Shown: piece after piece, positions 1 to 64,000 of the stretch
How positions within the stretch are numbered: the first letter of the stretch is position 1
Layout: each line of letters begins with the position of its first letter
NCBI GenBank assembly: GCA_026125895.1
Contig: JAHCKG010000001.1
Location: 434,001-498,000, forward strand
Direction: 5' to 3'
Origin: Pseudolabrys sp.
Lineage (GTDB): Bacteria > Pseudomonadota > Alphaproteobacteria > Rhizobiales > Xanthobacteraceae
DNA length: 64,000 nucleotides
Made by a program: the position numbers and the translations under genes
The notes under the pieces: model-generated
What the model saw: only the letters and a program-made list of their open reading frames with translations
Told to the model about the DNA's origin: nothing
Databases searched by the model: none

Positions 1-269
1 GGTCATTCGCCGTCCCCCGTCCATGCGCGCCTGTTTGGTGGCGCTTTCGTGAGCAACATCGTGACGAGACTCGGAATGACTGGCAACGCGTTCGTGGCGC
101 GGCGACCACATCTACAACGCTTTCCCGCCACATAATTCGCCGCTGTGACTTGGCCGCCACAGCCGATGGAACTCGGCGATAACCGGGCGCTGTCGCCCAT
201 TACAAAGGAAACATTGGAGAAGCCGCGCGCCGATCGGCGCTGCTGCGCCGCAGCAATTCGGCCGGCGTG

Positions 270-1163
270 TCAGCGTTTTCTGAACGGCCAGGCGAGCTGC
301 TGGAGGAAGCCCGGGGGCATCTCTTCCTGGATGCCGATATCGACCGGCGGGCGATAATCGCGGGCGTTGTAGAACGTACCGAACACGTGGTCCCACAGCA
401 TGATGTTCTCGGAGTAGTTCTTGTTGCCCTCGCGCAGGTCCTTGCTGTGGTGCCAGCGGTGCAGCTCCGGCGTATTGAACCACCACGACAGCGGCCCGAA
501 CTTCATGTCGACGTTGCAATGCGTGAGCATGCCGACGAAGGCGGTGATGGCGGAGAGCCAGATCAGCACTTCCATCGGCGCCCCTAACGCCAGCAGGATC
601 GCCATGCCGATGGCGATGCTCTTGAAGCTGTCGACGAAATGGAAGCGCCCGGTGTTGACGATCCAGAGCCGCGTCACGCTGTGATGCACGGCGTGGAAGC
701 GCCACAGCCACGGCCATTCATGCGCGATGCGGTGCGCCCAATAGAGACCGAACTCGGCGGCGGCGATGGCGAGGCAGACCTGAATCCACATCGGCCAGCT
801 GCGCGGCCAGAGGCCATAGCCCGGCTCGGCCGCCGGCGTCACATAGGTCGAGATGCCGATGACGGCAGAGAAGATGACCGCCGCCTGCACCACGCCCTTG
901 CTCGTCAGCGTGTGGGCGATGTTGGCGAAGGTCTGGCCGTCATTCTCGTTCCACACGCGCTCGTGCGGCATCACCTGCTCCAGCGCGTAGAGGCACAGCG
1001 CCAGAATGAGATAGGCGATGTTGAAGAACAGCGCCGGCATGTCCACCGAGAAGCCGTAGGCCATGATGGCGGTGCAGATCGCCAAAAGGCCCGGCCAGGC
1101 GAGCCAGGCAATAGCGGTGCGGACGGGGCTGGTCGGCGCGGCGGGAAGGATCGAGTCGGACAT
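270..1163 (-). CDS. Sterol desaturase / fatty acid hydroxylase superfamily membrane protein
   Basis: A 297-residue integral membrane protein of the di-iron hydroxylase/desaturase superfamily. The three histidine clusters expected to bind the two irons are visible: HRIAH at residues 144-148, HAVHH at 157-161 and HRWHH at 235-239, with an extra His at about 215. Hydrophobic segments at about 15-40, 45-65, 90-110, 125-145 and 185-215 fit a multi-pass protein with the His boxes on the cytoplasmic side. Members hydroxylate or desaturate lipids such as sterols, carotenoids or fatty acids; the substrate cannot be read from the sequence. It stands alone, with no lipid genes beside it. The 269 bases between the window start and its stop codon show no convincing gene. 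Confidence 0.85.
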   Translation of the reverse strand: MSDSILPAAPTSPVRTAIAWLAWPGLLAICTAIMAYGFSVDMPALFFNIAYLILALCLYALEQVMPHERVWNENDGQTFANIAHTLTSKGVVQAAVIFSAVIGISTYVTPAAEPGYGLWPRSWPMWIQVCLAIAAAEFGLYWAHRIAHEWPWLWRFHAVHHSVTRLWIVNTGRFHFVDSFKSIAIGMAILLALGAPMEVLIWLSAITAFVGMLTHCNVDMKFGPLSWWFNTPELHRWHHSKDLREGNKNYSENIMLWDHVFGTFYNARDYRPPVDIGIQEEMPPGFLQQLAWPFRKR

Positions 1164-1233
1164 GGCGGGAATTTAGTGCGCGGCTCTTGGCAGCGCCAGA
1201 CTGTTCAGACTCCGCGGCGCCAAGACATATCCG

Positions 1234-1776
1234 TCAAGCCGCCGCGGCTAGCTTGGCTTCATATTCTTTGGCGCGTTGCTGCAGATCCCTGGACAGGTCG
1301 GTAGCCCCTCGGCCGATTGCTTCATTCGCGAACCGCACGATCTCGGCCTCGATGGCGACTTGCTTTTCGATCTTCTGATTTTCGAACATCCATCGAGCGA
1401 CTTCGGCCCAATCCCAGAGCGGGCTCCCCGAAGTCACCCGGGCGACCGGAGCAGGAAAATCCTTGCCTCGATCACCCTTGTGGTAGTGGGTCATTGCGCC
1501 GCGGGTCAAACCTGTTCGCGCCGATATCTCGGACAGGCTGACAAGAGGGTCTGGTTCGACGCGATCGACTTTCGCGCCGGCCCTGCTGACGGCTTGCACG
1601 GCGCTTGAAATCGCAGCCTCCAGCGAGTCGGCGCCACGCGTGAAATCAACGATTGTGTGTCCCTTCTGAAATGACACTGTCGCGTCGTCACATCCCGCAT
1701 CGAAAAAACGGGCTTCAAAATCGTCCGCCTGAGGATCAAGTCCGGAAGCGACGATACTGAATTCAAACTTCTTCAT
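1234..1776 (-). CDS. Helix-turn-helix protein, putative antitoxin/repressor of a two-gene unit
   Basis: A 180-residue soluble protein. A helix-turn-helix is predicted at residues 78-100 (LVSLSEIAR-like start, then TGLTRGAMTHY), followed by a Trp-rich segment (PLWDWAEVARWM, 119-130) typical of AlpA/MerR-like DNA readers, and a charged helical C-terminus. The start was placed at MKKFEF because that ATG lies inside the last codons of the upstream gene, giving a translationally coupled overlap; the frame stays open further upstream, to 1836. From memory, similar proteins follow small HicA-like proteins, so an antitoxin or autoregulator role is inferred. No function has been demonstrated from this sequence. 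Confidence 0.6.
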   Translation of the reverse strand: MKKFEFSIVASGLDPQADDFEARFFDAGCDDATVSFQKGHTIVDFTRGADSLEAAISSAVQAVSRAGAKVDRVEPDPLVSLSEISARTGLTRGAMTHYHKGDRGKDFPAPVARVTSGSPLWDWAEVARWMFENQKIEKQVAIEAEIVRFANEAIGRGATDLSRDLQQRAKEYEAKLAAAA

Positions 1777-2011
1777 CGGATGCCTTCGGATTTTGATGCG
1801 GGCAGCGATCCACGGCTCGCTTGATGTTCTTGGCATGATCGCCGGCGTCTCGCGGCGTGCTGAAAACTCCGACCTGTCAACCGTCGCGATCGGCGTGAGG
1901 ACAATAAAGTCGACCCCAATGACCCTGCTTCTGCCAACGCCAGTTCCTGGATTCAGCGTATGCGACGGCCTCTTCGACCTCTTTTTTGGGATGACGAGGC
2001 CTATCAGCCAT
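1763..2011 (-). pseudogene. Small HicA-like protein interrupted by an in-frame UGA (possible toxin)
   Basis: Reading from the ATG at 2011 gives MADRPRHPKKEVEEAVAYAE, then WGRLYCPHADRDG, then a UGA at codon 45 (1879-1877). The same frame continues with QVGVFSTPRDAGDHAKNIKR and AVDRCPHQ, and stops inside the start of the next gene. Both sides of the UGA look like one conserved small protein family of about 82 residues (recalled, HicA-like). In family members I recall, a Cys stands where the UGA is, so a single TGC/TGT to TGA change would explain it. No clear SECIS-like hairpin follows, so a nonsense mutation is more likely than recoding. A sequencing error is also possible. The coupled overlap with the helix-turn-helix gene is intact. 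Confidence 0.6.
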
Positions 2012-2029
2012 CTACTTTACCCCATTTAG

Positions 2030-2059
2030 TAATAGTGTAAACAGATGTCAACACTATTA
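2030..2059 (-). promoter_or_regulatory. Inverted repeat around a -35 box, candidate operator of the two-gene unit
   Basis: A perfect 8-bp inverted repeat, TAATAGTG (2030-2037) and CACTATTA (2052-2059), is separated by 14 bases. The spacer holds TTGACA on the minus strand (2051-2046), a consensus -35 hexamer reading toward the gene starting at 2011. The flanking DNA (about 2030-2130) is much more AT-rich than its surroundings. Autoregulation by the helix-turn-helix protein encoded downstream is inferred from position. Confidence 0.5.
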
Positions 2060-2199
2060 ACTCCGTCTCCGTTGCGACGCGGTTAATGGTCTAAGTATCT
2101 GATCATAAAACTATATCTAAGAGTACTTGATTGTCTCGCCAGGCACAACCACAAGGCGAGGCGGGCGAAGGGCTGGAGCGGTCATCGACAGACCGGCCC

Positions 2200-2940
2200 C
2201 TACACCAGCCCGCTCTCCCGCCGCTCGAACACCTGCGCCACGAACTGCGGGTAGAGGCTCGCCAGCTGCGGCGCCACTTTCTCCCGCATCAGCCTGAGCG
2301 TCTCGTCGCTCGGCGCCGGGGTCTGCGGCACAGTCTCCGGCCGGTCGAAGTCGAAGCCGGTGTGCTCGATCACCTCCTCGACCGTATGGCCGGGGTGCAC
2401 GCTCAGAAGCGTGAAGCGGCCATTGGCGAAGGAGAACAGGCAGCGGTTGGTGATCAGCGCGACCGGGCCGCCGGTGCGGTGGACGTTCGGCTCGCTCATG
2501 CCCGCCGCGCTGATGAAATCGACCTTGGGCACGAGCGTGCGGCGCGAATGCTCGGTGCGGAACAGGATCACCTTCGGCACGACGTAATAGAGATAGGCCG
2601 AGCCGTAGGAGCCGGGAAAGCGCACCTTGGGATGATCATGCGCGCCGATCTCGACGAGGTTGATGTTGCCCTGCCCGTCGATCTGGCCGCCCGACAGGAA
2701 GAACACGTCGATGCGGCCCTGCCCGGCGCAGTCGAACAGCTCGCGGCCGCCGTCGGTCCAGAACGTGTTCTTCGAACTGCCGAGCAGCGACACATAGGGC
2801 CGGCCTTTCCCGCGCTCGCGCGCCAAGAGCGCCGCGGTCGCCGGAATCGGCGAGGCATTGCCGACGGCGACGTGACGCACGTCGCCGATGTAGTTGGCGA
2901 TCTGGTCGGCGAGCAGTTCTTCGGGGAGGAAGTCGGTCAT
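2200..2940 (-). CDS. CoA transferase family I, beta-type subunit (IpdB-like)
   Basis: A 246-residue protein of the CoA-transferase beta fold, the partner of the alpha subunit at 3045-3872. Recognisable segments are the N-terminal DVRHVAVGNASPIPATAALL, the glycine-rich FFLSGGQIDGQGNINLVEIG (about 80-100) and the LSVHPGHTVEEV stretch near the C-terminus. The SENG/ESG-type motif that carries the catalytic glutamate in acetoacetate and succinyl-CoA transferases is not visible. That resembles IpdB-type enzymes, which hydrolyse a ring-CoA thioester instead of transferring CoA. GTG-ATG-ATG codons stand in a row at the 5' end; MTDFL was chosen as the best spaced behind AAAGAG. The substrate is unknown. 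Confidence 0.75.
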   Translation of the reverse strand: MTDFLPEELLADQIANYIGDVRHVAVGNASPIPATAALLARERGKGRPYVSLLGSSKNTFWTDGGRELFDCAGQGRIDVFFLSGGQIDGQGNINLVEIGAHDHPKVRFPGSYGSAYLYYVVPKVILFRTEHSRRTLVPKVDFISAAGMSEPNVHRTGGPVALITNRCLFSFANGRFTLLSVHPGHTVEEVIEHTGFDFDRPETVPQTPAPSDETLRLMREKVAPQLASLYPQFVAQVFERRESGLV

Positions 2941-2956
2941 CATCACTCTTTGCTTT

Positions 2957-3040
2957 GTCGCCCCCGCGAAGGCGGGGGCCCATAACCCCTGCGCTATCGA
3001 GAGGTCACGGCGTATGGGTCCCCGCCTTCGCGGGGACGAC
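2957..3040. repeat. Bipartite palindromic repeat between the CoA transferase subunit genes
   Basis: Two GC-rich hairpins (CCCCCGCGAAGGCGGGGG and CCCCGCCTTCGCGGGG) flank a spacer, and the outer ends also pair (GTCG with CGAC, CCCATA with TATGGG). It fills nearly the whole gap between the alpha and beta subunit genes. The same layout occurs at 14180-14263 and 62073-62162, with a half copy at 6651-6682. This is a REP-type dispersed element. Confidence 0.8.
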
Positions 3041-3044
3041 GAGT

Positions 3045-3872
3045 TCAGGCGGTCTGCTTCGCGTCGACATACTTCGCGACATACTCCCTAAACCCCTCCT
3101 CGCTCGCCGCCATCTGCGCATACAGCTTGAGGTGCTCGATGTCCGCCTTGTAGGTGTCCGGCAGCGGCAGCGGCCAGGCGCCGTTCTCGGCGACCGCGAT
3201 GGCATCGACATAGAAACCCGGCAGCGTGCCCGCGGCGTAAAGCGGATCGTCGAGCAGATTGCGCTTTTCGATCTTCTCGACGGTGACGACGGTGCGCCTC
3301 GCGGCATGCGCCATGGTGACGAGTTCGCGCTGGCGGCCGATCCAGACATTGCCGTGCTCGTCGGCCAGCGGCGCATGAAACAGCGCGACGTCCGGCGTGA
3401 TCGCGGGCAGGAGCACGATCGGATCGGCTTGATTGGATCCTTGGCCGAACGGTGAATCGATCACCTTCCAGTCGTCGCGGTATTTGAGCACGTCGGAGCC
3501 GATCAGACCGCGCAGCGGCATGAATGGTACGCCCTTCTCCGCCGCCTGCAATGCGGCGTGCAGCGCCGGACAGGTGGCGTCCTTCATCTTGATGGCGCCC
3601 TTGAGCACCGCCTGCGTAAAGCGCGGCGCCGGCCCGAGTTCGCCGAGGCTGACGGCGCTGGTCTCCAGCGTCGCCACGCAGCCGGCGCCGATCAGCATGT
3701 CCGCCTGCATCGACGAGGTCGGCAGCGCCACGAGGTGCAGGTTCCTGATGCCGCGGCGGATCAGCGCCCGCGTCGCCGCCATCGGCACGCCGCAGACCTC
3801 GCGCGGCACCACCAGCATGATGCCGTCGGTAATGGCCGACAGCGCGTCGTCGAGGGGTTGCACGAGAGACAT
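3045..3872 (-). CDS. CoA transferase family I, alpha-type subunit (IpdA-like)
   Basis: A 275-residue alpha-fold subunit. Family signs are VPREVCGVPMAATRALI near residues 23-39, then RNLHLVALPTSSMQADMLIG with its nucleotide-binding-like glycines, and the LPAITPDVALFHAPLADEHG segment in the middle that is typical of these subunits. It precedes the beta subunit gene in the same direction, with only a palindromic repeat between them, so the two should form one heteromeric enzyme acting on an acyl- or ring-CoA. The pathway is not evident from the neighbours. The gene is divergent from the MetF-like gene, and an inverted repeat lies between them. Confidence 0.75.
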   Translation of the reverse strand: MSLVQPLDDALSAITDGIMLVVPREVCGVPMAATRALIRRGIRNLHLVALPTSSMQADMLIGAGCVATLETSAVSLGELGPAPRFTQAVLKGAIKMKDATCPALHAALQAAEKGVPFMPLRGLIGSDVLKYRDDWKVIDSPFGQGSNQADPIVLLPAITPDVALFHAPLADEHGNVWIGRQRELVTMAHAARRTVVTVEKIEKRNLLDDPLYAAGTLPGFYVDAIAVAENGAWPLPLPDTYKADIEHLKLYAQMAASEEGFREYVAKYVDAKQTA

Positions 3873-3929
3873 CGCCGGCTCCTGCCCACTGCGCCGCGGC
3901 CCATCGCGTGGGCCGCCGCTTAAAAGTCA

Positions 3930-3963
3930 TGGCAACCTTGCGATTGCCAAGTCCATCTTGCCA
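3930..3963. promoter_or_regulatory. Operator-like repeats between divergent CoA transferase and MetF-like genes
   Basis: TGGCAA (3930-3935) and TTGCCA (3944-3949) form a perfect 6-bp inverted repeat with an 8-base spacer, and a third TTGCCA lies at 3958-3963. The outer pair extends to CATGGCAA/TTGCCATG. The sites sit in a 90-base divergent promoter region. No regulator gene is adjacent, so the binding protein is unknown. Confidence 0.35.
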
Positions 3964-4904
3964 TGTCCAATGAATTCTGCGACGCCGTCAGCCGCATGAC
4001 CACCTTGCAGCAGAAGCTCGCCGCCGGCCGTTTCGTCATCACCGCGGAGATCACGCCGCCGGTGTCGTTCGACCGCGCCGATCTCATCGCCAAGGCGGCG
4101 CCGCTCAAGGGCCTGGCCGACGCGGTCAACGTCACCGACGGCGCCGGCGCCCGCCCGCACATGGGCGCGCTGTCGGCGGCGGCGATCCTCAAACAGGAAG
4201 GCATCGAGCCGATCCTCCAGCTCACCTGCCGCGACCGCAACCGCATCGCGCTGCAGAGCGAATTGATGGGCGCGGCGGCGAGCGGCGTCGACAACTTGCT
4301 GATCCTGCGCGGCGACGATCCGTCGGCCGGCGACCAGCCCGACGCCAAGCCGGTGTTCGATCTCGACGCGAGGGGCCTGCTCGAGACCGCACGCCGCCTG
4401 CGCGATGCCCATGAACTGCCGAGCGGCCGCAAGGTCGCCGGCACCGCCCGCTTCCTGCTCGGCGCCGCCGACTCCCCGATCGACCCGCCGGCCGGCTGGG
4501 AGCCCAAGGGCCTCGCCGCCAAGGTCGCCGCCGGCGCGCAGTTCGCGCAGACCCAGTTCTGCATGGATGCCGGCATCGTGCAGCGCTACATGGCGCGGCT
4601 CGCCGAGCACGGGATCGCCGACAAGCTCAAGGTCATTATCGGCATCGCGCCGCTGCGTTCGGCGAAGTCGGCGCGCTGGATGAAGGACAAGCTCTACGGC
4701 ACCATCATCCCCGACGCCATCGTCGAGCGCCTCGACCGGGCCGCCGACCCGGCCGCCGAGGGCCGCGCCATCGCCGTCGACCTGATCGGCGACCTTGCCG
4801 CCCTTGCCGGTGTTGCCGGTGTTCACATCATGGCGCCGAACAACGACGAGGCGGTGCCGGACGTCATCCGCGCCGCCCGCGCGAGCGTGAAACGGCTGGC
4901 CTGA
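3963..4904 (+). CDS. Methylenetetrahydrofolate reductase-family protein (MetF-like)
   Basis: A 313-residue TIM-barrel flavoprotein of the MetF family, which reduces methylenetetrahydrofolate to methyltetrahydrofolate. Family stretches are FVITAEITPPVSFDR (about 25-38), ADAVNVTDGAGARPHM (52-67), EPILQLTCRDRNRIALQSEL (81-100) with the DNLLILRGDDP segment after it, and AQTQFCMDA (about 193-201). It is close to the usual length for a catalytic domain. It stands apart from methionine genes, so it may serve a side pathway of one-carbon metabolism. The start is uncertain: the ATG at 3963 has no good ribosome site and overlaps a putative operator, while an in-frame ATG at 3996 (MTTLQQKL) is a reasonable alternative. 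Confidence 0.75.
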   Translation: MSNEFCDAVSRMTTLQQKLAAGRFVITAEITPPVSFDRADLIAKAAPLKGLADAVNVTDGAGARPHMGALSAAAILKQEGIEPILQLTCRDRNRIALQSELMGAAASGVDNLLILRGDDPSAGDQPDAKPVFDLDARGLLETARRLRDAHELPSGRKVAGTARFLLGAADSPIDPPAGWEPKGLAAKVAAGAQFAQTQFCMDAGIVQRYMARLAEHGIADKLKVIIGIAPLRSAKSARWMKDKLYGTIIPDAIVERLDRAADPAAEGRAIAVDLIGDLAALAGVAGVHIMAPNNDEAVPDVIRAARASVKRLA

Positions 4905-5004
4905 CGGCGCGCCGGCGCTCTTGCTCGCCGCCTTGCGCCATCGCATAGTCCCGCCCCTCGCCCTTTCGGCCAGACAACAAATTGAATTCCAGGGAGATCG
5001 TCTT

Positions 5005-5859
5005 ATGAAGCTCGTCCGCTACGGCGCCGCCGGCCGCGAAAAACCCGGCATCATCGGCGAGGACGGCAAGATCCGCGACCTGTCGCGCGTCGTGAAGGAC
5101 ATCGACGGCGCCATGCTCGCCTCGGGCGGTCTCGCCAAGATCAAGAAGCTGAACCTTTCCCGCATGAAGCCGGTCGCCGGCAAGCCGCGCCTCGGCCCCT
5201 GCCTCGGCAACGTCAAGAACTTCGTCGCCATCGGGCTCAACTACTCCGACCACGCCGCCGAAGCCGGCCTGCCGGTGCCGAAGGAGCCGGTGATCTTCTG
5301 GAAGCACACCTCGTCGATCTGCGGCCCGAACGACGACACCATCATCCCGAAGGAATCGCTCAAGCTCGACTGGGAAATCGAACTCGGCATCGTCATCGGC
5401 AAGCGCGCGCGCTATCTCGACAAGGCGAAAGCCAAGGACGCCATCGCCGGCTACTTCCTCGCCAACGACGTCTCCGAGCGCAACTTCCAGATCGAGCGCT
5501 CCGGCGGCCAGTGGGGCAAGGGCAAGAGCTGCGAGACCTTCGGGCCGATCGGCCCGTGGTTCGTCACCAAGGACGAACTGAAGAACGCGCAGAACCTCAA
5601 CATGTGGCTCGACGTCAACGGCGAATCCCGCCAGCGCGGCAACACCAAGACCATGGTGTTCGATTGCGAGTTCATCGTCTGGTACTGCTCGCAGATGTTC
5701 GTGCTCGAGCCGGGCGACATCATCATCACCGGCACGCCGCCGGGCGTCGGCCTCGGCATGAAGCCGAACCCGCAGTTCCTCAAGGCGGGCGACGTCGTCA
5801 CCCTCGGCATCGACGGCCTCGGCGAGCAGAAGCAGAAGATCGTCGCGTTTAAGAAGTGA
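5005..5859 (+). CDS. Fumarylacetoacetate hydrolase-family protein
   Basis: A 284-residue enzyme of the FAH superfamily, which hydrolyses or isomerises beta-diketo acids and related products of aromatic and sugar-acid breakdown. The N-terminal domain (MKLVRYG to about 65) precedes the catalytic core. The core has the metal-binding carboxylates in DWEIELGIVIG (about 122-132), the FLANDVSERNFQIERSGGQW segment and the C-terminal GDIIITGTPPGVG (about 235-247). The start is well supported by AGGGAGA upstream of the ATG at 5005. The gene is followed by a long palindromic repeat and a strong terminator. Its last 105 bases recur, degenerate, at 6533-6637. The substrate is not known. Confidence 0.85.
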   Translation: MKLVRYGAAGREKPGIIGEDGKIRDLSRVVKDIDGAMLASGGLAKIKKLNLSRMKPVAGKPRLGPCLGNVKNFVAIGLNYSDHAAEAGLPVPKEPVIFWKHTSSICGPNDDTIIPKESLKLDWEIELGIVIGKRARYLDKAKAKDAIAGYFLANDVSERNFQIERSGGQWGKGKSCETFGPIGPWFVTKDELKNAQNLNMWLDVNGESRQRGNTKTMVFDCEFIVWYCSQMFVLEPGDIIITGTPPGVGLGMKPNPQFLKAGDVVTLGIDGLGEQKQKIVAFKK

Positions 5860-5865
5860 CTCTTC

Positions 5866-5970
5866 TCCCCTCCCCCTTGTGGGGAGGGGTCGGGGGTGGG
5901 GGTCGTTGCTGATCGCAATCACCCCCACCCCGACAGCTTCGCTGTCGACCCTCCCCACAAGGGGGAGGGT
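5866..5970. repeat. Long imperfect palindrome with CCCTCCCC arms (dispersed repeat)
   Basis: Arms rich in CCCTCCCC/GGGGAGGG and GGGGTGGGGG pair across a short centre. A nested hairpin, CGACAGCTTCGCTGTCG, lies in the right arm. It sits between the stop codon of the FAH-family gene and its terminator. A related element is embedded in the gene at 8042-8905. It is a REP-like element of a type common in Hyphomicrobiales (recalled). Confidence 0.75.
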
Positions 5971-5984
5971 AAGAAAGAAAAAAC

Positions 5985-6014
5985 AAAACCCCGGGCGATG
6001 AGCCCGGGGTTTTT
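5985..6014 (+). terminator. Rho-independent terminator after the FAH-family gene
   Basis: A 12-bp perfect stem (AAAACCCCGGGC with GCCCGGGGTTTT), a GATGA loop and a T run. An identical stem-loop is present at 6692-6721. Confidence 0.85.
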
Positions 6015-6128
6015 GCATGCGGAGCAGACACCGGAATGTTGACCCATCTCAAGGGCCCGCCCGGCGAAATCGTCAGACTTGCAATAGAAGGAAAACGTGA
6101 CCGGCGCGGCCGGACCCGGAGAGCCACC

Positions 6129-6539
6129 ATGCTCGAATACGACGTCGTCGCAAAGCGCATCGATGCACACGGCAGCGCGGCCCACTGTAAGGACGCCGAG
6201 ATCATCCTCGACACCGACGTCAACGGCCGCGCGGACGCTTTCAATCCGGCCGAGTTATTGCTCGCCGCCATCGCCGCTTGCATGATCAAGGGCATCGAGC
6301 GCATCGCACCGATGACTCATTTCACGTATCGAGGCGTACAGGTTCGCCTGCATGGCGTGCGGCAGGACTCGCCGCCCTTCATGGCGTCGATCAGCTACGA
6401 GCTGATCGTCGATACCGATGAGGACGATCGCCGGCTCGAGTTGATGCACACCAATGTGCGGAAGTACGGCACTGTCTCGAACACCGTGGCGGCGGCGACC
6501 AAGCTCGAAGGCCGGATCGTTCGCGCCAGCAAGGCATGA
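6129..6539 (+). CDS. OsmC family protein
   Basis: A 136-residue protein of the OsmC/Ohr-like family, whose members act as peroxidases or bind small molecules. The family core FNPAELLLAAIAACMIKGIER (about 38-58) holds one conserved Cys. The rest follows the OsmC beta-alpha pattern, ending KYGTVSNTVAAATKLEGRI. GGAGAG just upstream supports the ATG at 6129 over earlier in-frame starts. The stop codon lies in GGCATGAAG, which is the beginning of the duplicated FAH fragment, so the very end of this gene was made at the duplication junction. It lies between two copies of the FAH 3' end. Confidence 0.8.
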   Translation: MLEYDVVAKRIDAHGSAAHCKDAEIILDTDVNGRADAFNPAELLLAAIAACMIKGIERIAPMTHFTYRGVQVRLHGVRQDSPPFMASISYELIVDTDEDDRRLELMHTNVRKYGTVSNTVAAATKLEGRIVRASKA

Positions 6540-6637
6540 AGCCGACCCCCGCAGTTCCTCAAAGCCGCGACGTCGTCACCCTCGGCATCGACGGCCTCGG
6601 CGAGCAGAAGCAGAAGATCGTCGCGTTCAAGAAGTGA
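6533..6637 (+). pseudogene. Duplicated 3' fragment of the FAH-family gene
   Basis: These 105 bases match 5755-5859 almost base for base at a constant offset of 778. One inserted and one deleted base shift the frame between about 6546 and 6563, and a few substitutions are seen. The copy includes the original stop codon and is followed, after a half palindromic repeat (6651-6682), by the same terminator stem-loop as the original. It has no start and cannot be functional. Confidence 0.85.
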
Positions 6638-6691
6638 CCGGCGCATAGCGCCGGTCATCCCCGCGCAGGCGGGGATCCAGCACTTAGATGC

Positions 6692-6721
6692 AAAACCCCG
6701 GGCGATGAGCCCGGGGTTTTT
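6692..6721. terminator. Second copy of the terminator hairpin, bidirectional
   Basis: The same 12-bp stem and GATGA loop as at 5985-6014, with T runs on both strands. It separates osmC (plus strand) from the converging terminase gene (minus strand) and can serve both. Confidence 0.8.
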
Positions 6722-6738
6722 GTTGGCGTCGCCCCCCC

Positions 6739-8148
6739 TCACCACCGCCTCGCCAAAATCCCCTTCGGCACCACCGGCCCGTCCCAGAAGCTCCTGATCC
6801 GCGGCCCGTCTCCTTCCCCGCGCTTCGTCAGCTCCGTCACCGCCCAGACCAGCGCATCCAAGCGATCCGGCGAGGCGCCGCCGGACAGCCCGCCCAAACC
6901 GAAGTCGCACATCTCGTCCTCGAGCGCGGGAAAGCCGGCGCCGACATGTTTGACCTTGCCTTGCGCATACATCGCCGCCACCGGCTCGGCGCGCAGATAC
7001 TTGCCGCGCGTCGCATGCACCTGCTTGACCGGCACCGTGCGATCGATCTGCCGCAGCACCGCCTTGACCATGTCGCCGCCCTGGTTGACCTCGGCGACGA
7101 TGGCGTCGGCCTCGAGCCGCCGATACAAGGCGACCGCGCGCGAGGCCCAGCCATCCGGCGACACGCCCTGCACCGTCGCATCCTCGAGCACATAGACGAT
7201 GCCGCCCTCGGCGATGCCGGCGGCGACGATGCCGCAGGCATCGGCCCCGGCGCGCGACGACGCAGGCGGATCGAGACCGACGACGATGCGCAGCAGCTTG
7301 AATTGCTGCGGCGGCGCCACATCGACGCGGCACGCCTCGATCACATCGCGCGACCACAGCGCATCGTTGCGGTCCTCGATGATCTCGCCGTCGATCTCCT
7401 GCCGCCCGAGCCGTGTGCCGGCATAGCGGCCGATCACCGCTTCGATGAAGTCCGGCGACAGATGCGCGGCGTTGGCGTGCGTCGCCGCGCGCGTCACCGC
7501 GGTGCGCGGATCGGTGACGAGGCGCTTGATCAGCGCGATCGGCCGCGGCGTCGTGGTGACGAGCTGGCGCGGCCGCGGACCGAGGCGCAGGCCGAATTGC
7601 AGATTGTCGAAGGTCTCGTCCGGCGCGCGCCACTTGGCGAGTTCGTCGCACCAGGCGGCGTCGAACTGCGGCCCGCGCAGTTGCTCGGGATCGTCGGCCG
7701 AGAACGCGGTGGCGACCGCGCCATTCGGCCATTCCAGCCGCCGCCGCGACGACATCCACACCGGCCGCTCGCCGCGCGGGCAATGCGCGAGAATGCCAGA
7801 CGGCCCCTCGATCATCACCTCGCGCGCGTCATGCGCCGTCTCGCCGACCAGCGCGATGTTGAAGGCGCGGCTCTCGGCATAAGGCGCCGCGCCGGAGGCC
7901 TGCGCGCGCACCCATTCGGCACCTAACCGCGTCTTGCCGGCCCCGCGGCCGCCCAGCATCAGCCAGGTGGTCCAGGGCCCGCCATTGTTGGCGAAAGCCG
8001 GCGGCTCCTGATGGCGATGCGCGAGCGTGATGAAGTCCTCGTTAAGCGCCGTCAGCCGTTCCGGCGGCAGCGTCCTGAGCATCTCCAGCGTCGGCGCGGC
8101 TCGCGATGAACGCGTCAATGCGGCGCGCAAGGTCGATACGGATGTCAT
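6739..8148 (-). CDS. Terminase large subunit, gene-transfer-agent/phage type
   Basis: A 469-residue DNA-packaging motor protein. The ATPase half has a Walker A site, LGGRGAGKTRLGAEWV (about 64-80), and a downstream acidic site in FDAAWCDELAKW (about 161-172). The nuclease half has the expected acidic positions in VGLDPPASS, IVAEVNQGGDMV and SPDRLDALVWA near the C-terminus. It resembles the large terminases of alphaproteobacterial gene transfer agents. GGAGAA upstream supports the ATG at 8148, which lies within the 3' end of the preceding gene (107-base overlap). No portal, protease or capsid gene follows; the next genes belong to other functions. Confidence 0.85.
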   Translation of the reverse strand: MTSVSTLRAALTRSSRAAPTLEMLRTLPPERLTALNEDFITLAHRHQEPPAFANNGGPWTTWLMLGGRGAGKTRLGAEWVRAQASGAAPYAESRAFNIALVGETAHDAREVMIEGPSGILAHCPRGERPVWMSSRRRLEWPNGAVATAFSADDPEQLRGPQFDAAWCDELAKWRAPDETFDNLQFGLRLGPRPRQLVTTTPRPIALIKRLVTDPRTAVTRAATHANAAHLSPDFIEAVIGRYAGTRLGRQEIDGEIIEDRNDALWSRDVIEACRVDVAPPQQFKLLRIVVGLDPPASSRAGADACGIVAAGIAEGGIVYVLEDATVQGVSPDGWASRAVALYRRLEADAIVAEVNQGGDMVKAVLRQIDRTVPVKQVHATRGKYLRAEPVAAMYAQGKVKHVGAGFPALEDEMCDFGLGGLSGGASPDRLDALVWAVTELTKRGEGDGPRIRSFWDGPVVPKGILARRW

Positions 8149-8905
8149 CGATGTTCTCCGGAATGGTGGTGTCCAGATGGCTCGCCGCGTCGGGCTGTTG
8201 CGCGGCTGCCATCAGCGGCAGGCGCAGGCGCTGCAGCTTCTGCAAGGTGTCGGTCAGTGAGGTCAGCGTGCGCGCCGTGCTCTCGGCCTCGCGCATGGGA
8301 TGCGGCACGCCGTGCAACTGCGCGCGCATGGCTTCGAGCTCGGCAATCTCCTTGAGAACGAGCGCTTCGATGCGGGCGATCGCTTCGATACTGACGCTCG
8401 CCGGCGCGTCGGCGTGAGCGGCCGCGAGTTGCTCCGCCTGGACGAGAAGCCGCGCCGCCACCGGCAACTGTTTCGGCGCCATGCCGAAACGCACCCAACC
8501 GAGGCGCTGCGCCAGCCGCCGCAGGCTGCCGGGGTGAATGCGAAAGTCCGCGGCAATGGCGGCGATCGGCTCATCGGTCTGTTCGTAGCGGTGACGGCCG
8601 TTGGCCAGGAGTTCGGTGGAATAGGTCTTGGGCACCGAGACGACGCCGCCGCGCTTGCGCCTGGGCGCGGGTACGGGCGACGGCATCGCGACCCGCTTGG
8701 AACCAGGCTTACCTTTGAGCTTCGGCACACTCTTCTCTCCCCTCCTCCCACGCGCCCTTCGCTTGGTGGGGAGGGCACAGGCGGCCTTTGGCCGCCGTTC
8801 TTTGCCAATAGAAACGCCGATGCGACGCATCGGCTTGGGGTGGGGGGACTTCTTCGGCGCGCGCAAGGATGCGCGCCGCGCGGACACGCGGGTTCGTTTC
8901 GCCAT
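8042..8905 (-). CDS. Terminase small subunit-like protein (GTA gp1 position)
   Basis: A 287-residue protein preceding and overlapping the large terminase gene. A helix-turn-helix-like segment, DEPIAAIAADFRIHPGSLRR (about 112-131), fits a DNA-recognition role, and residues about 145-265 are long amphipathic helices. The first 73 residues are very basic, Pro/Arg-rich and low-complexity, and partly translate a dispersed palindromic repeat (8735-8851). The real start may therefore be MPSPVPAP at 8686, giving about 214 residues. Assignment as a small terminase rests on position and the DNA-binding segment, not on a strong motif. Confidence 0.6.
   Translation of the reverse strand: MAKRTRVSARRASLRAPKKSPHPKPMRRIGVSIGKERRPKAACALPTKRRARGRRGEKSVPKLKGKPGSKRVAMPSPVPAPRRKRGGVVSVPKTYSTELLANGRHRYEQTDEPIAAIAADFRIHPGSLRRLAQRLGWVRFGMAPKQLPVAARLLVQAEQLAAAHADAPASVSIEAIARIEALVLKEIAELEAMRAQLHGVPHPMREAESTARTLTSLTDTLQKLQRLRLPLMAAAQQPDAASHLDTTIPENIDDIRIDLARRIDAFIASRADAGDAQDAAAGTADGA
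8735..8851. repeat. REP-like palindromic element inside the 5' part of the gp1-like gene
   Basis: CTCCCC/TGGGGAG arms, CGGCCTTTGGCCG and CCGATGCGACGCATCGG hairpins, and a GGGGTGGGGGG tract resemble the element at 5866-5970. It lies in the open frame of the gene at 8042-8905, without an internal stop. Confidence 0.55.
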
Positions 8906-9069
8906 GACGGCGCTCCTGATGGTTGACGGGTGGGTGTGCTTGAAAAAGCGAAAACGGCCGGCCCGGGAGCGAAAAGGCTTTCTCCGGGCGCAGATCGCGA
9001 GCGTGCAGGAAAACTACCCTAGGAGCGTCACGCTGTCAAGGACTATGGTCCGCACTTTCGCTACCGCCT

Positions 9070-10716
9070 TCAGATACCGCCGTCAATGAATTGGCTAACC
9101 AGCGGCTGGACGAACCGTCGCTCTAGTTCGCCAATATGACGGTGCCTGAGATCGACGAATGCTGGAAAATCACCAGCCATCAGAGCGCCCATTGCCTCAT
9201 CGGGAATTGCGTGCTTCCTGCGAAGCGGCTCATCAATTAGTCCTGCCAATAGCGCTTCCCTGAACGCAGCTGCATAAGCCGGGTGCACCAGAAATCGGTT
9301 CCCTGGACTTGCATATGTATCCCGCTGCCCTTTCGACCAAGGCAAAATCTGAACGAGCCCTTTCCTTCCGGCATCCGCCAAAATCTGACTGCCCTCTCGG
9401 TCGGGGCCGAGCTGGTCCTGTATCGCCGCCAGCCGAAAAGCGAAGGCCTTTGCCCTTGCCGCTCTAAAATCAAATGTTTGGCGTAGCGGCTTCACTTCAA
9501 AAGGTCGTTGCCAAGTCCACTTTGGCCTTCCTGTCCGCAACATCTCCCTCATATCACCAAGCACAACTCGCACGCGATCGCCGCTCATGCCAGCAAATAA
9601 TTCCCCGTACGTCGTCATCCAGAACCATGAGATAATCAATTCTTGCAAATTATTGTCAGGGTCAGGGCTTAGTCGGAACGCCTCCGCCAAAATGACTACT
9701 TGCAACGAATACGGCACCAAGTCCGGGGATGGCACTCCACAACGCGACCAGAGAAATTCCGCAGCGCGCCTAAGAGAGTATCCCACCTCTTGCACTACGG
9801 CACGGCGAACGCGAAGCTTATCACTCAGCTCCTGTGCATTCGTTTTATAGACATCAAGACCAAACGCTGCCTTGCAGGCTTTCAAAATCGGGTCTTCATC
9901 CAGCTCAGCCCACCCTACGGGAGCCAGCAGCTCGCGACGAAGCTCGCTGAACTTCCTCCGCAAATCGAAATGGTCGGACCATGTGAGCGCATGCACCATA
10001 TGCGCCTCACTCATCCGAGCCCCCTGGCTGTTGATACGTTGAAAAGTACGTGTCGCCATATCAACATCATCAGTGGTAATCGGAATTATTGGAATTTTGT
10101 AGTCGCGAAACGACCTCGCAATTTCGTCGGATGCTTCGATTAAGTGCTCACTATCGGGACCAGATAATTCCCGTTGAAACCGCAATAGAGCCACACTGTT
10201 GAATACAAGATGAAGCGGCATTAACCGAGCATCGTCCTCAGCATCTTCGCGGATTACAAACTCTTTAGTCGTCAAGTCATAGAATACCTCGAAATCCCTA
10301 GAGATAGCCCCAGCGCCGTCATCGAAGACCTCATCAACCTCCTCAATTTCAAATAGGTCAACAGGAGCCGTCCGCACCGGTCTGTGCAGCGCACCGTATA
10401 GAGTGGAAAGCCGCTGAACCCCATCCAACAAATATTGTCTTGTGGTCCCTTCGGGTGGCAAAGACAGAAAGTGTGGGCCTAACTGGCGATAGCACTCAAT
10501 GGTCGCATGCGCGGTGCGCCAGACCATGATGGCGCCGATCGGGATTCCATCCCGTATACTGACCAACAATTCTCGTCGTCGATCCCAGTCCCAGACCAGC
10601 GGGCGCTGGAACCGAGGCACCTGAATCAGCCCGCTATTAATTTCCTCGAGCAATTGAGAAAGGAATTGAACGTGAGGATCGCTGTAGAAGCTTGGAGCCG
10701 CGCGCATTTCGCTCAC
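9070..10716 (-). CDS. DUF262 (GmrSD/ParB-like N-terminal) protein of a three-gene putative defence operon
   Basis: A 548-residue protein. The DUF262 fold is clear: QVPRFQRPLVWDWDRR (32-47), IPIGAIMVWR (58-67), QYLLDGVQRLSTLYGAL (94-110) and ATRTFQRINSQGARMS (221-236). DUF262 domains occur in GmrS of the type IV restriction enzyme GmrSD, and in other anti-phage proteins, where they bind or hydrolyse nucleotide. Here the usual DGQQR reads DGVQR. No HNH/DUF1524 nuclease motif is obvious in the C-terminal half, which is helical and unrecognised. It begins with GTG directly after the stop codon of the TOPRIM-like gene, implying coupled translation. GC content is below that of the flanks, suggesting transfer. 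Confidence 0.8.
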   Translation of the reverse strand: MSEMRAAPSFYSDPHVQFLSQLLEEINSGLIQVPRFQRPLVWDWDRRRELLVSIRDGIPIGAIMVWRTAHATIECYRQLGPHFLSLPPEGTTRQYLLDGVQRLSTLYGALHRPVRTAPVDLFEIEEVDEVFDDGAGAISRDFEVFYDLTTKEFVIREDAEDDARLMPLHLVFNSVALLRFQRELSGPDSEHLIEASDEIARSFRDYKIPIIPITTDDVDMATRTFQRINSQGARMSEAHMVHALTWSDHFDLRRKFSELRRELLAPVGWAELDEDPILKACKAAFGLDVYKTNAQELSDKLRVRRAVVQEVGYSLRRAAEFLWSRCGVPSPDLVPYSLQVVILAEAFRLSPDPDNNLQELIISWFWMTTYGELFAGMSGDRVRVVLGDMREMLRTGRPKWTWQRPFEVKPLRQTFDFRAARAKAFAFRLAAIQDQLGPDREGSQILADAGRKGLVQILPWSKGQRDTYASPGNRFLVHPAYAAAFREALLAGLIDEPLRRKHAIPDEAMGALMAGDFPAFVDLRHRHIGELERRFVQPLVSQFIDGGI

Positions 10717-11688
10717 CTAATCAATGCGATCAAGCCCCGTCACAACAGGATTGACCTCTTGCCAACCGCCGTCTCGCTTGAGATCAGCCTCAGTTACGGC
10801 CTCAGTTGCGAATAGAGCCCCAATCTTCTTCCCAAACCCGACGTGCAACAACTGAACCACGCCTTGAGGCAGCCCGTTGAAAAGCGCTCCCGCACCGGGC
10901 GGCGGCCTCTTTTCGTCCCCTTTGAACCCCTCTTTAAAATTGTAGTGACTCCTCTGAACATCAGAAAGACTAAGCAACGCTAAGTAGCCTTTCTCGCGCG
11001 CTCGTCGATCCTCATATGCCCAGATCCTTAGTGCGTTCTTTGTGAGATAGTTTTCAATATTGCGCCTCTGCAGTCTGTAGTATGGCACACTCGCATTTTT
11101 GCATTTTTCTTCCAGCAACGCAGATTGCGCACTGGGATTTCCAGGTTGCAACGCATCACTATCAAACATTATCCAATTATGAAGTACACCTCGCCGGCCT
11201 TCATTGGCAATCTCAGATACTCGCCTCGGCATCGAGGTTATGCCTCCGCCATTGTCTACCACAATCGAGCCTTCTCGTATTCGAGCACTTAGAAACTCGC
11301 GTTGATTACGTGTGGCCATGCAAAAAAGGAAATCACGATCGGAAACTTGATCTTCTAGCAGAATACGAAAAGGTTTTTGCAAGCAGTCAATCGCTTCATT
11401 CACCGATACGATAGGAATTGGCGCATTCCAGTTTTCTTCATATGCCGAGACATGAATTGCGCGCTCGGCAGGCTCTAGAGCTTCTCGACGATATCCGGAT
11501 TCGATCGTCTCCTTCCATTTTTGGCGATGGCGTGGCTGCAGTCCTTCCAACCAGCCCAAGAATTTTTCATTACGATCATCTTCGATTAAGAGATGATGCC
11601 TTCTGCTGATTGCGGCGTGCAGCAACGCGTCTAGAGCCGCCGTATCACACTCATCGTGAAAGACGTCAATTCGAACGGTCACCCTCAT
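10717..11688 (-). CDS. TOPRIM-like (DUF4435/OLD-type) putative nuclease of the same operon
   Basis: A 323-residue protein with no strong single-family match from memory, but with the ordered pattern of a TOPRIM domain. That is an acidic site in RILLEDQVSDRDF (about 108-120, Glu112), a strand and glycine turn in SIVVDNGGG (141-149), DSD in IMFDSDAL (173-180) and the RRNIENYL motif (208-215) that follows the metal site in OLD, GajA and DUF4435 proteins. This suggests a metal-dependent nuclease. It follows the ATPase gene by two bases and abuts the DUF262 gene, so the three form one operon. The partnership resembles split ATPase plus TOPRIM defence systems such as PARIS. The N-terminal 100 residues are unrecognised. 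Confidence 0.6.
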   Translation of the reverse strand: MRVTVRIDVFHDECDTAALDALLHAAISRRHHLLIEDDRNEKFLGWLEGLQPRHRQKWKETIESGYRREALEPAERAIHVSAYEENWNAPIPIVSVNEAIDCLQKPFRILLEDQVSDRDFLFCMATRNQREFLSARIREGSIVVDNGGGITSMPRRVSEIANEGRRGVLHNWIMFDSDALQPGNPSAQSALLEEKCKNASVPYYRLQRRNIENYLTKNALRIWAYEDRRAREKGYLALLSLSDVQRSHYNFKEGFKGDEKRPPPGAGALFNGLPQGVVQLLHVGFGKKIGALFATEAVTEADLKRDGGWQEVNPVVTGLDRID

Positions 11689-11690
11689 TA

Positions 11691-12977
11691 TTACGACTGC
11701 GCATCCCTGCTCAAAACAAGTTCACGGGCTTGTTCGTTAGCTTCTGCAAAAACATCTGGTGGCCACGCGTCACCTTTTGGTCGTCCAAGCTCATCAAATT
11801 CTACGCGATCAACAATCGAGGTGCCCTGGGTCGATTGCCGGACCCAGTAAACAACCACAGCGTCAGGTGCCAACTCCTTCTTGACAATTGCAAGCTGAAC
11901 AGCAAGCAGAAAATTCTCAGAGTGCGTTTCCACGAGCATTTTCAGCGGGACCGATCCGGCGGCCACCCTGCAGAAGAGGCGAGCAAGATCTGAATGGGCG
12001 GACGGATGCAAATGAAGCTCGGGGTGCTCGAAACTTAATATTGGATGCGAACCCAGCTGACCATGTTTAGCCAGCAATAAAAGACCAACAACGGGCAGCA
12101 TCTGCCCCATACCCTCGCCAGTATCCATTATTTCCATTTCAACTGCAGGGCCATCCGACGGACTCAGCACACAAGAAAACAGCTCCTTTCCTGCAAAGGA
12201 GCCCTTACGAATATTCAATCGATGACGCGTTGCCTCCTCGAACCACTGCGAAACATCATTTAGGACCCGTCCACCGGTTATCTCGTCATACGCCAAGAGT
12301 TGGGTGACGCCCGTGCCGTCTGCCTCGATGCGGTTCGCTCCGCCGCTGAATACTTCATGTCGGGGCGGCGGAACGCGAAGCGCCTGAAGCCAATGAAGAC
12401 TCTCCGCCGTTCGCTGAAGAATTTCAGCGAGCGCCTCAAAACATACGGAGACTACTGAAGGAGTTCGCTGACTTACGATCTCCGGAACTAAGCCACGAAA
12501 CCGCAAATCTAAATCGTGTTCGCTCGATCTTCCGTTCAGCAACAGCTGATAACGCGCCGAAACGAAATCATCGATTGGAAGCCCCGGTACCCAGAGAGCG
12601 GAGACGACGTCTCCGGTGCGGCGATTAATGATCGAAATCCTCTCAATGACCTGCGTTCTAAATTCCGGGAGATCGCGAATCTCGTATCTTGCTGAGTGAA
12701 CCAGTTCATCATCCCACTTCAAGCCAATGGACAGAACTGGGCTGCTGGTGAATTTTGATTTGAGGTCTGCAAAGCTCCCACCGCGGACTGCAGTGGATTG
12801 GATGGCAAGTGGGCATTGCTTGCTTAATAAAATTGAGTCTCGGATCAGCGGCAACAGCTGCAAGAGCGCGCTTTTTCCTGAGCTGTTGTATCCAAACAAA
12901 AGCGTCAAGGGGCGCAGATCAACCTCAGAAAGATCCAAGAACCCGCGGTAGTTTTCTGCGGAGAAGCCCGATAGCAT
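11691..12977 (-). CDS. AAA/ABC-type ATPase (DUF3696-like) of the putative defence operon
   Basis: A 428-residue SMC/OLD-like ATPase. It has Walker A GYNSSGKSALLQLL (about 29-42), an ABC-like signature DTGEGMGQMLPVV (285-297), Walker B with adjacent histidines ILSFEHPELHLHP (313-325) and an H-loop-like VETHSE (349-354). The C-terminus (AWPPDVFAEANEQAREL) resembles the DUF3696 extension. Such ATPases sense or drive partner nucleases in several anti-phage systems. AAGGAAG before the ATG at 12977 supports this start; an in-frame ATG at 13007 is also possible. It is the first gene of the operon. Base composition is visibly poorer in GC than the flanking porin and terminase genes. Confidence 0.8.
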   Translation of the reverse strand: MLSGFSAENYRGFLDLSEVDLRPLTLLFGYNSSGKSALLQLLPLIRDSILLSKQCPLAIQSTAVRGGSFADLKSKFTSSPVLSIGLKWDDELVHSARYEIRDLPEFRTQVIERISIINRRTGDVVSALWVPGLPIDDFVSARYQLLLNGRSSEHDLDLRFRGLVPEIVSQRTPSVVSVCFEALAEILQRTAESLHWLQALRVPPPRHEVFSGGANRIEADGTGVTQLLAYDEITGGRVLNDVSQWFEEATRHRLNIRKGSFAGKELFSCVLSPSDGPAVEMEIMDTGEGMGQMLPVVGLLLLAKHGQLGSHPILSFEHPELHLHPSAHSDLARLFCRVAAGSVPLKMLVETHSENFLLAVQLAIVKKELAPDAVVVYWVRQSTQGTSIVDRVEFDELGRPKGDAWPPDVFAEANEQARELVLSRDAQS

Positions 12978-13130
12978 TGTTGTCCACTTCCTTGCCCTTG
13001 GAGTTTGCATTAACCTACTTCGGTAAGACGCATCTTGCAATTTTCCTATCGTCGAAGTGCCGTGTTTAGGCCGTGTGTCTTAGCTTGGTTCTCCCAACCG
13101 ATCGGAAGGATCTCTAGGCCAACCCAACAC

Positions 13131-13160
13131 AAAAAAGGCCGGGGATTCTCCCCGGCCCTT
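13131..13160 (-). terminator. Rho-independent terminator of the porin gene
   Basis: A 9-bp stem (GGCCGGGGA with TCCCCGGCC) and a TTC loop, followed on the minus strand by six T. It lies between the porin gene and the defence operon and would isolate the two. Confidence 0.8.
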
Positions 13161-13214
13161 CTTCATATCCGAAGCGCGTTCTGCGCCCGAAGCCTGCTCG
13201 TGAGGCGCAAAGCC

Positions 13215-13886
13215 TCAGAAGCGATAATTCAGACCGGCGCGAACGAGGTGCGACTTGAAGGTCACGTCGTTGCCCGGCGTGCCGCCCGAGACGCTGCCGA
13301 GATCGGCATAGAGATATTCGAGCTTGGTGGTCCAGTTGGCGAAGATGGCGTATTCGACGCCGCCGCCGACGGTCCAGCCGAGCTTGCCCTTCGACCAGTC
13401 CGAGCCGACCGCCGGGGTCGCCTTGATGTTGCCGTAGGCCGCGCCGCCCGTGATGTAAGGCAGCCAGCGGTCCCAGCCGGCGTAGCCGATGCGGCCGCGG
13501 CCGGTGCCGAACCAGGTCAGCTTGGTTTCGCAGCCCGCGCCGGTGCACACGCCGGTGCCGCCCGAGTCGGTGCCCTTCATGCCGCTGTACTGGAAGTCGG
13601 CTTCCAGGCCCCAGACCCACATGCCGGTCTGCAGGTTGTAGCCGAGCTGCACGCCGCCGATGAAGCCCTTCGGCTTGGTCGAACCGGTGCCGCCGGCGCC
13701 CGACCAGTCGGACTTGCCGAAGCCGTAGCCGGCGTTGAGACCGGCGTAGAAGCCGGTCCAGTTGTAATAGCTCGGCGCGTAGACCGGGGCCTTGTAGGAC
13801 GGACGCGGCAGGTCGGCGGCGAACGATGGCGCTGCCATCGCCGCAACGAACAGGCCGATCGACATCGTCATCGATAGACGCTTCAT
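13215..13886 (-). CDS. Outer-membrane beta-barrel porin, Omp31/OmpA-like
   Basis: A 223-residue secreted outer-membrane protein. It has a signal peptide (MKRLSMTMSIGLFVAAMAAP, cleaved near SFAA-DLP), then alternating strands of a small barrel: YNWTGFYAGLNAGYGFG, KGFIGGVQLGYNLQ, LPYITGGAAYGNI and a C-terminal SHLVRAGLNYRF ending in Phe, the usual barrel-assembly signal. This is the common rhizobial Omp31/opacity type. AGGAG lies just upstream of the ATG at 13886. Two Cys in the GVCTGAGCE loop may form a disulfide. Confidence 0.9.
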   Translation of the reverse strand: MKRLSMTMSIGLFVAAMAAPSFAADLPRPSYKAPVYAPSYYNWTGFYAGLNAGYGFGKSDWSGAGGTGSTKPKGFIGGVQLGYNLQTGMWVWGLEADFQYSGMKGTDSGGTGVCTGAGCETKLTWFGTGRGRIGYAGWDRWLPYITGGAAYGNIKATPAVGSDWSKGKLGWTVGGGVEYAIFANWTTKLEYLYADLGSVSGGTPGNDVTFKSHLVRAGLNYRF

Positions 13887-14296
13887 CGGGAAGTCTCCTG
13901 AGTTAGCCAATCCAGGAACTGAAACTGGTACTGGCGCTGAACCGTGTGGGCCGCGGCCGGGCATCCGGTGCGGGCCAGCCCCCCTGGCTGGCGAAAGGCG
14001 CATACGCGTTGAATTGCCGCGTATGGTTAATAGACATGGACCAGGAGTGGTTAAGGGCCAGTTAAGTGAGAAACCCGACTTGTTTATTTTGCCGGCGCTG
14101 CGCGCACCGGATTACCGCGCGGCGTTGTTTATTCGTAAAAAACAAACAGCGCCGGCGGTGAGGCCGGCTTTGCCCTCGCCGTCATGCCCCGCGAATGCGG
14201 GGCATTCAGTGCTTGCGTGAACACCGCTCAATGCTGGATCGCCCGCTTTCGCGGGCGATGACGTCACAAACGCTGCCCCGCAATGACCGGCAGAAT
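13887..14296. other. Gene-free stretch: porin upstream region, terminator and palindromic repeat
   Basis: No coding region seen. It holds the upstream region of the porin gene and, near 14135-14168, a minus-strand hairpin (GCCGGC-GGTGAG-GCCGGC) followed by a T-rich run, which would end the thi-dctP transcript. Between that and dctP lies a bipartite palindromic repeat at 14180-14263. Confidence 0.6.
14180..14263. repeat. Bipartite palindromic repeat downstream of dctP
   Basis: Two hairpins (CCCCGCGAATGCGGGG and CGCCCGCTTTCGCGGGCG) are enclosed by pairing ends (CGTCAT with ATGACG). Same architecture and size as the elements at 2957-3040 and 62073-62162. Confidence 0.8.
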
Positions 14297-15370
14297 TCAG
14301 CCGACCCGCGCGCCCAGCACCGCCTCGATCGACACCCGCGACCAGTCCGACACGCGCGTGCGGAAGACCTTGTAGGATGAGTGCACCTTGGCGGTGGCGG
14401 CGTCCTTGGCGGCCATGTCGGCAAGCACGGCGTCGGCCTCCTTGCGCGCGGCGGCGACGAGGTCGGCCGGGAAAGCGGTGAGCTTGACGTTGTGCTGCTT
14501 GATCATCACGCCGAGCGCCTCGGCGTTGAGCCGCTCCATCTCGGCGAGCGCGTAGCCGGCCTCGACGGCGCAGGCATGGGCGACGATCGCCTTGAGGTCC
14601 GCCGGCAAAGCCTCCCACGCTTTGAGCGACACGATGGCCTCGCCGGTGCCGTTCGGTTTGTTGAAGCCGGGGTAATAATAGAACGGCGCGACGCGGTAGA
14701 GGCCGAGCGCGATGTCGGTGCCGGGGCCGACGAATTCGGCGCCGTCGATGACGCCGGATTGCAGCGAGGTCAGGATCTCGGCCGGCGGCGTCGTCTGCGG
14801 CGTGGCGCCGAGTCGGCGATAGACTTCGCCGCCGAGGCCGAGCGAGCGCAGCTTGAGGCCGCGCAGTTCGTCGAGGCTTTTGACCTCGCGGCGAAACCAG
14901 CCGCCCATGCAGACGCCGGTATTGCCGCCCATGAACGGCTTGACGCCGAACGGCTTGTACAGTTCGTCCCAAAGCGCCTGGCCGCCGCCGGCGTCGATCC
15001 AGGCGACGTGCTCGGCCGGCGTCAGGCCGAACGGCACCGTGGTGAAGAACACCGCGGCCGCCATCTTGCCCTGCCAGTAGAACGCCGCGGTGTGGCCCAT
15101 CTCGGCAACGCCGGAGCCTACGGCCTCGAGAACGCCGAAGGCCGGCACGACCTCGCCCGCGGCGGAGACGGTGATGTCGAGGCGGCCGTTCGACAATTCG
15201 CGGATGCGGCTCGCGACGCGCTCGGCCGACATGCCGGGCCCCGGCAGGCGCTTCGGCCAGGAGGTGACCATGCGCCACTTCACGCTTTGCGCGCGGGCGA
15301 TCGACGGCGCGGCCAGCGCGGCGGTGGCGGCGAGCGTGGTGCCGAGGGCGAACTGGCGGCGGGTCGTCAT
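14297..15370 (-). CDS. TRAP transporter substrate-binding protein, DctP/TakP-like
   Basis: A 357-residue periplasmic binding protein with a twin-arginine-type leader ([10 protein letters not shown] then TLAATAALAAPSIARA). It has the DctP fold segments WRMVTSWPKRLPGPGM, AAGEVVPAFGVLEAV, GGNTGVCMGGWFRREVKSL and APFYYYPGFNK; the GGNTG-GGWFR pattern recalls TakP, which binds 2-oxo acids. No DctQ or DctM membrane subunit is next to it. Its ATG overlaps the thiD stop (ATGA), so it is the last gene of the riboswitch-controlled thiamine operon. Binding of a thiamine precursor is therefore possible but unproven. Confidence 0.85.
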   Translation of the reverse strand: MTTRRQFALGTTLAATAALAAPSIARAQSVKWRMVTSWPKRLPGPGMSAERVASRIRELSNGRLDITVSAAGEVVPAFGVLEAVGSGVAEMGHTAAFYWQGKMAAAVFFTTVPFGLTPAEHVAWIDAGGGQALWDELYKPFGVKPFMGGNTGVCMGGWFRREVKSLDELRGLKLRSLGLGGEVYRRLGATPQTTPPAEILTSLQSGVIDGAEFVGPGTDIALGLYRVAPFYYYPGFNKPNGTGEAIVSLKAWEALPADLKAIVAHACAVEAGYALAEMERLNAEALGVMIKQHNVKLTAFPADLVAAARKEADAVLADMAAKDAATAKVHSSYKVFRTRVSDWSRVSIEAVLGARVG

Positions 15371-16176
15371 CGCTGACTCCAGGTTTTGTAGAAATGATTG
15401 AGCGGGCCGTGGCCGTGGCCGACCTTGAGTTGGTCGGCGGCGGCGATGGCGGCCGTGACGTAATCCTTGGCGGCGCGCACGGCGTCAGTCAGGCTCATGC
15501 CCTTGGCGAGATTGGCGGCGATGGCGGAGGACAAGGTGCAGCCGGTGCCGTGCGTGTTTTTCGTATCGATGCGCTTGGCCGCAAGCCGCGTCACCGCGCC
15601 GCCGCTGTCGATCAGCAGATCGACCGCCTCATCGTTTTTGCCGTGACCGCCCTTGATCAGCACCGCGCGCGGGCCAAAGGCGAAGATGTCGCGCGCCTGC
15701 GCTTCCATCTCCTGCTCGGTGCGCGCGATGGGCTTGCCGGTCAGCACAGCGGCTTCCGGGAGATTGGGCGTGACGATCTCGGCGAGCGGCATCAGCTCGC
15801 CGCGCAGCGCGCCGGCGGCGTCCTCGGCGAGCAGCCGGTCGCCCGAGGTCGCGACCATCACGGGGTCGAGCACGATGTGTTTCGCCTGCCGGCGGCGCAG
15901 CTCGGCGGCGACGACGCGGATGGTCTCGGCGCGCGACAGCATGCCGATCTTGACCGCCGCGACATCGAAATCAGAAAAAATCGCTTCGAGCTGCGCCGCG
16001 ATGAACACCAGCGGCACATCGTGAATGGCAGAGACGCCCTGCGTATTCTGCGCGGTCAGCGCCGCGATCACCGATGTGCCGTAAACGCCGTTGGCGGCGA
16101 AGGTCTTGAGGTCGGCCTGGATGCCAGCGCCGCCGCCGCTGTCCGAACCGGCAATCGTCAGCGCGATCGGAGTCAC
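15367..16176 (-). CDS. thiD: Hydroxymethylpyrimidine/phosphomethylpyrimidine kinase
   Basis: A 269-residue ribokinase-fold enzyme that phosphorylates HMP and HMP-phosphate for thiamine synthesis and salvage. Clear family motifs are [20 protein letters not shown] near the start, [39 protein letters not shown] and the anion-hole/base segment [18 protein letters not shown]. It starts with GTG inside the thiE stop (GTGA overlap) and its own stop overlaps the dctP start, so translation is coupled along the operon. The C-terminus is the ordinary ThiD end without a fused ThiE or TenA domain. Confidence 0.92.
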
Positions 16177-16832
16177 GCCGTGCCTCGCTTCTTCAGCGCG
16201 GCATCGACGGCGCCGCGCAGCTCGCCGGCCGCTGCCGCGGGGTCCTTGGCCATCGACAAGGCGGAGATCACCGCGACGCCGTCGGCGCCGGCGGCGACGA
16301 CATCCGCGGTGTTCGCGGTGTTGATGCCCGCGATGGCACAAATCGGCATCCCGGCTTTGCGCGCGCGGATGGCGGCGGCGATTTCGCGCAGGCCGCCGGT
16401 GCCGATCGGCGCCGCCGTGTTGTCCTTCGAGGTCGTGGCATAGACGCCGCCGATGGCGACATAGTTGAGCAGATCGAGCGGCGCGGCGGCCGCCTCCTCC
16501 ATCGACTTGATGCTCAGCCCGATGATCGCCTCGGGTCCAAGCAGGCGCCGCGCATCGGCGGTCTCCATGTCGTCCCAACCGATATGGACGCCCTGCGCCC
16601 CCGCGGCGAGCGCCACATCGACGCGATCGTTGATGAGCAAAGGCGTGCCGCGCGGTTTCAAGACCGCTGCGATATCCCGCGCCTCCTCGACCATCACCCG
16701 CGTCGAGCCGTGCTTGTCGCGCAACTGCACCAGCGTCACGCTGTCGGCGATGAGCGCTGTCAGCGCCGGTAGCGAACGTCCGCCGGCGACCGCGGGATCG
16801 ACAAGCGCGTAGAGACGAAGATCGAGAGTCAT
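16173..16832 (-). CDS. thiE: Thiamine-phosphate synthase
   Basis: A 219-residue TIM-barrel enzyme joining HMP-diphosphate and thiazole phosphate into thiamine phosphate. Motifs are [15 protein letters not shown] (about 31-45), [20 protein letters not shown] (64-83) followed by IGWDDM where most enzymes have [21 protein letters not shown] and [11 protein letters not shown]. It lies 12 bases after thiM and overlaps thiD. The set thiM-thiE-thiD lacks thiC and thiG here, so this operon is geared to salvage. Confidence 0.92.
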
Positions 16833-16844
16833 CGAATGCTGTTC

Positions 16845-17645
16845 CTACAAGACAATGCGCGCACGCGCCTTGAGGGCGTCCGCATCGAGCGTGTGAAGCG
16901 CGTCGAGGATGTTGACGGCGAAGCTGCCGGGCCCCTGTGCGCTGGCCGCCGCGATCTCGCCGGCGACGCCGGCAATCAGCAGCGCCGACGCCGTGGCGAT
17001 CAGCGCGTCGACCTCGACCGCCAGACAGGCGGCGACCATGGCGGAAGCGGCGCAACCCATCGCGGTCACCTTGGCCATCAGCGGATCGCCGTTCTCGAGC
17101 GTGACGGCACGCGCGCCGTCGCGGATGAAATCCTTCGCGCCGGACAGCCCGATCGCGACGCGGTGCTCGCGGGCAAAGGCGGCTACCGCTTCGGCAGTGG
17201 CTGCCGTCCCGGCGAGCGCCGCGAATTCATCGGCGTTGAGCCGCATCGCCGCGGGGTGCAGAAACAGAAGGTCACGCGCGTAGCTGGCGCGCGGCGGCGC
17301 GCGATCGACAAAAACGGGGTCGAGAACCCAGGGCAGCCCGCTCTGGATAGCGGCGTCCACGGCGATCGAGGTCGCCTCGCGCCGCTCCGTGCCGAAGGTA
17401 CCGAGATTGACCAGCAGCGCGTTGCTGCGTTTGACGAAGGCGCCGATCTCCGCCGGCGACAAGGTCATCGACGGGACGGCGCCGAACGCCAGCAGCACAT
17501 TGGCGGTGAAGTTCTGCGCCACCGAGTTGGTGATGCAGTGGACGCGCGGCGATTGGGCGCGAACGCGCGCGAGAACGCCCGCTGCCTCCGAGGCAAACCC
17601 GGCGCGTGTCACGATTTGGCGCGATGAGGCCGTCTGTTCCTGCAT
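16845..17645 (-). CDS. thiM: Hydroxyethylthiazole kinase
   Basis: A 266-residue kinase of the thiazole alcohol HET, used in thiamine salvage. The N-terminal family motif VHCITNSVAQNFTANVLLAF is followed by GAVPSM, then LVNLGTF, PWVLDPVFVDRAPPR and VTAMGCAASAMVAACLA, which carries the catalytic Cys region near the anion hole. The start at 17645 was chosen because GGAGGG lies at a good distance; the frame extends upstream through the TPP riboswitch, which should not be translated. First gene of the thiM-thiE-thiD-dctP operon. Confidence 0.9.
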   Translation of the reverse strand: MQEQTASSRQIVTRAGFASEAAGVLARVRAQSPRVHCITNSVAQNFTANVLLAFGAVPSMTLSPAEIGAFVKRSNALLVNLGTFGTERREATSIAVDAAIQSGLPWVLDPVFVDRAPPRASYARDLLFLHPAAMRLNADEFAALAGTAATAEAVAAFAREHRVAIGLSGAKDFIRDGARAVTLENGDPLMAKVTAMGCAASAMVAACLAVEVDALIATASALLIAGVAGEIAAASAQGPGSFAVNILDALHTLDADALKARARIVL

Positions 17646-17647
17646 CT

Positions 17648-17735
17648 CCATCCCTCCGCCGGCATGACCCGGATCAGGTTCGTTGGGTTGGCCGACACCT
17701 CGACCTCTCAGTCCGGCCACCGCCGGACACCCCAC
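17648..17735 (-). promoter_or_regulatory. TPP riboswitch (thi box)
   Basis: The minus strand shows the conserved parts in order: GGGGTGTCC, ACTGAGAGG, then CCAACGAACCTGATCCGGGT and CATGCCGGCGGAGGGA. The last part contains the thiM ribosome-binding site, so TPP binding should block translation initiation. It directly precedes the operon at 14297-17645. Confidence 0.93.
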
Positions 17736-17887
17736 GAGATTGCTGCCAATCTACCTAATCCGCGGCACCGGCCAAGGCAAGTGCGCGGCCCTCCGGGCCC
17801 GGAAATTCCGGTGAATCCGCGCCTTGCCAGGCCAACGTGATTTTGCTGTGTTGCGGCACTTGCCACGCCGGCCCGGAGACCGCCCCG

Positions 17888-18130
17888 ATGACCCCGTTTT
17901 TCGTCCAGATCAAATGCGAGCTCGGCAAGGCCTATCCGGTGGCCAATGCGCTGGCGGAAGCCGAGATCGCCTCGGAGATCTATTCGACCGCAGGCGACTA
18001 TGACCTGCTCGTGAAATTCTATGTCGATAGCGCAACCGACATCGGCCACTTCGTGAACGAAAAGGTGCACTGCATCCCCGGCATCAAGGACACCTACACG
18101 ATCATCACCTTCAAGGCGTTCACCGCCTAG
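17888..18130 (+). CDS. Stand-alone RAM (Lrp/AsnC ligand-binding) domain protein
   Basis: An 80-residue protein consisting only of the effector-binding alpha-beta domain of Lrp/AsnC regulators: MTPFFVQIKCELGKAYPVAN, SEIYSTAGDYDLLVKFYVD, HFVNEKVHCIPGIKDTYTII. It lacks the N-terminal helix-turn-helix. Such single-domain proteins form oligomers that bind amino acids or modulate partners; their role is poorly known. MTPFF was taken as the start because the domain begins there. Divergent from the thiamine operon and convergent with the transporter gene after it. Confidence 0.85.
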   Translation: MTPFFVQIKCELGKAYPVANALAEAEIASEIYSTAGDYDLLVKFYVDSATDIGHFVNEKVHCIPGIKDTYTIITFKAFTA

Positions 18131-18137
18131 CCGAGCG

Positions 18138-19085
18138 TCAGATCTCCGGCCGGCGCGGCCCCTCCGCCTCCCGCGCCCGGGCGATGCCGAGCTGCCGCTC
18201 ACGCCAGATCACAACCAGCCCGGCGCCGGCGACGATCGAGGCGCCGATATAGACCATGCCGCTCGGCAGTTCGCCAAAGAACCAGTAGCCGATCGCCAGC
18301 GCCCACAAGAGCGACGTGTAATCGAACGGCGCGATGACCGACGCCGTGGCGTAGCGGTAGCTCTCCGTCAGGAAGATGTGGGCGATCCCGCCAAGCACGC
18401 CGGTCGCGACGAGTGCCGTGAGCTCGGACGCCGTGGGCGTATACCACGCGAAAGGCAGCGTCGCCGCGCCGACCAGCGCGCAGGACAGCGAGAAATAGAA
18501 CACGATCGACGACGTCGATTCGCTCATCGTCAGCCGCCGCGTCTGCACGACCGCCCCAGCGTTGCAAAATGCCGAGATGAGCGCCAGCACCGAACCCACC
18601 GCCGCCGCCGTGCCGACGCCGGCCTCGGCGTAATGCTTGGGATCGAAATTCGGAATCAGCATCACGATGACACCGACAAAGCCGACCGCGACCGCGGTCC
18701 AGCGAAACAGCCGCACCCGCTCCTTGAGAATGAAGGCGGCAAGGCCCACGGTGATCAGCGGCGAACAGAACTGGATGGCGGTGGCATCGGCCAGCGGCAG
18801 CCGCGCCAGGGCCGAGAAGTTCGAGAACATGCCGCAGACGCTGACGGTGCCGCGGCCGAGATGACCGAAGAACCGGTTGGTGCGCACGGCGGTGAGCAGT
18901 TCGCCGCGGAAGGCGTAAATCAGCAGCACCGGCGGAATGGCGCAGGCGGAGCGGAAAAACACAATCTGGCCGACCGGAGCCACATCGCTCAACTGCCTGA
19001 CCAGCGCCGACATTGCGGCGAACATCAGCGCAGAAATCAACTTGAAGGCGATGGCTTTTAAGAGGTTGGTGGGCGGGGCATGCAT
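18138..19085 (-). CDS. DMT superfamily (EamA) transporter
   Basis: A 315-residue inner-membrane protein with ten predicted helices arranged as two EamA repeats. The first runs from about residue 10 to 140 and holds LADATAIQFCSPLITVGLAA; the second, from about 160 to 295, holds IAPFDYTSLLWALAIGYWFF and GASIVAGAGLVVI. Family members export metabolites or amino acids; the substrate is not evident. It ends eight bases from the RAM domain gene, convergent. Confidence 0.85.
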   Translation of the reverse strand: MHAPPTNLLKAIAFKLISALMFAAMSALVRQLSDVAPVGQIVFFRSACAIPPVLLIYAFRGELLTAVRTNRFFGHLGRGTVSVCGMFSNFSALARLPLADATAIQFCSPLITVGLAAFILKERVRLFRWTAVAVGFVGVIVMLIPNFDPKHYAEAGVGTAAAVGSVLALISAFCNAGAVVQTRRLTMSESTSSIVFYFSLSCALVGAATLPFAWYTPTASELTALVATGVLGGIAHIFLTESYRYATASVIAPFDYTSLLWALAIGYWFFGELPSGMVYIGASIVAGAGLVVIWRERQLGIARAREAEGPRRPEI

Positions 19086-19154
19086 GGAGAGCCCCTGCTT
19101 ACCGCCCCGGGCCGCCCTTGTCCCGGATTTTCACGCCGGCGGCGGGCCCGCGCA

Positions 19155-20072
19155 CTATTTTTTCGGCGGACGGGCGGGCCCCTCGATCGGCGCCAGAGAT
19201 TTGATGTAGACGGCCATCGCCCTGCGGTCGGCGTCGCTGAGCTGCGCGGTGTTGCGGATCACCGAGGCCATGCCGCCGCCGACGGAGTCGAATTCCGGCG
19301 TCATGCCGGATTTCAGGAAATCGGCAATGTCCCCTTCCGACCAGGAGCCGAGGCGCTTTTGCGTGATGTTGGGGATCCAGCCCTGCCCCTCGGGGTTCGG
19401 GCCGCCGGCGAAGCGCTCATCGTTCACAAGGCCGCCGAGGAAATTCCGGGCCGTATGGCACTCGGCGCAGTGGCCGGGCCCGTTGACCAGATAGAAGCCG
19501 CGGTTCCACTGGGCGCTTTTCGCCGGATCCGGGGTGAATGGCCGGGCGTCGAGGAACAGCAATTTCCAGCCGCCGACGAGCCGGCGGACATTGAAGGGGA
19601 ACGGCAGATCGTGCGGTGGCGTGCGGCCCTGCACCGGCGGCAGCGATTTGAGATAGGCGAAGAGATCCCGCAGGTCCGGCGTCGTCATCCGCCGATACGA
19701 CGTATAGGGGAATGCCGGATAGAGGTGCTCTCCCGAGGGCGAGGTGCCGTCACGCATGGCGGTGACGAACTGCGCTTCGGTCCAGGCGCCGATGCCGTCC
19801 TTCGGATCGGGCGAAATGTTGGGCGGGTAGAACGTGCCGAAGGGCGATGGCAGCGGCTCCCCGCCGCCGAGATGCGTGCGGTCGTCCTTGCCCTTGGCGT
19901 GGCAGGATACACAGCCGCCGATATCGAACATGGTCTTGCCGTTGACGAGATCGGCCTTGTGCGGCGTTGCAAACTCTGACGCCGGTTCGACCTTCGGCTC
20001 GGTCAGAAACCAGAACGCCGCACCTGCGACGACGAGAGCAGCGACAGCGAGACCGATCAGCTTGCGGACCAT
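19155..20072 (-). CDS. Diheme c-type cytochrome
   Basis: A 305-residue periplasmic protein anchored by an uncleaved or lipid-less N-terminal helix (residues 5-23). It carries two heme c sites: CVSCH at 54-58 and CAECH at 202-206, each in a cytochrome c domain with downstream candidate Met ligands (RRMTTPDL; GGGMASV). This layout matches the cytochrome subunits of alcohol, aldehyde and molybdenum dehydrogenases. It lies with a cytochrome c-prime gene downstream of a molybdenum hydroxylase gene, all on the minus strand, which suggests it receives electrons from that enzyme. Confidence 0.85.
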   Translation of the reverse strand: MVRKLIGLAVAALVVAGAAFWFLTEPKVEPASEFATPHKADLVNGKTMFDIGGCVSCHAKGKDDRTHLGGGEPLPSPFGTFYPPNISPDPKDGIGAWTEAQFVTAMRDGTSPSGEHLYPAFPYTSYRRMTTPDLRDLFAYLKSLPPVQGRTPPHDLPFPFNVRRLVGGWKLLFLDARPFTPDPAKSAQWNRGFYLVNGPGHCAECHTARNFLGGLVNDERFAGGPNPEGQGWIPNITQKRLGSWSEGDIADFLKSGMTPEFDSVGGGMASVIRNTAQLSDADRRAMAVYIKSLAPIEGPARPPKK

Positions 20073-20183
20073 GCATCCTTCTCCACGGCAGCCGAGCTCA
20101 GTGTAGCCGTCCGGGCGGCAAGCGAAAGGGCGGCGCGTCAGCGACGGCCGCCCTTCCGAACATCATTGCGTGAAGTTGCGACG

Positions 20184-20630
20184 CTATTGCGGCTTGCGGA
20201 ACGCCTCATGGCAGTCGCTGCAGTTCTTGCCGACCGCGGCGAGCGCGACCTTGAGACCGTCGGCGCCGCTCATCGCCTTGGCGCGGTTGTCATCGACGTC
20301 CTTCTTGAACTTGGCGAGCGCCGCGTCGAACTTCGCCCGGTCGCTCCAGATCACCGGTAAAGCGCGCGTATCGCCATTCTTCGAGCTGTCGGGAAACAAG
20401 GCGCCGAACTTCGAAGCCGTCTCGTCCCATTGGTCGAATGCCGCCTTGACCTTGGCCGTGTCGTAAGGCTCCTCGCCCTTGACCATCTTGACGATGACGC
20501 CGGCATTGCGTCCGTTTGCCTTCATCAGATCCTTGCGCGCCGCGATCGGATCCTGCTGCGCCACAACCGCGGTGGTCGTCAGCGCGACGGCCGCAACCAG
20601 ACCCGCCGCGAACCAAGTCGACAACTTCAT
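20184..20630 (-). CDS. Cytochrome c-prime family protein
   Basis: A 148-residue secreted protein. Its signal peptide (MKLSTWFAAGLVAAVALTTT, cleavage after VVAQ or nearby) leads to a four-helix bundle with a single heme site, CSDCH, at 137-141 next to the C-terminus, the position typical of cytochrome c-prime and c-556. It carries electrons or binds NO and CO in the periplasm. GGGGTTTCTC precedes the ATG at 20630. It follows the molybdenum enzyme gene by about 150 bases on the same strand. Confidence 0.88.
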   Translation of the reverse strand: MKLSTWFAAGLVAAVALTTTAVVAQQDPIAARKDLMKANGRNAGVIVKMVKGEEPYDTAKVKAAFDQWDETASKFGALFPDSSKNGDTRALPVIWSDRAKFDAALAKFKKDVDDNRAKAMSGADGLKVALAAVGKNCSDCHEAFRKPQ

Positions 20631-20778
20631 GAGAAACCCCTCGTTTTGAGACCGGCGCACGTCTACCCGCAGCCGGTGGCAACCATGAGGCCAACACCGT
20701 GCGCGGCCGTCTATTCCAGAAGAACTACGATGACGGTCAGGCGCCGGTCGATCACGAACGTGTGATAGCGTAGCGCCC

Positions 20779-23079
20779 TTACGCCGCAGCCGAACGCCGC
20801 GCCTGGTCGATGAGCGTCCAGACCTTCATCGGCGTCGCCGGCATGTCGATCTGCCGGATACCGAAGCTGCGATCGAGCGCATCGACGACCGCATTCATGA
20901 CCGCCGGACAAGAGCCGATGGCGCCGGCCTCGCCCGCGCCTTTGACGCCGAGCGGATTGGTCTTGCAGGGCGTGTTGCGCGTCTCGAATACGAATGACGG
21001 TGCGTCATGCGCCCGCGGCATCGCGTAGTCCATGAAGCTGGCACTGACGAGCTGGCCGCTGGCGGCGTCGTAGACGGTCTCTTCCATAAGGGCCTGACCG
21101 ATGCCCTGCACCAGACCGCCATGCACCTGCCCGGCCAGCAGCAACGGGTTGAGCGTGGCGCCGAAGTCGTCGACAACGACATAGTTCACGATCGTGGTCT
21201 TGCCGGTATCCGGATCGATCTCGACCTCGGCGATATGTGCGCCGTTCGGATAAGTCGGGCTGTCGGTGCCGAAATCCTTGGCCGCGGTCAGCTTGTCCGG
21301 CGTCGCCTTCGGATGCGCGGCGAGATCGGCAAACGAGATGGCGCGGTCGGTGCCGGCGACGCGGATGGTGCCTTCGGCGATTTCCATGTCGCCGGCGGCG
21401 GCTTCGAGGGCGTCGGCGGCGATCTCCTTGAGCTGGTCGGCGAGCGTGCGCGAGGCGCGGTCCACCGAGACACCGCCGACCGGGATCGAGCTCGAACCGC
21501 CGGTGCCGGCGCCGCTGGCGATCCTGTCGGTATCGCCCTGCACGACGCGCACGCGGTCCGGCGGCAGATCGAGCCGCTCGGCGACCAGCTGAGCGTAGGA
21601 GGTATGGTGGCCCTGCCCGGTCGATTGCGAGCCGATCAGCACGGTGACGCCGCCGTCGCGGTCGAGCGTGACGGTCGCGGTTTCCGGGCCATTATTGCCG
21701 CAGGCTTCAATGTAGGTGGCGATGCCGATGCCGCGCAGCTTGCCGGCGCGCTTGGCCGCCGTCGCGCGCTTGCCGAAGCCCTTCCAGTCGATCAATTCCT
21801 GCGCGTGCTTGAGCCCCCCGGCGAAATCGCCGGAGTCATAGACCTTGCCGGTCGGCGTCGTGTACGGCAGCTGCGACGGCTTGATCAGGTTCTTGCGGCG
21901 TAGCGCGTCCGGCGCCATGCCGATCTCGCGCGCGGTGTTGTCGACGGCGCGCTCGATCAGATACGACGCCTCGGGCCGGCCGGCGCCGCGATAGGCATCG
22001 ACAGGCACCGTGTTGGTATAGGCGGCGCGCAGGCGAATATAGGCGACCGGTATATCGTAGGAGCCGGTCGCCATGCCGACGCCGAGCCACGGGATGTAAG
22101 GCGCGTAGCACGACAGATACGAGCCCATGTCGGCGACGATATCGATATCGAGCGCCAGGAACTTGCCGTTCTCGTCGAGCGCGATGGTCGCAGTCGAGAT
22201 GTTGTCGCGGCCGTGGCTGTCGCCGAGGAAGTGCTCGGAGCGGTCGGCGATCCACTTCACCGGCTTGCGCAGCTTCTCCGCCGCCACCGCGGCGAGCGCA
22301 TATTCGCGGTACGGGAACAGCTTGGTGCCGAAGCCGCCGCCGACATCCGGGGTGATGACGCGCATTTTATCCAGCGGCTGCTTGAGCACCGCGCCGCAGA
22401 TAATGTCGCGGATGATGTGGCTGCCCTGGCTGCCGAGCGTCAGCGTATAGCGCGTCCCGTCATGTTCGGCGATGACGCCGCGCGTATCCATGTAATTGGT
22501 GACGAGGCGCTGGTTGACGATGGTGGTCTTGACCGTGCGCGCCGCCTTGGCGAAGGCGGCCTTGGTCGCGGCTTCGTCGCCGGCGCTGGTTTCGAAGACG
22601 AGGTTCGGCCGGTCGGCCCAGACCTGCGGCGCGCCCTTCTTCAGCGCCTCAAGCGAGCCGATGACGTGCGGCAGCGGCTCCCAGTCGATGCTGATGGCTT
22701 CGGCGGCGTCCTTGGCCTGGTTCAGCGTATCGGCGACGACGAAGGCGACCGCATCGCCGACATGGCGCACCACGTCGCGGGCGAGGACCGCATAGAACGG
22801 CACGTCGATCTTGACGCCTTCGAGCACGCCCGGCGTCGGCAGCGGGCCGAGATCGGCGGTGTCGGCGCCGGTCAGCACCAGGCGCACGCCCTTCATGGCC
22901 TTGATCGGCGCGAGATCGCCGATGCGGAAGCGCGCATGGGCATGCGGCGAGCGAACCACGACGGCGTGCAGCGTGCCCTCCGGCGCGACGTCGGCGACGT
23001 AGCGGCCGGCGCCGCGCAGCAGCGCGTCGTCTTCCTTGCGGGTGAGCGGCTGGCCAAATCCGAATTTCGTCATCGCCAT
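20779..23079 (-). CDS. Molybdenum hydroxylase large subunit (xanthine/aldehyde dehydrogenase family)
   Basis: A 766-residue molybdopterin-binding subunit. The N-terminal ab-hammerhead domain begins at GFGQPLTRKEDDALLRGAGR. Cofactor segments are TPDVGGGFGTKLFPYREYAL, AYRGAGRPEASYLIERA, GSQSTGQGHHTSYAQLVAER and the C-terminal GVKGAGEAGAIGSCPAV with the catalytic Glu. AYRGAGRPE is found in place of the AYRCSFR loop of true CO dehydrogenase, so the substrate is more likely an aldehyde, N-heterocycle or similar. The FAD and 2Fe-2S subunits normally encoded beside it are absent here. AAGGAG precedes the ATG. The RND pump gene ends 24 bases upstream. Confidence 0.88.
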   Translation of the reverse strand: MAMTKFGFGQPLTRKEDDALLRGAGRYVADVAPEGTLHAVVVRSPHAHARFRIGDLAPIKAMKGVRLVLTGADTADLGPLPTPGVLEGVKIDVPFYAVLARDVVRHVGDAVAFVVADTLNQAKDAAEAISIDWEPLPHVIGSLEALKKGAPQVWADRPNLVFETSAGDEAATKAAFAKAARTVKTTIVNQRLVTNYMDTRGVIAEHDGTRYTLTLGSQGSHIIRDIICGAVLKQPLDKMRVITPDVGGGFGTKLFPYREYALAAVAAEKLRKPVKWIADRSEHFLGDSHGRDNISTATIALDENGKFLALDIDIVADMGSYLSCYAPYIPWLGVGMATGSYDIPVAYIRLRAAYTNTVPVDAYRGAGRPEASYLIERAVDNTAREIGMAPDALRRKNLIKPSQLPYTTPTGKVYDSGDFAGGLKHAQELIDWKGFGKRATAAKRAGKLRGIGIATYIEACGNNGPETATVTLDRDGGVTVLIGSQSTGQGHHTSYAQLVAERLDLPPDRVRVVQGDTDRIASGAGTGGSSSIPVGGVSVDRASRTLADQLKEIAADALEAAAGDMEIAEGTIRVAGTDRAISFADLAAHPKATPDKLTAAKDFGTDSPTYPNGAHIAEVEIDPDTGKTTIVNYVVVDDFGATLNPLLLAGQVHGGLVQGIGQALMEETVYDAASGQLVSASFMDYAMPRAHDAPSFVFETRNTPCKTNPLGVKGAGEAGAIGSCPAVMNAVVDALDRSFGIRQIDMPATPMKVWTLIDQARRSAAA

Positions 23080-23102
23080 GGGCAGCTCCTTATTTCCGTA
23101 CT

Positions 23103-26100
23103 TCAGTGCGCCGGATTGGCCGGCACCGGTTTCCTGCGCCGGCTGAACCGCATCGCCAGCCAGCGCGAGATCACATAGAAAGCCGGCGTGAAGATCAAGC
23201 CGAAGAAAGTCACGCCGATCATGCCGGAAAACACCGCCGTGCCCAACGATTGACGCAGTTCCGCGCCGGCGCCGACGGCCCAGACCAGCGGCGCCACGCC
23301 GAAGACGAAGGCAAGCGACGTCATCAGGATGGGACGCAGGCGCAGCCGCGCGGCTTCCACCGCGGCCTCGAACCTTGTCTTGCCGCTGTCCTCGACCTGC
23401 TTGGCGAATTCGACGATGAGAATGGCGTTCTTCGCGGCGAGCGCAATCAGCACGATGAAGCCGACCTGCGTCAGGATGTTGTTGTCCTGGCCACGCAGCA
23501 CCACGCCGATAATGGCCGCGACCAGACACATCGGCACGATGAGGATGACCGCCAGCGGCAGTGTCAGGCTTTCATATTGCGCCGCCAGCACCAGGAACAC
23601 GAAGGCGACGCCGAGCACGAAGGCGAAGATCGCGGTGTTGCCGGCGCGCAGCTGCTGATAGGCAAGCGTGGTCCATTCGAAGCTGAAACCGGCGGGCAGC
23701 GTTTCCGCGGCGAGCTTCTGCATGATCTGGATAGCCTGGCCCTGGCTGTAGCCCGGCGCGGGCGAGCCATCGAGTTCGGCCGCCGGATAGAGATTGTAGC
23801 GCGGCAGGCGGTATGGCCCCGATATGTCGCTCACGGTCGTGAACGACCCGAGCGGCACCGTTTGGCCCTGCGTGTTGCGCACGCGCAAACTCAGCACGTC
23901 CTTCGGCTGCAGACGCGCGTCGGCCTTGGCCTGCACCTGGACGCGGAAGGTGCGGCCGAACAGGTTGAAGTCGTTGACGTAAGCCGAGCCGATATAGACC
24001 TGTAGCGCCTGGAAGACGTCGGACAGATTGACGCCGAGCAGTTGCGCCTTGGTGCGGTCGATGTCGAGGAAGAGCTGCGGCGTGCCGGTTTCGAACAGCG
24101 AATAAACCTGCTGCAGACCCGGCGTCTGCGCCGCCTTGCCCATCATCGCATAGATGGCGCTTTGCAAGGCCGCGGGCCCCGCGCCGTTGCGGTCCTCGAC
24201 CATCATGCGGAAGCCGGCGGCGTTGCCGATGCCGGACACCGGCGGCGGCTGCACGACGATCATCTGCGCTTCCTGAAGGGCGCCGAGCTTCTGGAACAGC
24301 GCCTGCTGGATCGCCGCCGTGGATTTGGCGGGATCCTTGGCCCGCTCCTCGAACGGCTCGAGTACGACGAACATGGCGCCGGCGTTCGGCGCGTTGGTGA
24401 AGCTCGCGCCGGAGAAGCCGACGATAACCACCGCATCCGCCACGCCCGGCGTCTTGAGCATGATATCGGTCGCCCGGCGCATCACATCGTCGGTGCGCTC
24501 CAATGACGAGCCCGGCGGCAATTGCGCGGCGACGATGAGAATGCCGCGGTCGATCTGCGGGATGAAGCCCTGCGGCGTCTTGCGGAACTCGTTGAGGCCG
24601 AAGCCGAGAATGGCGATATAGGCGACCAGCATGACGACCGCGAAGCGCACGATGCGCTTGGCAAGCCCGCTGTAGCCCCGCGCCAGCGCGTCGAAGCCGC
24701 GGTTGAACAGCCGGAAGAAGCCGTGCAGCGGCTTCTCGAACCAGCGCTCCTCATGCGCGGCCTTGTGCGGCTTGAGCAGCAGCGCGCACATCGCCGGCGA
24801 CAAGGTCAGCGAACAGATCAGGGAGATGATGGTGGCGCTGGTGATGGTTAGCGCGAACTGCCGGTAGAACTGCCCGGAAATGCCGGTGATGAACACCGTC
24901 GGCACGAACACCGCGCACAGCACGAGCGCGATCGAGATCAGCGCGGTGCCGACCTCGTCCATCGTGCGATAGGCGGCGTCGTGCGGCGTCATGCCGGCGG
25001 CGATGTTGCGCTCGACGTTCTCGACGACGACGATGGCGTCGTCCACCACGATGCCGATCGCCAGAACGAGGCCGAACAGCGACAGATTGTTCAGCGAGAA
25101 GCCGAACAGGTTCATCAGGAAGAAGGTGCCGATCAGCGAGATCGGAATCGCCAGCAGCGGGATGACGGCCGCGCGCCAGGTCTGCAGGAACAGCACGATC
25201 ACCAGAACGACGAGGATCACCGCCTCGAAGATGGTGGAGATCACCGCATCGACCGACTGCTGAATGAACTGCGTCGGATTGTAGAAGATGCCGTAATCGA
25301 CTCCCGACGGGAAACTCTTCGACATTTCCTTGACGGTCTTGACGATGTTGTCGCCCGTCGTCAGCGCGTTGGAGCCCGGCCGCTGGAACACCGCCAGAGC
25401 CACGGATTCGTAGCGGTCGAGGTAAGAGTTCGACGTGTAGTCCTGAGCGATCAGCTCGACCCGGCCGACATCCTTGATGCGGATGACGGAGCTGCCGATC
25501 TGCTTGACGACGACGTTGCTGAATTCCTCGGGCGTGGACAGGCGTCCCAGCGTGCGCACCGCGACCTGGAATGCGAGCTGATTGGGCACCGGCGGCTGAT
25601 TGAGCACGCCCGAGGCCACCTGGATGTTCTGCTCGCGCAGCGCCGCGGTCACGTCACCGGCGGTGAGATTGAGCGACTGCATACGGTCCGGATCGAGCCA
25701 GACCTGCATGGCATAGTCGCGGCTGCCGAACACCGTGATCGAGCCGACGCCATCGACGCGCGTCAGGGCATCCTTGATCTGAAGGTTGGCGTAGTTCGAG
25801 ATGTAGAGCGCGTCGCGCGACTTGTCCTTGGAAAACAGGTTCACGACCATCAGGATGTCGGGCGAACTCTTGGCGACCGTCACGCCGATCTGCTGTACCT
25901 GCGCCGGCAGACGCGGCGTCGCGATGGCGAGGCGGTTCTGCACCTGCACTTGCGCGATATCGAGATTGACGCCGATGTCGAAAGTCACCGCGATGGAGAA
26001 GCGGCCGTCGGCAGTCGAGTTCGACGAGATATAGAGCATCCCCTCGACGCCGTTGATCTGCTGCTCGATGGGCGCCACCACCGTTTCGGCGACGATCTCG

Positions 26101-26267
26101 GCGCTGGCGCCGGGGAACTGGCCGTTGATGTTGATGGTCGGCGGCGCGATCTCGGGATATTGCGCGACCGGCAGACGGCCGAACGACACACCACCAAGGA
26201 TAATGATGACGATCGCAATGACCGAAGCGAAGATCGGCCGGTCGATGAAGAAGTGCGATATGCGCAT
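23103..26267 (-). CDS. RND multidrug efflux permease (AcrB/MexB-like, HAE1)
   Basis: A 1054-residue inner-membrane proton antiporter of the usual HAE1 length. It has an N-terminal TM segment (ISHFFIDRPIFASVIAIVII) and a second repeat near residue 540. The proton-relay motif GIVVDDAIVVVENVER lies in TM4 near residue 405, and AAKNAILIVEFAKQVED carries the TM10 lysine. Large porter-domain loops fill residues about 40-335 and 570-870. It follows its adaptor gene by nine bases; no outer-membrane channel gene is adjacent, so it probably uses a TolC-like protein encoded elsewhere. Confidence 0.95.
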   Translation of the reverse strand: MRISHFFIDRPIFASVIAIVIIILGGVSFGRLPVAQYPEIAPPTININGQFPGASAEIVAETVVAPIEQQINGVEGMLYISSNSTADGRFSIAVTFDIGVNLDIAQVQVQNRLAIATPRLPAQVQQIGVTVAKSSPDILMVVNLFSKDKSRDALYISNYANLQIKDALTRVDGVGSITVFGSRDYAMQVWLDPDRMQSLNLTAGDVTAALREQNIQVASGVLNQPPVPNQLAFQVAVRTLGRLSTPEEFSNVVVKQIGSSVIRIKDVGRVELIAQDYTSNSYLDRYESVALAVFQRPGSNALTTGDNIVKTVKEMSKSFPSGVDYGIFYNPTQFIQQSVDAVISTIFEAVILVVLVIVLFLQTWRAAVIPLLAIPISLIGTFFLMNLFGFSLNNLSLFGLVLAIGIVVDDAIVVVENVERNIAAGMTPHDAAYRTMDEVGTALISIALVLCAVFVPTVFITGISGQFYRQFALTITSATIISLICSLTLSPAMCALLLKPHKAAHEERWFEKPLHGFFRLFNRGFDALARGYSGLAKRIVRFAVVMLVAYIAILGFGLNEFRKTPQGFIPQIDRGILIVAAQLPPGSSLERTDDVMRRATDIMLKTPGVADAVVIVGFSGASFTNAPNAGAMFVVLEPFEERAKDPAKSTAAIQQALFQKLGALQEAQMIVVQPPPVSGIGNAAGFRMMVEDRNGAGPAALQSAIYAMMGKAAQTPGLQQVYSLFETGTPQLFLDIDRTKAQLLGVNLSDVFQALQVYIGSAYVNDFNLFGRTFRVQVQAKADARLQPKDVLSLRVRNTQGQTVPLGSFTTVSDISGPYRLPRYNLYPAAELDGSPAPGYSQGQAIQIMQKLAAETLPAGFSFEWTTLAYQQLRAGNTAIFAFVLGVAFVFLVLAAQYESLTLPLAVILIVPMCLVAAIIGVVLRGQDNNILTQVGFIVLIALAAKNAILIVEFAKQVEDSGKTRFEAAVEAARLRLRPILMTSLAFVFGVAPLVWAVGAGAELRQSLGTAVFSGMIGVTFFGLIFTPAFYVISRWLAMRFSRRRKPVPANPAH

Positions 26268-26276
26268 GGCGGCGCG

Positions 26277-27506
26277 CTACTTCGCCGGCGCCGGCGCATT
26301 GGCCGGCGGCTGCTGGCCGGCCTGCTTCGCCTGCTCTTCCGTCTGCGGGTTGACGGCCTGACCGGGGCGCACGCGCGCGATGCCGTTGACGATCACCTTG
26401 TCGTCGGGCGCCAGGCCATCCTTGATGACGCGGAGCTTGCCGTCCACGAGCTGGCCGAGCGTGACATATTTCTGCACGGTCTTGTTCTGCGCATCGACGA
26501 CGAGCACGTATTTGCGCACCTGCTCGCTGCCGATGGCGGTGTCCGGCACCAGCAGCGCCTCGTAAGGCGACGTCGCCGGCACGCGGACGCGGCCGAACAT
26601 GCCCGGCGTGAACACACCCTTCGGATTGGCAAACACGGCGCGGCCGCGGATGGTGCCCGACGTGCGGTCGATGACGTTGTCGACGAAGTCCATGCGGCCG
26701 TCGTGGCTGAAGTCCTTTTCGTCGATCAGCTTGAGGCCGACCGGCACGCTGGCGCCGCGGCTGGCGATGTCGGCGCCCTTCCCCGAGTTGCGCTCGTAAC
26801 GCAGATAGGACGCCTCGTCGAAAGTGAACTCGAAATAGATCGGGTCGGTCGAGACGATGGTGGCGAGCAGCGTGGTGTTGCCGCTGGTGCCGCCCGTCAC
26901 CAGGTTGCCGGGCGTGACGCGGCGGTCGCCGATGCGGCCGGCAATCGGCGCGCGCAGTTCGGTGAATTCGAGATCGAGTTCGGCGGTGCGCACCTGCGCC
27001 TCGGCGCCGCTGACGGCGGCGCGCGCATTGCGGAAGGCCTGCGACCGCTGCTCGAAGCTTTGGTCGGTGATGGTCTTTTCCTTCACCAGTTGCTGACCGC
27101 GCGTGTAGTCGGCCTCGGTGAAGGCGAGATTGGATTGCGCCGCCGCCAGAGTCGCGCGCGCCTGCGCGGCGGCGTTCTGGAACGGCCGCTTGTCGATGGT
27201 GAACAGCAGATCGCCATCCTTGACGAGTTGGCCATCGGTGAAATGCACCGCGTCGAGATAGCCCGAGACGCGCGCGCGCACCTCGACGCTGTTCACGGCG
27301 ATGAAACGGCCGACATACTCGTCGTAATCGGTGACGGTGCGCTTGACCGGCGGCGCCACGGTGACCGCCGGGGGCGGCGGACCGGCCTGCTGCTGCTTCT
27401 GGCCGTCGCCGCAGCTCGCCAGCATGACAGCGAAGGCGGCAACCGCGCCGGCGCGAACGACCGACGTGATGAAGGAGCGAGAAAAAGGAATCTCGATTCG
27501 ATTCAT
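26277..27506 (-). CDS. RND efflux periplasmic adaptor (membrane fusion lipoprotein)
   Basis: A 409-residue adaptor linking the inner-membrane pump to an outer-membrane channel. The lipoprotein signal ends in LASC, giving a lipidated Cys at about 32. The lipoyl half-motifs VRARVSGYLDAVHFTDGQLV and LRAPIAGRIGDRRVTPGNLV flank a helical hairpin (about 105-175), followed by the beta-barrel and membrane-proximal domains. Ala/Pro/Gln-rich tail. The ATG at 27506 matches the start of the signal peptide. First gene of the pump operon; no local repressor gene is seen. Confidence 0.93.
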   Translation of the reverse strand: MNRIEIPFSRSFITSVVRAGAVAAFAVMLASCGDGQKQQQAGPPPPAVTVAPPVKRTVTDYDEYVGRFIAVNSVEVRARVSGYLDAVHFTDGQLVKDGDLLFTIDKRPFQNAAAQARATLAAAQSNLAFTEADYTRGQQLVKEKTITDQSFEQRSQAFRNARAAVSGAEAQVRTAELDLEFTELRAPIAGRIGDRRVTPGNLVTGGTSGNTTLLATIVSTDPIYFEFTFDEASYLRYERNSGKGADIASRGASVPVGLKLIDEKDFSHDGRMDFVDNVIDRTSGTIRGRAVFANPKGVFTPGMFGRVRVPATSPYEALLVPDTAIGSEQVRKYVLVVDAQNKTVQKYVTLGQLVDGKLRVIKDGLAPDDKVIVNGIARVRPGQAVNPQTEEQAKQAGQQPPANAPAPAK

Positions 27507-27649
27507 TGCCAATCCATCGCTGAAAGCCGCGCGGTCGCGGAAGGAGACTAAATGACATAGCGGCGCGACAACGGCCTGTCCACCGTGGCCGAAGGGACAC
27601 GCGCGCCGCAAAAAAGCCCTCAGGATTGTTGCGCTTTTGCGGCTACGCC

Positions 27650-29188
27650 CTATCGGGCGCCACGCCGTGCACGAAAAGCCAGCAGCCAGGCGCGGCCGAA
27701 CATGGCGAAGATAATGGCGCCGTAGACCGCGCCGCCGACGGCGCCAAGCAAGGCCAGCGTCAGCAGCGCCGAGGCGGGCCAGCCGTGGAACAGGCGCGCG
27801 GCGGGCGCGGCACAGAGCCACAGTATCGCTGTCAGCGCCGCGCCGGCGATCAGGAATTTCACCGTCGACTGGCGCAGCCGGCCATCGATGCGCGCATGGC
27901 CGGCGCGATGCGCCAGCCAGACCACCAGCAAGAGATTGATCCACGCGCCGATCGACGTGGCGAGCGCCAAGCCGATCTGCGCCAACGGCCCCATCAGCAG
28001 GACCTTGAAGCCGATATTGACGGCCGCCGCCGTCAGTGACGCCTTGACCGGAGTCGCGGTATCGCCGCGGGCAAAGAACGTCGCGACCGCGCTACGGATG
28101 AGCAGAAACGGCAGCAACCCAACCGCATAAGCCGCGAGCGTCGCTCCGGCTGCGTCGGCATCGGCGACGGTGAAGGCGCCGCGCACGAACAGCGCGCGCA
28201 TGATGAGATCGGGAATGGCGATGAAGGCGGCGAGACACGGCATCGCCAGCAACAGTGTGAACTCGAAGGCACGGTTCTGCGCATTGGCGGCGCCGGCATC
28301 GTCGCCGGCGGCCAAACGCCGTGACATTTCCGGCAGGACGACTGTGCCCGCGGCGATACCGATGACGCCGATCGGCAACTGGTTGAGGCGGTCCGCGTAA
28401 TAAAGCGCGGACAGCGCGCCGGCCGGCAGAAAGGTCGCGATGATGGTGTCGGCGAACAGCGCCAGTTGCACGCCGGCCGAGCCGACCGTCGCTGGACCGA
28501 GTGCACGGAAGAACTGCTTGACGTCGGCATCGAATACCGGACGCCGCAGCCGCGTCAGGACGCCTTGGCGAAAGCTGTCGCCGCCGACCAGCAACGCCTG
28601 CAACACGCCCGAGATGACGACGCCCCAGGCCGCAGCGTGGCCGGGCGTCGGGAAATAAACGGCGAGCAGCAGCGCCACGATCAACGACAAATTCAACAGG
28701 ATCGGCGCGGCCGAGGCGGCGGCGAAACGCTGCAAGGCGTTGAGGATGCCGCCATAGAGCGTCACCAGGGTGATCAGCAGCAGATAGGGAAAGGTGATGC
28801 GGGTGAGGTCAATCGCGAGCGCATAGCGTTTGGGGTCGTCGCCGAAGCCGGGCGCCAGCACGTCGAGCGCCTGCGGCGTGAACAGCAGCGCCAGCGCCAG
28901 GAGCACGATCTGCGACGCCAGCAAGATGGTGAAGATGCGATCGGCGAACAGGCCGGCCCGCGCCTCCCCGCCCTGCTCGCGCACCCGCGCATAGGCCGGC
29001 ACGAAGGCGGCGTTGAAGGCGCCTTCGGCGAATATGGCGCGGAAATGGTTGGGTAGCCGGAAGGCCACGAAAAAGGCGTCCGCCACCGGCCCGGCGCCGA
29101 GCACCGCCGCCATGATGATGTCGCGGACGAAACCCGTCACCCTCGACAGGAGCGTGTAGCCACCGACAGTCAGAAAGGGCTTGATCAT
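27650..29188 (-). CDS. murJ: Lipid II flippase MurJ
   Basis: A 512-residue, 14-helix inner-membrane protein of the MviN/MurJ family that flips the peptidoglycan precursor lipid II. The N-terminal signature is well conserved (KPFLTVGGYTLLSRVTGFVR then DIIMAAVLGAGPVADAFFVA and FRLPNHFRAIFAEGAFNAAF), including the Arg and Asp residues lining the central cavity. Later segments ADRLNQLPIGVIGIAAGTVV and FFARGDTATPVK also match. The start was placed at MIKPF, where the family begins. It is divergent from manC. Confidence 0.95.
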   Translation of the reverse strand: MIKPFLTVGGYTLLSRVTGFVRDIIMAAVLGAGPVADAFFVAFRLPNHFRAIFAEGAFNAAFVPAYARVREQGGEARAGLFADRIFTILLASQIVLLALALLFTPQALDVLAPGFGDDPKRYALAIDLTRITFPYLLLITLVTLYGGILNALQRFAAASAAPILLNLSLIVALLLAVYFPTPGHAAAWGVVISGVLQALLVGGDSFRQGVLTRLRRPVFDADVKQFFRALGPATVGSAGVQLALFADTIIATFLPAGALSALYYADRLNQLPIGVIGIAAGTVVLPEMSRRLAAGDDAGAANAQNRAFEFTLLLAMPCLAAFIAIPDLIMRALFVRGAFTVADADAAGATLAAYAVGLLPFLLIRSAVATFFARGDTATPVKASLTAAAVNIGFKVLLMGPLAQIGLALATSIGAWINLLLVVWLAHRAGHARIDGRLRQSTVKFLIAGAALTAILWLCAAPAARLFHGWPASALLTLALLGAVGGAVYGAIIFAMFGRAWLLAFRARRGAR

Positions 29189-29389
29189 CGGGCTGGACAA
29201 ACCTGGACGGGCGCGCGGGATGGTCGAAGGCGACCAAGGTGGATTTAAGGCCGGCGATACGATACCCGTAGCCTGGTTGCCGGGGACGAATCCGGCGCCC
29301 ACCATAGGGCTCCTGCGCGCAAAGCCAAGATGGCCTCAGGCGAGCGCCCATGGCCGAGATGAACCGCCGATCACCCTGTCGAGACGCCC

Positions 29390-30805
29390 GTGCCCGTATC
29401 TACGCCAATCACCCCAGTGCTCCTCGCCGGCGGCGCCGGCACCCGGTTGTGGCCGGTATCGCGCGACGCGCTGCCCAAGCAGTTCCTGCCTTTGGTCGGC
29501 GAACGCTCGACCTATCAGGAGACCCTGCTGCGGGTGCGCGATCCCATGTTCGCGCCGCCGATCGTGATTACCGGGCCGAACTTCCATTTCTTCGCCAGAC
29601 GGCAGGCCGAGGAGATCGGCGTCGACGTCACGGTGGTCATCGAGCCGCTCCGCCGCGATTCCGGACCGGCGATCGCCGCGGCGACCGCGATTGCGCGGCA
29701 ACGCGATCCGCAGGCGCTGGTGCTGGCGCTCGCCGCCGACCACATCATCCTCGATACCGACAAATTCCGTGCCACCTGCCTCGCCGGCCGCGCGGCTGCG
29801 GAAAGCGGCCAGATCGTCACCTTCGGCATCAGGCCGACCGAGCCGAAGACCAGCTACGGCTACATCCTGCCGGGCGCCGATCTCGGCAACGGCGTCAGCG
29901 CCGTGAGCCGCTTCGTCGAGAAGCCGGACGCCGCGACCGCGGCACGCTATGTCCGCGACGGCTATTTGTGGAATTCGGGCAACTTCCTGTACCGCGCCGA
30001 CGTCCTGCTCGGCGAATTGGCGCGGCTCGAACCGGAAATGGCCGAAGCCGTCGAAGCGGCTGCTGCCGGAGCGACCGACGATCTCGGCTTCCTGCGGCTC
30101 GAACCCGAGGCCTTCGCCCGCGCGCCGCAGAAGTCGATCGACTATGCGGTGATGGAAAAGACCGACCGCGCCGCCGTGATCGCCGGCGACTTCCGCTGGT
30201 CGGACATCGGCAGCTGGGACGCACTGTTCGACATCATGCCGCAGGACGGCGCCGGCAATGTCGTGCACGGCCCGGTGATCGCCATGGATACGGCGGACTG
30301 CGTGGTGCATTCCGACGGGCGGCTGACGACGTTGATCGGCGTCAGCGATCTCGTCGTCGTCTCGACCTCGGATGCCGTCATGGTCGTGCCGCGCGACCGT
30401 TCGCAGGAGGTGCGCGAACTGGTGAACCGGCTGAAAGCCGAAAGCAAAACGGAGGCCGTGGAACACAGGCGCGTGCACCGGCCGTGGGGCTACTACGAGT
30501 CGATCGACATGGGCGACCGCTTCCAGGTCAAGCGGATCGTCGTCATGCCGAGCGGCACGCTGTCGCTGCAACGCCACCGTCACCGCGCCGAGCACTGGAT
30601 CGTCGTGCGCGGCACCGCCGAAGTCACCATCGGCGAGAACATCCGCGCCGTGCACGAGAACGAGTCGATCTACATCCCGATCGGCACCGTGCACCGCCTC
30701 GCCAACCGCGGCAAGATTCCGCTGGAGTTGATCGAGGTGCAGACCGGCAGCTATCTCGGCGAAGACGACATCGAACGCATCGAAGACGTCTACAAGCGCG
30801 TCTGA
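29390..30805 (+). CDS. manC: Mannose-1-phosphate guanylyltransferase / mannose-6-phosphate isomerase
   Basis: A 471-residue bifunctional enzyme supplying GDP-mannose. The nucleotidyltransferase domain opens with PVLLAGGAGTRLWPVSRDAL and PKQFLPLVG and includes FVEKPDAATAARYV and WNSGNF. The C-terminal cupin isomerase domain has HRPWGYYESIDMGDRFQVKR, RHRHRAEHWIVVRGTAEVT with metal-binding His, and IYIPIGTVHRLANRG. The likely start is GTG at 29390. It feeds the gmd-fcl genes at 36-38 kb and is the only plus-strand gene in this half of the cluster, convergent with cysNC. Confidence 0.93.
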   Translation: MPVSTPITPVLLAGGAGTRLWPVSRDALPKQFLPLVGERSTYQETLLRVRDPMFAPPIVITGPNFHFFARRQAEEIGVDVTVVIEPLRRDSGPAIAAATAIARQRDPQALVLALAADHIILDTDKFRATCLAGRAAAESGQIVTFGIRPTEPKTSYGYILPGADLGNGVSAVSRFVEKPDAATAARYVRDGYLWNSGNFLYRADVLLGELARLEPEMAEAVEAAAAGATDDLGFLRLEPEAFARAPQKSIDYAVMEKTDRAAVIAGDFRWSDIGSWDALFDIMPQDGAGNVVHGPVIAMDTADCVVHSDGRLTTLIGVSDLVVVSTSDAVMVVPRDRSQEVRELVNRLKAESKTEAVEHRRVHRPWGYYESIDMGDRFQVKRIVVMPSGTLSLQRHRHRAEHWIVVRGTAEVTIGENIRAVHENESIYIPIGTVHRLANRGKIPLELIEVQTGSYLGEDDIERIEDVYKRV

Positions 30806-30810
30806 TCCGT

Positions 30811-32682
30811 TCAGAGGACCTTCAGCCGGATCAGTTCGTCGATCACGTCTTGCGCCAGATGGGCCGCGTCGCGCTCGCGCGTGCGCAGATGCAGCTCGGG
30901 TCGCAGCGGCGGCTCGTAAGGCTGGCCGACGCCCGTGAAGTTCTTGATCTCGCCGGCCAGCGCGCGGCGATACAGCCCCTTCGGATCGCGCGCGATACAT
31001 TCCTCGAGCGGCGTATCGACGAAGATTTCGATGAATTCGCCCTCCGGCAGCATTTCGCGCGCCAGACGCCGTTCCGCCGCAAACGGCGAGATGAAAGAGC
31101 ACAGCACGATGAGGCCGGCCTCGGTCATCAGCTTCGCGACCTCGGCGACGCGGCGGATATTCTCGACGCGGTCGGCCTCGGTGAAACCGAGATCCTTGTT
31201 GAGGCCATGACGCACGTTGTCGCCGTCGAGCAGCATCGTATGCGCGCCGCGCGCGTGCAGGCCGGACTCGACGAGATTGGCGATGGTGGACTTGCCCGAG
31301 CCCGGGAGGCCGGTGAACCACAGCACCGCGGGCCTGTGCTCCATCAACGCCGTGCGAACCGGCTTGCTGACGGTGTAGTGATGCCGGTGAATGTTGGTTG
31401 CGCGGCGCAGCGCGAAGTCGATCATGCCGGCCGCGACGGTCTCGTTGGTGTAACGATCGATCAGGATGAAGGCGCCGGTGTCGCGGTTGTCGGCATAGGA
31501 ATCCACCGCGATCGGCCGCGCCACCGACAGGTTGCAGACGCCGACTTCGTTGAGCGTCAGCGTCTTGGCGGCGAGCTTGGCCAGCGAATGAATGTCGATG
31601 CGGTGCTTGAGTTCGGTGACCGTCGCCAGCATCGCGTTGTGATTGATCTTCATCAGGTAGGAACGGCCCGGCAGCAGCGCTTCGGGCGACATCCATACGA
31701 TGTGGGCGGCAAACTGATCGGCAACTTGCGGGCGCGCCTGCGGCGTTGCCAGCATATCGCCGCGCGCGATGTCGATCTCGTCCGCGAGCGTCAGCGTAAC
31801 GCTGTCGCCGGCCTGTGCGGCGTCATCGGCACCGGGCGTCAGCACCTGCCGTACGGTGGTGGCGCGGCCTGACGGCAGAACGACGATCTCGTCTCCGCAC
31901 GTCACGGTGCCGCTGGCGATCGTGCCGCAGAAGCCGCGAAAGCCCTGATCGGGGCGGTTAACCCATTGAACCGGCATGCGAAACGGCTTGCCGGCGCGAT
32001 CGTCATCGACGTCGATCCGCTCCAGGAAATCGACCAGTGAGGGACCGGTGAACCACGGCGTGCGGGCACTTTTTTCGGACACGTTGTCGCCGAGGCGCGC
32101 CGACAGCGGGATCGCAGTGATGCTGCGGAAGCCGAGCGTCGCGGCGAATTCGTTGAAGGCGTCGACGATCTGGTCAAACACCGCGCGGTCGAAATCGACG
32201 AGGTCGATCTTGTTGACCGCCAGCACGACGTGGCGGATGCCGAGCATGCCGGCGATGACGGCATGGCGGCGGGTCTGCGGAAGCACGCCCTTGCGCGCAT
32301 CGACCAGCAACACGGCGAGGTCAGCATTGGACGCGCCGGTCGCCATGTTGCGCGTGTATTGCTCGTGGCCCGGAGTATCGGCAACGACGAACGAGCGGCG
32401 CGGCGTGGCGAAATAGCGGTACGCCACGTCGATGGTGATGCCCTGCTCGCGCTCGGCCTCAAGGCCGTCGAGCAGCAGCGCGAAATCGACCTCGTCGCCG
32501 ACGGTACCGTGTTTGCGGGAATCAAACTCCAGCGCACTCAACTGGTCGTCGAAAATGAGTTGCTGCTCGTAGAGCAGCCGGCCGATCAAGGTCGACTTGC
32601 CGTCGTCGACCGAGCCGCAGGTGATGAAGCGCAGCGCCGGCGGCGTTTCAATGTCGGTCGTTAGCGGCGCGGCGCTGGCCAT
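30811..32682 (-). CDS. cysNC: Sulfate adenylyltransferase large subunit fused to adenylylsulfate kinase (CysNC/NodQ-type)
   Basis: A 623-residue fusion. The N-terminal GTPase (EF-Tu-like) has TCGSVDDGKSTLIGRLLYEQ, DTPGHEQYTRNMATGASNAD and AVNKIDLVDF. The C-terminal APS kinase has the P-loop FTGLPGSGKSTIANLVESGL, LDGDNVRHGLNKDLGF and the FVDTPLEECIARDPKGLYRR lid region. Together with CysD it makes PAPS from sulfate and ATP. Its ATG overlaps the cysD stop by one base. The same fusion is known as NodQ in rhizobia, where PAPS feeds sulfation of glycans. Confidence 0.93.
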   Translation of the reverse strand: MASAAPLTTDIETPPALRFITCGSVDDGKSTLIGRLLYEQQLIFDDQLSALEFDSRKHGTVGDEVDFALLLDGLEAEREQGITIDVAYRYFATPRRSFVVADTPGHEQYTRNMATGASNADLAVLLVDARKGVLPQTRRHAVIAGMLGIRHVVLAVNKIDLVDFDRAVFDQIVDAFNEFAATLGFRSITAIPLSARLGDNVSEKSARTPWFTGPSLVDFLERIDVDDDRAGKPFRMPVQWVNRPDQGFRGFCGTIASGTVTCGDEIVVLPSGRATTVRQVLTPGADDAAQAGDSVTLTLADEIDIARGDMLATPQARPQVADQFAAHIVWMSPEALLPGRSYLMKINHNAMLATVTELKHRIDIHSLAKLAAKTLTLNEVGVCNLSVARPIAVDSYADNRDTGAFILIDRYTNETVAAGMIDFALRRATNIHRHHYTVSKPVRTALMEHRPAVLWFTGLPGSGKSTIANLVESGLHARGAHTMLLDGDNVRHGLNKDLGFTEADRVENIRRVAEVAKLMTEAGLIVLCSFISPFAAERRLAREMLPEGEFIEIFVDTPLEECIARDPKGLYRRALAGEIKNFTGVGQPYEPPLRPELHLRTRERDAAHLAQDVIDELIRLKVL

Positions 32683-33593
32683 CAGAAATAGCCCTCGCGC
32701 TTCTTCTTCTCCATCGACGCCGCCTCGTCGCGGTCGATGACGCGGCCCTGCCGTTCCGAACTGCTCGATTGGCGCATCTCGGCGATGACGGCGTCGAGCG
32801 TATCGGCATCTGACTCGATCGCGCCAGTCAGCGGATAACAGCCGAGCGTGCGAAAGCGAACACGCATTATTGCCGGCTTCTCGCCGTCGGCGAGCGGCAG
32901 GCGGTCGTCGTCGACGACGATCAGCGAACCGTCGCGCATCACGACGGGCCGGTCCTTCGCGAAATACAGCGGCACCACCGGGATGTTCTCGGCACGGATG
33001 TAGTCCCACACGTCGAATTCGGTCCAGTTGGACAGCGGAAACACCCGCATCGACTCACCCGGCCGGATTCGGGTGTTGAACAGGCGCCACAGCTCGGGGC
33101 GCTGGTTGCGCGGGTCCCAGGCATGGTTCGCCGAGCGGTGCGAAAAGATGCGCTCCTTGGCGCGGCTCTTTTCCTCGTCGCGCCGTGCGCCGCCGAAGGC
33201 CGCGTCGAAGCCGTATTTCTCCATCGCCTGGCGCAGCGCTTCGGTCTTCATCACCTGCGTATGCAGCGACGAGCCGGAGGCGACCGGCGAGATGCCGCGG
33301 CGCAGACCTTCGTCATTGACGTGAACGAGCAGCTTCAGGCCGTGTCGGGCCACGATGCCGTCGCGGAAACTGATCATCTCGCGGAATTTCCAGGTCGTAT
33401 CGACATGGAGCAATGGAAATGGCGGCTTGGCCGGTGCGAAGGCCTTCAGCGCGAGATGCAGCATCGCGCTCGAATCCTTGCCGATCGAATACAGCATCAC
33501 CGGATTGGCGAACTCCGCCACCGCCTCGCGCAGGATATGAATGGCCTCCGCCTCGAGGCGGCGCAGGCGAATATTCGAGTCACGCCAGCCCAT
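32682..33593 (-). CDS. cysD: Sulfate adenylyltransferase small subunit
   Basis: A 303-residue PP-loop ATP pyrophosphatase (CysD/NodP). The PP motif is [56 protein letters not shown] and the conserved C-terminal [20 protein letters not shown] follow, ending KKKREGYF. It forms the heterodimer with CysN that makes adenylylsulfate. It is placed among nucleotide-sugar genes, away from sulfite reductase or cysH genes. Confidence 0.94.
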
Positions 33594-33682
33594 CGGCCGA
33601 TCGCATCCTCTGCTCGGAGTCAGTCAAGGGCCGCCCAAGCGGGGCGGCCTGCCGCAATGAACGAATAATAACTTGCTATGCG

Positions 33683-34831
33683 TCAGCGCGCTACCGCGCG
33701 CCGCACACTGTCAATCACGCGATCCTGGGTCGCTTCGTCGAGATAGGCGTGCATCGGCAGGCTGATGACCTCATGCGCCAGCGCTTCGCTCACGGCGACG
33801 CCGTCCTTGCCGACAGGGTATTGCTTGTAGGCTTGCTGCCGGTGTAGCGGGATCGGGTAGTAAATGGCCGTCGGGACACCGTCGGCCTTGAGCGCGGCCG
33901 CAAAGGCATCACGCATGCCGGGCTTGAGCCGGATCGTGTACTGCGCCCAGACCGAGCTTGTTCCAGCCGGCACCGTCGGCACCGTGACAACATCCCGCAG
34001 GCCATCCGCATAGCGCCGCGCGACGCGGTCGCGGGCTTCGATCTCGTCCGGGAAGATCTTGAGCTTCTCGATCAGCACGGCGGCCTGGATGGTGTCGAGG
34101 CGCGAGGTCAGGCCGAGCCGCACATTGTCGTAGCGATCGCTCCCCATGCCGTGAACGCGGATGCTGCGCATCAGATCGGCGAGCTTGTCGTCGTCGGTCA
34201 ACACTGCGCCGCCGTCGCCGTAACAGCCCAGCGGCTTGGCGGGAAAGAAACTGGTCGCGGTGACGTGACCGAAAGTGCCGATGCGGCGGTTGTTGTAGGT
34301 CGCACCGAAGCCTTGAGCGGCATCGTCGATGACGAAAAGATCATGCGCCTTTGCGGCGGTGGCGATCGGGCCGTGGTCGGCCGCCTGGCCGAACAGATCG
34401 ACCGGAATCACGGCCTTCGGCTTGAGGCCGAGCGCGCGCGCGGTTTCGACGCCGCCGGCGATATGCGCCGGATTGACGTTGAAGGTGACCGGATCGACAT
34501 CGATGAAGACCGGGGTCGCACCGACCAGCGCCACCACCTCCGCAGTCGCGCAGAAAGTGAACGACGGGCACAGCACCGCATCGCCGGGTCCAATGCCCAT
34601 GGCGCGCAACGGCAGCACCAGCGCATCGGTGCCGCTGGCGCAAGAGACCGCATGCCTGGCGCCGGCGAAAGCGGCGAGCTGGGCCTCGAATTCGCGCACC
34701 TCAGGGCCGAGAATGAACTGGCAGCTGTTCACGACCTTCATCACCGCATTATCGATGGCGCTGCCGAGGCGGCGGCGCTGCGCGGCGAGATCGATGAAAG
34801 GAATCATGGGCGGCTCGGTGCGAAGGTTCAT
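33683..34831 (-). CDS. DegT/DnrJ/EryC1 sugar aminotransferase (WbpE/WlbC-like)
   Basis: A 382-residue PLP enzyme (374 if translation begins at the ATG at 34807, MIPFIDLA). Motifs are FIDLAAQRRRLGSAID, ASGTDALVLPLRAMGIGPGD, SFTFCATAEVVALVGATPVF, DLFVIDDAAQGFGATYNNRR, the PLP lysine in TSFFPAKPLGCYGDGGAV, and a C-terminal IYYPIPLHRQQAYK. It transfers an amino group to a keto-sugar nucleotide. The adjacent Gfo/Idh oxidoreductase gene suggests the 3-oxo product of UDP-GlcNAcA is the substrate, as for WbpB-WbpE. Confidence 0.85.
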   Translation of the reverse strand: MNLRTEPPMIPFIDLAAQRRRLGSAIDNAVMKVVNSCQFILGPEVREFEAQLAAFAGARHAVSCASGTDALVLPLRAMGIGPGDAVLCPSFTFCATAEVVALVGATPVFIDVDPVTFNVNPAHIAGGVETARALGLKPKAVIPVDLFGQAADHGPIATAAKAHDLFVIDDAAQGFGATYNNRRIGTFGHVTATSFFPAKPLGCYGDGGAVLTDDDKLADLMRSIRVHGMGSDRYDNVRLGLTSRLDTIQAAVLIEKLKIFPDEIEARDRVARRYADGLRDVVTVPTVPAGTSSVWAQYTIRLKPGMRDAFAAALKADGVPTAIYYPIPLHRQQAYKQYPVGKDGVAVSEALAHEVISLPMHAYLDEATQDRVIDSVRRAVAR

Positions 34832-34861
34832 CAGTCGAAAACCGTATTGCGGGAGAAAAAA

Positions 34862-35860
34862 TCAAAGAGCCGCGGCACTCTGCGCCTTGGCGCGCGACGG
34901 CGACACGGCGCGGCTGTTCGAGGTCAAACACTGAATGGCGATTTCCAGGCTCGCCACCGCCTGCTCGCCGGTCACGGCCGGCGCGGACCCGCCGCGGATC
35001 GCCTGCAGGAAAGCCAGCAGTTCGGCACGCAGCGGTTCGGCGTGGCCGACCGACAAATGGCGCATCGAATAGCTGCCGTCGGGCTGGAAGCCGAAGCATT
35101 CGGTGACTTGCCGCGTCAGCAGGTCGCCCGTCACATATTTGTGGCGCGTTGCCACCGTGACGTTGCGCGCCTTGAACGGCGTGATCCAGTTGGTGTTGAT
35201 GTGGGCCAGCACGCCCGAGGCGGTGCGGAACTGCAAGAGCGCGATGTCCTCGCGCTCGGCGATGGCGCTCGAAAGCTGCGGCTGCACCTCGATGATATCG
35301 CTGTCGGTGAACCAGCGGATCAGGTCGATATCGTGCACGGCGAGGTCGATGACGACGCCGACATTCGACATGCGCGGCGGGAACGGGCCGACGCGCGTGA
35401 TGGCGATGGAGAGGATGTCCTCGTTGCGGATTGCTTCCTTGATCGCCTCGACCGCCGGGTTAAAGCGTTCGACATGACCGACCATCAAGGTCACGCCGGC
35501 TTGCCGCGCCGCCTCGATGATCTCGTGCCCCTCCTCCACGGTCGAAGCGATCGGCTTCTCGACCAGCACATGGACGCCGCGGGCGATGGCGGCGAGCGAA
35601 ATCTCGCGATGTAAGTGGGTCGGTGCGGCGATGGTGATGGCATCGACGCCGAGATCGAGCAGACCGGCGATGTCCGGCACCGCCGCGCAGTTCAGCGTAC
35701 GGGCGACGAACTCCGCCTGCTTGGCGTCAGGATCGGCGACCGCGACGAGCTCTGCGCCAGGCAAGCCGGCAAAGACACGGGCATGGTTACTGCCCATGAC
35801 ACCGACGCCAATGACCCCGACGCGCAGCGGCCGCGAAAGATTGTTGTTCGCCTGTGACAT
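34862..35860 (-). CDS. Gfo/Idh/MocA family sugar oxidoreductase (WbpB/WlbA-like)
   Basis: A 332-residue NAD-dependent oxidoreductase. The Rossmann start VGVIGVGVMGSNHARVFAGL is followed by the EKP motif in GVHVLVEKPIASTVEEGHEI and VGHVERFNPAVEAI. The catalytic region is VVIDLAVHDIDLIRW. It probably oxidises C3 of a UDP-HexNAc uronate for the aminotransferase gene that follows 30 bases later. MSQANNN was taken as the start; the frame is open further upstream without Gfo/Idh sequence. An N-acetyltransferase (WbpD) is not found nearby. Confidence 0.82.
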   Translation of the reverse strand: MSQANNNLSRPLRVGVIGVGVMGSNHARVFAGLPGAELVAVADPDAKQAEFVARTLNCAAVPDIAGLLDLGVDAITIAAPTHLHREISLAAIARGVHVLVEKPIASTVEEGHEIIEAARQAGVTLMVGHVERFNPAVEAIKEAIRNEDILSIAITRVGPFPPRMSNVGVVIDLAVHDIDLIRWFTDSDIIEVQPQLSSAIAEREDIALLQFRTASGVLAHINTNWITPFKARNVTVATRHKYVTGDLLTRQVTECFGFQPDGSYSMRHLSVGHAEPLRAELLAFLQAIRGGSAPAVTGEQAVASLEIAIQCLTSNSRAVSPSRAKAQSAAAL

Positions 35861-35991
35861 TCCGAATGCTGGTCCCCAGCCGGTAACTTGACCCCGGGGT
35901 CCCCTAGCACGCCCCCCTGACACTGGCGACCACGGCTGTGAAATGCGGTGAACACGTTTTGATTCAGTGCGTTACAGGTGCCCTCAGCGGC

Positions 35992-36957
35992 CTAGCGCTG
36001 ACGCAAGGCGCCGGTCCGCGCCATGAAGTCGGCATAGGCCGTTCGCAATCCGGCGGCCAGCGTGATCCGCGGCCGCCAGCCCAGCGCCGCCAGGCGCGAC
36101 GAATCGATCCGCTTGCGCGGCGCGCCGTCCGGCCGGTTCGGGTCGAAGACGATGGCGCCGGAATAACCGACGGCATCCCGCACGAGATGCGCGAGCTGTG
36201 CGATCGACAGTTCCTCGCCGCTGCCGACATTGAGGGGCGCCTCGTCCGAATAGTGTTTCAATACGAACACGCAGGCATCGCCGAGATCGTCGGCGGCGAG
36301 AAATTCGCGCAGCGGCGCGCCGCTGCCCCACACCATGACCGCAGGCTCATTTCGGAGTTTCGCATCGTGGAACCGGCGAATCAGCGCGGCGGTCACGTGG
36401 CTGTTCTCCGGATGATAATTGTCGTTCGGTCCATAGAGATTGGTCGGGATGACGGAGATGAAATCGACGCCGTACTGACGGCGCCAGGCCTGCGCCACCT
36501 TGATGCCGGCGATCTTGGCGACGGCGTACCATTCGTTGGTCGGCTCGAGCGGGCCGGCCAGCAACTGGTCCTCCGTGATCGGCTGTGGCGCCAGCCGCGG
36601 ATAGATGCAGCTCGAACCCAGATAGAGAAGTTTGCGCACCTTGGTCTTCACCGCAGCGCGCATGACGTTGAGCGCGATAGCCAGATTGTCGACGATGAAA
36701 TCGGCCGGATATGCAGCGTTGGCGTGAATGCCGCCGACGCGGCCGGCGGCGAGAAAGACGGCATCGGGACGATTCGCCAGGAACCAGTCTTCGGTTGCCG
36801 CCTGCTGCGTCAGGTCGAGTTCGTCACGCTCGGCCGTGAGTAAGTCGCAGCCTTCCGACGCGAGACGACGCATGATCGCGCCACCCGCCATGCCGCCGTG
36901 CCCGGCGACGAAGACGCGCCTGCCGCGCAGGTCATACAGCAGCGGCGGCGCGCTCAA
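35992..36957 (-). CDS. fcl: GDP-L-fucose synthase
   Basis: A 321-residue short-chain dehydrogenase/epimerase converting GDP-4-keto-6-deoxymannose to GDP-fucose. It has the cofactor motif [19 protein letters not shown], the family stretch [20 protein letters not shown] and the catalytic SSCIYP. The YAVAK dyad lies in [16 protein letters not shown], and [20 protein letters not shown] follows. It overlaps gmd by four bases, making the usual gmd-fcl pair downstream of ManC. Confidence 0.93.
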
Positions 36958-38015
36958 GACCGGCTTCCGCTGAGAGCCTTGCGCAGATCCTCAAGATCGC
37001 TCGCGACCATCTCTTGGACCAGATCGACAAAACCGACCCGATGGGTCCAGCCCAGCACACGGCGGGCCTTCGAGGCGTCGCCGACAAGATGAGCAACCTC
37101 GGTCGCCCGATAGTAGCGAGGATCGACCTCCATCAGCACCTCACCGGTGGCGGCGTCGAGGCCGCGTTCGTCCACGCCCTGGCCTTGCCAGACGATGCGG
37201 CGGCCGATGCAAGCAAAGGCCTGTTCGGCGAATTCGCGCACCGAATGATCCTCGCCGGTCGCCAGCACGTAATCGCCGGGCTCCGGCTGCTGCAACATCA
37301 GCCACATGCCCTCGACATAATCGCGCGCATGACCCCAGTCGCGGCGGGCATCGAGATTGCCGAGATAAAGTTTCGACTGCTGCTTCATTTCGATGGCGGC
37401 CACCGCACGGCTGATCTTGCGCGTCACGAAGGTCTCGCCGCGAGTCGGCCCCTCGTGATTGAACAGGATGCCGTTAGAGGCGTGCAGACCATAGCCCTCG
37501 CGGTAATTCACCGTGATCCAATAGGCGTAGAGCTTGGCAACGCCATAGGGACTGCGCGGCGCAAACGGCGTCGTCTCGCTCTGCGGCGCCGGCGCGTCGC
37601 CGAACAGTTCCGAGGTCGAGGCCTGATAGAACCGGACGCGCTGCTCGAGCTTGAGAATGCGCAGCGCCTCGAGCAGCCGTAAAGTGCCGAGGCCGTCGGC
37701 ATCGGCCGAATATTCCGGCGTCTCGAAACTCACCTGCACGTGGCTCTGCGCCGCGAGATTGTAGATTTCGGTCGGCTGCGTTTCCTGAATCAGGCGGATG
37801 AGGCTGGTGGCATCGGTCATGTCGCCGTAATGCATGAAAAACGGCGTGTCGCCTTCGTGCGGGTCGACATACAAGTGATCGACACGCTCGGTGTTGAGCG
37901 ACGACGAGCGGCGCTTGAGCCCGTGCACGACGTAGCCCTTGCCGAGCAGGAATTCCGCCAGATAGGCGCCATCCTGCCCGGTCACACCGGTAATCAGTGC
38001 GACCTTGTCGGTCAT
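36954..38015 (-). CDS. gmd: GDP-mannose 4,6-dehydratase
   Basis: A 353-residue extended short-chain dehydrogenase making GDP-4-keto-6-deoxymannose. Motifs are [39 protein letters not shown], the catalytic STSELFG and [20 protein letters not shown], and [20 protein letters not shown]. Typical length. It supplies Fcl and, through the 4-keto intermediate, possibly other 6-deoxyhexose routes. Confidence 0.95.
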
Positions 38016-38039
38016 TCCATCAATGGAAGCTGCGGATCG

Positions 38040-39068
38040 TTATTTCAGGCCGTGATAGGCGCGGTACCAGTCGATGAAGCGCGCGATGCCCTCGGCGATC
38101 GGCGTCGCCGGCTTGAAATCGACTTCCTTCATCAGGGCATCGACATCGGCATAGGTCGCCGGCACGTCGCCGGGCTGCATCGGCGCCAGTTCCCGGATAG
38201 CCTTTTTGCCGATCGACTTCTCGAGCAGCTCGACGACGTCGAGCAATTGCACCGGGTTGTTGTTGCCGATGTTGTAGACCCGCCACGGCGCGCTGCTCGA
38301 GCCGGGATCGGGCTTGTCGCCGGACCAGTTCGGGTTGCCGCCGGGCGCATGCGACACTAGACGCACGATCGATTCCACCACGTCGTCGACATAGGTGAAG
38401 TCGCGCTGCATCTTGCCGTGATTGAACAGCTTGATCGGCTCGCCGGCGAGGATGGCGGAAGCGAATATCCACATCGCCATGTCGGGGCGGCCCCACGGCC
38501 CGTACACCGTGAAGAAGCGCAGGCCCGTGGTCGGCAGCTTGAACAGGTGCGAATAGGAATGCGCCATCAGCTCATTGGCCTTCTTCGAAGCGCCATAGAG
38601 ACTGAGCGGGTGATCGACATTGTCGTGCACCGAGAACGGCATGTGCGTGTTGCTGCCGTAGACCGACGACGATGAGGCATAGAGGAGATGGCGGCAGCCA
38701 TTGTGGCGGCAGCCTTCCAGCACGTTGACGAAACCGATCAGGTTGGAATCGACGTAAGCGTGCGGATCGATCAGCGAATGGCGCACACCGGCCTGCGCCG
38801 CGAGATGCACGACGTGCGGGAATTTGTATTGCGCGAAGAGATCGGCGGTCGCCTGGCGTTCGGCGAGGTCGTGCTTGATGAAGCTGAAGCCGTTGTGCTT
38901 GGCGAGTTCGGCGAGCCGCGCCTCTTTCAGCTTCGGATCGTAATAGGGCGTCAGGTTATCGACGCCGATCACTACGCGGCCTTCCTTCAGAAGCGCGGTG
39001 GCGACGTGATAGCCGATGAAGCCGGCGGCGCCGGTCACCAGGATCGGTTCGTTGTCTACAACCGCCAC
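38040..39068 (-). CDS. NAD-dependent epimerase, UDP-glucuronate 4-epimerase-like
   Basis: A 342-residue extended SDR. ILVTGAAGFIGYHVATALL binds NAD, GVDNLTPYYDPKLKEARLA and HLAAQAGVRHSLIDPHAYVD are characteristic of UDP-glucuronate 4-epimerases (LspL type), and the catalytic SSSVYG and YGASKKANELMA follow, with RFFTVYGPWGRPDMA. It probably makes UDP-galacturonate for the LPS core or O-chain. Its start overlaps the end of the sugar dehydrogenase gene by 13 bases. Confidence 0.88.
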   Translation of the reverse strand: MAVVDNEPILVTGAAGFIGYHVATALLKEGRVVIGVDNLTPYYDPKLKEARLAELAKHNGFSFIKHDLAERQATADLFAQYKFPHVVHLAAQAGVRHSLIDPHAYVDSNLIGFVNVLEGCRHNGCRHLLYASSSSVYGSNTHMPFSVHDNVDHPLSLYGASKKANELMAHSYSHLFKLPTTGLRFFTVYGPWGRPDMAMWIFASAILAGEPIKLFNHGKMQRDFTYVDDVVESIVRLVSHAPGGNPNWSGDKPDPGSSSAPWRVYNIGNNNPVQLLDVVELLEKSIGKKAIRELAPMQPGDVPATYADVDALMKEVDFKPATPIAEGIARFIDWYRAYHGLK

Positions 39069-40342
39069 AGATCGATCCCTTCCGGCTTGGCGTCGCGATC
39101 GAGCCGCCGCTTCACATCGAGCACGACACCGTTGCCACCCTTGAGCAGGCGCTGCACCAGCGGCCAGCCGCCTGAGATATAGGCTTCATGCGCCACCGCG
39201 AAGATGACGGCATCGGCCGGCTTGAGCCTGTCCATCGGCATCAGATCGACGCGGTATTCCTCGCGCGCCTGTTCGGGCGACGCCAGCGGGTCGTGCAATT
39301 GAACCGTGACGCCGCCCTGCTCCAGCGCGCGCACGATGTCGATGACCTTGGAATTGCGGGTGTCCGGCACGTTTTCCTTGAATGTCAGGCCCAGCACGGT
39401 GACCAGTGGCTTGCCCGCCGCGCGGCCGTTCAGCCGGTTCAGGCATTCGCGGGCGATATGCGCCCCCATGCTGTCATTGATGTGACGGCCGGCGAGGATC
39501 ACTTCCGGGCGATAACCGGCCTTCTCGGCGCGGTGCGTCAGGTAATAGGGATCGACGCCGATGCAGTGGCCGCCGACGAGCCCGGGCTGGAAGGCCTGGA
39601 AATTCCATTTGGTCGCTGCCGCCGCCAGCACGTCGCCGGTGTCGATGCCGAGCTTGTGGAAGATCGCCGACAATTCGTTCATGAAAGCGATGTTGAGATC
39701 GCGCTGCGTGTTCTCGATGACCTTGGCCGCTTCCGCGACCTTGATCGACGGCGCGCGGTGGATGCCGGCCTTGACGACCGAGCCATAGACCGCGGCAACG
39801 ATGTCGAGGGTGGCTTCGTCCTGCGCCGAGACCACCTTGGTAATGGTCTCGAAGCGGTGCTGCCTGTCGCCGGGATTGATGCGTTCCGGCGAATAGCCGA
39901 CGGTGAAGTCCGCCCCGGCCTTGAGACCAGAGGCGCCTTCGAGCACCGGCACGCAGTCTTCCTCGACCGCGCCGGGATAGACCGTCGATTCATAGACGAC
40001 GATGTCGCCCTTCTTGAGCGCGCCGCCGACCGTGCGCGACGCCGCCAGCATGGCGCCGAGGTCGGGATGGCGGTTGTCGTCGATCGGCGTCGGCACCGTG
40101 ACGATATGGAAATCCGCTTTCTTCAGATCGGCGGCGTCGGTCGTATAGGTGAGCGTCGGCTGCTTCAGATCGGCCGGCTCGACCTCGCGGGTCAGATCGA
40201 CGCCGTTGCGCAACTCGCCAACACGTCCGGCGTCGATGTCGAAGCCGATCACGGTGGCTCCCGAACGCGCAAAAGCGACCGCGACGGGCAGTCCGACATA
40301 GCCCAGGCCGATCACCGATATTTTGCGCGAATGCATGGTCAT
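39056..40342 (-). CDS. UDP-N-acetylhexosamine C6-dehydrogenase-like (WbpO/TviB/WbpA family)
   Basis: A 428-residue nucleotide-sugar dehydrogenase performing two NAD-dependent oxidations at C6. It has the N-terminal Rossmann motif ISVIGLGYVGLPVAVAFARS, ESTVYPGAVEEDCVPVLE, GYSPERINPGDRQH, and the catalytic Cys in PGLVGGHCIGVDPYYLTHRA, then LGLTFKENVPDTRNSK. The GGHCIGVDPYYL form is typical of UDP-HexNAc dehydrogenases rather than UDP-glucose dehydrogenase. Its uronate product would feed the Gfo/Idh and aminotransferase genes at 33.7-35.9 kb. Confidence 0.87.
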   Translation of the reverse strand: MTMHSRKISVIGLGYVGLPVAVAFARSGATVIGFDIDAGRVGELRNGVDLTREVEPADLKQPTLTYTTDAADLKKADFHIVTVPTPIDDNRHPDLGAMLAASRTVGGALKKGDIVVYESTVYPGAVEEDCVPVLEGASGLKAGADFTVGYSPERINPGDRQHRFETITKVVSAQDEATLDIVAAVYGSVVKAGIHRAPSIKVAEAAKVIENTQRDLNIAFMNELSAIFHKLGIDTGDVLAAAATKWNFQAFQPGLVGGHCIGVDPYYLTHRAEKAGYRPEVILAGRHINDSMGAHIARECLNRLNGRAAGKPLVTVLGLTFKENVPDTRNSKVIDIVRALEQGGVTVQLHDPLASPEQAREEYRVDLMPMDRLKPADAVIFAVAHEAYISGGWPLVQRLLKGGNGVVLDVKRRLDRDAKPEGIDLWRL

Positions 40343-40393
40343 GAGGATGTGTTGAACATGGGCCCGGGCGACAGCGCAAGCCCGGGCGGAGCA

Positions 40394-42322
40394 TCAGGCC
40401 GCGCCCCAGCGTCGCCGCCACGCCTCGTACATCAGAATGCTCCACAAGGCATAGGCCCGGTTGTGCCGGCCGGAGACATGCTCGTCCCACAGCCGGCGCA
40501 CCGGCATGGAATCGATCAGCCCGCCGGCAAGCCGCGCCGGATCGAGCAGGTCCTCGGCCCAGGGCCGCAACGGCCCGCGCAGCCAGGCCGCCAGCGGAAT
40601 GGCGAAGCCCATCTTCGGCCGCGACACCAGTTCGCGCGGCACATGGCGGTCGAGTACGCGGCGCAGCAGCCACTTGGTCTCGCCGTCGCGGATGCGCATG
40701 GCGCGCGGCAGCCGCCAGGCGAAGGAGACGACGCGGTGGTCGAGAAGCGGCGGCCGCACCTCGAGCGACACCGCCATCGAGGCGCGATCGACCTTCTGCA
40801 GGATGTCGTCCGGCAGGAACGTGCTCTGGTCGCAAAGCTGCATCTGTTCGACACTGCGCTCGTCGGCGCCCGGCGGCAGCACCGGCATGGGCACGTCATG
40901 CTCGCCTTTACCGAACATCAGCGACGCCGGATCGCGGTTCTGGCTGACCAGCACGCGGTAGGCTTCCTCGGTGTCGAGCGGCAGCACCGCGGCGAATTTC
41001 CTCAGCTTGTCGACCGGCTGCGGCGGCCGCACGCGTGCGGGCAACAGTGCGACGCCGGCCTCGACCAGCGAACCGGGCACGGCATCGAGCAGCGCGCCGG
41101 CGGCCTGACGGAAGGCGCGCGGCGAACGCGACAGCCGCCCCGCGACGCCCTGCCCCAGATTGTAGCGGTTATAGCCGGCGAACAGTTCGTCGCCGCCATC
41201 GCCGGTGAGCGCCACCGTGACATGCTCGCGCGTCAGCTTCGAGATCAGATGCGTCGGAATCTGCGATGAGTCGGCGAAGGGCTCGTCATACATCTCGGCG
41301 AGCTGCGGCACGACATTGAGCGCATCGTCGCCAGTCACCATCATGTCGCGGTGATCGGTCTTGAGATGCTCGGCCACCGCGCGGGCGTGCTGCGATTCGT
41401 CGAAGCCAAGATCGGTGAAGCCGATCGAAAAGGTACGCACCGGACCGCGTTTGGCCGCCACCATCAGCGCCACCACCGCCGACGAATCGATGCCGCCTGA
41501 AAGGAACGCGCCGAGCGGCACGTCCGACATCATCTGTCCGGCGACGGCATCGGCCAGCAGATCGTGCAGTTCGCTTGTCGCCTCGGCATCGGAGCCGGAG
41601 AACGGATCGGCGACGCCGGCGGCGGCGATATCGCCGAGCGACCAGTAGATGCGGCGCGACACCTTGCCGTCGGCGTCGATCGAGACGATCTCGCCGGGCA
41701 TGACCTTGGTCACGTTGCGGAAGATGGAATACGGCGCCGGCACATAAGCAAAGCGCAGGAAGCTGCCGACCGATTGCGGATCGGTCTCGAGCCGCACGCC
41801 GCCGGCGCGCAGCGCCTTCAGCTCCGAGGCGAAGGCAACGCCGCGCTCGTCCGACGAGAAATAGATCGGCTTGATGCCGAGACGATCACGAATGAGGTTA
41901 AGCGTGCGGGTTTGCCGATCCCACAACGCGATGGCGAACATGCCGTTGATCTCGGCGAGGGTACGGTCGATGCCGCGCCTGGCGACCGACTCCAGGATGA
42001 CCTCGGTGTCCGACGTGCCGCGAAATGGAAAGCCGTTGAGTTCCGAGCAACGCGCGACCTCGTCGCGGTTGTAGACTTCGCCGTTGTAGCAGATGACCCA
42101 GCGGCCATCGGCGGAGACCATCGGCTGCGCGCCGGTCGGCGTCAGATCGACGATGGCGAGCCGCCGATGCGCGAAGCCGAGGCCGGCTTCGGCGTCGCAC
42201 CAGATCGCCCAGCTGTCCGGCCCGCGATAGGCAATGGCGTCGCCCATGGCCTGAGCGCGGCGGTCCATCGCCGCACGGTCGCCCGGCCTTGCCCGGTCAT
42301 AGAATCCCGCAATGCCGCACAT
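40394..42322 (-). CDS. Asparagine synthase-like glutamine amidotransferase in the polysaccharide cluster
   Basis: A 642-residue AsnB-family protein. The start was fixed at MCGIAGF because Cys2 must be the N-terminal nucleophile of the class II glutaminase domain (residues 1 to about 200, with YRGPDSW, RLAIVDL and NGEVYN). The synthetase domain has the ATP motif GAFLSGGIDSSAVVALM, then DEPFADSSQIPTHLISKLTR, ALTGDGGDELFAGYNRYN and LPDDILQKVDRASMAVSLE. In surface-glycan clusters such enzymes can amidate uronic acid sugars (WbpS-like) instead of making asparagine, and the sugar dehydrogenase next door makes that plausible. Confidence 0.85.
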   Translation of the reverse strand: MCGIAGFYDRARPGDRAAMDRRAQAMGDAIAYRGPDSWAIWCDAEAGLGFAHRRLAIVDLTPTGAQPMVSADGRWVICYNGEVYNRDEVARCSELNGFPFRGTSDTEVILESVARRGIDRTLAEINGMFAIALWDRQTRTLNLIRDRLGIKPIYFSSDERGVAFASELKALRAGGVRLETDPQSVGSFLRFAYVPAPYSIFRNVTKVMPGEIVSIDADGKVSRRIYWSLGDIAAAGVADPFSGSDAEATSELHDLLADAVAGQMMSDVPLGAFLSGGIDSSAVVALMVAAKRGPVRTFSIGFTDLGFDESQHARAVAEHLKTDHRDMMVTGDDALNVVPQLAEMYDEPFADSSQIPTHLISKLTREHVTVALTGDGGDELFAGYNRYNLGQGVAGRLSRSPRAFRQAAGALLDAVPGSLVEAGVALLPARVRPPQPVDKLRKFAAVLPLDTEEAYRVLVSQNRDPASLMFGKGEHDVPMPVLPPGADERSVEQMQLCDQSTFLPDDILQKVDRASMAVSLEVRPPLLDHRVVSFAWRLPRAMRIRDGETKWLLRRVLDRHVPRELVSRPKMGFAIPLAAWLRGPLRPWAEDLLDPARLAGGLIDSMPVRRLWDEHVSGRHNRAYALWSILMYEAWRRRWGAA

Positions 42323-42615
42323 CAGGCCGCCGTCCCGTTCCGCCGCAAGGCTAGGATCTTGCATTCCATGCCATCGCCATAGACCGGCCGCTGGGTTCGG
42401 GGAAGCTCACGCCCAAGCGCGGCCGATAAACGGGGGTGTTCTGGCGCCGGGCCGGGCAGCTCGTCACCGGCAGATTCGGAATATAATACAATTGGAACAA
42501 CGTGTTAGGAGCTGTGACGACAACCGAGATACGCTGCGAAGTTGGCGTTTCCCTTGTCCCGGCGACTGCTCTATTGCTGCGCCATCGAAGCTGATCGGCG
42601 TAAAACAGCCGCTTG

Positions 42616-43770
42616 ATGGCGCAAACGATTCTCTATCTCGTCTCCGAAGACTGGTATTTCATGTCGCACCGCCTGCCGATGGCGCGGGCGGCGAAAGCGG
42701 CCGGCTATTCGGTCCACGTCGCGACGCGTGTGGGAAAGCATGGCGGCGCCATCCTCGCCGAGGGTTTTGAGTTGCACCCGGTGGCGTGGCGGCGCGGCAG
42801 CCTCAACCCGTTTGTCCTCATGGCGACGGTCGGCGAGATCCGCAGGCTCTATCGCCGCCTCAAGCCCGACCTGGTGCACCACGTTGCCCTGGTGCCGTCG
42901 GTGCTGGGCTCGATCGCCGCCCTCGGCCTGCCGATAGCGCGGCTCAATGCCTTTGCCGGGCTCGGCTTCGTCTTCACGTCATCGACCCTCAAGGCCAGAT
43001 TGGTGCGCGCGATCGCGGCCCCGCTGATGCGCTGGCTGCTCGATCGGCCGGCGACCTCCGTCCTGGTGCAGAACCCGGACGACCGCGACGCGGTGCTGGC
43101 GCTCGGCGTGCCGAAAGATCACATCGTGCTCATTCCCGGCTCCGGTATCGACACCGAGGAGCTCACGCCGCTGCCCGAACCCGACGGCCTCTTCACCGTC
43201 GGCTTCGTCGGCAGGCTGCTCGACGACAAGGGCGTGCGGCCGCTGGTGCGCGCGCATGAAATCCTGGCGCAGCGCGGCGTCGATTTCCGCCTCCTGCTCG
43301 CCGGCAGTCCTGATCCGTCGAATCCCGCCTCGATCCCGAATGCGGTGATCGAAAGCTGGCGACACAGGCCGCATCTCGTCGTGCTCGGCCATGTCGACGG
43401 CATCGCCACGGTGTGGGCGCAGGCGCATGTCGGCGTGCTGCCGTCGCGGCGCGAGGGCCTGCCGAAGAGTCTGCTCGAGGCCGCCGCCTGCGGCCGCGCG
43501 CTGATCGCCACCGACGTGCCCGGCTGCCGCGAGATCGCGCGTCAGGACGTCAACGCCCTGCTCGTCCCGGTGGACGATCCGGAGGCGCTGGCCACCGCGA
43601 TCGAGACGTTGATGAACGATCCCGAGCGCCGCCGCCGCTTCGCCGCGGCGAGCCGCAAGATGGCGGTCGAGGAGTTTTCCAGCGACCGCGTCGGCCGCGA
43701 GATCGTCGAATTGTATCGCCGCTTGCTGGCGGACAAAACCCGCGCCGCGGCGGCGGAGGCCTCGGCATGA
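42616..43770 (+). CDS. Glycosyltransferase family 4
   Basis: A 384-residue GT-B fold transferase. The N-terminal acceptor domain (LYLVSEDWYFMSHRLPMARA) includes HHVALVPSVLGSIAALGL. The C-terminal donor domain has VGFVGRLLDDKGVRPLVRAH, LLAGSPDPSNPAS and the EX7E-type region PSRREGLPKSLLEAAACGRA, then PGCREIARQDVNALLVP. It resembles PglA/CapM-like enzymes that add an early sugar to a lipid carrier. Its stop overlaps the WecA-like gene (ATGA). The 293-base gap before it, shared with the divergent amidotransferase gene, is AT-rich around 42480-42500 and probably holds the promoters. Confidence 0.88.
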   Translation: MAQTILYLVSEDWYFMSHRLPMARAAKAAGYSVHVATRVGKHGGAILAEGFELHPVAWRRGSLNPFVLMATVGEIRRLYRRLKPDLVHHVALVPSVLGSIAALGLPIARLNAFAGLGFVFTSSTLKARLVRAIAAPLMRWLLDRPATSVLVQNPDDRDAVLALGVPKDHIVLIPGSGIDTEELTPLPEPDGLFTVGFVGRLLDDKGVRPLVRAHEILAQRGVDFRLLLAGSPDPSNPASIPNAVIESWRHRPHLVVLGHVDGIATVWAQAHVGVLPSRREGLPKSLLEAAACGRALIATDVPGCREIARQDVNALLVPVDDPEALATAIETLMNDPERRRRFAAASRKMAVEEFSSDRVGREIVELYRRLLADKTRAAAAEASA

Positions 43771-44798
43771 CGATCATCTCCTGGCCCGTCGTGGCAGGCA
43801 TCGCCGCTGGGATCGTGGCGGCCGCGGCCGTCCTCAGCTACCTGCTGCTGCTGCTGCTGCTGCCGCTGCTTCGGCGCTACGCGCTGGCGCTGCCTAACGC
43901 GCGCTCCTCGCATAAAATTCCCACCCCCCAGGGCGCCGGCATCGGCGTGATCGCCGCTACCATCATCGTCACGCTCGCGACCGCCATGCGCGCCGGGTTC
44001 CTCGACGATCCGGCCTTGTGGATCGTGCTCGCCGCCACCGCCGGCATCGCCATCGTCGGCGCGGCGGACGACATCGTACAGCTCGGCGTCGTGCCCCGAC
44101 TCGTCTTGCAGGGTGTCGCAGTCGCCGCGGTGCTGATGGCGCTGCCGGGCGATGTGCGCGTCGTGCCGCTGCTGCCGTTCTGGTTCGAGCGCGCGCTGCT
44201 CGGCATCGGCGCGCTGTGGTTCGTCAACCTCACCAATTTTATGGACGGCATCGACTGGATCACTGCCGCGGAGACCATCCCGATCACGGCGTTCCTGCTG
44301 GCGATCAGCGCCTTCGGCGGCCCGTCGGATCTGGAGATCAGCGTGGCGCTGGCATTGTGCGGGGCCATGCTCGGCTTTGCGCCGCTCAACAAACCGGTGG
44401 CGAAGATGTTTCTCGGCGACGTCGGCAGCCTCGCCATCGGCCTGCTGCTGGCCTTTCTGCTGATCGGCCTCGCCGGCCGCGGCCACGTCGCCGCCGCGCT
44501 CCTGCTGCCGCTCTATTATCTCGCCGACGCCACCGTCACCTTGTGCCGCCGTATTATACGCCGCGAACAGTTCTGGATCGCGCATCGCACGCATTTTTAT
44601 CAGCGCGCCACGCAGAACGATTTTACCGTGATGCAAGTGGTAGCGCGCATCTTCGCCGTCAATGTCATTCTCGGCCTGCTGGCGCTGGCGAGCGTCGTGT
44701 GGACCGGCATCGCGGTGCAAATCGCCGCGCTCGCCGCCGGCGCAGCCGTGGTGACGTGGCTGCTCTACGTCTTCGCGACAGGCCGCAAGGCATCCTGA
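43767..44798 (+). CDS. Undecaprenyl-phosphate sugar-1-phosphate transferase (WecA/MraY superfamily)
   Basis: A 343-residue multi-pass membrane enzyme of the polyprenol-phosphate GlcNAc-1-phosphate transferase superfamily, which starts O-antigen or capsule units on the lipid carrier. Motifs are NARSSHKIPTPQGAGIGVIA (about 44-63), VGAADDIVQLGVVPRL, the catalytic NLTNFMDGIDWITAAE with its aspartates, and MFLGDVGSLAIGLLLAF with AHRTHFYQRA near the end. Around ten helices. Its length and the single-domain layout fit WecA-like rather than MraY. Coupled to the preceding glycosyltransferase gene; it overlaps the converging GT9 gene by 34 bases. Confidence 0.9.
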   Translation: MTIISWPVVAGIAAGIVAAAAVLSYLLLLLLLPLLRRYALALPNARSSHKIPTPQGAGIGVIAATIIVTLATAMRAGFLDDPALWIVLAATAGIAIVGAADDIVQLGVVPRLVLQGVAVAAVLMALPGDVRVVPLLPFWFERALLGIGALWFVNLTNFMDGIDWITAAETIPITAFLLAISAFGGPSDLEISVALALCGAMLGFAPLNKPVAKMFLGDVGSLAIGLLLAFLLIGLAGRGHVAAALLLPLYYLADATVTLCRRIIRREQFWIAHRTHFYQRATQNDFTVMQVVARIFAVNVILGLLALASVVWTGIAVQIAALAAGAAVVTWLLYVFATGRKAS

Positions 44799-45850
44799 CT
44801 CGACAGCGCTTCCTCGACCGCGACCATGACCTGACGCGGCGACAGCGCATCGAGACAGGCGCTATAGCTGCCAAGCCGCCGCTCGCAGCCTTCGAGCTGG
44901 CACGGCGTGCACGGGAAGGCGTGCTGCACCAGCCAGACATTGCCGCGCTGCTGCACCGCGCCGGTATCGGCCCATGGCTGGCTGAGCCCGCCGACCGGCC
45001 ATGGTCCCCACAGCCGCGGATCGGTTGGACCGAACAAGGCCACCGTCGGCGCGCCGCAGGCGGCGGCGAGATGCGTCACCGATGTGTCGGGGCCGATGAA
45101 AACCTTGGCCCTGCCGAGCAGGCCGGCGAGTTGCGCCCAGTTCAGCGCGCCGTCCATGCGCCGCACATCGACGCCGCGCCAGACGTCGTCGAGATAAGCG
45201 CGCTCGTCCGCTGCCGGACCGCCGGTCGCGACCACGGCCAGGCCGCGCGCGCGCAACGCCTGCGCCACCTCGCGCCAGCCGCTCGCGGTCCATTGCTTGT
45301 ACCGGAACATCGGCGCCGCATGGATCACCACATAAGGCCCATCGGGCGCGCCATCGAACGGTGCCGCGCGCGGCGGCACCAGCCGCGACTCACGCGCGAT
45401 GCCGAGTACATCGGCAAGACGCAGCATTTCCTCGACGCGATGCACGCCGGGGGCGATGTCGAGCGTGCGGTTGAGAAACCGCCGCTTGATGCTGCCGGTG
45501 GCGCGCGCCTCGACCGGCGCGACGCGTACACGGCCGGCGATAATGGCAAAGAAGGTCGGCCGGTCGCCGGACTGCGTCGAGATGGCGAGGTCGTAGCCGC
45601 GCCACAGCTTGGCCGCGAGCGCGAGGCTCTGCGCGGCGGTGCGGCGCGGCGGCATGGCGATGACGCCATTGAGATCCGTATTGCCGGCAAGAATGCCGGC
45701 AGTGTCGGCGAACACCAGCGCATCGATCGTCGCTTCCGGCCACGCCTTGCGCAGGCTGGCGATGAGCGGCGTCGTCAGCAGCACGTCGCCAAGCCGGCGC
45801 AAGGCGATGACCAGAATGCGCGGCCGTGGCGGAATATCGATGCGGCTCAT
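44765..45850 (-). CDS. Glycosyltransferase family 9 (heptosyltransferase-like)
   Basis: A 361-residue GT9 protein. Its N-terminus ILVIALRRLGDVLLTTPLIA and C-terminal donor-binding VFIGPDTSVTHLAAACGAPT then VALFGPTDPRLWGPWPVGG match heptosyltransferases, and it ends with a Cys-rich FPCTPCQLEGCERRLG tail seen in some GT9 members. It is not the closest match to WaaC or WaaF in this window, so it may add a third heptose or another core sugar. Its ATG overlaps the stop of the polymerase/ligase gene (ATGA). The 3' end overlaps the WecA-like gene on the other strand. Confidence 0.85.
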   Translation of the reverse strand: MSRIDIPPRPRILVIALRRLGDVLLTTPLIASLRKAWPEATIDALVFADTAGILAGNTDLNGVIAMPPRRTAAQSLALAAKLWRGYDLAISTQSGDRPTFFAIIAGRVRVAPVEARATGSIKRRFLNRTLDIAPGVHRVEEMLRLADVLGIARESRLVPPRAAPFDGAPDGPYVVIHAAPMFRYKQWTASGWREVAQALRARGLAVVATGGPAADERAYLDDVWRGVDVRRMDGALNWAQLAGLLGRAKVFIGPDTSVTHLAAACGAPTVALFGPTDPRLWGPWPVGGLSQPWADTGAVQQRGNVWLVQHAFPCTPCQLEGCERRLGSYSACLDALSPRQVMVAVEEALSSQDALRPVAKT

Positions 45851-47091
45851 GGCGCCGCGATCTCCCGATCGCCGCTGGCACGCTGCTTCAGCACCATGCC
45901 GCCGGCGACGCCGACGCCGACGACATAAATCCAGCCTTGCAGGAAATCGAACAGGTGCGAGTTGAACACCGAGCCGACGAGATTCTGCGCGACGACGGCC
46001 AGTCCGACCCATGCCGCCAGGCCGGGGCCGCGGAACAACAGCAGATGCGCGATCCACATCGCCCACAGCACCGCCGCACCGAGCAGGCCGATCTGAATGG
46101 CGACGGCGAAGGTCTGGTTATGCGGATTGGTCGTGGCCGATCCTTCGGCGCCGGTCTTGCCTTCCGACGAAACGACGAAGAGCCTGTGGATGGAGCCGGT
46201 GCCATGGCCGAGCAGCGGCGCATCGGCGACGAAGCCGAGCGACTTGCGGTAGAACTCGAGCCGTTCGCCCGACGAGTTGCGGGCATCGGTCGCGAAGTAG
46301 GCTTCCGCGTCCGTCCACGCCTGAATGGTGCGGTCGCGCAGATATGGCGCGGAGAACCAAGCCACGGCAGCGAATATGACGGCGGCGGCCAGCACCAGCG
46401 CCGCCGCCTTGCGCGTCAGACGGCGCACTGCGAACAGGACGAGCAGCACCGGCATCGTTACCAGCGCGGTACGTCCCGTCGATAGCGAGAACATACTGAC
46501 CAGCATGCCGGCTGCGAACAGCGCGATGGCAAGAACCCAACGCCAGCGCCGGCGCTCGATCAGATCGGCAGCGACATACAATAGCCCGAACATGCAGAGC
46601 ACGAATTCGCCGCTCTGGCTGGCGGCGTTGCGGACGATGACGTTGTCGGGCTTGACCCATTCGGCGGCGAGCGGCGGCACGGCGACGACCACCGCCGTGA
46701 CAATGAGCAGCGACAGGCACGACAATGCGAAAGCCACGAAGACATAATGACCGCGCTCCGACCGGCGGAAGTGCACGAAGAGCAGCGGAATGGCGAGCAG
46801 CTTGACGAAGGAGCCGATGCCTTCCCAGCGATCCGCGAGGCTGACATCGGCCCACGCCATGCCGGCAATGCCGAACAGCACCAGCAGCACCGGCAAGGCG
46901 CCGGCCGGCGTGGTCGCCACCTCGCGCAAACCGCGCACATCGAACAGCGCGACCAGCGTCACCGCCCACATGGCGGCGAGAATGCCGGCCGCCGACGTGG
47001 ACCACGGCAGCGACGCCGCCAGCGCGATCAGCAGTACGTCGGCGACGTCAATGATCCTGCCGCGACCGGGCGATGCGGCTGTCTTCGTCAT
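45847..47091 (-). CDS. O-antigen polymerase/ligase family membrane protein (WaaL/Wzy-like)
   Basis: A 414-residue protein with about twelve hydrophobic helices and one large periplasmic loop (about 240-325) that includes RNSSGERLEFYRKSLGFV, PLLGHGTGSIHRLF and TNPHNQTFAVAIQIGLLGA. The HN in NPHNQ and the R in the loop are typical of the Wzy_C domain of O-antigen ligases. It is likely to join or polymerise O-chains at the periplasmic face. It lies between glycosyltransferase genes with four-base overlaps on both sides. Confidence 0.85.
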   Translation of the reverse strand: MTKTAASPGRGRIIDVADVLLIALAASLPWSTSAAGILAAMWAVTLVALFDVRGLREVATTPAGALPVLLVLFGIAGMAWADVSLADRWEGIGSFVKLLAIPLLFVHFRRSERGHYVFVAFALSCLSLLIVTAVVVAVPPLAAEWVKPDNVIVRNAASQSGEFVLCMFGLLYVAADLIERRRWRWVLAIALFAAGMLVSMFSLSTGRTALVTMPVLLVLFAVRRLTRKAAALVLAAAVIFAAVAWFSAPYLRDRTIQAWTDAEAYFATDARNSSGERLEFYRKSLGFVADAPLLGHGTGSIHRLFVVSSEGKTGAEGSATTNPHNQTFAVAIQIGLLGAAVLWAMWIAHLLLFRGPGLAAWVGLAVVAQNLVGSVFNSHLFDFLQGWIYVVGVGVAGGMVLKQRASGDREIAAP

Positions 47092-47951
47092 GCCGCCCCG
47101 TCTTCGTTCACAGGCATGGATTTAGCCTTCAGTGTGGACATGCCGTACTTGGCGCGGGCAGCGCGGCCGGCGAGCAACTGCGCCAGCTTGCGTTCATTCC
47201 CCGGCAAGGCCGAGCGGTCAGCCTCCTTGTGCCACAGGTGAATGACGCCGGTGGCGAAGTTGCCGTCCTTGCGCACGACGCCGGCATTGATGAGACGCAC
47301 GATCAGATCGGAATCCTCCTTGCCCCAGCCGGCATAGTCGGCATCGAAGCCATCGACAGTGTCGAGATCGCGGCGCCAGATCGCCAGATTGCACGAGCGC
47401 GCGCCTTGCCATTGCTTCGCGCGCATGCGCCGCAGCGGGCCGAGCGGCAATTTGAGCAGCGCCGCCAGACGATTGACGCCGCCGCGCAGGCGCTCGGCGA
47501 TGAAGGTGCCGAAACTCCACGTCTCCGGTTCGAGACCGTCGCCCAGCACGCGCGCCGTCAGATCCGGTGACAGCAAAATGCGGTTGCCGGTAACGAAGGC
47601 GCCCGCTTCCGCCAGTTGGCGATGCCGCGCGACGAAATCCGGGCGCACGATGCAATCGCCATCGAGGAAGACGATGTAATCGCCACGCGCCACCAGCACC
47701 GCGCGGTTGCGGATTTCGCCGGCGCGAAAACCCTTGTCCTCGTGCCAGACATGCTCGACGCGGTGCCCGACTTTGGCCTTCCACGCTGCGACCGTTGCCG
47801 CCGTCGCCGGGCCGGAGCCGTCATCCGCAACAAGCACTTCGAAATCACGGTCGGTCTGGCGCGACAGCGAGCGCAGCACGGCGGCGAGCGCGTCCTCGCG
47901 ACTATAGGTGGTGACGATGACGGAGATCAGGCCCTTTACCGCTTGGCTCAC
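47088..47951 (-). CDS. Glycosyltransferase family 2
   Basis: A 287-residue GT-A enzyme. Motifs are ISVIVTTYSREDALAAVLRS, VLVADDGSGPATAATVAAWK, KGFRAGEIRNRAVLVARGDY and the metal-binding FLDGDCIVRPDFV. The downstream DGFDADYAGWGKEDSDLIVR segment is a galactosyltransferase-like catalytic region. The start is GTG at 47951, inside the stop of the preceding gene (GTGA); longer open frame upstream was rejected because it overlaps that gene. It probably works in LPS core or O-chain assembly. Confidence 0.87.
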   Translation of the reverse strand: MSQAVKGLISVIVTTYSREDALAAVLRSLSRQTDRDFEVLVADDGSGPATAATVAAWKAKVGHRVEHVWHEDKGFRAGEIRNRAVLVARGDYIVFLDGDCIVRPDFVARHRQLAEAGAFVTGNRILLSPDLTARVLGDGLEPETWSFGTFIAERLRGGVNRLAALLKLPLGPLRRMRAKQWQGARSCNLAIWRRDLDTVDGFDADYAGWGKEDSDLIVRLINAGVVRKDGNFATGVIHLWHKEADRSALPGNERKLAQLLAGRAARAKYGMSTLKAKSMPVNEDGAA

Positions 47952-48694
47952 GATTTGCGCCCCGCCAGCCAGGCCTTCATGTAACGATAATAGGTGCCCT
48001 CGGCATTGGCGACCGCGAGCAGGAAGCCCTCGCGGCCATCGAGGAACCCGGCGCGCAGGATGTATGTACGGAAGAAGCTCCACAGGCCGTGCGTGATGCC
48101 GCTGGAAAAGCTCACGCGCTTGCCGCGCGCGGTGAACATCGCCGCGCCGGCGGTCGAGTAGCGGTCCATCCGCGACAGCGCGTCCTCGAGCCGCATGACG
48201 GGGGCATGCAGGAGATCGTTCTTGAGCCGCATCACCGGGCCGTCGCAGATCACGCGCTCATGCACCGCATCGTCGGAGAAGCGCGCCTTGCCACGCCTGA
48301 ACAGCCGCAGCACGTAATCGGGATACCAGCCCGAATGCCGCATCTGCCGGCCGCAGAAGCTCGACAGCCGCGGCACCTCATAACCTGCCGCGGCCCCCTG
48401 CCCGATCGTCTGCGCGATCTCGGCGGCAAGCGCCGGCGTCACGCGCTCGTCGGCGTCGATCGAGAACACCCAGTCGCCCGACGCCTCGGCCAGCGCGAAG
48501 TTCTTTTGCGCGCCGAAGCCGTCCAGCGCGCGGGCAATGACGCGCGCGCCCTTGGCCTCGGCGATGGCGGGCGTATCGTCGCTGCTGTTGTCGTCGATGA
48601 CGATGCGCTCGTCGGCGAAGGCGACGCTGTCGAGGCAGGCGCCGATATTGGCGGCCTCGTTCTTCGCGATCACGATCACCGACAGGCGCGGCAT
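47948..48694 (-). CDS. Glycosyltransferase family 2, LPS core type (WaaE/KdtX-like)
   Basis: A 248-residue enzyme with LSVIVIAKNEAANIGACLDS, ERIVIDDNSSDDTPAIAEA, RALDGFGAQKNFALAEASGD and WVFSIDADERVTPAL. The C-terminal half carries RHSGWYPDYVLRLFRRGKAR and FDDAVHERV-like residues typical of the beta-1,4-glucosyltransferase WaaE/KdtX group that modifies heptose I. It begins 19 bases after hldE and is followed by a coupled second GT2 gene. Confidence 0.88.
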   Translation of the reverse strand: MPRLSVIVIAKNEAANIGACLDSVAFADERIVIDDNSSDDTPAIAEAKGARVIARALDGFGAQKNFALAEASGDWVFSIDADERVTPALAAEIAQTIGQGAAAGYEVPRLSSFCGRQMRHSGWYPDYVLRLFRRGKARFSDDAVHERVICDGPVMRLKNDLLHAPVMRLEDALSRMDRYSTAGAAMFTARGKRVSFSSGITHGLWSFFRTYILRAGFLDGREGFLLAVANAEGTYYRYMKAWLAGRKS

Positions 48695-48713
48695 GCCCGC
48701 TCCACTTCTTTCG

Positions 48714-50180
48714 CTAGCGGCCGGACCGCGAGCGCTCGACCATCGACGTCGTTGATTGCCCGGGCACCAGATCGACCAGCACGACCACGCCGCCGAGCGC
48801 CTCGACGATGTCGTGGCCGACGACCTGTTCGCGCGTGTAGTCGCTGCCCTTGACCAGCACGGTCGGCTTCACTTCGCCGATCAGTTCGCGCGGCGTATCC
48901 TGCTCGAAGATGACGACAAGATCGACGGCTTCGAGCGCCGCCAGCACCTCGGCGCGCGACTGCGCGTTCTGCACCGGCCGCGTCGGGCCCTTCAACCGCG
49001 TCACCGAGGCATCGCTGTTGAGACCGACGACGAGCCGGTCGCAGGCGGCGCGCGCCTGCGCCAGCAGCTTGACGTGGCCGGGATGCAGCAGATCGAAGAC
49101 GCCGTTGGTGAAGCCGACGCGCAGGCCCTGCCGGCGCCACAGGTCGAGATGCTCGCCGAGTTGCGACCAGTCGAACACGATCTTGTCTTCGGCGGCGAGC
49201 GAAGCCTCCGGCAGGATACGGTGACGCAGTTCATCGACCGTGAGCGTCGCGGTGCCGCGCTTGCCGACAACGACGGCGGCGGCGGCATTGGCGGCGCGCA
49301 TCGCGCTTTCGAAATCGGCACTCATCGCCAGCATGGCGGATAGCACGGCGACAACGGTGTCGCCGGCGCCGGAAACGTCACGCACCTTCACGGCGTAGGA
49401 TGGCACATGCACCGCGCCACCATTGTCGACCAAAGTCATGCCATCTTCGCTGCGCGTCACCAGCACGGCCTTGGCGCCGAGCGCGTCCTTGAGGCCGCGC
49501 GCGGCCGCGGCGATTTCGTCGTCGCTGCGCGCGGCAGTGCCCGTCGCAGCGGCGAGCTCCTGGCGGTTCGGCGTGATCAAGGTCGCGCCGCGATAGATCG
49601 AGTAGTCGCGGCCTTTCGGATCGACGATCACCGGCTTTCCAGCCTTGCTAGCCGCGTCGATCACGGCACGCACGACCTTCGGAGTCAGCGCCCCCTTGGC
49701 ATAGTCGGACAGCACGACCGCGCCGGCGCGCGGAATGGCGTCGATGGCGTAGCCGATCAGCGCGTCCTCGGCGGCAGGATTGATGGCGGTCGCCATCTCC
49801 CAGTCGGCGCGCAGCATATGCGCCGAGTGGTGCTCGGAAACGAAGCGCACCTTGCGCGTCGTCATGCGCTCGTTGTCGGTGGCGAGATAGAATTCGATTA
49901 GCGGATGCAGCGACAGGGCCCCGGTGAGCGCCTTGCCGGCATCGTCATCGCCGACCACGCCGATGAAGATACAGCGGGCGCCGAGCGCCACCAGGTTGCG
50001 CGCGACATTGCCGGCGCCGCCGACCATGACCTCGGTGCGCTTGACCGCGATCACCGGCGTCGGCGCTTCCGGCGAGATGCGCGAGACGTCGCCATAGACG
50101 AATTCGTCGAGCATCAAATCGCCGATGCAGAGCACCGTCTGCTGCGACAGGCCGGCGAGGTGTTTGTCGAAGTCGAACAT
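48714..50180 (-). CDS. hldE: Bifunctional heptose-7-phosphate kinase / heptose-1-phosphate adenylyltransferase
   Basis: A 488-residue fusion. The PfkB kinase domain (1 to about 320) has [40 protein letters not shown] and [19 protein letters not shown] with the catalytic Asp. The adenylyltransferase domain (about 345-488) has [20 protein letters not shown] with the LHPGH nucleotide motif. It makes ADP-D-glycero-heptose for the LPS inner core, acting before HldD, whose gene ends two bases upstream of its start. Confidence 0.95.
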
Positions 50181-50182
50181 GA

Positions 50183-51175
50183 TTATTTATACTTGTCGGC
50201 CTGATCGAGATAGCCGGTCACGTATTGCGCGACCGCTTTGCCGAGCGGCGTGAAGCCGGCATTGTAGCCGGCGCGGCGCAGATTGCCGACGTCGGCCTGC
50301 GTGAAATACTGATACTGGTCGCGGATCGAGACCGGCATGTCGATGTATTCGATGTTCGGCGCGCGGCCCATCGCCTTGAACATGGCGACGATCATATCGC
50401 GGAAGCTTTCCGCCTGGCCGGTGCCAACATTGAAGATGCCGTTCTTGCTATCGTTCTTGGCCGAACCGTCCATCGCCCAGCGCACCACCGAGACGACGTC
50501 ATCGACATAGATGAAGTCGCGGCGCTGATCGCCGTCGGCGATGCCGTCGCGATGCGACTTGAACAGCTTGACCGGTTCGCCGGCCTTGGCGCGGTCGAAG
50601 ACTTTCGACAGCACGCTGGCCATCGTGTCCTTATGATATTCGTTCGGGCCGTAGACGTTGAAGAACTTGAGGCCCACCCAGCGCGGCGGCAGCTTTTCTC
50701 TCTTCAAGAACCGATCGACCAGAGCGAGGTCGAACATGTGCTTCGACCAGCCGTAAAGGTTCATCGGCCGCAGCTTGCGCAGTTCCTCGATCGACCAGTT
50801 GTCGACGAAATTGGCGTCGCGGTCGCCATAGGTCGCCGCCGACGAGGCATAGATGAAAGGCGTGCCGGTCTGCGTGCACCAGTCGAGCAGGCGCAGCGAC
50901 AGGCGAAAATTGTTCTCCATCACCGCGTCGCCGTCGGTGGCGGCGGTCGAGGAGATCGCGCCCATGTGGATCACGGCCTCGAGCTTGCGGCCCTCGAGCC
51001 ATCGGGCGAGGTCCGACGGCGGCACGAAATCGGCGATGTGGCGCTTGGCGAGGTTCCGCCATTTGGCGGCGGAACCGAGGAGGTCATTGACCACGACATC
51101 GGTCCGGCCGGCCTCGTTGAGGCTGGCGACGATGTTCGATCCGATGAAGCCGGCTCCGCCGGTAACCAAAATCAT
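50183..51175 (-). CDS. hldD: ADP-L-glycero-D-manno-heptose 6-epimerase
   Basis: A 330-residue extended SDR. It has the NADP motif [60 protein letters not shown] and the catalytic ASSAATYGD and [29 protein letters not shown] and [20 protein letters not shown] are diagnostic of HldD. It epimerises C6 of ADP-heptose. First gene of the run hldD-hldE-GT2-GT2-ligase-GT9. Confidence 0.95.
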
Positions 51176-51317
51176 GCATGACCCCGCTGGAGGCCATCAT
51201 TTGCCCCAGTCCGGGCGGAGGCGCAAATGGACCGGCCCGATCGGGGCCAAATGCCTCTGGAAACGGTAAAAAATGCCGCTGGACAGTGCCGCGTGGCCAA
51301 GGGTAACGCCACAGCGC

Positions 51318-52373
51318 ATGACCATCGACCCCGCCCATCCCGACCGTCCGGTCCTGATCGTCCCGTTCGTCTGGATCGGCGACTTCGTGCGGGCGCATTC
51401 GGTGGTGCGGCTTCTGAAGGCGGAAGCCCCTGACCGGCCGGTGGACATGGTGTCCTCGACGCTGTGCGCGCCGCTGGCCGACTACATGCCGGGCGTGCGG
51501 CAGGCGGTGGTGTCCGACCAGCCGCGCAAGCGCCTCGGCTGGGCGATCCAGCGCGACCTGGCCGCCCGCCTGCGCCGCAATGGCTATGGACAGGCGCTGA
51601 TCATGTCGCGGAAGTGGAAGGCGGCGCTGGCCCCGGCAATGGCCGGCATCCCGATCCGTACTGGTTTTGCCGGGGAAGCGCGTTTCGGCCTCATCAACGA
51701 TATGCGCTGGGGCGAGCTGAAATTGCCGCGGATGATCGACCAGATGGGCGCCCTCGCCCTGCCGAAAGGCGCCAAACTGCCCTCGGAATGGCCGCTTCCC
51801 GAGCTCAAGGTGCCGGCCGACGAGCTGGCGCGCTGGAAGGATCACCGCGGCCTCGCCGCCGAACCAGGACCGGTCGTCACGGTGTCGCCGGGCGCGGTCG
51901 GCGCCGGCAAGGCCTGGCCGCCCGAATCCTATGCCGCCCTAGCCAAGGCCCTAACGGCGGACGGCGCCTCGGTCTGGGTGCTGGGCGGCCCCGCGGAAAC
52001 CGCCACAGCGCGGCTGATCGCGGAGACCGCGGGGCCTCGCCTGCGTGACCTGACCGGGACCGACCTGCGCAACGCGGTCCTGGCGCTCGCCGCCGCCGAC
52101 GTCGCCGTGACCAACGATTCGGGGCTGATGCACGTCTCGGCTGCCCTCGGCACGCCAACGGTCGCCATTTTCGGCCCGACCAGCCCATGGCACTGGAAGC
52201 CGCTCAACCCGGTGGCGGCGATTCTCGAGCCGGCGGGGGACGAGGCGGCCCGCCAGAGGGCCCGGCTCGTCGGCAACGACGCCGTCGCTCACCGCTCCAC
52301 CGCCGGGGTTTCTGTGGACAGCGTCCTCCAGGCCGTCCGGAAAGTCCTTTCCGACGCCAAATCAACGCGTTAA
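51318..52373 (+). CDS. waaF: Heptosyltransferase, WaaF-like
   Basis: A 351-residue GT9 enzyme adding heptose to the inner core. The N-terminus LIVPFVWIGDFVRAHSVVRL holds the usual start of the acceptor domain, with YGQALIMSRKWKAALAP and RTGFAGEARFGLINDMR further on. The donor site follows as VTVSPGAVGAGKAWPPESYA, AADVAVTNDSGLMHVSAALG and TPTVAIFGPTSPWHWKPLN. The NDSGLMHV form favours WaaF over WaaC. MTIDPAH was taken as the start. Divergent from hldD and followed by kdsD. Confidence 0.85.
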   Translation: MTIDPAHPDRPVLIVPFVWIGDFVRAHSVVRLLKAEAPDRPVDMVSSTLCAPLADYMPGVRQAVVSDQPRKRLGWAIQRDLAARLRRNGYGQALIMSRKWKAALAPAMAGIPIRTGFAGEARFGLINDMRWGELKLPRMIDQMGALALPKGAKLPSEWPLPELKVPADELARWKDHRGLAAEPGPVVTVSPGAVGAGKAWPPESYAALAKALTADGASVWVLGGPAETATARLIAETAGPRLRDLTGTDLRNAVLALAAADVAVTNDSGLMHVSAALGTPTVAIFGPTSPWHWKPLNPVAAILEPAGDEAARQRARLVGNDAVAHRSTAGVSVDSVLQAVRKVLSDAKSTR

Positions 52374-52449
52374 CGCAGTGCCGGCACGTCCCTGACGCCC
52401 CTGCCGTTCCGTGCTAGGTAATGACCCGCCCGTGGAAGGAAGTTCAGCC

Positions 52450-53454
52450 ATGGCCAAGCTCCAGGCCGCCGACAAGCGCAGCGAACAGGCTCAGTCGGCC
52501 ATCGACAGCGCGCTGCGCACGCTCGAGGCCGAAGGCTCCGGCATCGATGCGCTGGCCGCCAGCCTGCGCGACGGGCTGGGCGCGCCCTTCGCCGCCGCCA
52601 TCGACCTGATCAAGGCGGCGAGCGGCCGCGTCATCGTCACCGGCATGGGCAAGTCGGGTCACATCGGCAACAAGATCGCCTCGACCTTCGCCTCCACCGG
52701 CACGCCCGCCTCCTTCGTGCATCCGGCCGAAGCCAGCCACGGCGACCTCGGCATGATCACCAAGCAGGACGTCATCCTCGCGCTGTCGTGGTCGGGCGAG
52801 ACCGCGGAACTGAAGAACCTCATCGACTATTCGCGCCGCCACGACATCGGCCTCATCGCGCTGAGCTCCAACGCGGACTCGACGCTGGCGAAAGCCGCCG
52901 ACGTCGCACTGACGCTGCCGCAAGCGCGCGAAGCCTGTCCGCACAACCTGGCGCCGACCACCTCGGCGCTGATGCAGCTCGCGCTCGGCGATGCGCTGGC
53001 GATCGCGCTGCTGGAAAGCCGCGGCTTCACCGCGCTCGATTTCGGCCACCTGCATCCGGGCGGCAAGCTCGGTGCGCAGCTCAAAACCGTCGGCGAATTC
53101 ATGCACAAGGGTGAGGCCGTGCCGCTCGCCCCGCTCGGCACCAGAATGTCGGAAGCGCTCGTCAACATGACGGCCAAGGGCTTCGGCTGTGTCGGCATCA
53201 CCGATGCGCAGGGCAAGCTCGTCGGCATCATCACCGACGGCGACCTGCGGCGCCACATGCGTAACGACCTGCTCGACGCCCGCGTCGATGCGGTGATGAC
53301 GAAATCGCCGAAGAGCGTGCGGCCGGACCAGTTGATGAGCGAAACGCTCGAACTGCTCAACGCCACCAAGGTCACGGCCTTGTTCGTGGTGGAGGCCGGC
53401 AAGCCGGTCGGGATCATCCACGTCCACGACCTGCTGCGCGCCGGCGCGGCGTAG
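52450..53454 (+). CDS. kdsD: Arabinose-5-phosphate isomerase
   Basis: A 334-residue enzyme converting ribulose-5-phosphate to arabinose-5-phosphate, the first step to Kdo. The SIS domain (about 40-185) has VIVTGMGKSGHIGNKIASTF, PAEASHGDLGMI, ALSWSGETAELKNLIDYSRR and NLAPTTSALMQLALGDALAI. Two CBS domains follow (about 205-334), with GCVGITDAQGKLVGIITDGD. GGAAG before the ATG at 52450 supports this start. Confidence 0.94.
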   Translation: MAKLQAADKRSEQAQSAIDSALRTLEAEGSGIDALAASLRDGLGAPFAAAIDLIKAASGRVIVTGMGKSGHIGNKIASTFASTGTPASFVHPAEASHGDLGMITKQDVILALSWSGETAELKNLIDYSRRHDIGLIALSSNADSTLAKAADVALTLPQAREACPHNLAPTTSALMQLALGDALAIALLESRGFTALDFGHLHPGGKLGAQLKTVGEFMHKGEAVPLAPLGTRMSEALVNMTAKGFGCVGITDAQGKLVGIITDGDLRRHMRNDLLDARVDAVMTKSPKSVRPDQLMSETLELLNATKVTALFVVEAGKPVGIIHVHDLLRAGAA

Positions 53455-53456
53455 AC

Positions 53457-54410
53457 CTACTCAGGCATCAGCTTCGCAACAGCGGCCTTCACCGCGTCCA
53501 CGTTCGGCGGCGCGCCATCGGCGCCGAGCACGGCGATCGGTCCGGAGCCGACCGGTCCGGTGAGCCGCGGCTGACTGCCGGCGAAGATGGCGATCAGCGG
53601 CACGGTCAGCGCCGCGGCGAGATGCAGCAGCCCGGTATCGACACCGATCACGCCGCGCGCACCGGCGATCAGCCGCGCCACCTGATCGAGCGGCTCGCGC
53701 GACGGCACGCGCGCGTTCGGCACATCTGCAGCAATCGTCTCGCTGCGCTGGCGCTCCGCCTCCGTGCCCCAGGGCAGCACCACCGACAGACCGGCCTGCG
53801 CCAGAAAACGGCCGAGCGCGATCCAGTGCGCGACCGGCCACTCCTTCTTCGCCTGCGCCGTCGCGTGCAGCAGGACAACATAGGGCTTCGCCGGCGACGA
53901 CAGGCGGGCGCGCGACAGATTGTAATCCGGCGCGCCGGCAATGTCGTAGCCGAGCGCCAGCGCCGTCAGGCGGCGGTTGCGCTCCACGGCGTGCAAGTCG
54001 CGGCTCACGGCGTGACGCACATCGTAAAACAAAGTCGCCAGCGGCTCGCGGATGCTGGCACGGTCGTAGCCGTGGCGCTCACCTTGCGCGGCGCGGGCGA
54101 TGGCGCCGGTACGCAGCAGACCCTGCGTGTCGATCACGATGTCGTAGCGATGCAGGCGAAGCGCCGTGCAGCTTTGCCGGACTTCGCGCCAGGTCTGCGG
54201 CGACCACAATCTCTTGCGCCAGCGTCGCGACGCGACCGGAATGATGTCGTCGACGCCGGGATGCAGCCGCGCCAGCGGTGCGAAGGCTTCTTCCACGACC
54301 CAGGAAATCTGCGCGCCGGGCAGCGCGCGGCGCGCATCGGTCACCGCCGGCAGATGATGGATGACATCGCCGAGGGACGAGGTCTTGATGAAAAGAATTT
54401 CCCGCATCAT
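53457..54410 (-). CDS. waaC: Heptosyltransferase I, WaaC-like
   Basis: A 317-residue GT9 enzyme that adds the first heptose to Kdo. The N-terminus ILFIKTSSLGDVIHHLPAVT and the segment DIVIDTQGLLRTGAIARAAQ, with GYDRASIREPLATLFYD, are typical of WaaC. The donor site has LLHATAQAKKEWPVAHWIAL and GARGVIGVDTGLLHLAAALT. Two ATG codons in tandem (54410 and 54407) are the likely starts; an upstream extension looks non-coding. Convergent with kdsD, two bases apart. Confidence 0.9.
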   Translation of the reverse strand: MMREILFIKTSSLGDVIHHLPAVTDARRALPGAQISWVVEEAFAPLARLHPGVDDIIPVASRRWRKRLWSPQTWREVRQSCTALRLHRYDIVIDTQGLLRTGAIARAAQGERHGYDRASIREPLATLFYDVRHAVSRDLHAVERNRRLTALALGYDIAGAPDYNLSRARLSSPAKPYVVLLHATAQAKKEWPVAHWIALGRFLAQAGLSVVLPWGTEAERQRSETIAADVPNARVPSREPLDQVARLIAGARGVIGVDTGLLHLAAALTVPLIAIFAGSQPRLTGPVGSGPIAVLGADGAPPNVDAVKAAVAKLMPE

Positions 54411-54613
54411 CCATTCCGGCGCGGGGTGCGCCCAAATTCCGCCCCAGAAAGCCCGCCTCAAGAGGCGTCCGGATCGCCGCAAGCGTTAACGCGCCTCATA
54501 GCCCGGTTACCGGCCGTTAACAATGACGGCGATTACGCGCATTTGAGTCGAACTGGAAGCCCTTCTTTGTCACGATTGTCCGTTAAGGAAGTTAATCGCA
54601 TTCGGGGGCAGTC

Positions 54614-55621
54614 ATGACGATTCTGGTGACAGGCGGTGCCGGCTATATCGGCAGTCACATGGTTCACGAACTGGTGGACGCCGGGGAGCCGGTCGTCGTG
54701 CTCGACAATCTGTCCACCGGTTTCCGCTACCTGTTCCCGGCCACCGTGCCCTTCGTCGCCGGCTCGACCGGCGATCGCGACCTGGTCATGAAGACCATCC
54801 AGCAGCACGGCGTCACCGCCATCATCCATTTTGCGGCGTCGATCGTGGTGCCCGATTCGGTGCGCGACCCGCTCAGCTATTACCGTAACAACACCATGAA
54901 CACCTGCTCGCTGATCGACGCGGCGATCGAGGCCGGCGTGCGGCAGATGATCTTCTCCTCGACCGCCGCCGTTTACGGCAATGCCGAGGAAACGCCGGTG
55001 GCCGAGAACGCGGTGACGCATCCGATCTCGCCCTACGGCACATCGAAGCTGATGTCCGAAATCATGCTGCACGATGCCGGCAAGGCCTACGGCCTGCGCT
55101 TCGTCATTTTGCGTTATTTCAACGTCGCCGGCGCCGACCCGCGCGGCCGCACCGGCCAGGCGACGCCCGCCGCCACGCATCTGATCAAAGTCGCGTGCGA
55201 AACCGCGGTCGGCAAGCGGGAGAAGATGGCCGTCTACGGCACCGATTATCCAACGCCGGACGGCACCTGTATTCGCGATTACATCCATGTAACGGATCTG
55301 GCCCGCGCGCACTCGGCGGCGCTCGGTCACCTGCGCCGCGGCGGCGCCAGCGCCACCTTCAATTGCGGCTATGGCCGCGGCGCCTCGGTACTCGAGGTCA
55401 TCGATGCCGTGCGCCGTGCTGCCGGCCACGATTTCCCTGTGGAGTTCGAGGGCCGCCGCCCCGGCGATCCGGCAGCCCTGGTCGCCAATGTCGAGCGCAT
55501 CCGCAAGGCGCTGCCCTGGCACCCGCAGTTCCAGGACCTCGACACCATCGTCACCCATGCGCTGGCCTGGGAGAAGCGGCTGCAGGCCAACGCCGCGCGG
55601 GCGCAGGGCGACCGCGCCTGA
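54614..55621 (+). CDS. galE: UDP-glucose 4-epimerase
   Basis: A 335-residue extended SDR interconverting UDP-glucose and UDP-galactose. [40 protein letters not shown], the catalytic SSTAAVYGNAE and YGTSKLMSEIMLHDAGKAYG, RYFNVAGADPRGRTGQATP and DGTCIRDYIHVTDLARAHSA are all classic GalE. It provides galactose donors for the glycosyltransferases nearby. Confidence 0.94.
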   Translation: MTILVTGGAGYIGSHMVHELVDAGEPVVVLDNLSTGFRYLFPATVPFVAGSTGDRDLVMKTIQQHGVTAIIHFAASIVVPDSVRDPLSYYRNNTMNTCSLIDAAIEAGVRQMIFSSTAAVYGNAEETPVAENAVTHPISPYGTSKLMSEIMLHDAGKAYGLRFVILRYFNVAGADPRGRTGQATPAATHLIKVACETAVGKREKMAVYGTDYPTPDGTCIRDYIHVTDLARAHSAALGHLRRGGASATFNCGYGRGASVLEVIDAVRRAAGHDFPVEFEGRRPGDPAALVANVERIRKALPWHPQFQDLDTIVTHALAWEKRLQANAARAQGDRA

Positions 55622-55694
55622 GCGCCGTTTCGTCATAAACAGCCCGTAATCCGGCCATCTTGACGCGCCCCGGGCGATGCCCGACAGAGGGCGC

Positions 55695-57506
55695 ATGAAC
55701 GATCCGACCGACCTCGCCGACGACCCGCGCTACAGCGCCCGGAACCTGATCCGGCGGCTGTTCCTCGAGCAGGGCCTGTCGCACTGGCGCAAATACGCGG
55801 CCGCCTTCGTGCTGATGGCGATCTCGGCCGGCTGCACGGCGTTCAGCGCCTACCTGATCGGCAACGTCATCAACGAGACCTACGTCAACCGCAACCTGCC
55901 CGGCATCTTCGTCCTGGGCGGCATCACGGTGGCGCTGTTCGCGATCAAGGGCCTCGCCACTTACGGCCACACCGTATTCCTGTCGCAGATCGGCAACCGC
56001 ATCATCGCCGACAACCAGCGCGCCGTGTTCGCCAAGCTGCTGCGCGAAGGTCTCGGCTTCTTCTCCGACCGCCATTCGACCGAGTTCATCGCCCGCCTCT
56101 CGGCCGGCGCCGCCGCCGCAACGCAGGTGATCAACCTGCTGGTGATGTCGGTCGGCCGCGATGCGCTCTCCCTCATCGGCCTCGTGTCGGTGATGGTGGT
56201 GCAGGACCCGGTGCTGTCGTTCTTCTCGTTCTTCGTCGCGCCGCCAGCTTTCCTCGTGCTGCGCAAGATGGTCCGCCGCATCTACAAGATCGGCCGTTCG
56301 CAATTCCAGGGCGGCGCCCGCATCATGGAGACCTTGCAGGAGACGCTGCAGGGCATCCGTATCGTCAAGGCCTTCACGCTCGAAGACACGATGCGCGCGC
56401 GCTTCAACAGCCATGTCGCCGCGGTCGAGCACGAAGCCAACAAGATGGCGCGCGTCGGCGCCCGTGCCTCGCCGCTGATGGAAACGCTGGGCGGCATGGC
56501 CATCGCCATCGCCATCGTCTATGGCGGCTACCGCGTGCTGCAGACCGGCGCGACGCCGGGCCAGTTCTTCTCCTTCATCACCGCGTTTTTGCTGGCTTAT
56601 GAGCCGGCCAAGCGCCTGGCGCGGCTCAACATCGAGCTCAACAGCGCGCTGGTCGGCGTGCGCGTGCTGTTCGAGGTGCTCGATAGTCCGCCGAGCGAAG
56701 CGGCCGACGACGAAAAGCCGCGGCTGCGCGTCACGGACCGCCGCATCGAGTTCAAGGACGTCTCTTTCTCCTATCGCGGCGAGCAGGCGGTGCTGCGCGG
56801 CATGTCCTTCGTCGCCGAGCCGGGCAAGCTGACCGCGCTGGTCGGCCCGTCCGGCGGCGGCAAGTCCACCGTGTTCAATCTGGTGATGCGGTTCTACGAC
56901 GCGCATGACGGCCGCGTCGAAATCGACGGCCAGGAAGTGACGCAGGTGTCGCGCCGCTCGCTGCGCGAACAGATCGCTTACGTCGGGCAGGACACCTTCC
57001 TGTTCCGCGGCACGGTGCGCGAGAACATCGCCTTCGGCAAACCTAACGCCACCGAGGACGAGATCGTTGCGGCGGCCAAGGGCGCCTATGCCCACGACTT
57101 CATCACCGCCTTCCCGCTCGGCTATGACACGCCGGTCGGCGAGCACGGTTTGCAGCTTTCCGGCGGCCAGCGCCAGCGCATCGCCATTGCGCGCGCGCTG
57201 ATCAAGGACGCGCCGATCATCCTGCTCGACGAAGCGACCGCCGCGCTCGACTCGGAAAGCGAACGCCAGGTGCGCGAGGCCATGGATCACCTGTGCGCCG
57301 GCCGCACCACGCTCGCCATTGCGCACCGCCTGCACACCATTTCGCACGCCGATTGCATCTACGTCGTCGAAGGCGGCCACGCCTCCGAGGCCGGCCGGCA
57401 TGACGAGTTGCTGGCCAAGGGCGGGCGCTACGCGACCTTCTACCGGCTCCAGCTCAAGGATCAGGAGCAGCCGGCGCCGCTGCCGGCGGTGGCGGCATCG
57501 GCCTGA
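55695..57506 (+). CDS. ABC exporter, MsbA/lipid A type half-transporter
   Basis: A 603-residue fused permease-ATPase. Six helices lie in residues about 35-335, with a cytoplasmic coupling segment RIMETLQETLQGIRIVKAFT. The nucleotide-binding domain (about 350-590) has Walker A VGPSGGGKSTVFNLVMRFYD, Q-loop YVGQDTFLFRGTVRENIAFG, signature LQLSGGQRQRIAIARAL, Walker B PIILLDEATAALDSES and the H-loop AIAHRLHTI. At the end of an LPS cluster, lipid A-core flipping is the likely job, although other substrates are possible for this family. MNDPTD was taken as the start. Confidence 0.9.
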   Translation: MNDPTDLADDPRYSARNLIRRLFLEQGLSHWRKYAAAFVLMAISAGCTAFSAYLIGNVINETYVNRNLPGIFVLGGITVALFAIKGLATYGHTVFLSQIGNRIIADNQRAVFAKLLREGLGFFSDRHSTEFIARLSAGAAAATQVINLLVMSVGRDALSLIGLVSVMVVQDPVLSFFSFFVAPPAFLVLRKMVRRIYKIGRSQFQGGARIMETLQETLQGIRIVKAFTLEDTMRARFNSHVAAVEHEANKMARVGARASPLMETLGGMAIAIAIVYGGYRVLQTGATPGQFFSFITAFLLAYEPAKRLARLNIELNSALVGVRVLFEVLDSPPSEAADDEKPRLRVTDRRIEFKDVSFSYRGEQAVLRGMSFVAEPGKLTALVGPSGGGKSTVFNLVMRFYDAHDGRVEIDGQEVTQVSRRSLREQIAYVGQDTFLFRGTVRENIAFGKPNATEDEIVAAAKGAYAHDFITAFPLGYDTPVGEHGLQLSGGQRQRIAIARALIKDAPIILLDEATAALDSESERQVREAMDHLCAGRTTLAIAHRLHTISHADCIYVVEGGHASEAGRHDELLAKGGRYATFYRLQLKDQEQPAPLPAVAASA

Positions 57507-57622
57507 GTCGCCGCGCAGCAGCCCTGTGTGCCCACGGCTTGTCCCACCCCGGACAATAAGGTACCGGAGGACCTGCCTCATTCAGGCGCTCCTGTCCTCC
57601 AGCTATTGAAAAGGCTTTATCC

Positions 57623-58324
57623 ATGAGCGCGGATTACGTCATTCCAGCGCCGCCGCAGGCCGCTATCGCGGTTGCCGGCACGTCGAAGGTTTTCCCGGTG
57701 CGCCGCATCTGGTGCGTCGGCCGCAATTACATCGAGCATATCCGCGAGATGGGCCAGGACGAGCGTCTGCCGCCGTTCTATTTCGCCAAGCCGGCCGACG
57801 CCATCGTACCGGACGGCGGCACTGTGCCGTATCCGTCGCTGACCAAGGATATGCATCACGAGGTCGAACTCGTCGTGGCGCTGAAGTCCGGTGGCCGCAA
57901 CATCCCTGTCGAAAAGGCCAATGACTGCATCTACGGCTACGCCGTCGGCATCGACCTCACCCGCCGCGATTTGCAGATCGCCTCGCGCGAGTTGAAGCGG
58001 CCGTGGGAAATCGGCAAGGCCTTCGACCACTCGGCGCCGTGCGGCGCCATCAAGCCGGCGTCCGAGATCGGTCATCCGAAGGACGCCCGCATCGCTCTGT
58101 CCTGCAACGGCAAGGTCCGGCAAGACGGCAACCTCAACCAGATGATCTGGAACGTGCCGGAAATCATCGCCGACCTGTCGAAGATGGTCGAACTCGCCGC
58201 CGGCGACATCATCATGACCGGCACGCCGGCCGGCGTCGCCGCGACGGTCGCCGGCGACAAGCTCGAATGCAGCGTCGAAGGTGTGGGCGGCGTGACCGTG
58301 ACCATCGGTCAGCCCTTGAAGTAG
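57623..58324 (+). CDS. Fumarylacetoacetate hydrolase-family protein, fumarylpyruvate hydrolase-like
   Basis: A 233-residue single-domain FAH enzyme. Core motifs are RRIWCVGRNYIEHIREMG, PPFYFAKPADAIVPDGGTVP, the metal-binding MHHEVELVVALKSGGRNI and CIYGYAVGIDLTRRDLQIAS, and GDIIMTGTPAGVAAT near the C-terminus. Length and the GRNYIEHIREMG start resemble fumarylpyruvate hydrolases of the gentisate/nicotinate routes. It is shorter than and not closely alike to the enzyme at 5005-5859. A hairpin at 58375-58401 follows it. Confidence 0.88.
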   Translation: MSADYVIPAPPQAAIAVAGTSKVFPVRRIWCVGRNYIEHIREMGQDERLPPFYFAKPADAIVPDGGTVPYPSLTKDMHHEVELVVALKSGGRNIPVEKANDCIYGYAVGIDLTRRDLQIASRELKRPWEIGKAFDHSAPCGAIKPASEIGHPKDARIALSCNGKVRQDGNLNQMIWNVPEIIADLSKMVELAAGDIIMTGTPAGVAATVAGDKLECSVEGVGGVTVTIGQPLK

Positions 58325-58374
58325 GCGCCACGATCGGGGGGATTCGCAAAAGCCTCGAATCAGTTACGACTGAA

Positions 58375-58401
58375 CGGTCGGCGGTCTGGAACCGCCGGCC
58401 G
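58375..58401 (+). terminator. Terminator-like hairpin after the FAH-family gene
   Basis: An 11-bp stem with one G-T pair (CGGTCGGCGGT with ACCGCCGGCCG) and a CTGGA loop, followed by TTTGCGTTGTT. The T tract is imperfect. Confidence 0.5.
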
Positions 58402-58490
58402 TTTGCGTTGTTAACCAATCCCTAACATCCCCCGCCGCAGACTGGATGAGCCGGGTCCAGATTGTGGTTCGACAGCGCACAGGACTGAAC

Positions 58491-58724
58491 ATGGGTGAAG
58501 CTCTTCCCCTCGCGCGCCGCTCCGCCGACCCGGCCACCGATGCCCGCCACATGGATGCGCGGCATATGGCCGACAGCGTGATGCGCTACTCGCCGGCGAC
58601 CGATGCCGAAGCGCTCAAGCTGCTGCGCGCCAGCTACCCGCATTATCCGCTGAGCCTGCGCGTCGCCGCGCTCAATCTGCTGATGCGGCAGAACCGTCGC
58701 GGCCACGCCGCGGTCCGGCGCTAA
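58491..58724 (+). CDS. Small protein of unknown function
   Basis: A 77-residue, Arg/Ala-rich soluble protein beginning MGEALPLARRS. It contains a duplicated DARHMDARHMADSVM stretch and a second half (RYSPATDAEALKLLRASYPH then YPLSLRVAALNLLMRQ) that reads like a conserved helical domain. AGGA ten bases before the ATG supports this start; an upstream in-frame ATG at 58446 has no ribosome site. No family recognised. It ends one base before the convergent livF gene. Confidence 0.55.
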   Translation: MGEALPLARRSADPATDARHMDARHMADSVMRYSPATDAEALKLLRASYPHYPLSLRVAALNLLMRQNRRGHAAVRR

Positions 58725-58725
58725 G

Positions 58726-59430
<705 letters not shown>

Positions 59431-59431
59431 A

Positions 59432-60157
59432 TTAGATCGCCTCCGCGCCGAGATAGGAGTCGATCACCGCCTTGTCGCGCACGACGTCGGCCGGCGCGCC
59501 GTCGGCGATATTGGCGCCGTGATGCAGCACGACGATGCGCTGCGCCAGCGCCATGACCGCGCGCATGACGTGCTCGATGAGCAGGATGGTCAGCCCGGTG
59601 TCGCGGTTGAGATCGCGCAGGATGCCGACGATGCGGTCGGTCTCGGTCGGACGCAGGCCGGCCATGACCTCGTCGAGCAGCAACAGCTTCGGATCGGTCG
59701 CCAGTGCACGGGCGACCTCGAGGCGCTTGCGGTCCGGCAGCGTCATCGACGAGGCCTGCTGCGCCCGCTTGTCGTAGAGATCGAGCCGCCGCATTACCTC
59801 GTGCGCATGCGCGCGCGCCGCCGTAACGTCGCGGCGCTTCATCAACGCGCCGACGATGACGTTGTCTTCGACCGACAGCGCCGGGAACGGCCGCACGATC
59901 TGAAAAGTACGGCCGATGCCGCGCTGCGCGATCTGGTTGGGCGCCAGGCCGTCAATGCGTTCGCCGGCGAAGGTGATGGCGCCGCCGTCCGGCGCGTGGA
60001 CGCCGGCGATCATGTTGAACAACGTCGTCTTGCCGGCGCCGTTCGGCCCGATCACGGCATGAATGCCGCCCTGCGGCACCTCGAACGAGACCTTGTCCAC
60101 GGCGAGCAGGCCGCGGAACCGCTTGCTGACGCCTTCGACCTTGAGAAGCGTGCTCAT
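59432..60157 (-). CDS. livG: Branched-chain amino acid-type ABC transporter ATPase (LivG)
   Basis: A 241-residue ATPase with Walker A VIGPNGAGKTTLFNMIAGVH, the LivG-typical RGIGRTFQIVRPFPALSVED, Walker B KLLLLDEVMAGLRPTETDRI and the H-loop LLIEHVMRAVMALAQRI. The segment where LSGGQ is expected reads MTLPDRKRLEVARAL, an unusual signature, and the Walker B Glu is followed by Val instead of Pro. Its ATG overlaps the livM stop. Confidence 0.92.
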   Translation of the reverse strand: MSTLLKVEGVSKRFRGLLAVDKVSFEVPQGGIHAVIGPNGAGKTTLFNMIAGVHAPDGGAITFAGERIDGLAPNQIAQRGIGRTFQIVRPFPALSVEDNVIVGALMKRRDVTAARAHAHEVMRRLDLYDKRAQQASSMTLPDRKRLEVARALATDPKLLLLDEVMAGLRPTETDRIVGILRDLNRDTGLTILLIEHVMRAVMALAQRIVVLHHGANIADGAPADVVRDKAVIDSYLGAEAI

Positions 60158-61161
60158 GGCGCGCGCTCCGTCAGGCCGAGCCGGCGCTTGACCCAGGGCC
60201 AGACGCCGTCCGGCACCGCCATGATCACGAACAGAAGACAGATGCCGTAGAACACCTGCTTGGCGCCGGGGATATCGATGCCGATGGCGTGCAGGCCTTC
60301 GGTCAGGGTTTCGGCAAGGCCGGTGAGAATGAAAGCGCCAAGGATCGGTCCGAACAAGGTGCCAACGCCGCCGACGATCGGCCCGAGGATGATCTCGATC
60401 GAGCGTGAGATGTGGAAGACCTGCTCCGGAAACAGGTTGTTGTAATAGAACGCGTAGATCACGCCGGCGAAGGAGGTCATCGCCGCGGAGATGACAACGG
60501 CGATCATCTTGTAGCGGAAGGTGTCAATGCCGGCCGAGCGCGCGGCCTCCTCGTCTTCGCGGATGGCGAGCCAGAAATAACCGATGCGGCTCTGCAGCAG
60601 CGCGCGGCAGCCGATGAAGGCGGCGACAGCCGCTACCAGCAGCACGTAATAGAACATCACCGGCTGGCCGCGCAGGTGCCAGAGGTCGTTCTTGGTGTAT
60701 TGCGCCACCGGCAGGAACAGGCCCGACGAGCCCTTGGTGAAGGCGAGATGGTCGAAGCCGACGCGGGCGAATTCGGCGAAGGCGATGGTCAGGATGGCAA
60801 AGTAGACGCCGCCGACCTTGAAGCGGAAGGCGAGGTAGCCGATGAAGGCGCCGGCGAGCCCGGCAATCGGGATCGCCACCAGGAGGCCGATCCACGGCCC
60901 GATGCCGTAATGGACGTAGAGCGCCGCCGCCGTATAGGCGCCCAGCCCGACATAAAGTGCATGACCGAGGGACAGTTGTCCGGCAAAGCCCATCATGATG
61001 TTCCACGCCTGCCCGACATACGCGAAATACAGGATGAGGATCAGCACGGTGAGCAGATAATCGCTGGCGAAGAATGGCGCGGCGACCAATGCCGCAAGCA
61101 GGACCGCCAGCAGGAAAAGTGCACGGCCCGACAGGCCTTCGATCAGGCGAGCCAGCATCAC
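60154..61161 (-). CDS. livM: Branched-chain amino acid-type ABC transporter permease (LivM)
   Basis: A 335-residue inner-membrane permease with about nine helices. Family stretches are WNIMMGFAGQLSLGHALYVG (about 53-72), FRFKVGGVYFAILTIAFAEF, FWLAIREDEEAARSAGIDTF (EAA-like loop) and GPIVGGVGTLFGPILGAFIL. It pairs with LivH. Four-base overlaps with both livH and livG indicate a single translational unit. Confidence 0.93.
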   Translation of the reverse strand: MMLARLIEGLSGRALFLLAVLLAALVAAPFFASDYLLTVLILILYFAYVGQAWNIMMGFAGQLSLGHALYVGLGAYTAAALYVHYGIGPWIGLLVAIPIAGLAGAFIGYLAFRFKVGGVYFAILTIAFAEFARVGFDHLAFTKGSSGLFLPVAQYTKNDLWHLRGQPVMFYYVLLVAAVAAFIGCRALLQSRIGYFWLAIREDEEAARSAGIDTFRYKMIAVVISAAMTSFAGVIYAFYYNNLFPEQVFHISRSIEIILGPIVGGVGTLFGPILGAFILTGLAETLTEGLHAIGIDIPGAKQVFYGICLLFVIMAVPDGVWPWVKRRLGLTERAP

Positions 61162-62030
61162 GCGACCTTCTTGCCGAGAATGCCTTGCGGCCGGAACAAC
61201 AGCACCAGAACGAGGATGGCGAAGGAAAACATGCTCTTCGCCGACGGCGTGAACAGCAGTCCGGCCATCGCTTCGGTCAGCCCGATCATGACGCCGCCGA
61301 TCAGCGCGCCCGGCATCGAACCGAGGCCGCCGGTGATCACGATGATGAAGGCGAGCAGCGTATAAGCCGGGCCGAGCGACGGCGTCACGTCGACGATCAG
61401 CGCCAGCATGACGCCGGCGGCGCCGACGCAGGCGGCGCCGAGCGCGAAGGTGAGCGCGTAGAGATGCTTAACGTCGAGACCGACAACCAGCGCGCCATGA
61501 TAATTGTCGGCACAGGCGCGGATCGCGGTGCCGATCGTCGTGTACTGAAAGAAGCAGAACAGCGCCGCCGCAACGACCAGCGCCGCCAATGCCGCATAGG
61601 CCTTGGTGGCGTCGACGATCAGCGGACCGATCTGATAGCTGTCATAGGCGTAGGACACCTGCACGTTCTGCGCATCCGGCCCAAACAGGATGAGCAGGAC
61701 ATTGACCATGATGATGGCGACGGCGACCAGCAGCAGGAACTGGCTGTGCTCCGGCCGCGTGATGAACGGATTGATGAGGCCCGCCTGCAGCGCATAGCCG
61801 AACACGCCGAGCGTCGCCGCGATCGGCACCAGCATGACGAGCGGGTCGAGATGGAACGCCGAGAACAAGGTGACGGCGATGTACATCGCCACCGTCATCA
61901 TCTCGCCATGGGCGAAGTTGACGACGCGCACGACGCCGAAGATCACCGACAGGCCGAGCGCCATCAGGCCGTAGACCAGCCCGGTGAGGATGCCGCCGAC
62001 GGCGACGTTGAGATAGATATCGAAGGGCAA
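61158..62030 (-). CDS. livH: Branched-chain amino acid-type ABC transporter permease (LivH)
   Basis: A 290-residue inner-membrane permease. Motifs are YLNVAVGGILTGLVYGLMAL, VIFGVVRVVNFAHGEMMTVA, AIRACADNYHGALVVGLDVK (EAA-like loop) and GGLGSMPGALIGGVMIGLTE. The usual family length points to a TTG start at 62030, preceded by AAGGA. Two in-frame ATGs (62099, 62078) lie at the edge of or inside the palindromic repeat at 62073-62162, so are less likely. Confidence 0.88.
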   Translation of the reverse strand: MPFDIYLNVAVGGILTGLVYGLMALGLSVIFGVVRVVNFAHGEMMTVAMYIAVTLFSAFHLDPLVMLVPIAATLGVFGYALQAGLINPFITRPEHSQFLLLVAVAIIMVNVLLILFGPDAQNVQVSYAYDSYQIGPLIVDATKAYAALAALVVAAALFCFFQYTTIGTAIRACADNYHGALVVGLDVKHLYALTFALGAACVGAAGVMLALIVDVTPSLGPAYTLLAFIIVITGGLGSMPGALIGGVMIGLTEAMAGLLFTPSAKSMFSFAILVLVLLFRPQGILGKKVA

Positions 62031-62072
62031 CTCAAAATCCTTGGAACGCAGGGCCTGCGACGGCCCCTCCGC

Positions 62073-62162
62073 CGTCATGCCCGGCTTTATGCCGGGCATC
62101 CACGACTTACTTGTCTTTTGTAAAGCAAGACGTGGATGGCCGGCACAAGGCCGGCCATGACG
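62073..62162. repeat. Bipartite palindromic repeat between livK and livH
   Basis: Two hairpins (GCCCGGCTTTATGCCGGGC and GGCCGGCACAAGGCCGGCC) flank a spacer. The inner ends CATCCACG/CGTGGATG and the outer ends CGTCAT/ATGACG also pair. It lies inside the operon, after the binding-protein gene. Confidence 0.85.
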
Positions 62163-62193
62163 TCGTCACTTACCGACAACCGTAGCCTAAGCC

Positions 62194-63435
62194 TTACGAA
62201 CGCTGGTTGTACGGCTTCAGCGGCCAATCCGGCTTGGCGTTGGCCGCTTCCTTCGGCGCGACGGTGACGAGCTTGCCGTCGCGGTTCTGGATGCCGCCGC
62301 CGATGATCTTGTCGTTCTGACCCTTGGCGTCGAACGAGATGCCCGGGCCGATCGACGAGTTGTCCTTGATGTCGGTCTTGCGGATCGCGTCGGCGAGCGC
62401 CTTCGGATCGGACGAGCCGGCGCGCTTGTAGGCGTCGGCGGCGACCAGCAGCGCTTCGAAGGTGTAGACGTGATTGGTGTTGAGGTTGACGCCGGCATGC
62501 GACTTGGCGAGCGCCGCCTCGAGCGCCTTCGACAGCTTCTTGTTCGGGTCGTACCACGGCGCGAAGCTCAGCGGGCCATCCGACAGCTTGCCGAGAGTCT
62601 TGAGATACTGGTCTTCGTACCAGCCCGGACCCATGCTCATGACCGAGGCCGGCGTCCAGCGCTGCTTGACCATTTCACGCGTCAGCAGGATGGCGTCGTT
62701 GAGACGGCTCACCATCAGCAAGATCTCGGCGCCGGTCGCCTTCGCCTTAGCCAGTTCGACCGACAGATCGCGCGCCGCCGGATCATACGGAATGGTCTCG
62801 AGGATCTTGTACGGCATGTCGAACTTCGGCATCACCGCGCCAATGCCGCCCGCCATCGCCGTGCCGAAGGTGTCGTTGACGTGCATGAACACCGCCGTCT
62901 TCGGCGAAGCCTTGGTCATCTCGAAGATCTGCTTCTGACAGACGAAGGCGTCGCGCAGGATCATGCCCGCGGTCGGGAAGTTGCGGAACACGAACTTGTA
63001 GCCCTGCTCCGTGATCGGCGGCGCCGCGGCGATGTTGATGACGAAGGGAATGCCCTTCTGCTCGGCGACCTGCGCGATGGCGCTCGATTGACCGCTATCG
63101 AAGGCGCCGACGAGGAGCTGTGCGCCCTCGCCGATCAGCTTCTCGGCGCGCGAACGGGCGACGTCGACATTGGTTTCGGTGTCGGCGTTGATGATCTGGA
63201 GCTCGGGATAGCCCATATCCTTCAGGATACCAGCGGCGATATCGACGCCGCGCTGACAGTCCTGGCCGATGCCGGCCTGGTAACCCGAGCGCGGCAGCAG
63301 CACGCCGACCTTCAGCGGGCCGGCGGCGCGGGCGATGTTGAAGGGCGCGAGGCCCGCGGTGACGCCGAGCGCGCCGAGACCGGCGGTCACGGCGCGGCGG
63401 CTGACGCCGGTGGTCTTGGATGTCTTGTTGGTCAT
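62194..63435 (-). CDS. ABC transporter substrate-binding protein (LivK/amide-type)
   Basis: A 413-residue periplasmic binding protein. The leader KTTGVSRRAVTAGLGALG has a twin-arginine-like pair and ends near NIARAAG. The mature part opens LKVGVLLPRSGYQAGIGQDC and has ERAQLLVGAFDSGQSSAIA-like residues around 90-110, LMVSRLNDAILLTREMVKQR and NHVYTFEALLVAADAYKRAG, as in type I periplasmic proteins for amino acids, amides or aromatic acids. First gene of the liv operon, divergent from a MarR regulator, which suggests substrate-induced expression. The ligand is unknown. Confidence 0.9.
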   Translation of the reverse strand: MTNKTSKTTGVSRRAVTAGLGALGVTAGLAPFNIARAAGPLKVGVLLPRSGYQAGIGQDCQRGVDIAAGILKDMGYPELQIINADTETNVDVARSRAEKLIGEGAQLLVGAFDSGQSSAIAQVAEQKGIPFVINIAAAPPITEQGYKFVFRNFPTAGMILRDAFVCQKQIFEMTKASPKTAVFMHVNDTFGTAMAGGIGAVMPKFDMPYKILETIPYDPAARDLSVELAKAKATGAEILLMVSRLNDAILLTREMVKQRWTPASVMSMGPGWYEDQYLKTLGKLSDGPLSFAPWYDPNKKLSKALEAALAKSHAGVNLNTNHVYTFEALLVAADAYKRAGSSDPKALADAIRKTDIKDNSSIGPGISFDAKGQNDKIIGGGIQNRDGKLVTVAPKEAANAKPDWPLKPYNQRS

Positions 63436-63581
63436 GGCAGTTCCTCCCCCTGGCCATCAAAGGCCGGTTTCGCTCGATGATGCCGGATTTTTTCCGGCTT
63501 TGACAGGCACGCGTAACGCGACCACCGGCGCCGCCGGCTGCACTCGGCCGGGACACCTGCGGTCGCCAAATTCGGATCATA

Positions 63582-63600
63582 TTGTTGACTAGGACAACAA
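63582..63600. promoter_or_regulatory. Inverted repeat in the livK-marR divergent promoter, candidate MarR operator
   Basis: TTGTTG-ACTAGGA-CAACAA is a perfect 6-bp inverted repeat with a 7-base spacer, of the size MarR dimers usually bind. It lies 69 bases before the marR start and 147 before livK, in an AT-richer patch. Confidence 0.5.
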
Positions 63601-63668
63601 TTCCCGTCAACACCATAATAGGACCGCCGCACACTGTATGATGCGCGGCCGCAAGGGAGCGAAGCGGG

Positions 63669-64000
63669 ATGCCGCAAAAGGCCGCGCCAAGCAGGAGGAC
63701 GACCCCGGCGCGGGGCGCCGTGCCGCCGGCCGATGCCGCTCCCAAACCCGCGACCGGGCGCCGCAGGGCCGGCGCCGTCAGCGATCTTGGCCCGCTGGAG
63801 GGCCACCTCGGCTATTTCATCCGCCGCCTGCAGATCTGGGTGTTTCAAGATTTCATCCGCACGCTGGCGCCGCTCGAGATCAGCCCGGCGCAGTTCTCGG
63901 TGCTGTCCGTGATCCACGCCAATGAGGGGCTGTCGCAAGCCGAGCTCGGCAACACCTTGGCGATCGAACGCGCCCGCCTGGTACGGCTGCTCAACCGCCT
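63669..64000 (+). CDS. MarR family transcriptional regulator (cut by window end)
   Basis: The first 110 residues of a MarR-type repressor. After a basic, Pro/Ala-rich tail (MPQKAAPSRRTTPARG to about 38) comes the dimerisation helix LGYFIRRLQIWVFQDFIRTL, then EISPAQFSVLSVIHANEGLS and the start of the winged helix QAELGNTLAIERARLVRLLN, where the window ends. GGGAG lies upstream of the ATG at 63669. Divergent from the liv operon, which it probably regulates in response to an aromatic or related ligand. Confidence 0.85.
   Translation, partial: MPQKAAPSRRTTPARGAVPPADAAPKPATGRRRAGAVSDLGPLEGHLGYFIRRLQIWVFQDFIRTLAPLEISPAQFSVLSVIHANEGLSQAELGNTLAIERARLVRLLNR

Follow-up and report, generated by a model that had tools for sequence, protein, structure and literature searches.

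The window, a 64,000-nucleotide stretch of Pseudolabrys sp. DNA, encodes on its minus strand three open reading frames, A, B and C, separated by gaps of 2 and 0 bases. Gene A (positions 11691-12977, minus strand) encodes an OLD/ABC-type ATPase (PDC-M55A) of 428 aa when read from the ATG supported by homology; longer upstream starts exist. Gene B (10717-11688, minus strand) encodes a TOPRIM-like protein of 323 aa (PDC-M55B), the presumed nuclease effector. Gene C (9070-10716, minus strand) encodes a DUF262 protein (PDC-M55C), a proposed NTP-dependent sensor or switch, of 548 aa from a GTG or 545 aa from an alternative ATG at 10707. The GC contents of A, B and C are 0.525, 0.497 and 0.533, respectively, versus 0.657 at 1-8905 and 0.669 at 13100-23000; the trio forms an island of 50-53% GC in surroundings of about 65%. 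Both the spacing of the three genes and the low-GC island had been described in a first-pass annotation of this DNA, with which our coordinates and base composition agree. The trio was probably acquired by the genome.

The same annotation had placed GTA terminase genes alongside the trio. A terminase large subunit gene does lie there, but a GTA cluster was not demonstrated, because the neighbours of the terminase gene show no further phage families in Pfam: the adjoining 287-aa gene matched no family, and the eight open reading frames beyond it (270-6304) comprised two with non-phage families and six without any family. Within the window, we saw no recognised defence gene, R-M or otherwise, beside the trio. 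An Rfam search of positions 8000-14500 gave no family at gathering score, and promoter and terminator patterns occurred at about the frequency expected from shuffling (3 versus a mean of 2.8, and 7 versus 5.3, respectively).

Comparison with PADLOC models assigned the three adjacent genes to a single candidate system, PDC-M55: A matched PDC-M55A (1.1e-62), B matched PDC-M55B (5.2e-35) and C matched PDC-M55C (1.4e-85). Since all three proteins match, the exact trio, for which the first-pass annotation had no counterpart, is already catalogued.

In Pfam, A matched AAA_15 (1.3e-15) and AAA_21, with scores of 58.3 and 45.6 bits, respectively. The best PDB match of its profile was the OLD protein 6p74 (3.2e-14), as expected of an ABC-type ATPase of the OLD kind, and the profile also matched 8v46, of the AriA superfamily (9e-4). 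A had been annotated as an ABC-like ATPase with a DUF3696-like tail; the ATPase holds, whereas the tail matches DUF2813, with no Pfam match to DUF3696 up to E = 1. Three motifs on the minus strand are conserved across 14 sequences: GYNSSGKS (12870-12893; G, N, G, K and S invariant), which we take to be Walker A; EHPE (12018-12029; E, P and E invariant), presumably Walker B-like; and ETHSE (11916-11930; ETHS invariant), presumably H-loop-like.

B matched no Pfam family up to E = 1, DUF4435 included, and sequence and profile searches of the PDB returned nothing significant; nor was any match to a housekeeping family found. It does carry, in order, the motifs previously read as a TOPRIM pattern, namely E112, G147-G149, D176-x-D178 and RRNIENYL (residues 208-215). 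The pattern proved real: when the window's sequence was aligned with 13 homologues, 19-31% identical to it, residues E112, D117, G148, G149, D176, R209, E212 and Y214 were invariant in all 14 sequences. We propose that E112 (11353-11355, minus strand) is the first TOPRIM metal ligand and that D176-x-D178 (11155-11163, minus strand) is the TOPRIM DxD, in which D178 is nearly invariant (E in L028). R209-NI-E212-N-Y214 (11047-11064, minus strand) forms an OLD-type RxxExY motif.

Matches of the B model outside trios were all single-chain frames (L002, L003, L058 and L103). L002 and L003 matched both the A and B profiles, the A profile covering residues 15-350 of the one L002 chain and the B profile residues 395-555; L103 matched the A profile only. 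In Pfam, AAA_15/AAA_21 was present in L002 and L003 and a TOPRIM domain was not found, and L002 had no PDB match at E ≤ 0.01. L058 matched the PDC-M55B model (4.4e-9), Pfam OLD-like_TOPRIM (5.7e-11) and the A profile; our own B profile gave no match to it at E ≤ 1. The RxxExY motif of B aligned with REVENYI of L002, and its counterpart in L058 is REPENYI. Furthermore, hhalign of B against three OLD-type TOPRIM tails gave 98.2% (E 3e-14), versus 0.3% for A against the same tails and 0.1% for B against NsnC. These results suggest that A and B correspond to an OLD-type ATPase-nuclease split into two genes, with B the presumed TOPRIM nuclease. The AlphaFold models of B and C were poor (mean pLDDT 48.7 and 48.1, with 3 aligned rows each), and Foldseek with the low-confidence B model returned 0 PDB matches at E ≤ 0.001, its top-ranked entries being generic alpha/beta folds. 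Because this fold search was uninformative, the PDB profile search negative and the model poor, the TOPRIM fold of B rests on sequence. The earlier proposal of an ATPase paired with a separate TOPRIM protein thus gained support at this level, and the low-confidence model did not confirm the fold.

C, annotated from the outset as a DUF262 protein, indeed matched Pfam GmrSD_N (DUF262; 2.5e-23), and its profile matched the DUF262 structure 7p9k (7e-16), which we take to be BrxU. Its DUF262 nucleotide motif, canonically DGQQR, reads DGVQR (10411-10425, minus strand). D, G, the second Q and R do not vary among 14 sequences, whereas the first Q, at the third position, is kept in 6 of the 14 trio copies and replaced in the other eight, the window's included; none of 6 non-trio DUF262 proteins has it replaced. 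C therefore cannot be assumed to hydrolyse nucleotides. FQRIN (10030-10044, minus strand), in which R224 and N226 are the same in all 14 sequences, corresponds to FxxxN, named as a DUF262 motif in PMC12137116. There was no Pfam match to GmrSD_C, and a degenerate His-Me (DUF1524-like) region (9292-9354, minus strand) reads VQILP, compared with HHxxP in nuclease-bearing relatives. The HH was missing from all 14 trio C proteins examined, whereas 4 of the 6 DUF262 proteins from outside trios have it; C has apparently lost its own His-Me nuclease site. At 2 of 15 loci C is fused to additional domains, TPR in L026 and TIR-NB-ARC-WD40 in L031.

The three families co-occur well beyond this genome. We found 15 distinct trio loci, all with three separate genes in the order A-B-C. 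In a draw of 398 genomes from the phylum, all 13 B-family places at E ≤ 1e-6 lay within an A-B-C array, one of them a decayed copy, and in 48 genomes of one class, C lay beside B at 10 of 11 places, the eleventh being at a contig edge. A profile search of genome contigs gave at least one trio locus (L057, judged by length to be on the same contig as L034, the Magnetococcales homologue). No A or B match at E ≤ 0.01 was found at six non-trio DUF262 loci (L006-L011). Across the 15 loci, the identity matrices of the three proteins correlate (r 0.86-0.93), with 0 of 5000 permutations as high, a correlation that shared descent alone could explain. Several copies look worn: B of L028 has an in-frame TGA, C of L033 is 232 aa long, and a second L024 copy is partial. 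Within the genus, the trio was present in 1 of 43 genomes, the window's own counted and the only one to carry it, and in a congener the corresponding site holds a different stretch.

Trio copies were also found on mobile elements. One lies in a P2-like prophage, between its gpA-like gene and its portal gene. This is the gpA-gpQ hotspot, where defence systems are known to occur (PMC9122126). Another is on a mobilizable plasmid. The window's B matched one plasmid record and nothing in the phages collection, and profile searches of viral contigs gave one trio in all. Neighbours were listed at 11 loci, and six of the neighbouring genes, chosen by eye at L025, L029 and L030, were scanned. In L029, A follows a type I R-M operon, hsdM-hsdS-hsdR, and the two overlap at TAATG; this is the only trio locus at which R-M coupling was seen. 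In L030, the trio overlaps a gene for a C5 cytosine methylase. The PDC-M55 match, the conserved co-occurrence and the copy in the P2 defence hotspot support the earlier suggestion of a candidate defence system.

We consider it reasonably likely that the trio is a mobile anti-phage system consisting of a split OLD nuclease with a separate sensor, in which C senses, A gates and B cuts. A and B would form a complex in which the ATPase keeps the putative nuclease inactive. C, a GmrSD/BrxU-type protein whose own nuclease site appears to be gone, would sense a nucleotide-dependent infection cue, perhaps the modification state of DNA or some interference with restriction, and relay the signal; the sensor role falls to C because it has lost that site. 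A would then license B to cut nucleic acid, either DNA or tRNA, and the outcome would most likely be abortive infection, ending in cell death. As a tentative extension, which may well prove wrong, PDC-M55 could define a new class of mechanism, in which a modification-dependent restriction enzyme that has given up catalysis controls a split OLD ATPase-nuclease. C would read DNA modification or the failure of restriction and allosterically free a TOPRIM RNase or DNase, and it would be a slot for added sensor modules (TPR, or NB-ARC-WD40 with TIR).

Two other defence readings assign different roles to the same parts, and we regard each as improbable to some degree. Type IV-like restriction, a rather doubtful option, would have C recognise modified or foreign DNA as GmrSD and BrxU do and recruit A-B to cut it, with B replacing the lost His-Me nuclease and no need for cell death. 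The 7p9k match, the loss of that site beside a separate nuclease-like protein, the methylase and R-M neighbours in L030 and L029, and the cutting of DNA by OLD and GajA proteins (PMC10568477) are all consistent with it, but such neighbours were judged from six hand-picked genes at three loci, and AriB provides a precedent for a TOPRIM protein that cuts tRNA (PMC12409363). In a PARIS-like guard, which we think unlikely, the trio would watch for phage anti-restriction proteins or for R-M failure, and cleavage of tRNA by B would halt translation. PARIS (AriA + AriB) likewise has separate genes for an OLD-type ATPase and a TOPRIM-like protein, A falls in the ATPase superfamily of AriA, hsdMSR is coupled to the trio in L029, and the P2/P4 hotspot study also described PARIS (PMC9122126). 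However, the rule published there calls for an AAA_15/AAA_21 ATPase scoring over 32/27 and a DUF4435 partner over 27; A exceeds the former, whereas B, with no Pfam family, fails DUF4435, and the trio is not PARIS by this rule. Moreover, the third gene C is always present in the trio, the main text of PMC9122126 contains 0 mentions of DUF262, and coupling to R-M is confined to one locus.

Membership in Menshen (NsnA, NsnB, NsnC), or a subtype of it, had been suggested earlier and is very unlikely. Menshen shares a DUF262 protein and a related ATPase with the trio, and in PADLOC A matches NsnB at 8.4e-38 (PDC-M55A, far better, at 1.1e-62) and C matches NsnA at 2.3e-8 (PDC-M55C at 1.4e-85). NsnC had no PADLOC match in B up to E = 1, its model was absent from the genome at 1e-6, and the hhalign value indicates that it is unrelated to B. 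The order also differs, being DUF262-ATPase-NsnC at nine of the ten loci compared among 21 NsnC places; the tenth (L055, cut at a contig end) shows just the ATPase and NsnC. On both grounds we rejected Menshen as a direct match. We also consider it quite unlikely that the trio has no role in defence and is instead an ATPase-nuclease operon that a mobile element carries as cargo or for housekeeping. No phenotype was found for the trio in the accessible literature, and an archaeal OLD-family ATPase is reported to act in cell-cycle progression, not defence (PMC12796447), but the sporadic presence in the genus, the different stretch in the congener, the P2 hotspot copy and the R-M neighbours argue against it.

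The anti-phage reading, with C as the proposed sensor of a split nuclease, makes the anatomy of a catalogued defence candidate concrete and points to residues that can be tested, linking three well-known modules, OLD ATPase, TOPRIM and DUF262, in one operon. It also provides an example of a restriction-type DUF262 protein apparently without its nuclease site, and the trio's natural settings, namely the P2 hotspot, the type I R-M operon coupled to it and the cytosine methylase gene, suggest a possible trigger. PDC-M55 shares all three proteins with the trio, likewise adjacent, and no difference was found; it is a predicted candidate, for which neither an experiment on the family nor the name itself was found in the accessible literature, and the PDC candidates originate in a 2024 preprint, as traced via PMC12988326. 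In the class 1 OLD nuclease, the ATPase part is related to A and the TOPRIM tail to B, whereas the trio has these parts in two genes, with a DUF262 gene added; OLD classes 1-3 carry ATPase and TOPRIM on one chain, which is the case at none of the 15 loci. GmrSD, BrxU and SspE have a DUF262 domain and most nucleotide motifs in common with C, but C has no recognisable DUF1524 nuclease with its catalytic His, and the trio has two extra genes. Similarly, GrwAB includes a DUF262 protein, GrwB, in which domains of unknown function replace DUF1524 (PMC12137116) and which works with a nuclease-bearing partner; that partner is a DUF262-DUF1524 protein, whereas in the trio it would be an OLD-type ATPase together with a TOPRIM-like protein.

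Three minus-strand genes lie head to tail in the window: an ATPase gene (A, 11691-12977), a gene for a 323-residue TOPRIM-like protein (B, 10717-11688) and a DUF262 gene (C, 9070-10716), separated by 2 bases (A/B) and 0 bases (B/C). Their GC contents (0.525, 0.497 and 0.533, respectively) are lower than those of the flanks (0.657-0.669), and the three-gene island described in the first-pass annotation is real. Among 43 genomes of the genus, including that of the window, the trio was present only in the window's genome; the B model matched in 2 of the 43, the second match (L103, E 8.5e-7) being a frame that also matches the A profile in a single chain. We fetched seven congener regions centred on relatives of the window's neighbouring 287-aa gene. 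In one of them (L095), DctP, an outer-membrane protein, other sequence, the 287-aa-gene relative and a terminase large subunit follow in this order without a trio between them; the window's flanks were not matched in the other six. The distribution in the genus and the gene order in L095 fit a sporadic insertion of the trio. At the equivalent site (1460-2980), L095 carries a different 1.5-kb stretch of 56% GC, whose 295-aa frame is without a Pfam family; this points to a variable site. The window neighbours scanned were the terminase large subunit, the outer-membrane protein and DctP; the terminase and the 287-aa gene upstream of it occupy 6739-8905. GTA terminase genes had been placed alongside the trio, and a terminase large subunit does lie alongside, but eight further ORFs downstream belonged to non-phage families (two) or to no family (six), with no recognizable phage or GTA genes.

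In PADLOC, all three proteins matched one candidate system, PDC-M55 (A, 1.1e-62; B, 5.2e-35; C, 1.4e-85), whose three components thus occur together here. Pfam assigned AAA_15, AAA_21 and DUF2813 to A above cut-offs and GmrSD_N to C, and no family to B. The window's trio belongs to a candidate that is already catalogued; we found neither the name PDC-M55 nor experimental work on it in the literature searched. According to PMC12988326, PDCs are unpublished, putative systems that go back to a 2024 preprint (Payne et al.), and most still await validation.

Co-occurrence of the three families elsewhere had been set beforehand as a test of the proposal, and we counted 15 distinct loci in A-B-C order. 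Among 398 genomes drawn from the phylum, B-family matches at E<=1e-6 occurred at 13 places in 10 genomes, all 13 within an A-B-C array of identical order and orientation; one, a partial, decayed second copy (L024), was left out of the 15, which add a Paracoccus yeei plasmid (L004), a Nonomuraea locus (L005) and an IMG/VR contig (L080) to this draw. Across 48 genomes of one class (probably Magnetococcia), B was found at 10 places (E<=1e-6) and C at 11 (E<=1e-20), 10 of which adjoin B, the eleventh lying at a contig edge. A was more promiscuous, with 33 places in 25 of the 48 genomes (E<=1e-20), including NsnB ATPase loci of Menshen and HEC-03-type ATPases. Pairwise identity matrices over the 15 loci were correlated (r = 0.88 for A-B, 0.93 for A-C and 0.86 for B-C; 0 of 5000 permutations as high for each pair), for which common descent of whole loci alone is enough.

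The A profile matched the OLD protein structure 6p74 best (3.2e-14), followed by GajA, retron Eco8 OLD and, more weakly, AriA, the PARIS ATPase. Walker A, Walker B-like and ETHS motifs were invariant across 14 sequences, and A is an OLD/ABC-type ATPase. Outside trios, B-model matches were single-chain frames: L103, L002 and L003 (from a 385-genome class draw) and L058 (from a 229-genome class draw). Residues 15-350 of L002 match the A profile and 395-555 the B profile; Pfam confirmed its ATPase and gave no TOPRIM family, and there was no PDB match. L058 matched the PDC-M55B model (4.4e-9) and Pfam OLD-like_TOPRIM (5.7e-11), and was not reached by our own B profile. When the B profile was aligned with the L002, L003 and L058 tails, the probability was 98.2%, with E, DxD and RxxENY aligned (controls: B versus the Menshen component NsnC, 0.1%; A versus the same tails, 0.3%); the pairwise E-values have no database calibration. 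Based on the dual match of L002, the Pfam match of L058 and this alignment, A and B resemble an OLD-type nuclease split in two. The AlphaFold model of B had a mean pLDDT of 48.7, with blocks between about 101 and 210 averaging 52-82, where the beta-alpha order would suit TOPRIM. Because of this low pLDDT and because Foldseek returned no match at E<=0.001, we infer the fold from sequence. Of the proposed ATPase with a separate TOPRIM nuclease, the OLD-type ATPase and the OLD-like alignment of B thus stand, but the fold was not confirmed by Foldseek.

The third gene had been called a DUF262 gene, in agreement with GmrSD_N and with a profile match to the DUF262 structure 7p9k (7e-16), by which C groups with DUF262 proteins. 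Invariant in 14 sequences, D95, G96, Q98, R99, R224 and N226 are in line with DGQQR and FxxxN, named as DUF262 motifs in PMC12137116. Of the 14 trio copies, 6 have the first Q of DGQQR and 8 have another residue in its place (V in the window). For comparison, six non-trio DUF262 proteins were hand-picked from 35 plasmid records, and the truncated C of L033 was excluded from the trio set; all six retain this Q, and the trio profiles found no A or B genes beside them. The C-terminal histidine pair of HHxxP, which nuclease-bearing DUF262 relatives carry in the DUF1524-like (His-Me) region, is absent from all 14 trio proteins and present in 4 of the 6. The two exceptions are on a Klebsiella plasmid (L006, 4964-7557), where the DUF262 protein overlaps an AbiC-like gene with no A/B-type gene by the trio profiles, and on an Azospirillum plasmid (L009, 5887-8772), where a HipA-like gene directly follows. 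As far as so few proteins can show, a DUF262 protein that has a separate effector seems to lose its own nuclease. C carries extra modules at 2 of 15 loci: near-identical tandem TPR repeats that run to the contig end (L026, 4453-6693), and TIR, NB-ARC and WD40 modules in a 1748-aa single-frame protein (L031, 1987-7230).

Neighbours were listed at 11 loci, with six neighbour genes scanned at three, and the contexts are examples rather than frequencies. In L080, the trio sits in a P2-like prophage, flanked by the genes for a gpA-like replication protein and the portal protein; this site has been described as a hotspot of anti-phage systems (PMC9122126). In L029, hsdM-hsdS-hsdR precede the trio, the hsdR stop overlapping the A start as TAATG; an HNH_2 endonuclease gene lies downstream (4482-5618). 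In L030, C overlaps at its end with a gene for a C5 cytosine methylase, and in L025 a reverse transcriptase gene is found some 1.5 kb downstream of the trio. These contexts point to possible triggers; together with the three-protein PADLOC match, they leave the earlier proposal of a defence system well supported at the level of a candidate. In L073 (7644-8916) and L075 (7665-8890), an A-related ATPase, of HEC-03B type in L075, precedes a HEC-03A-like protein and a gene for an RNA ligase. The ligase gene hints that this sister system may cut or repair RNA.

In the best-supported model, C would serve as the sensor, and A would gate the effector B. DUF262 domains of GmrSD, BrxU and SspE are reported to use NTPs and are tied to modified-DNA recognition and nuclease activity (PMC10952713). 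B would cut nucleic acid, either DNA or tRNA, and the cell may die. OLD and GajA proteins are described as DNA cutters (PMC10568477), and the PARIS ATPase as holding a TOPRIM RNase that it frees when it detects a phage protein; cleavage of tRNA-Lys follows (PMC12409363). Beyond the existing catalogue entry, our analysis contributes the reading of A plus B as a split OLD nuclease, the finding that C has lost its His-Me site, and the genomic contexts. Menshen, suggested earlier as a possible identity, was not supported: B does not resemble NsnC, and 9 of 10 NsnC loci fetched (from 21 places found) have the order DUF262-ATPase-NsnC rather than A-B-C, the tenth (L055), cut by a contig end, retaining the ATPase and NsnC only. 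C differs from GmrSD and BrxU in lacking a recognizable DUF1524 nuclease. Of the two PARIS features, A has the expected ATPase, and B gave no match to DUF4435.
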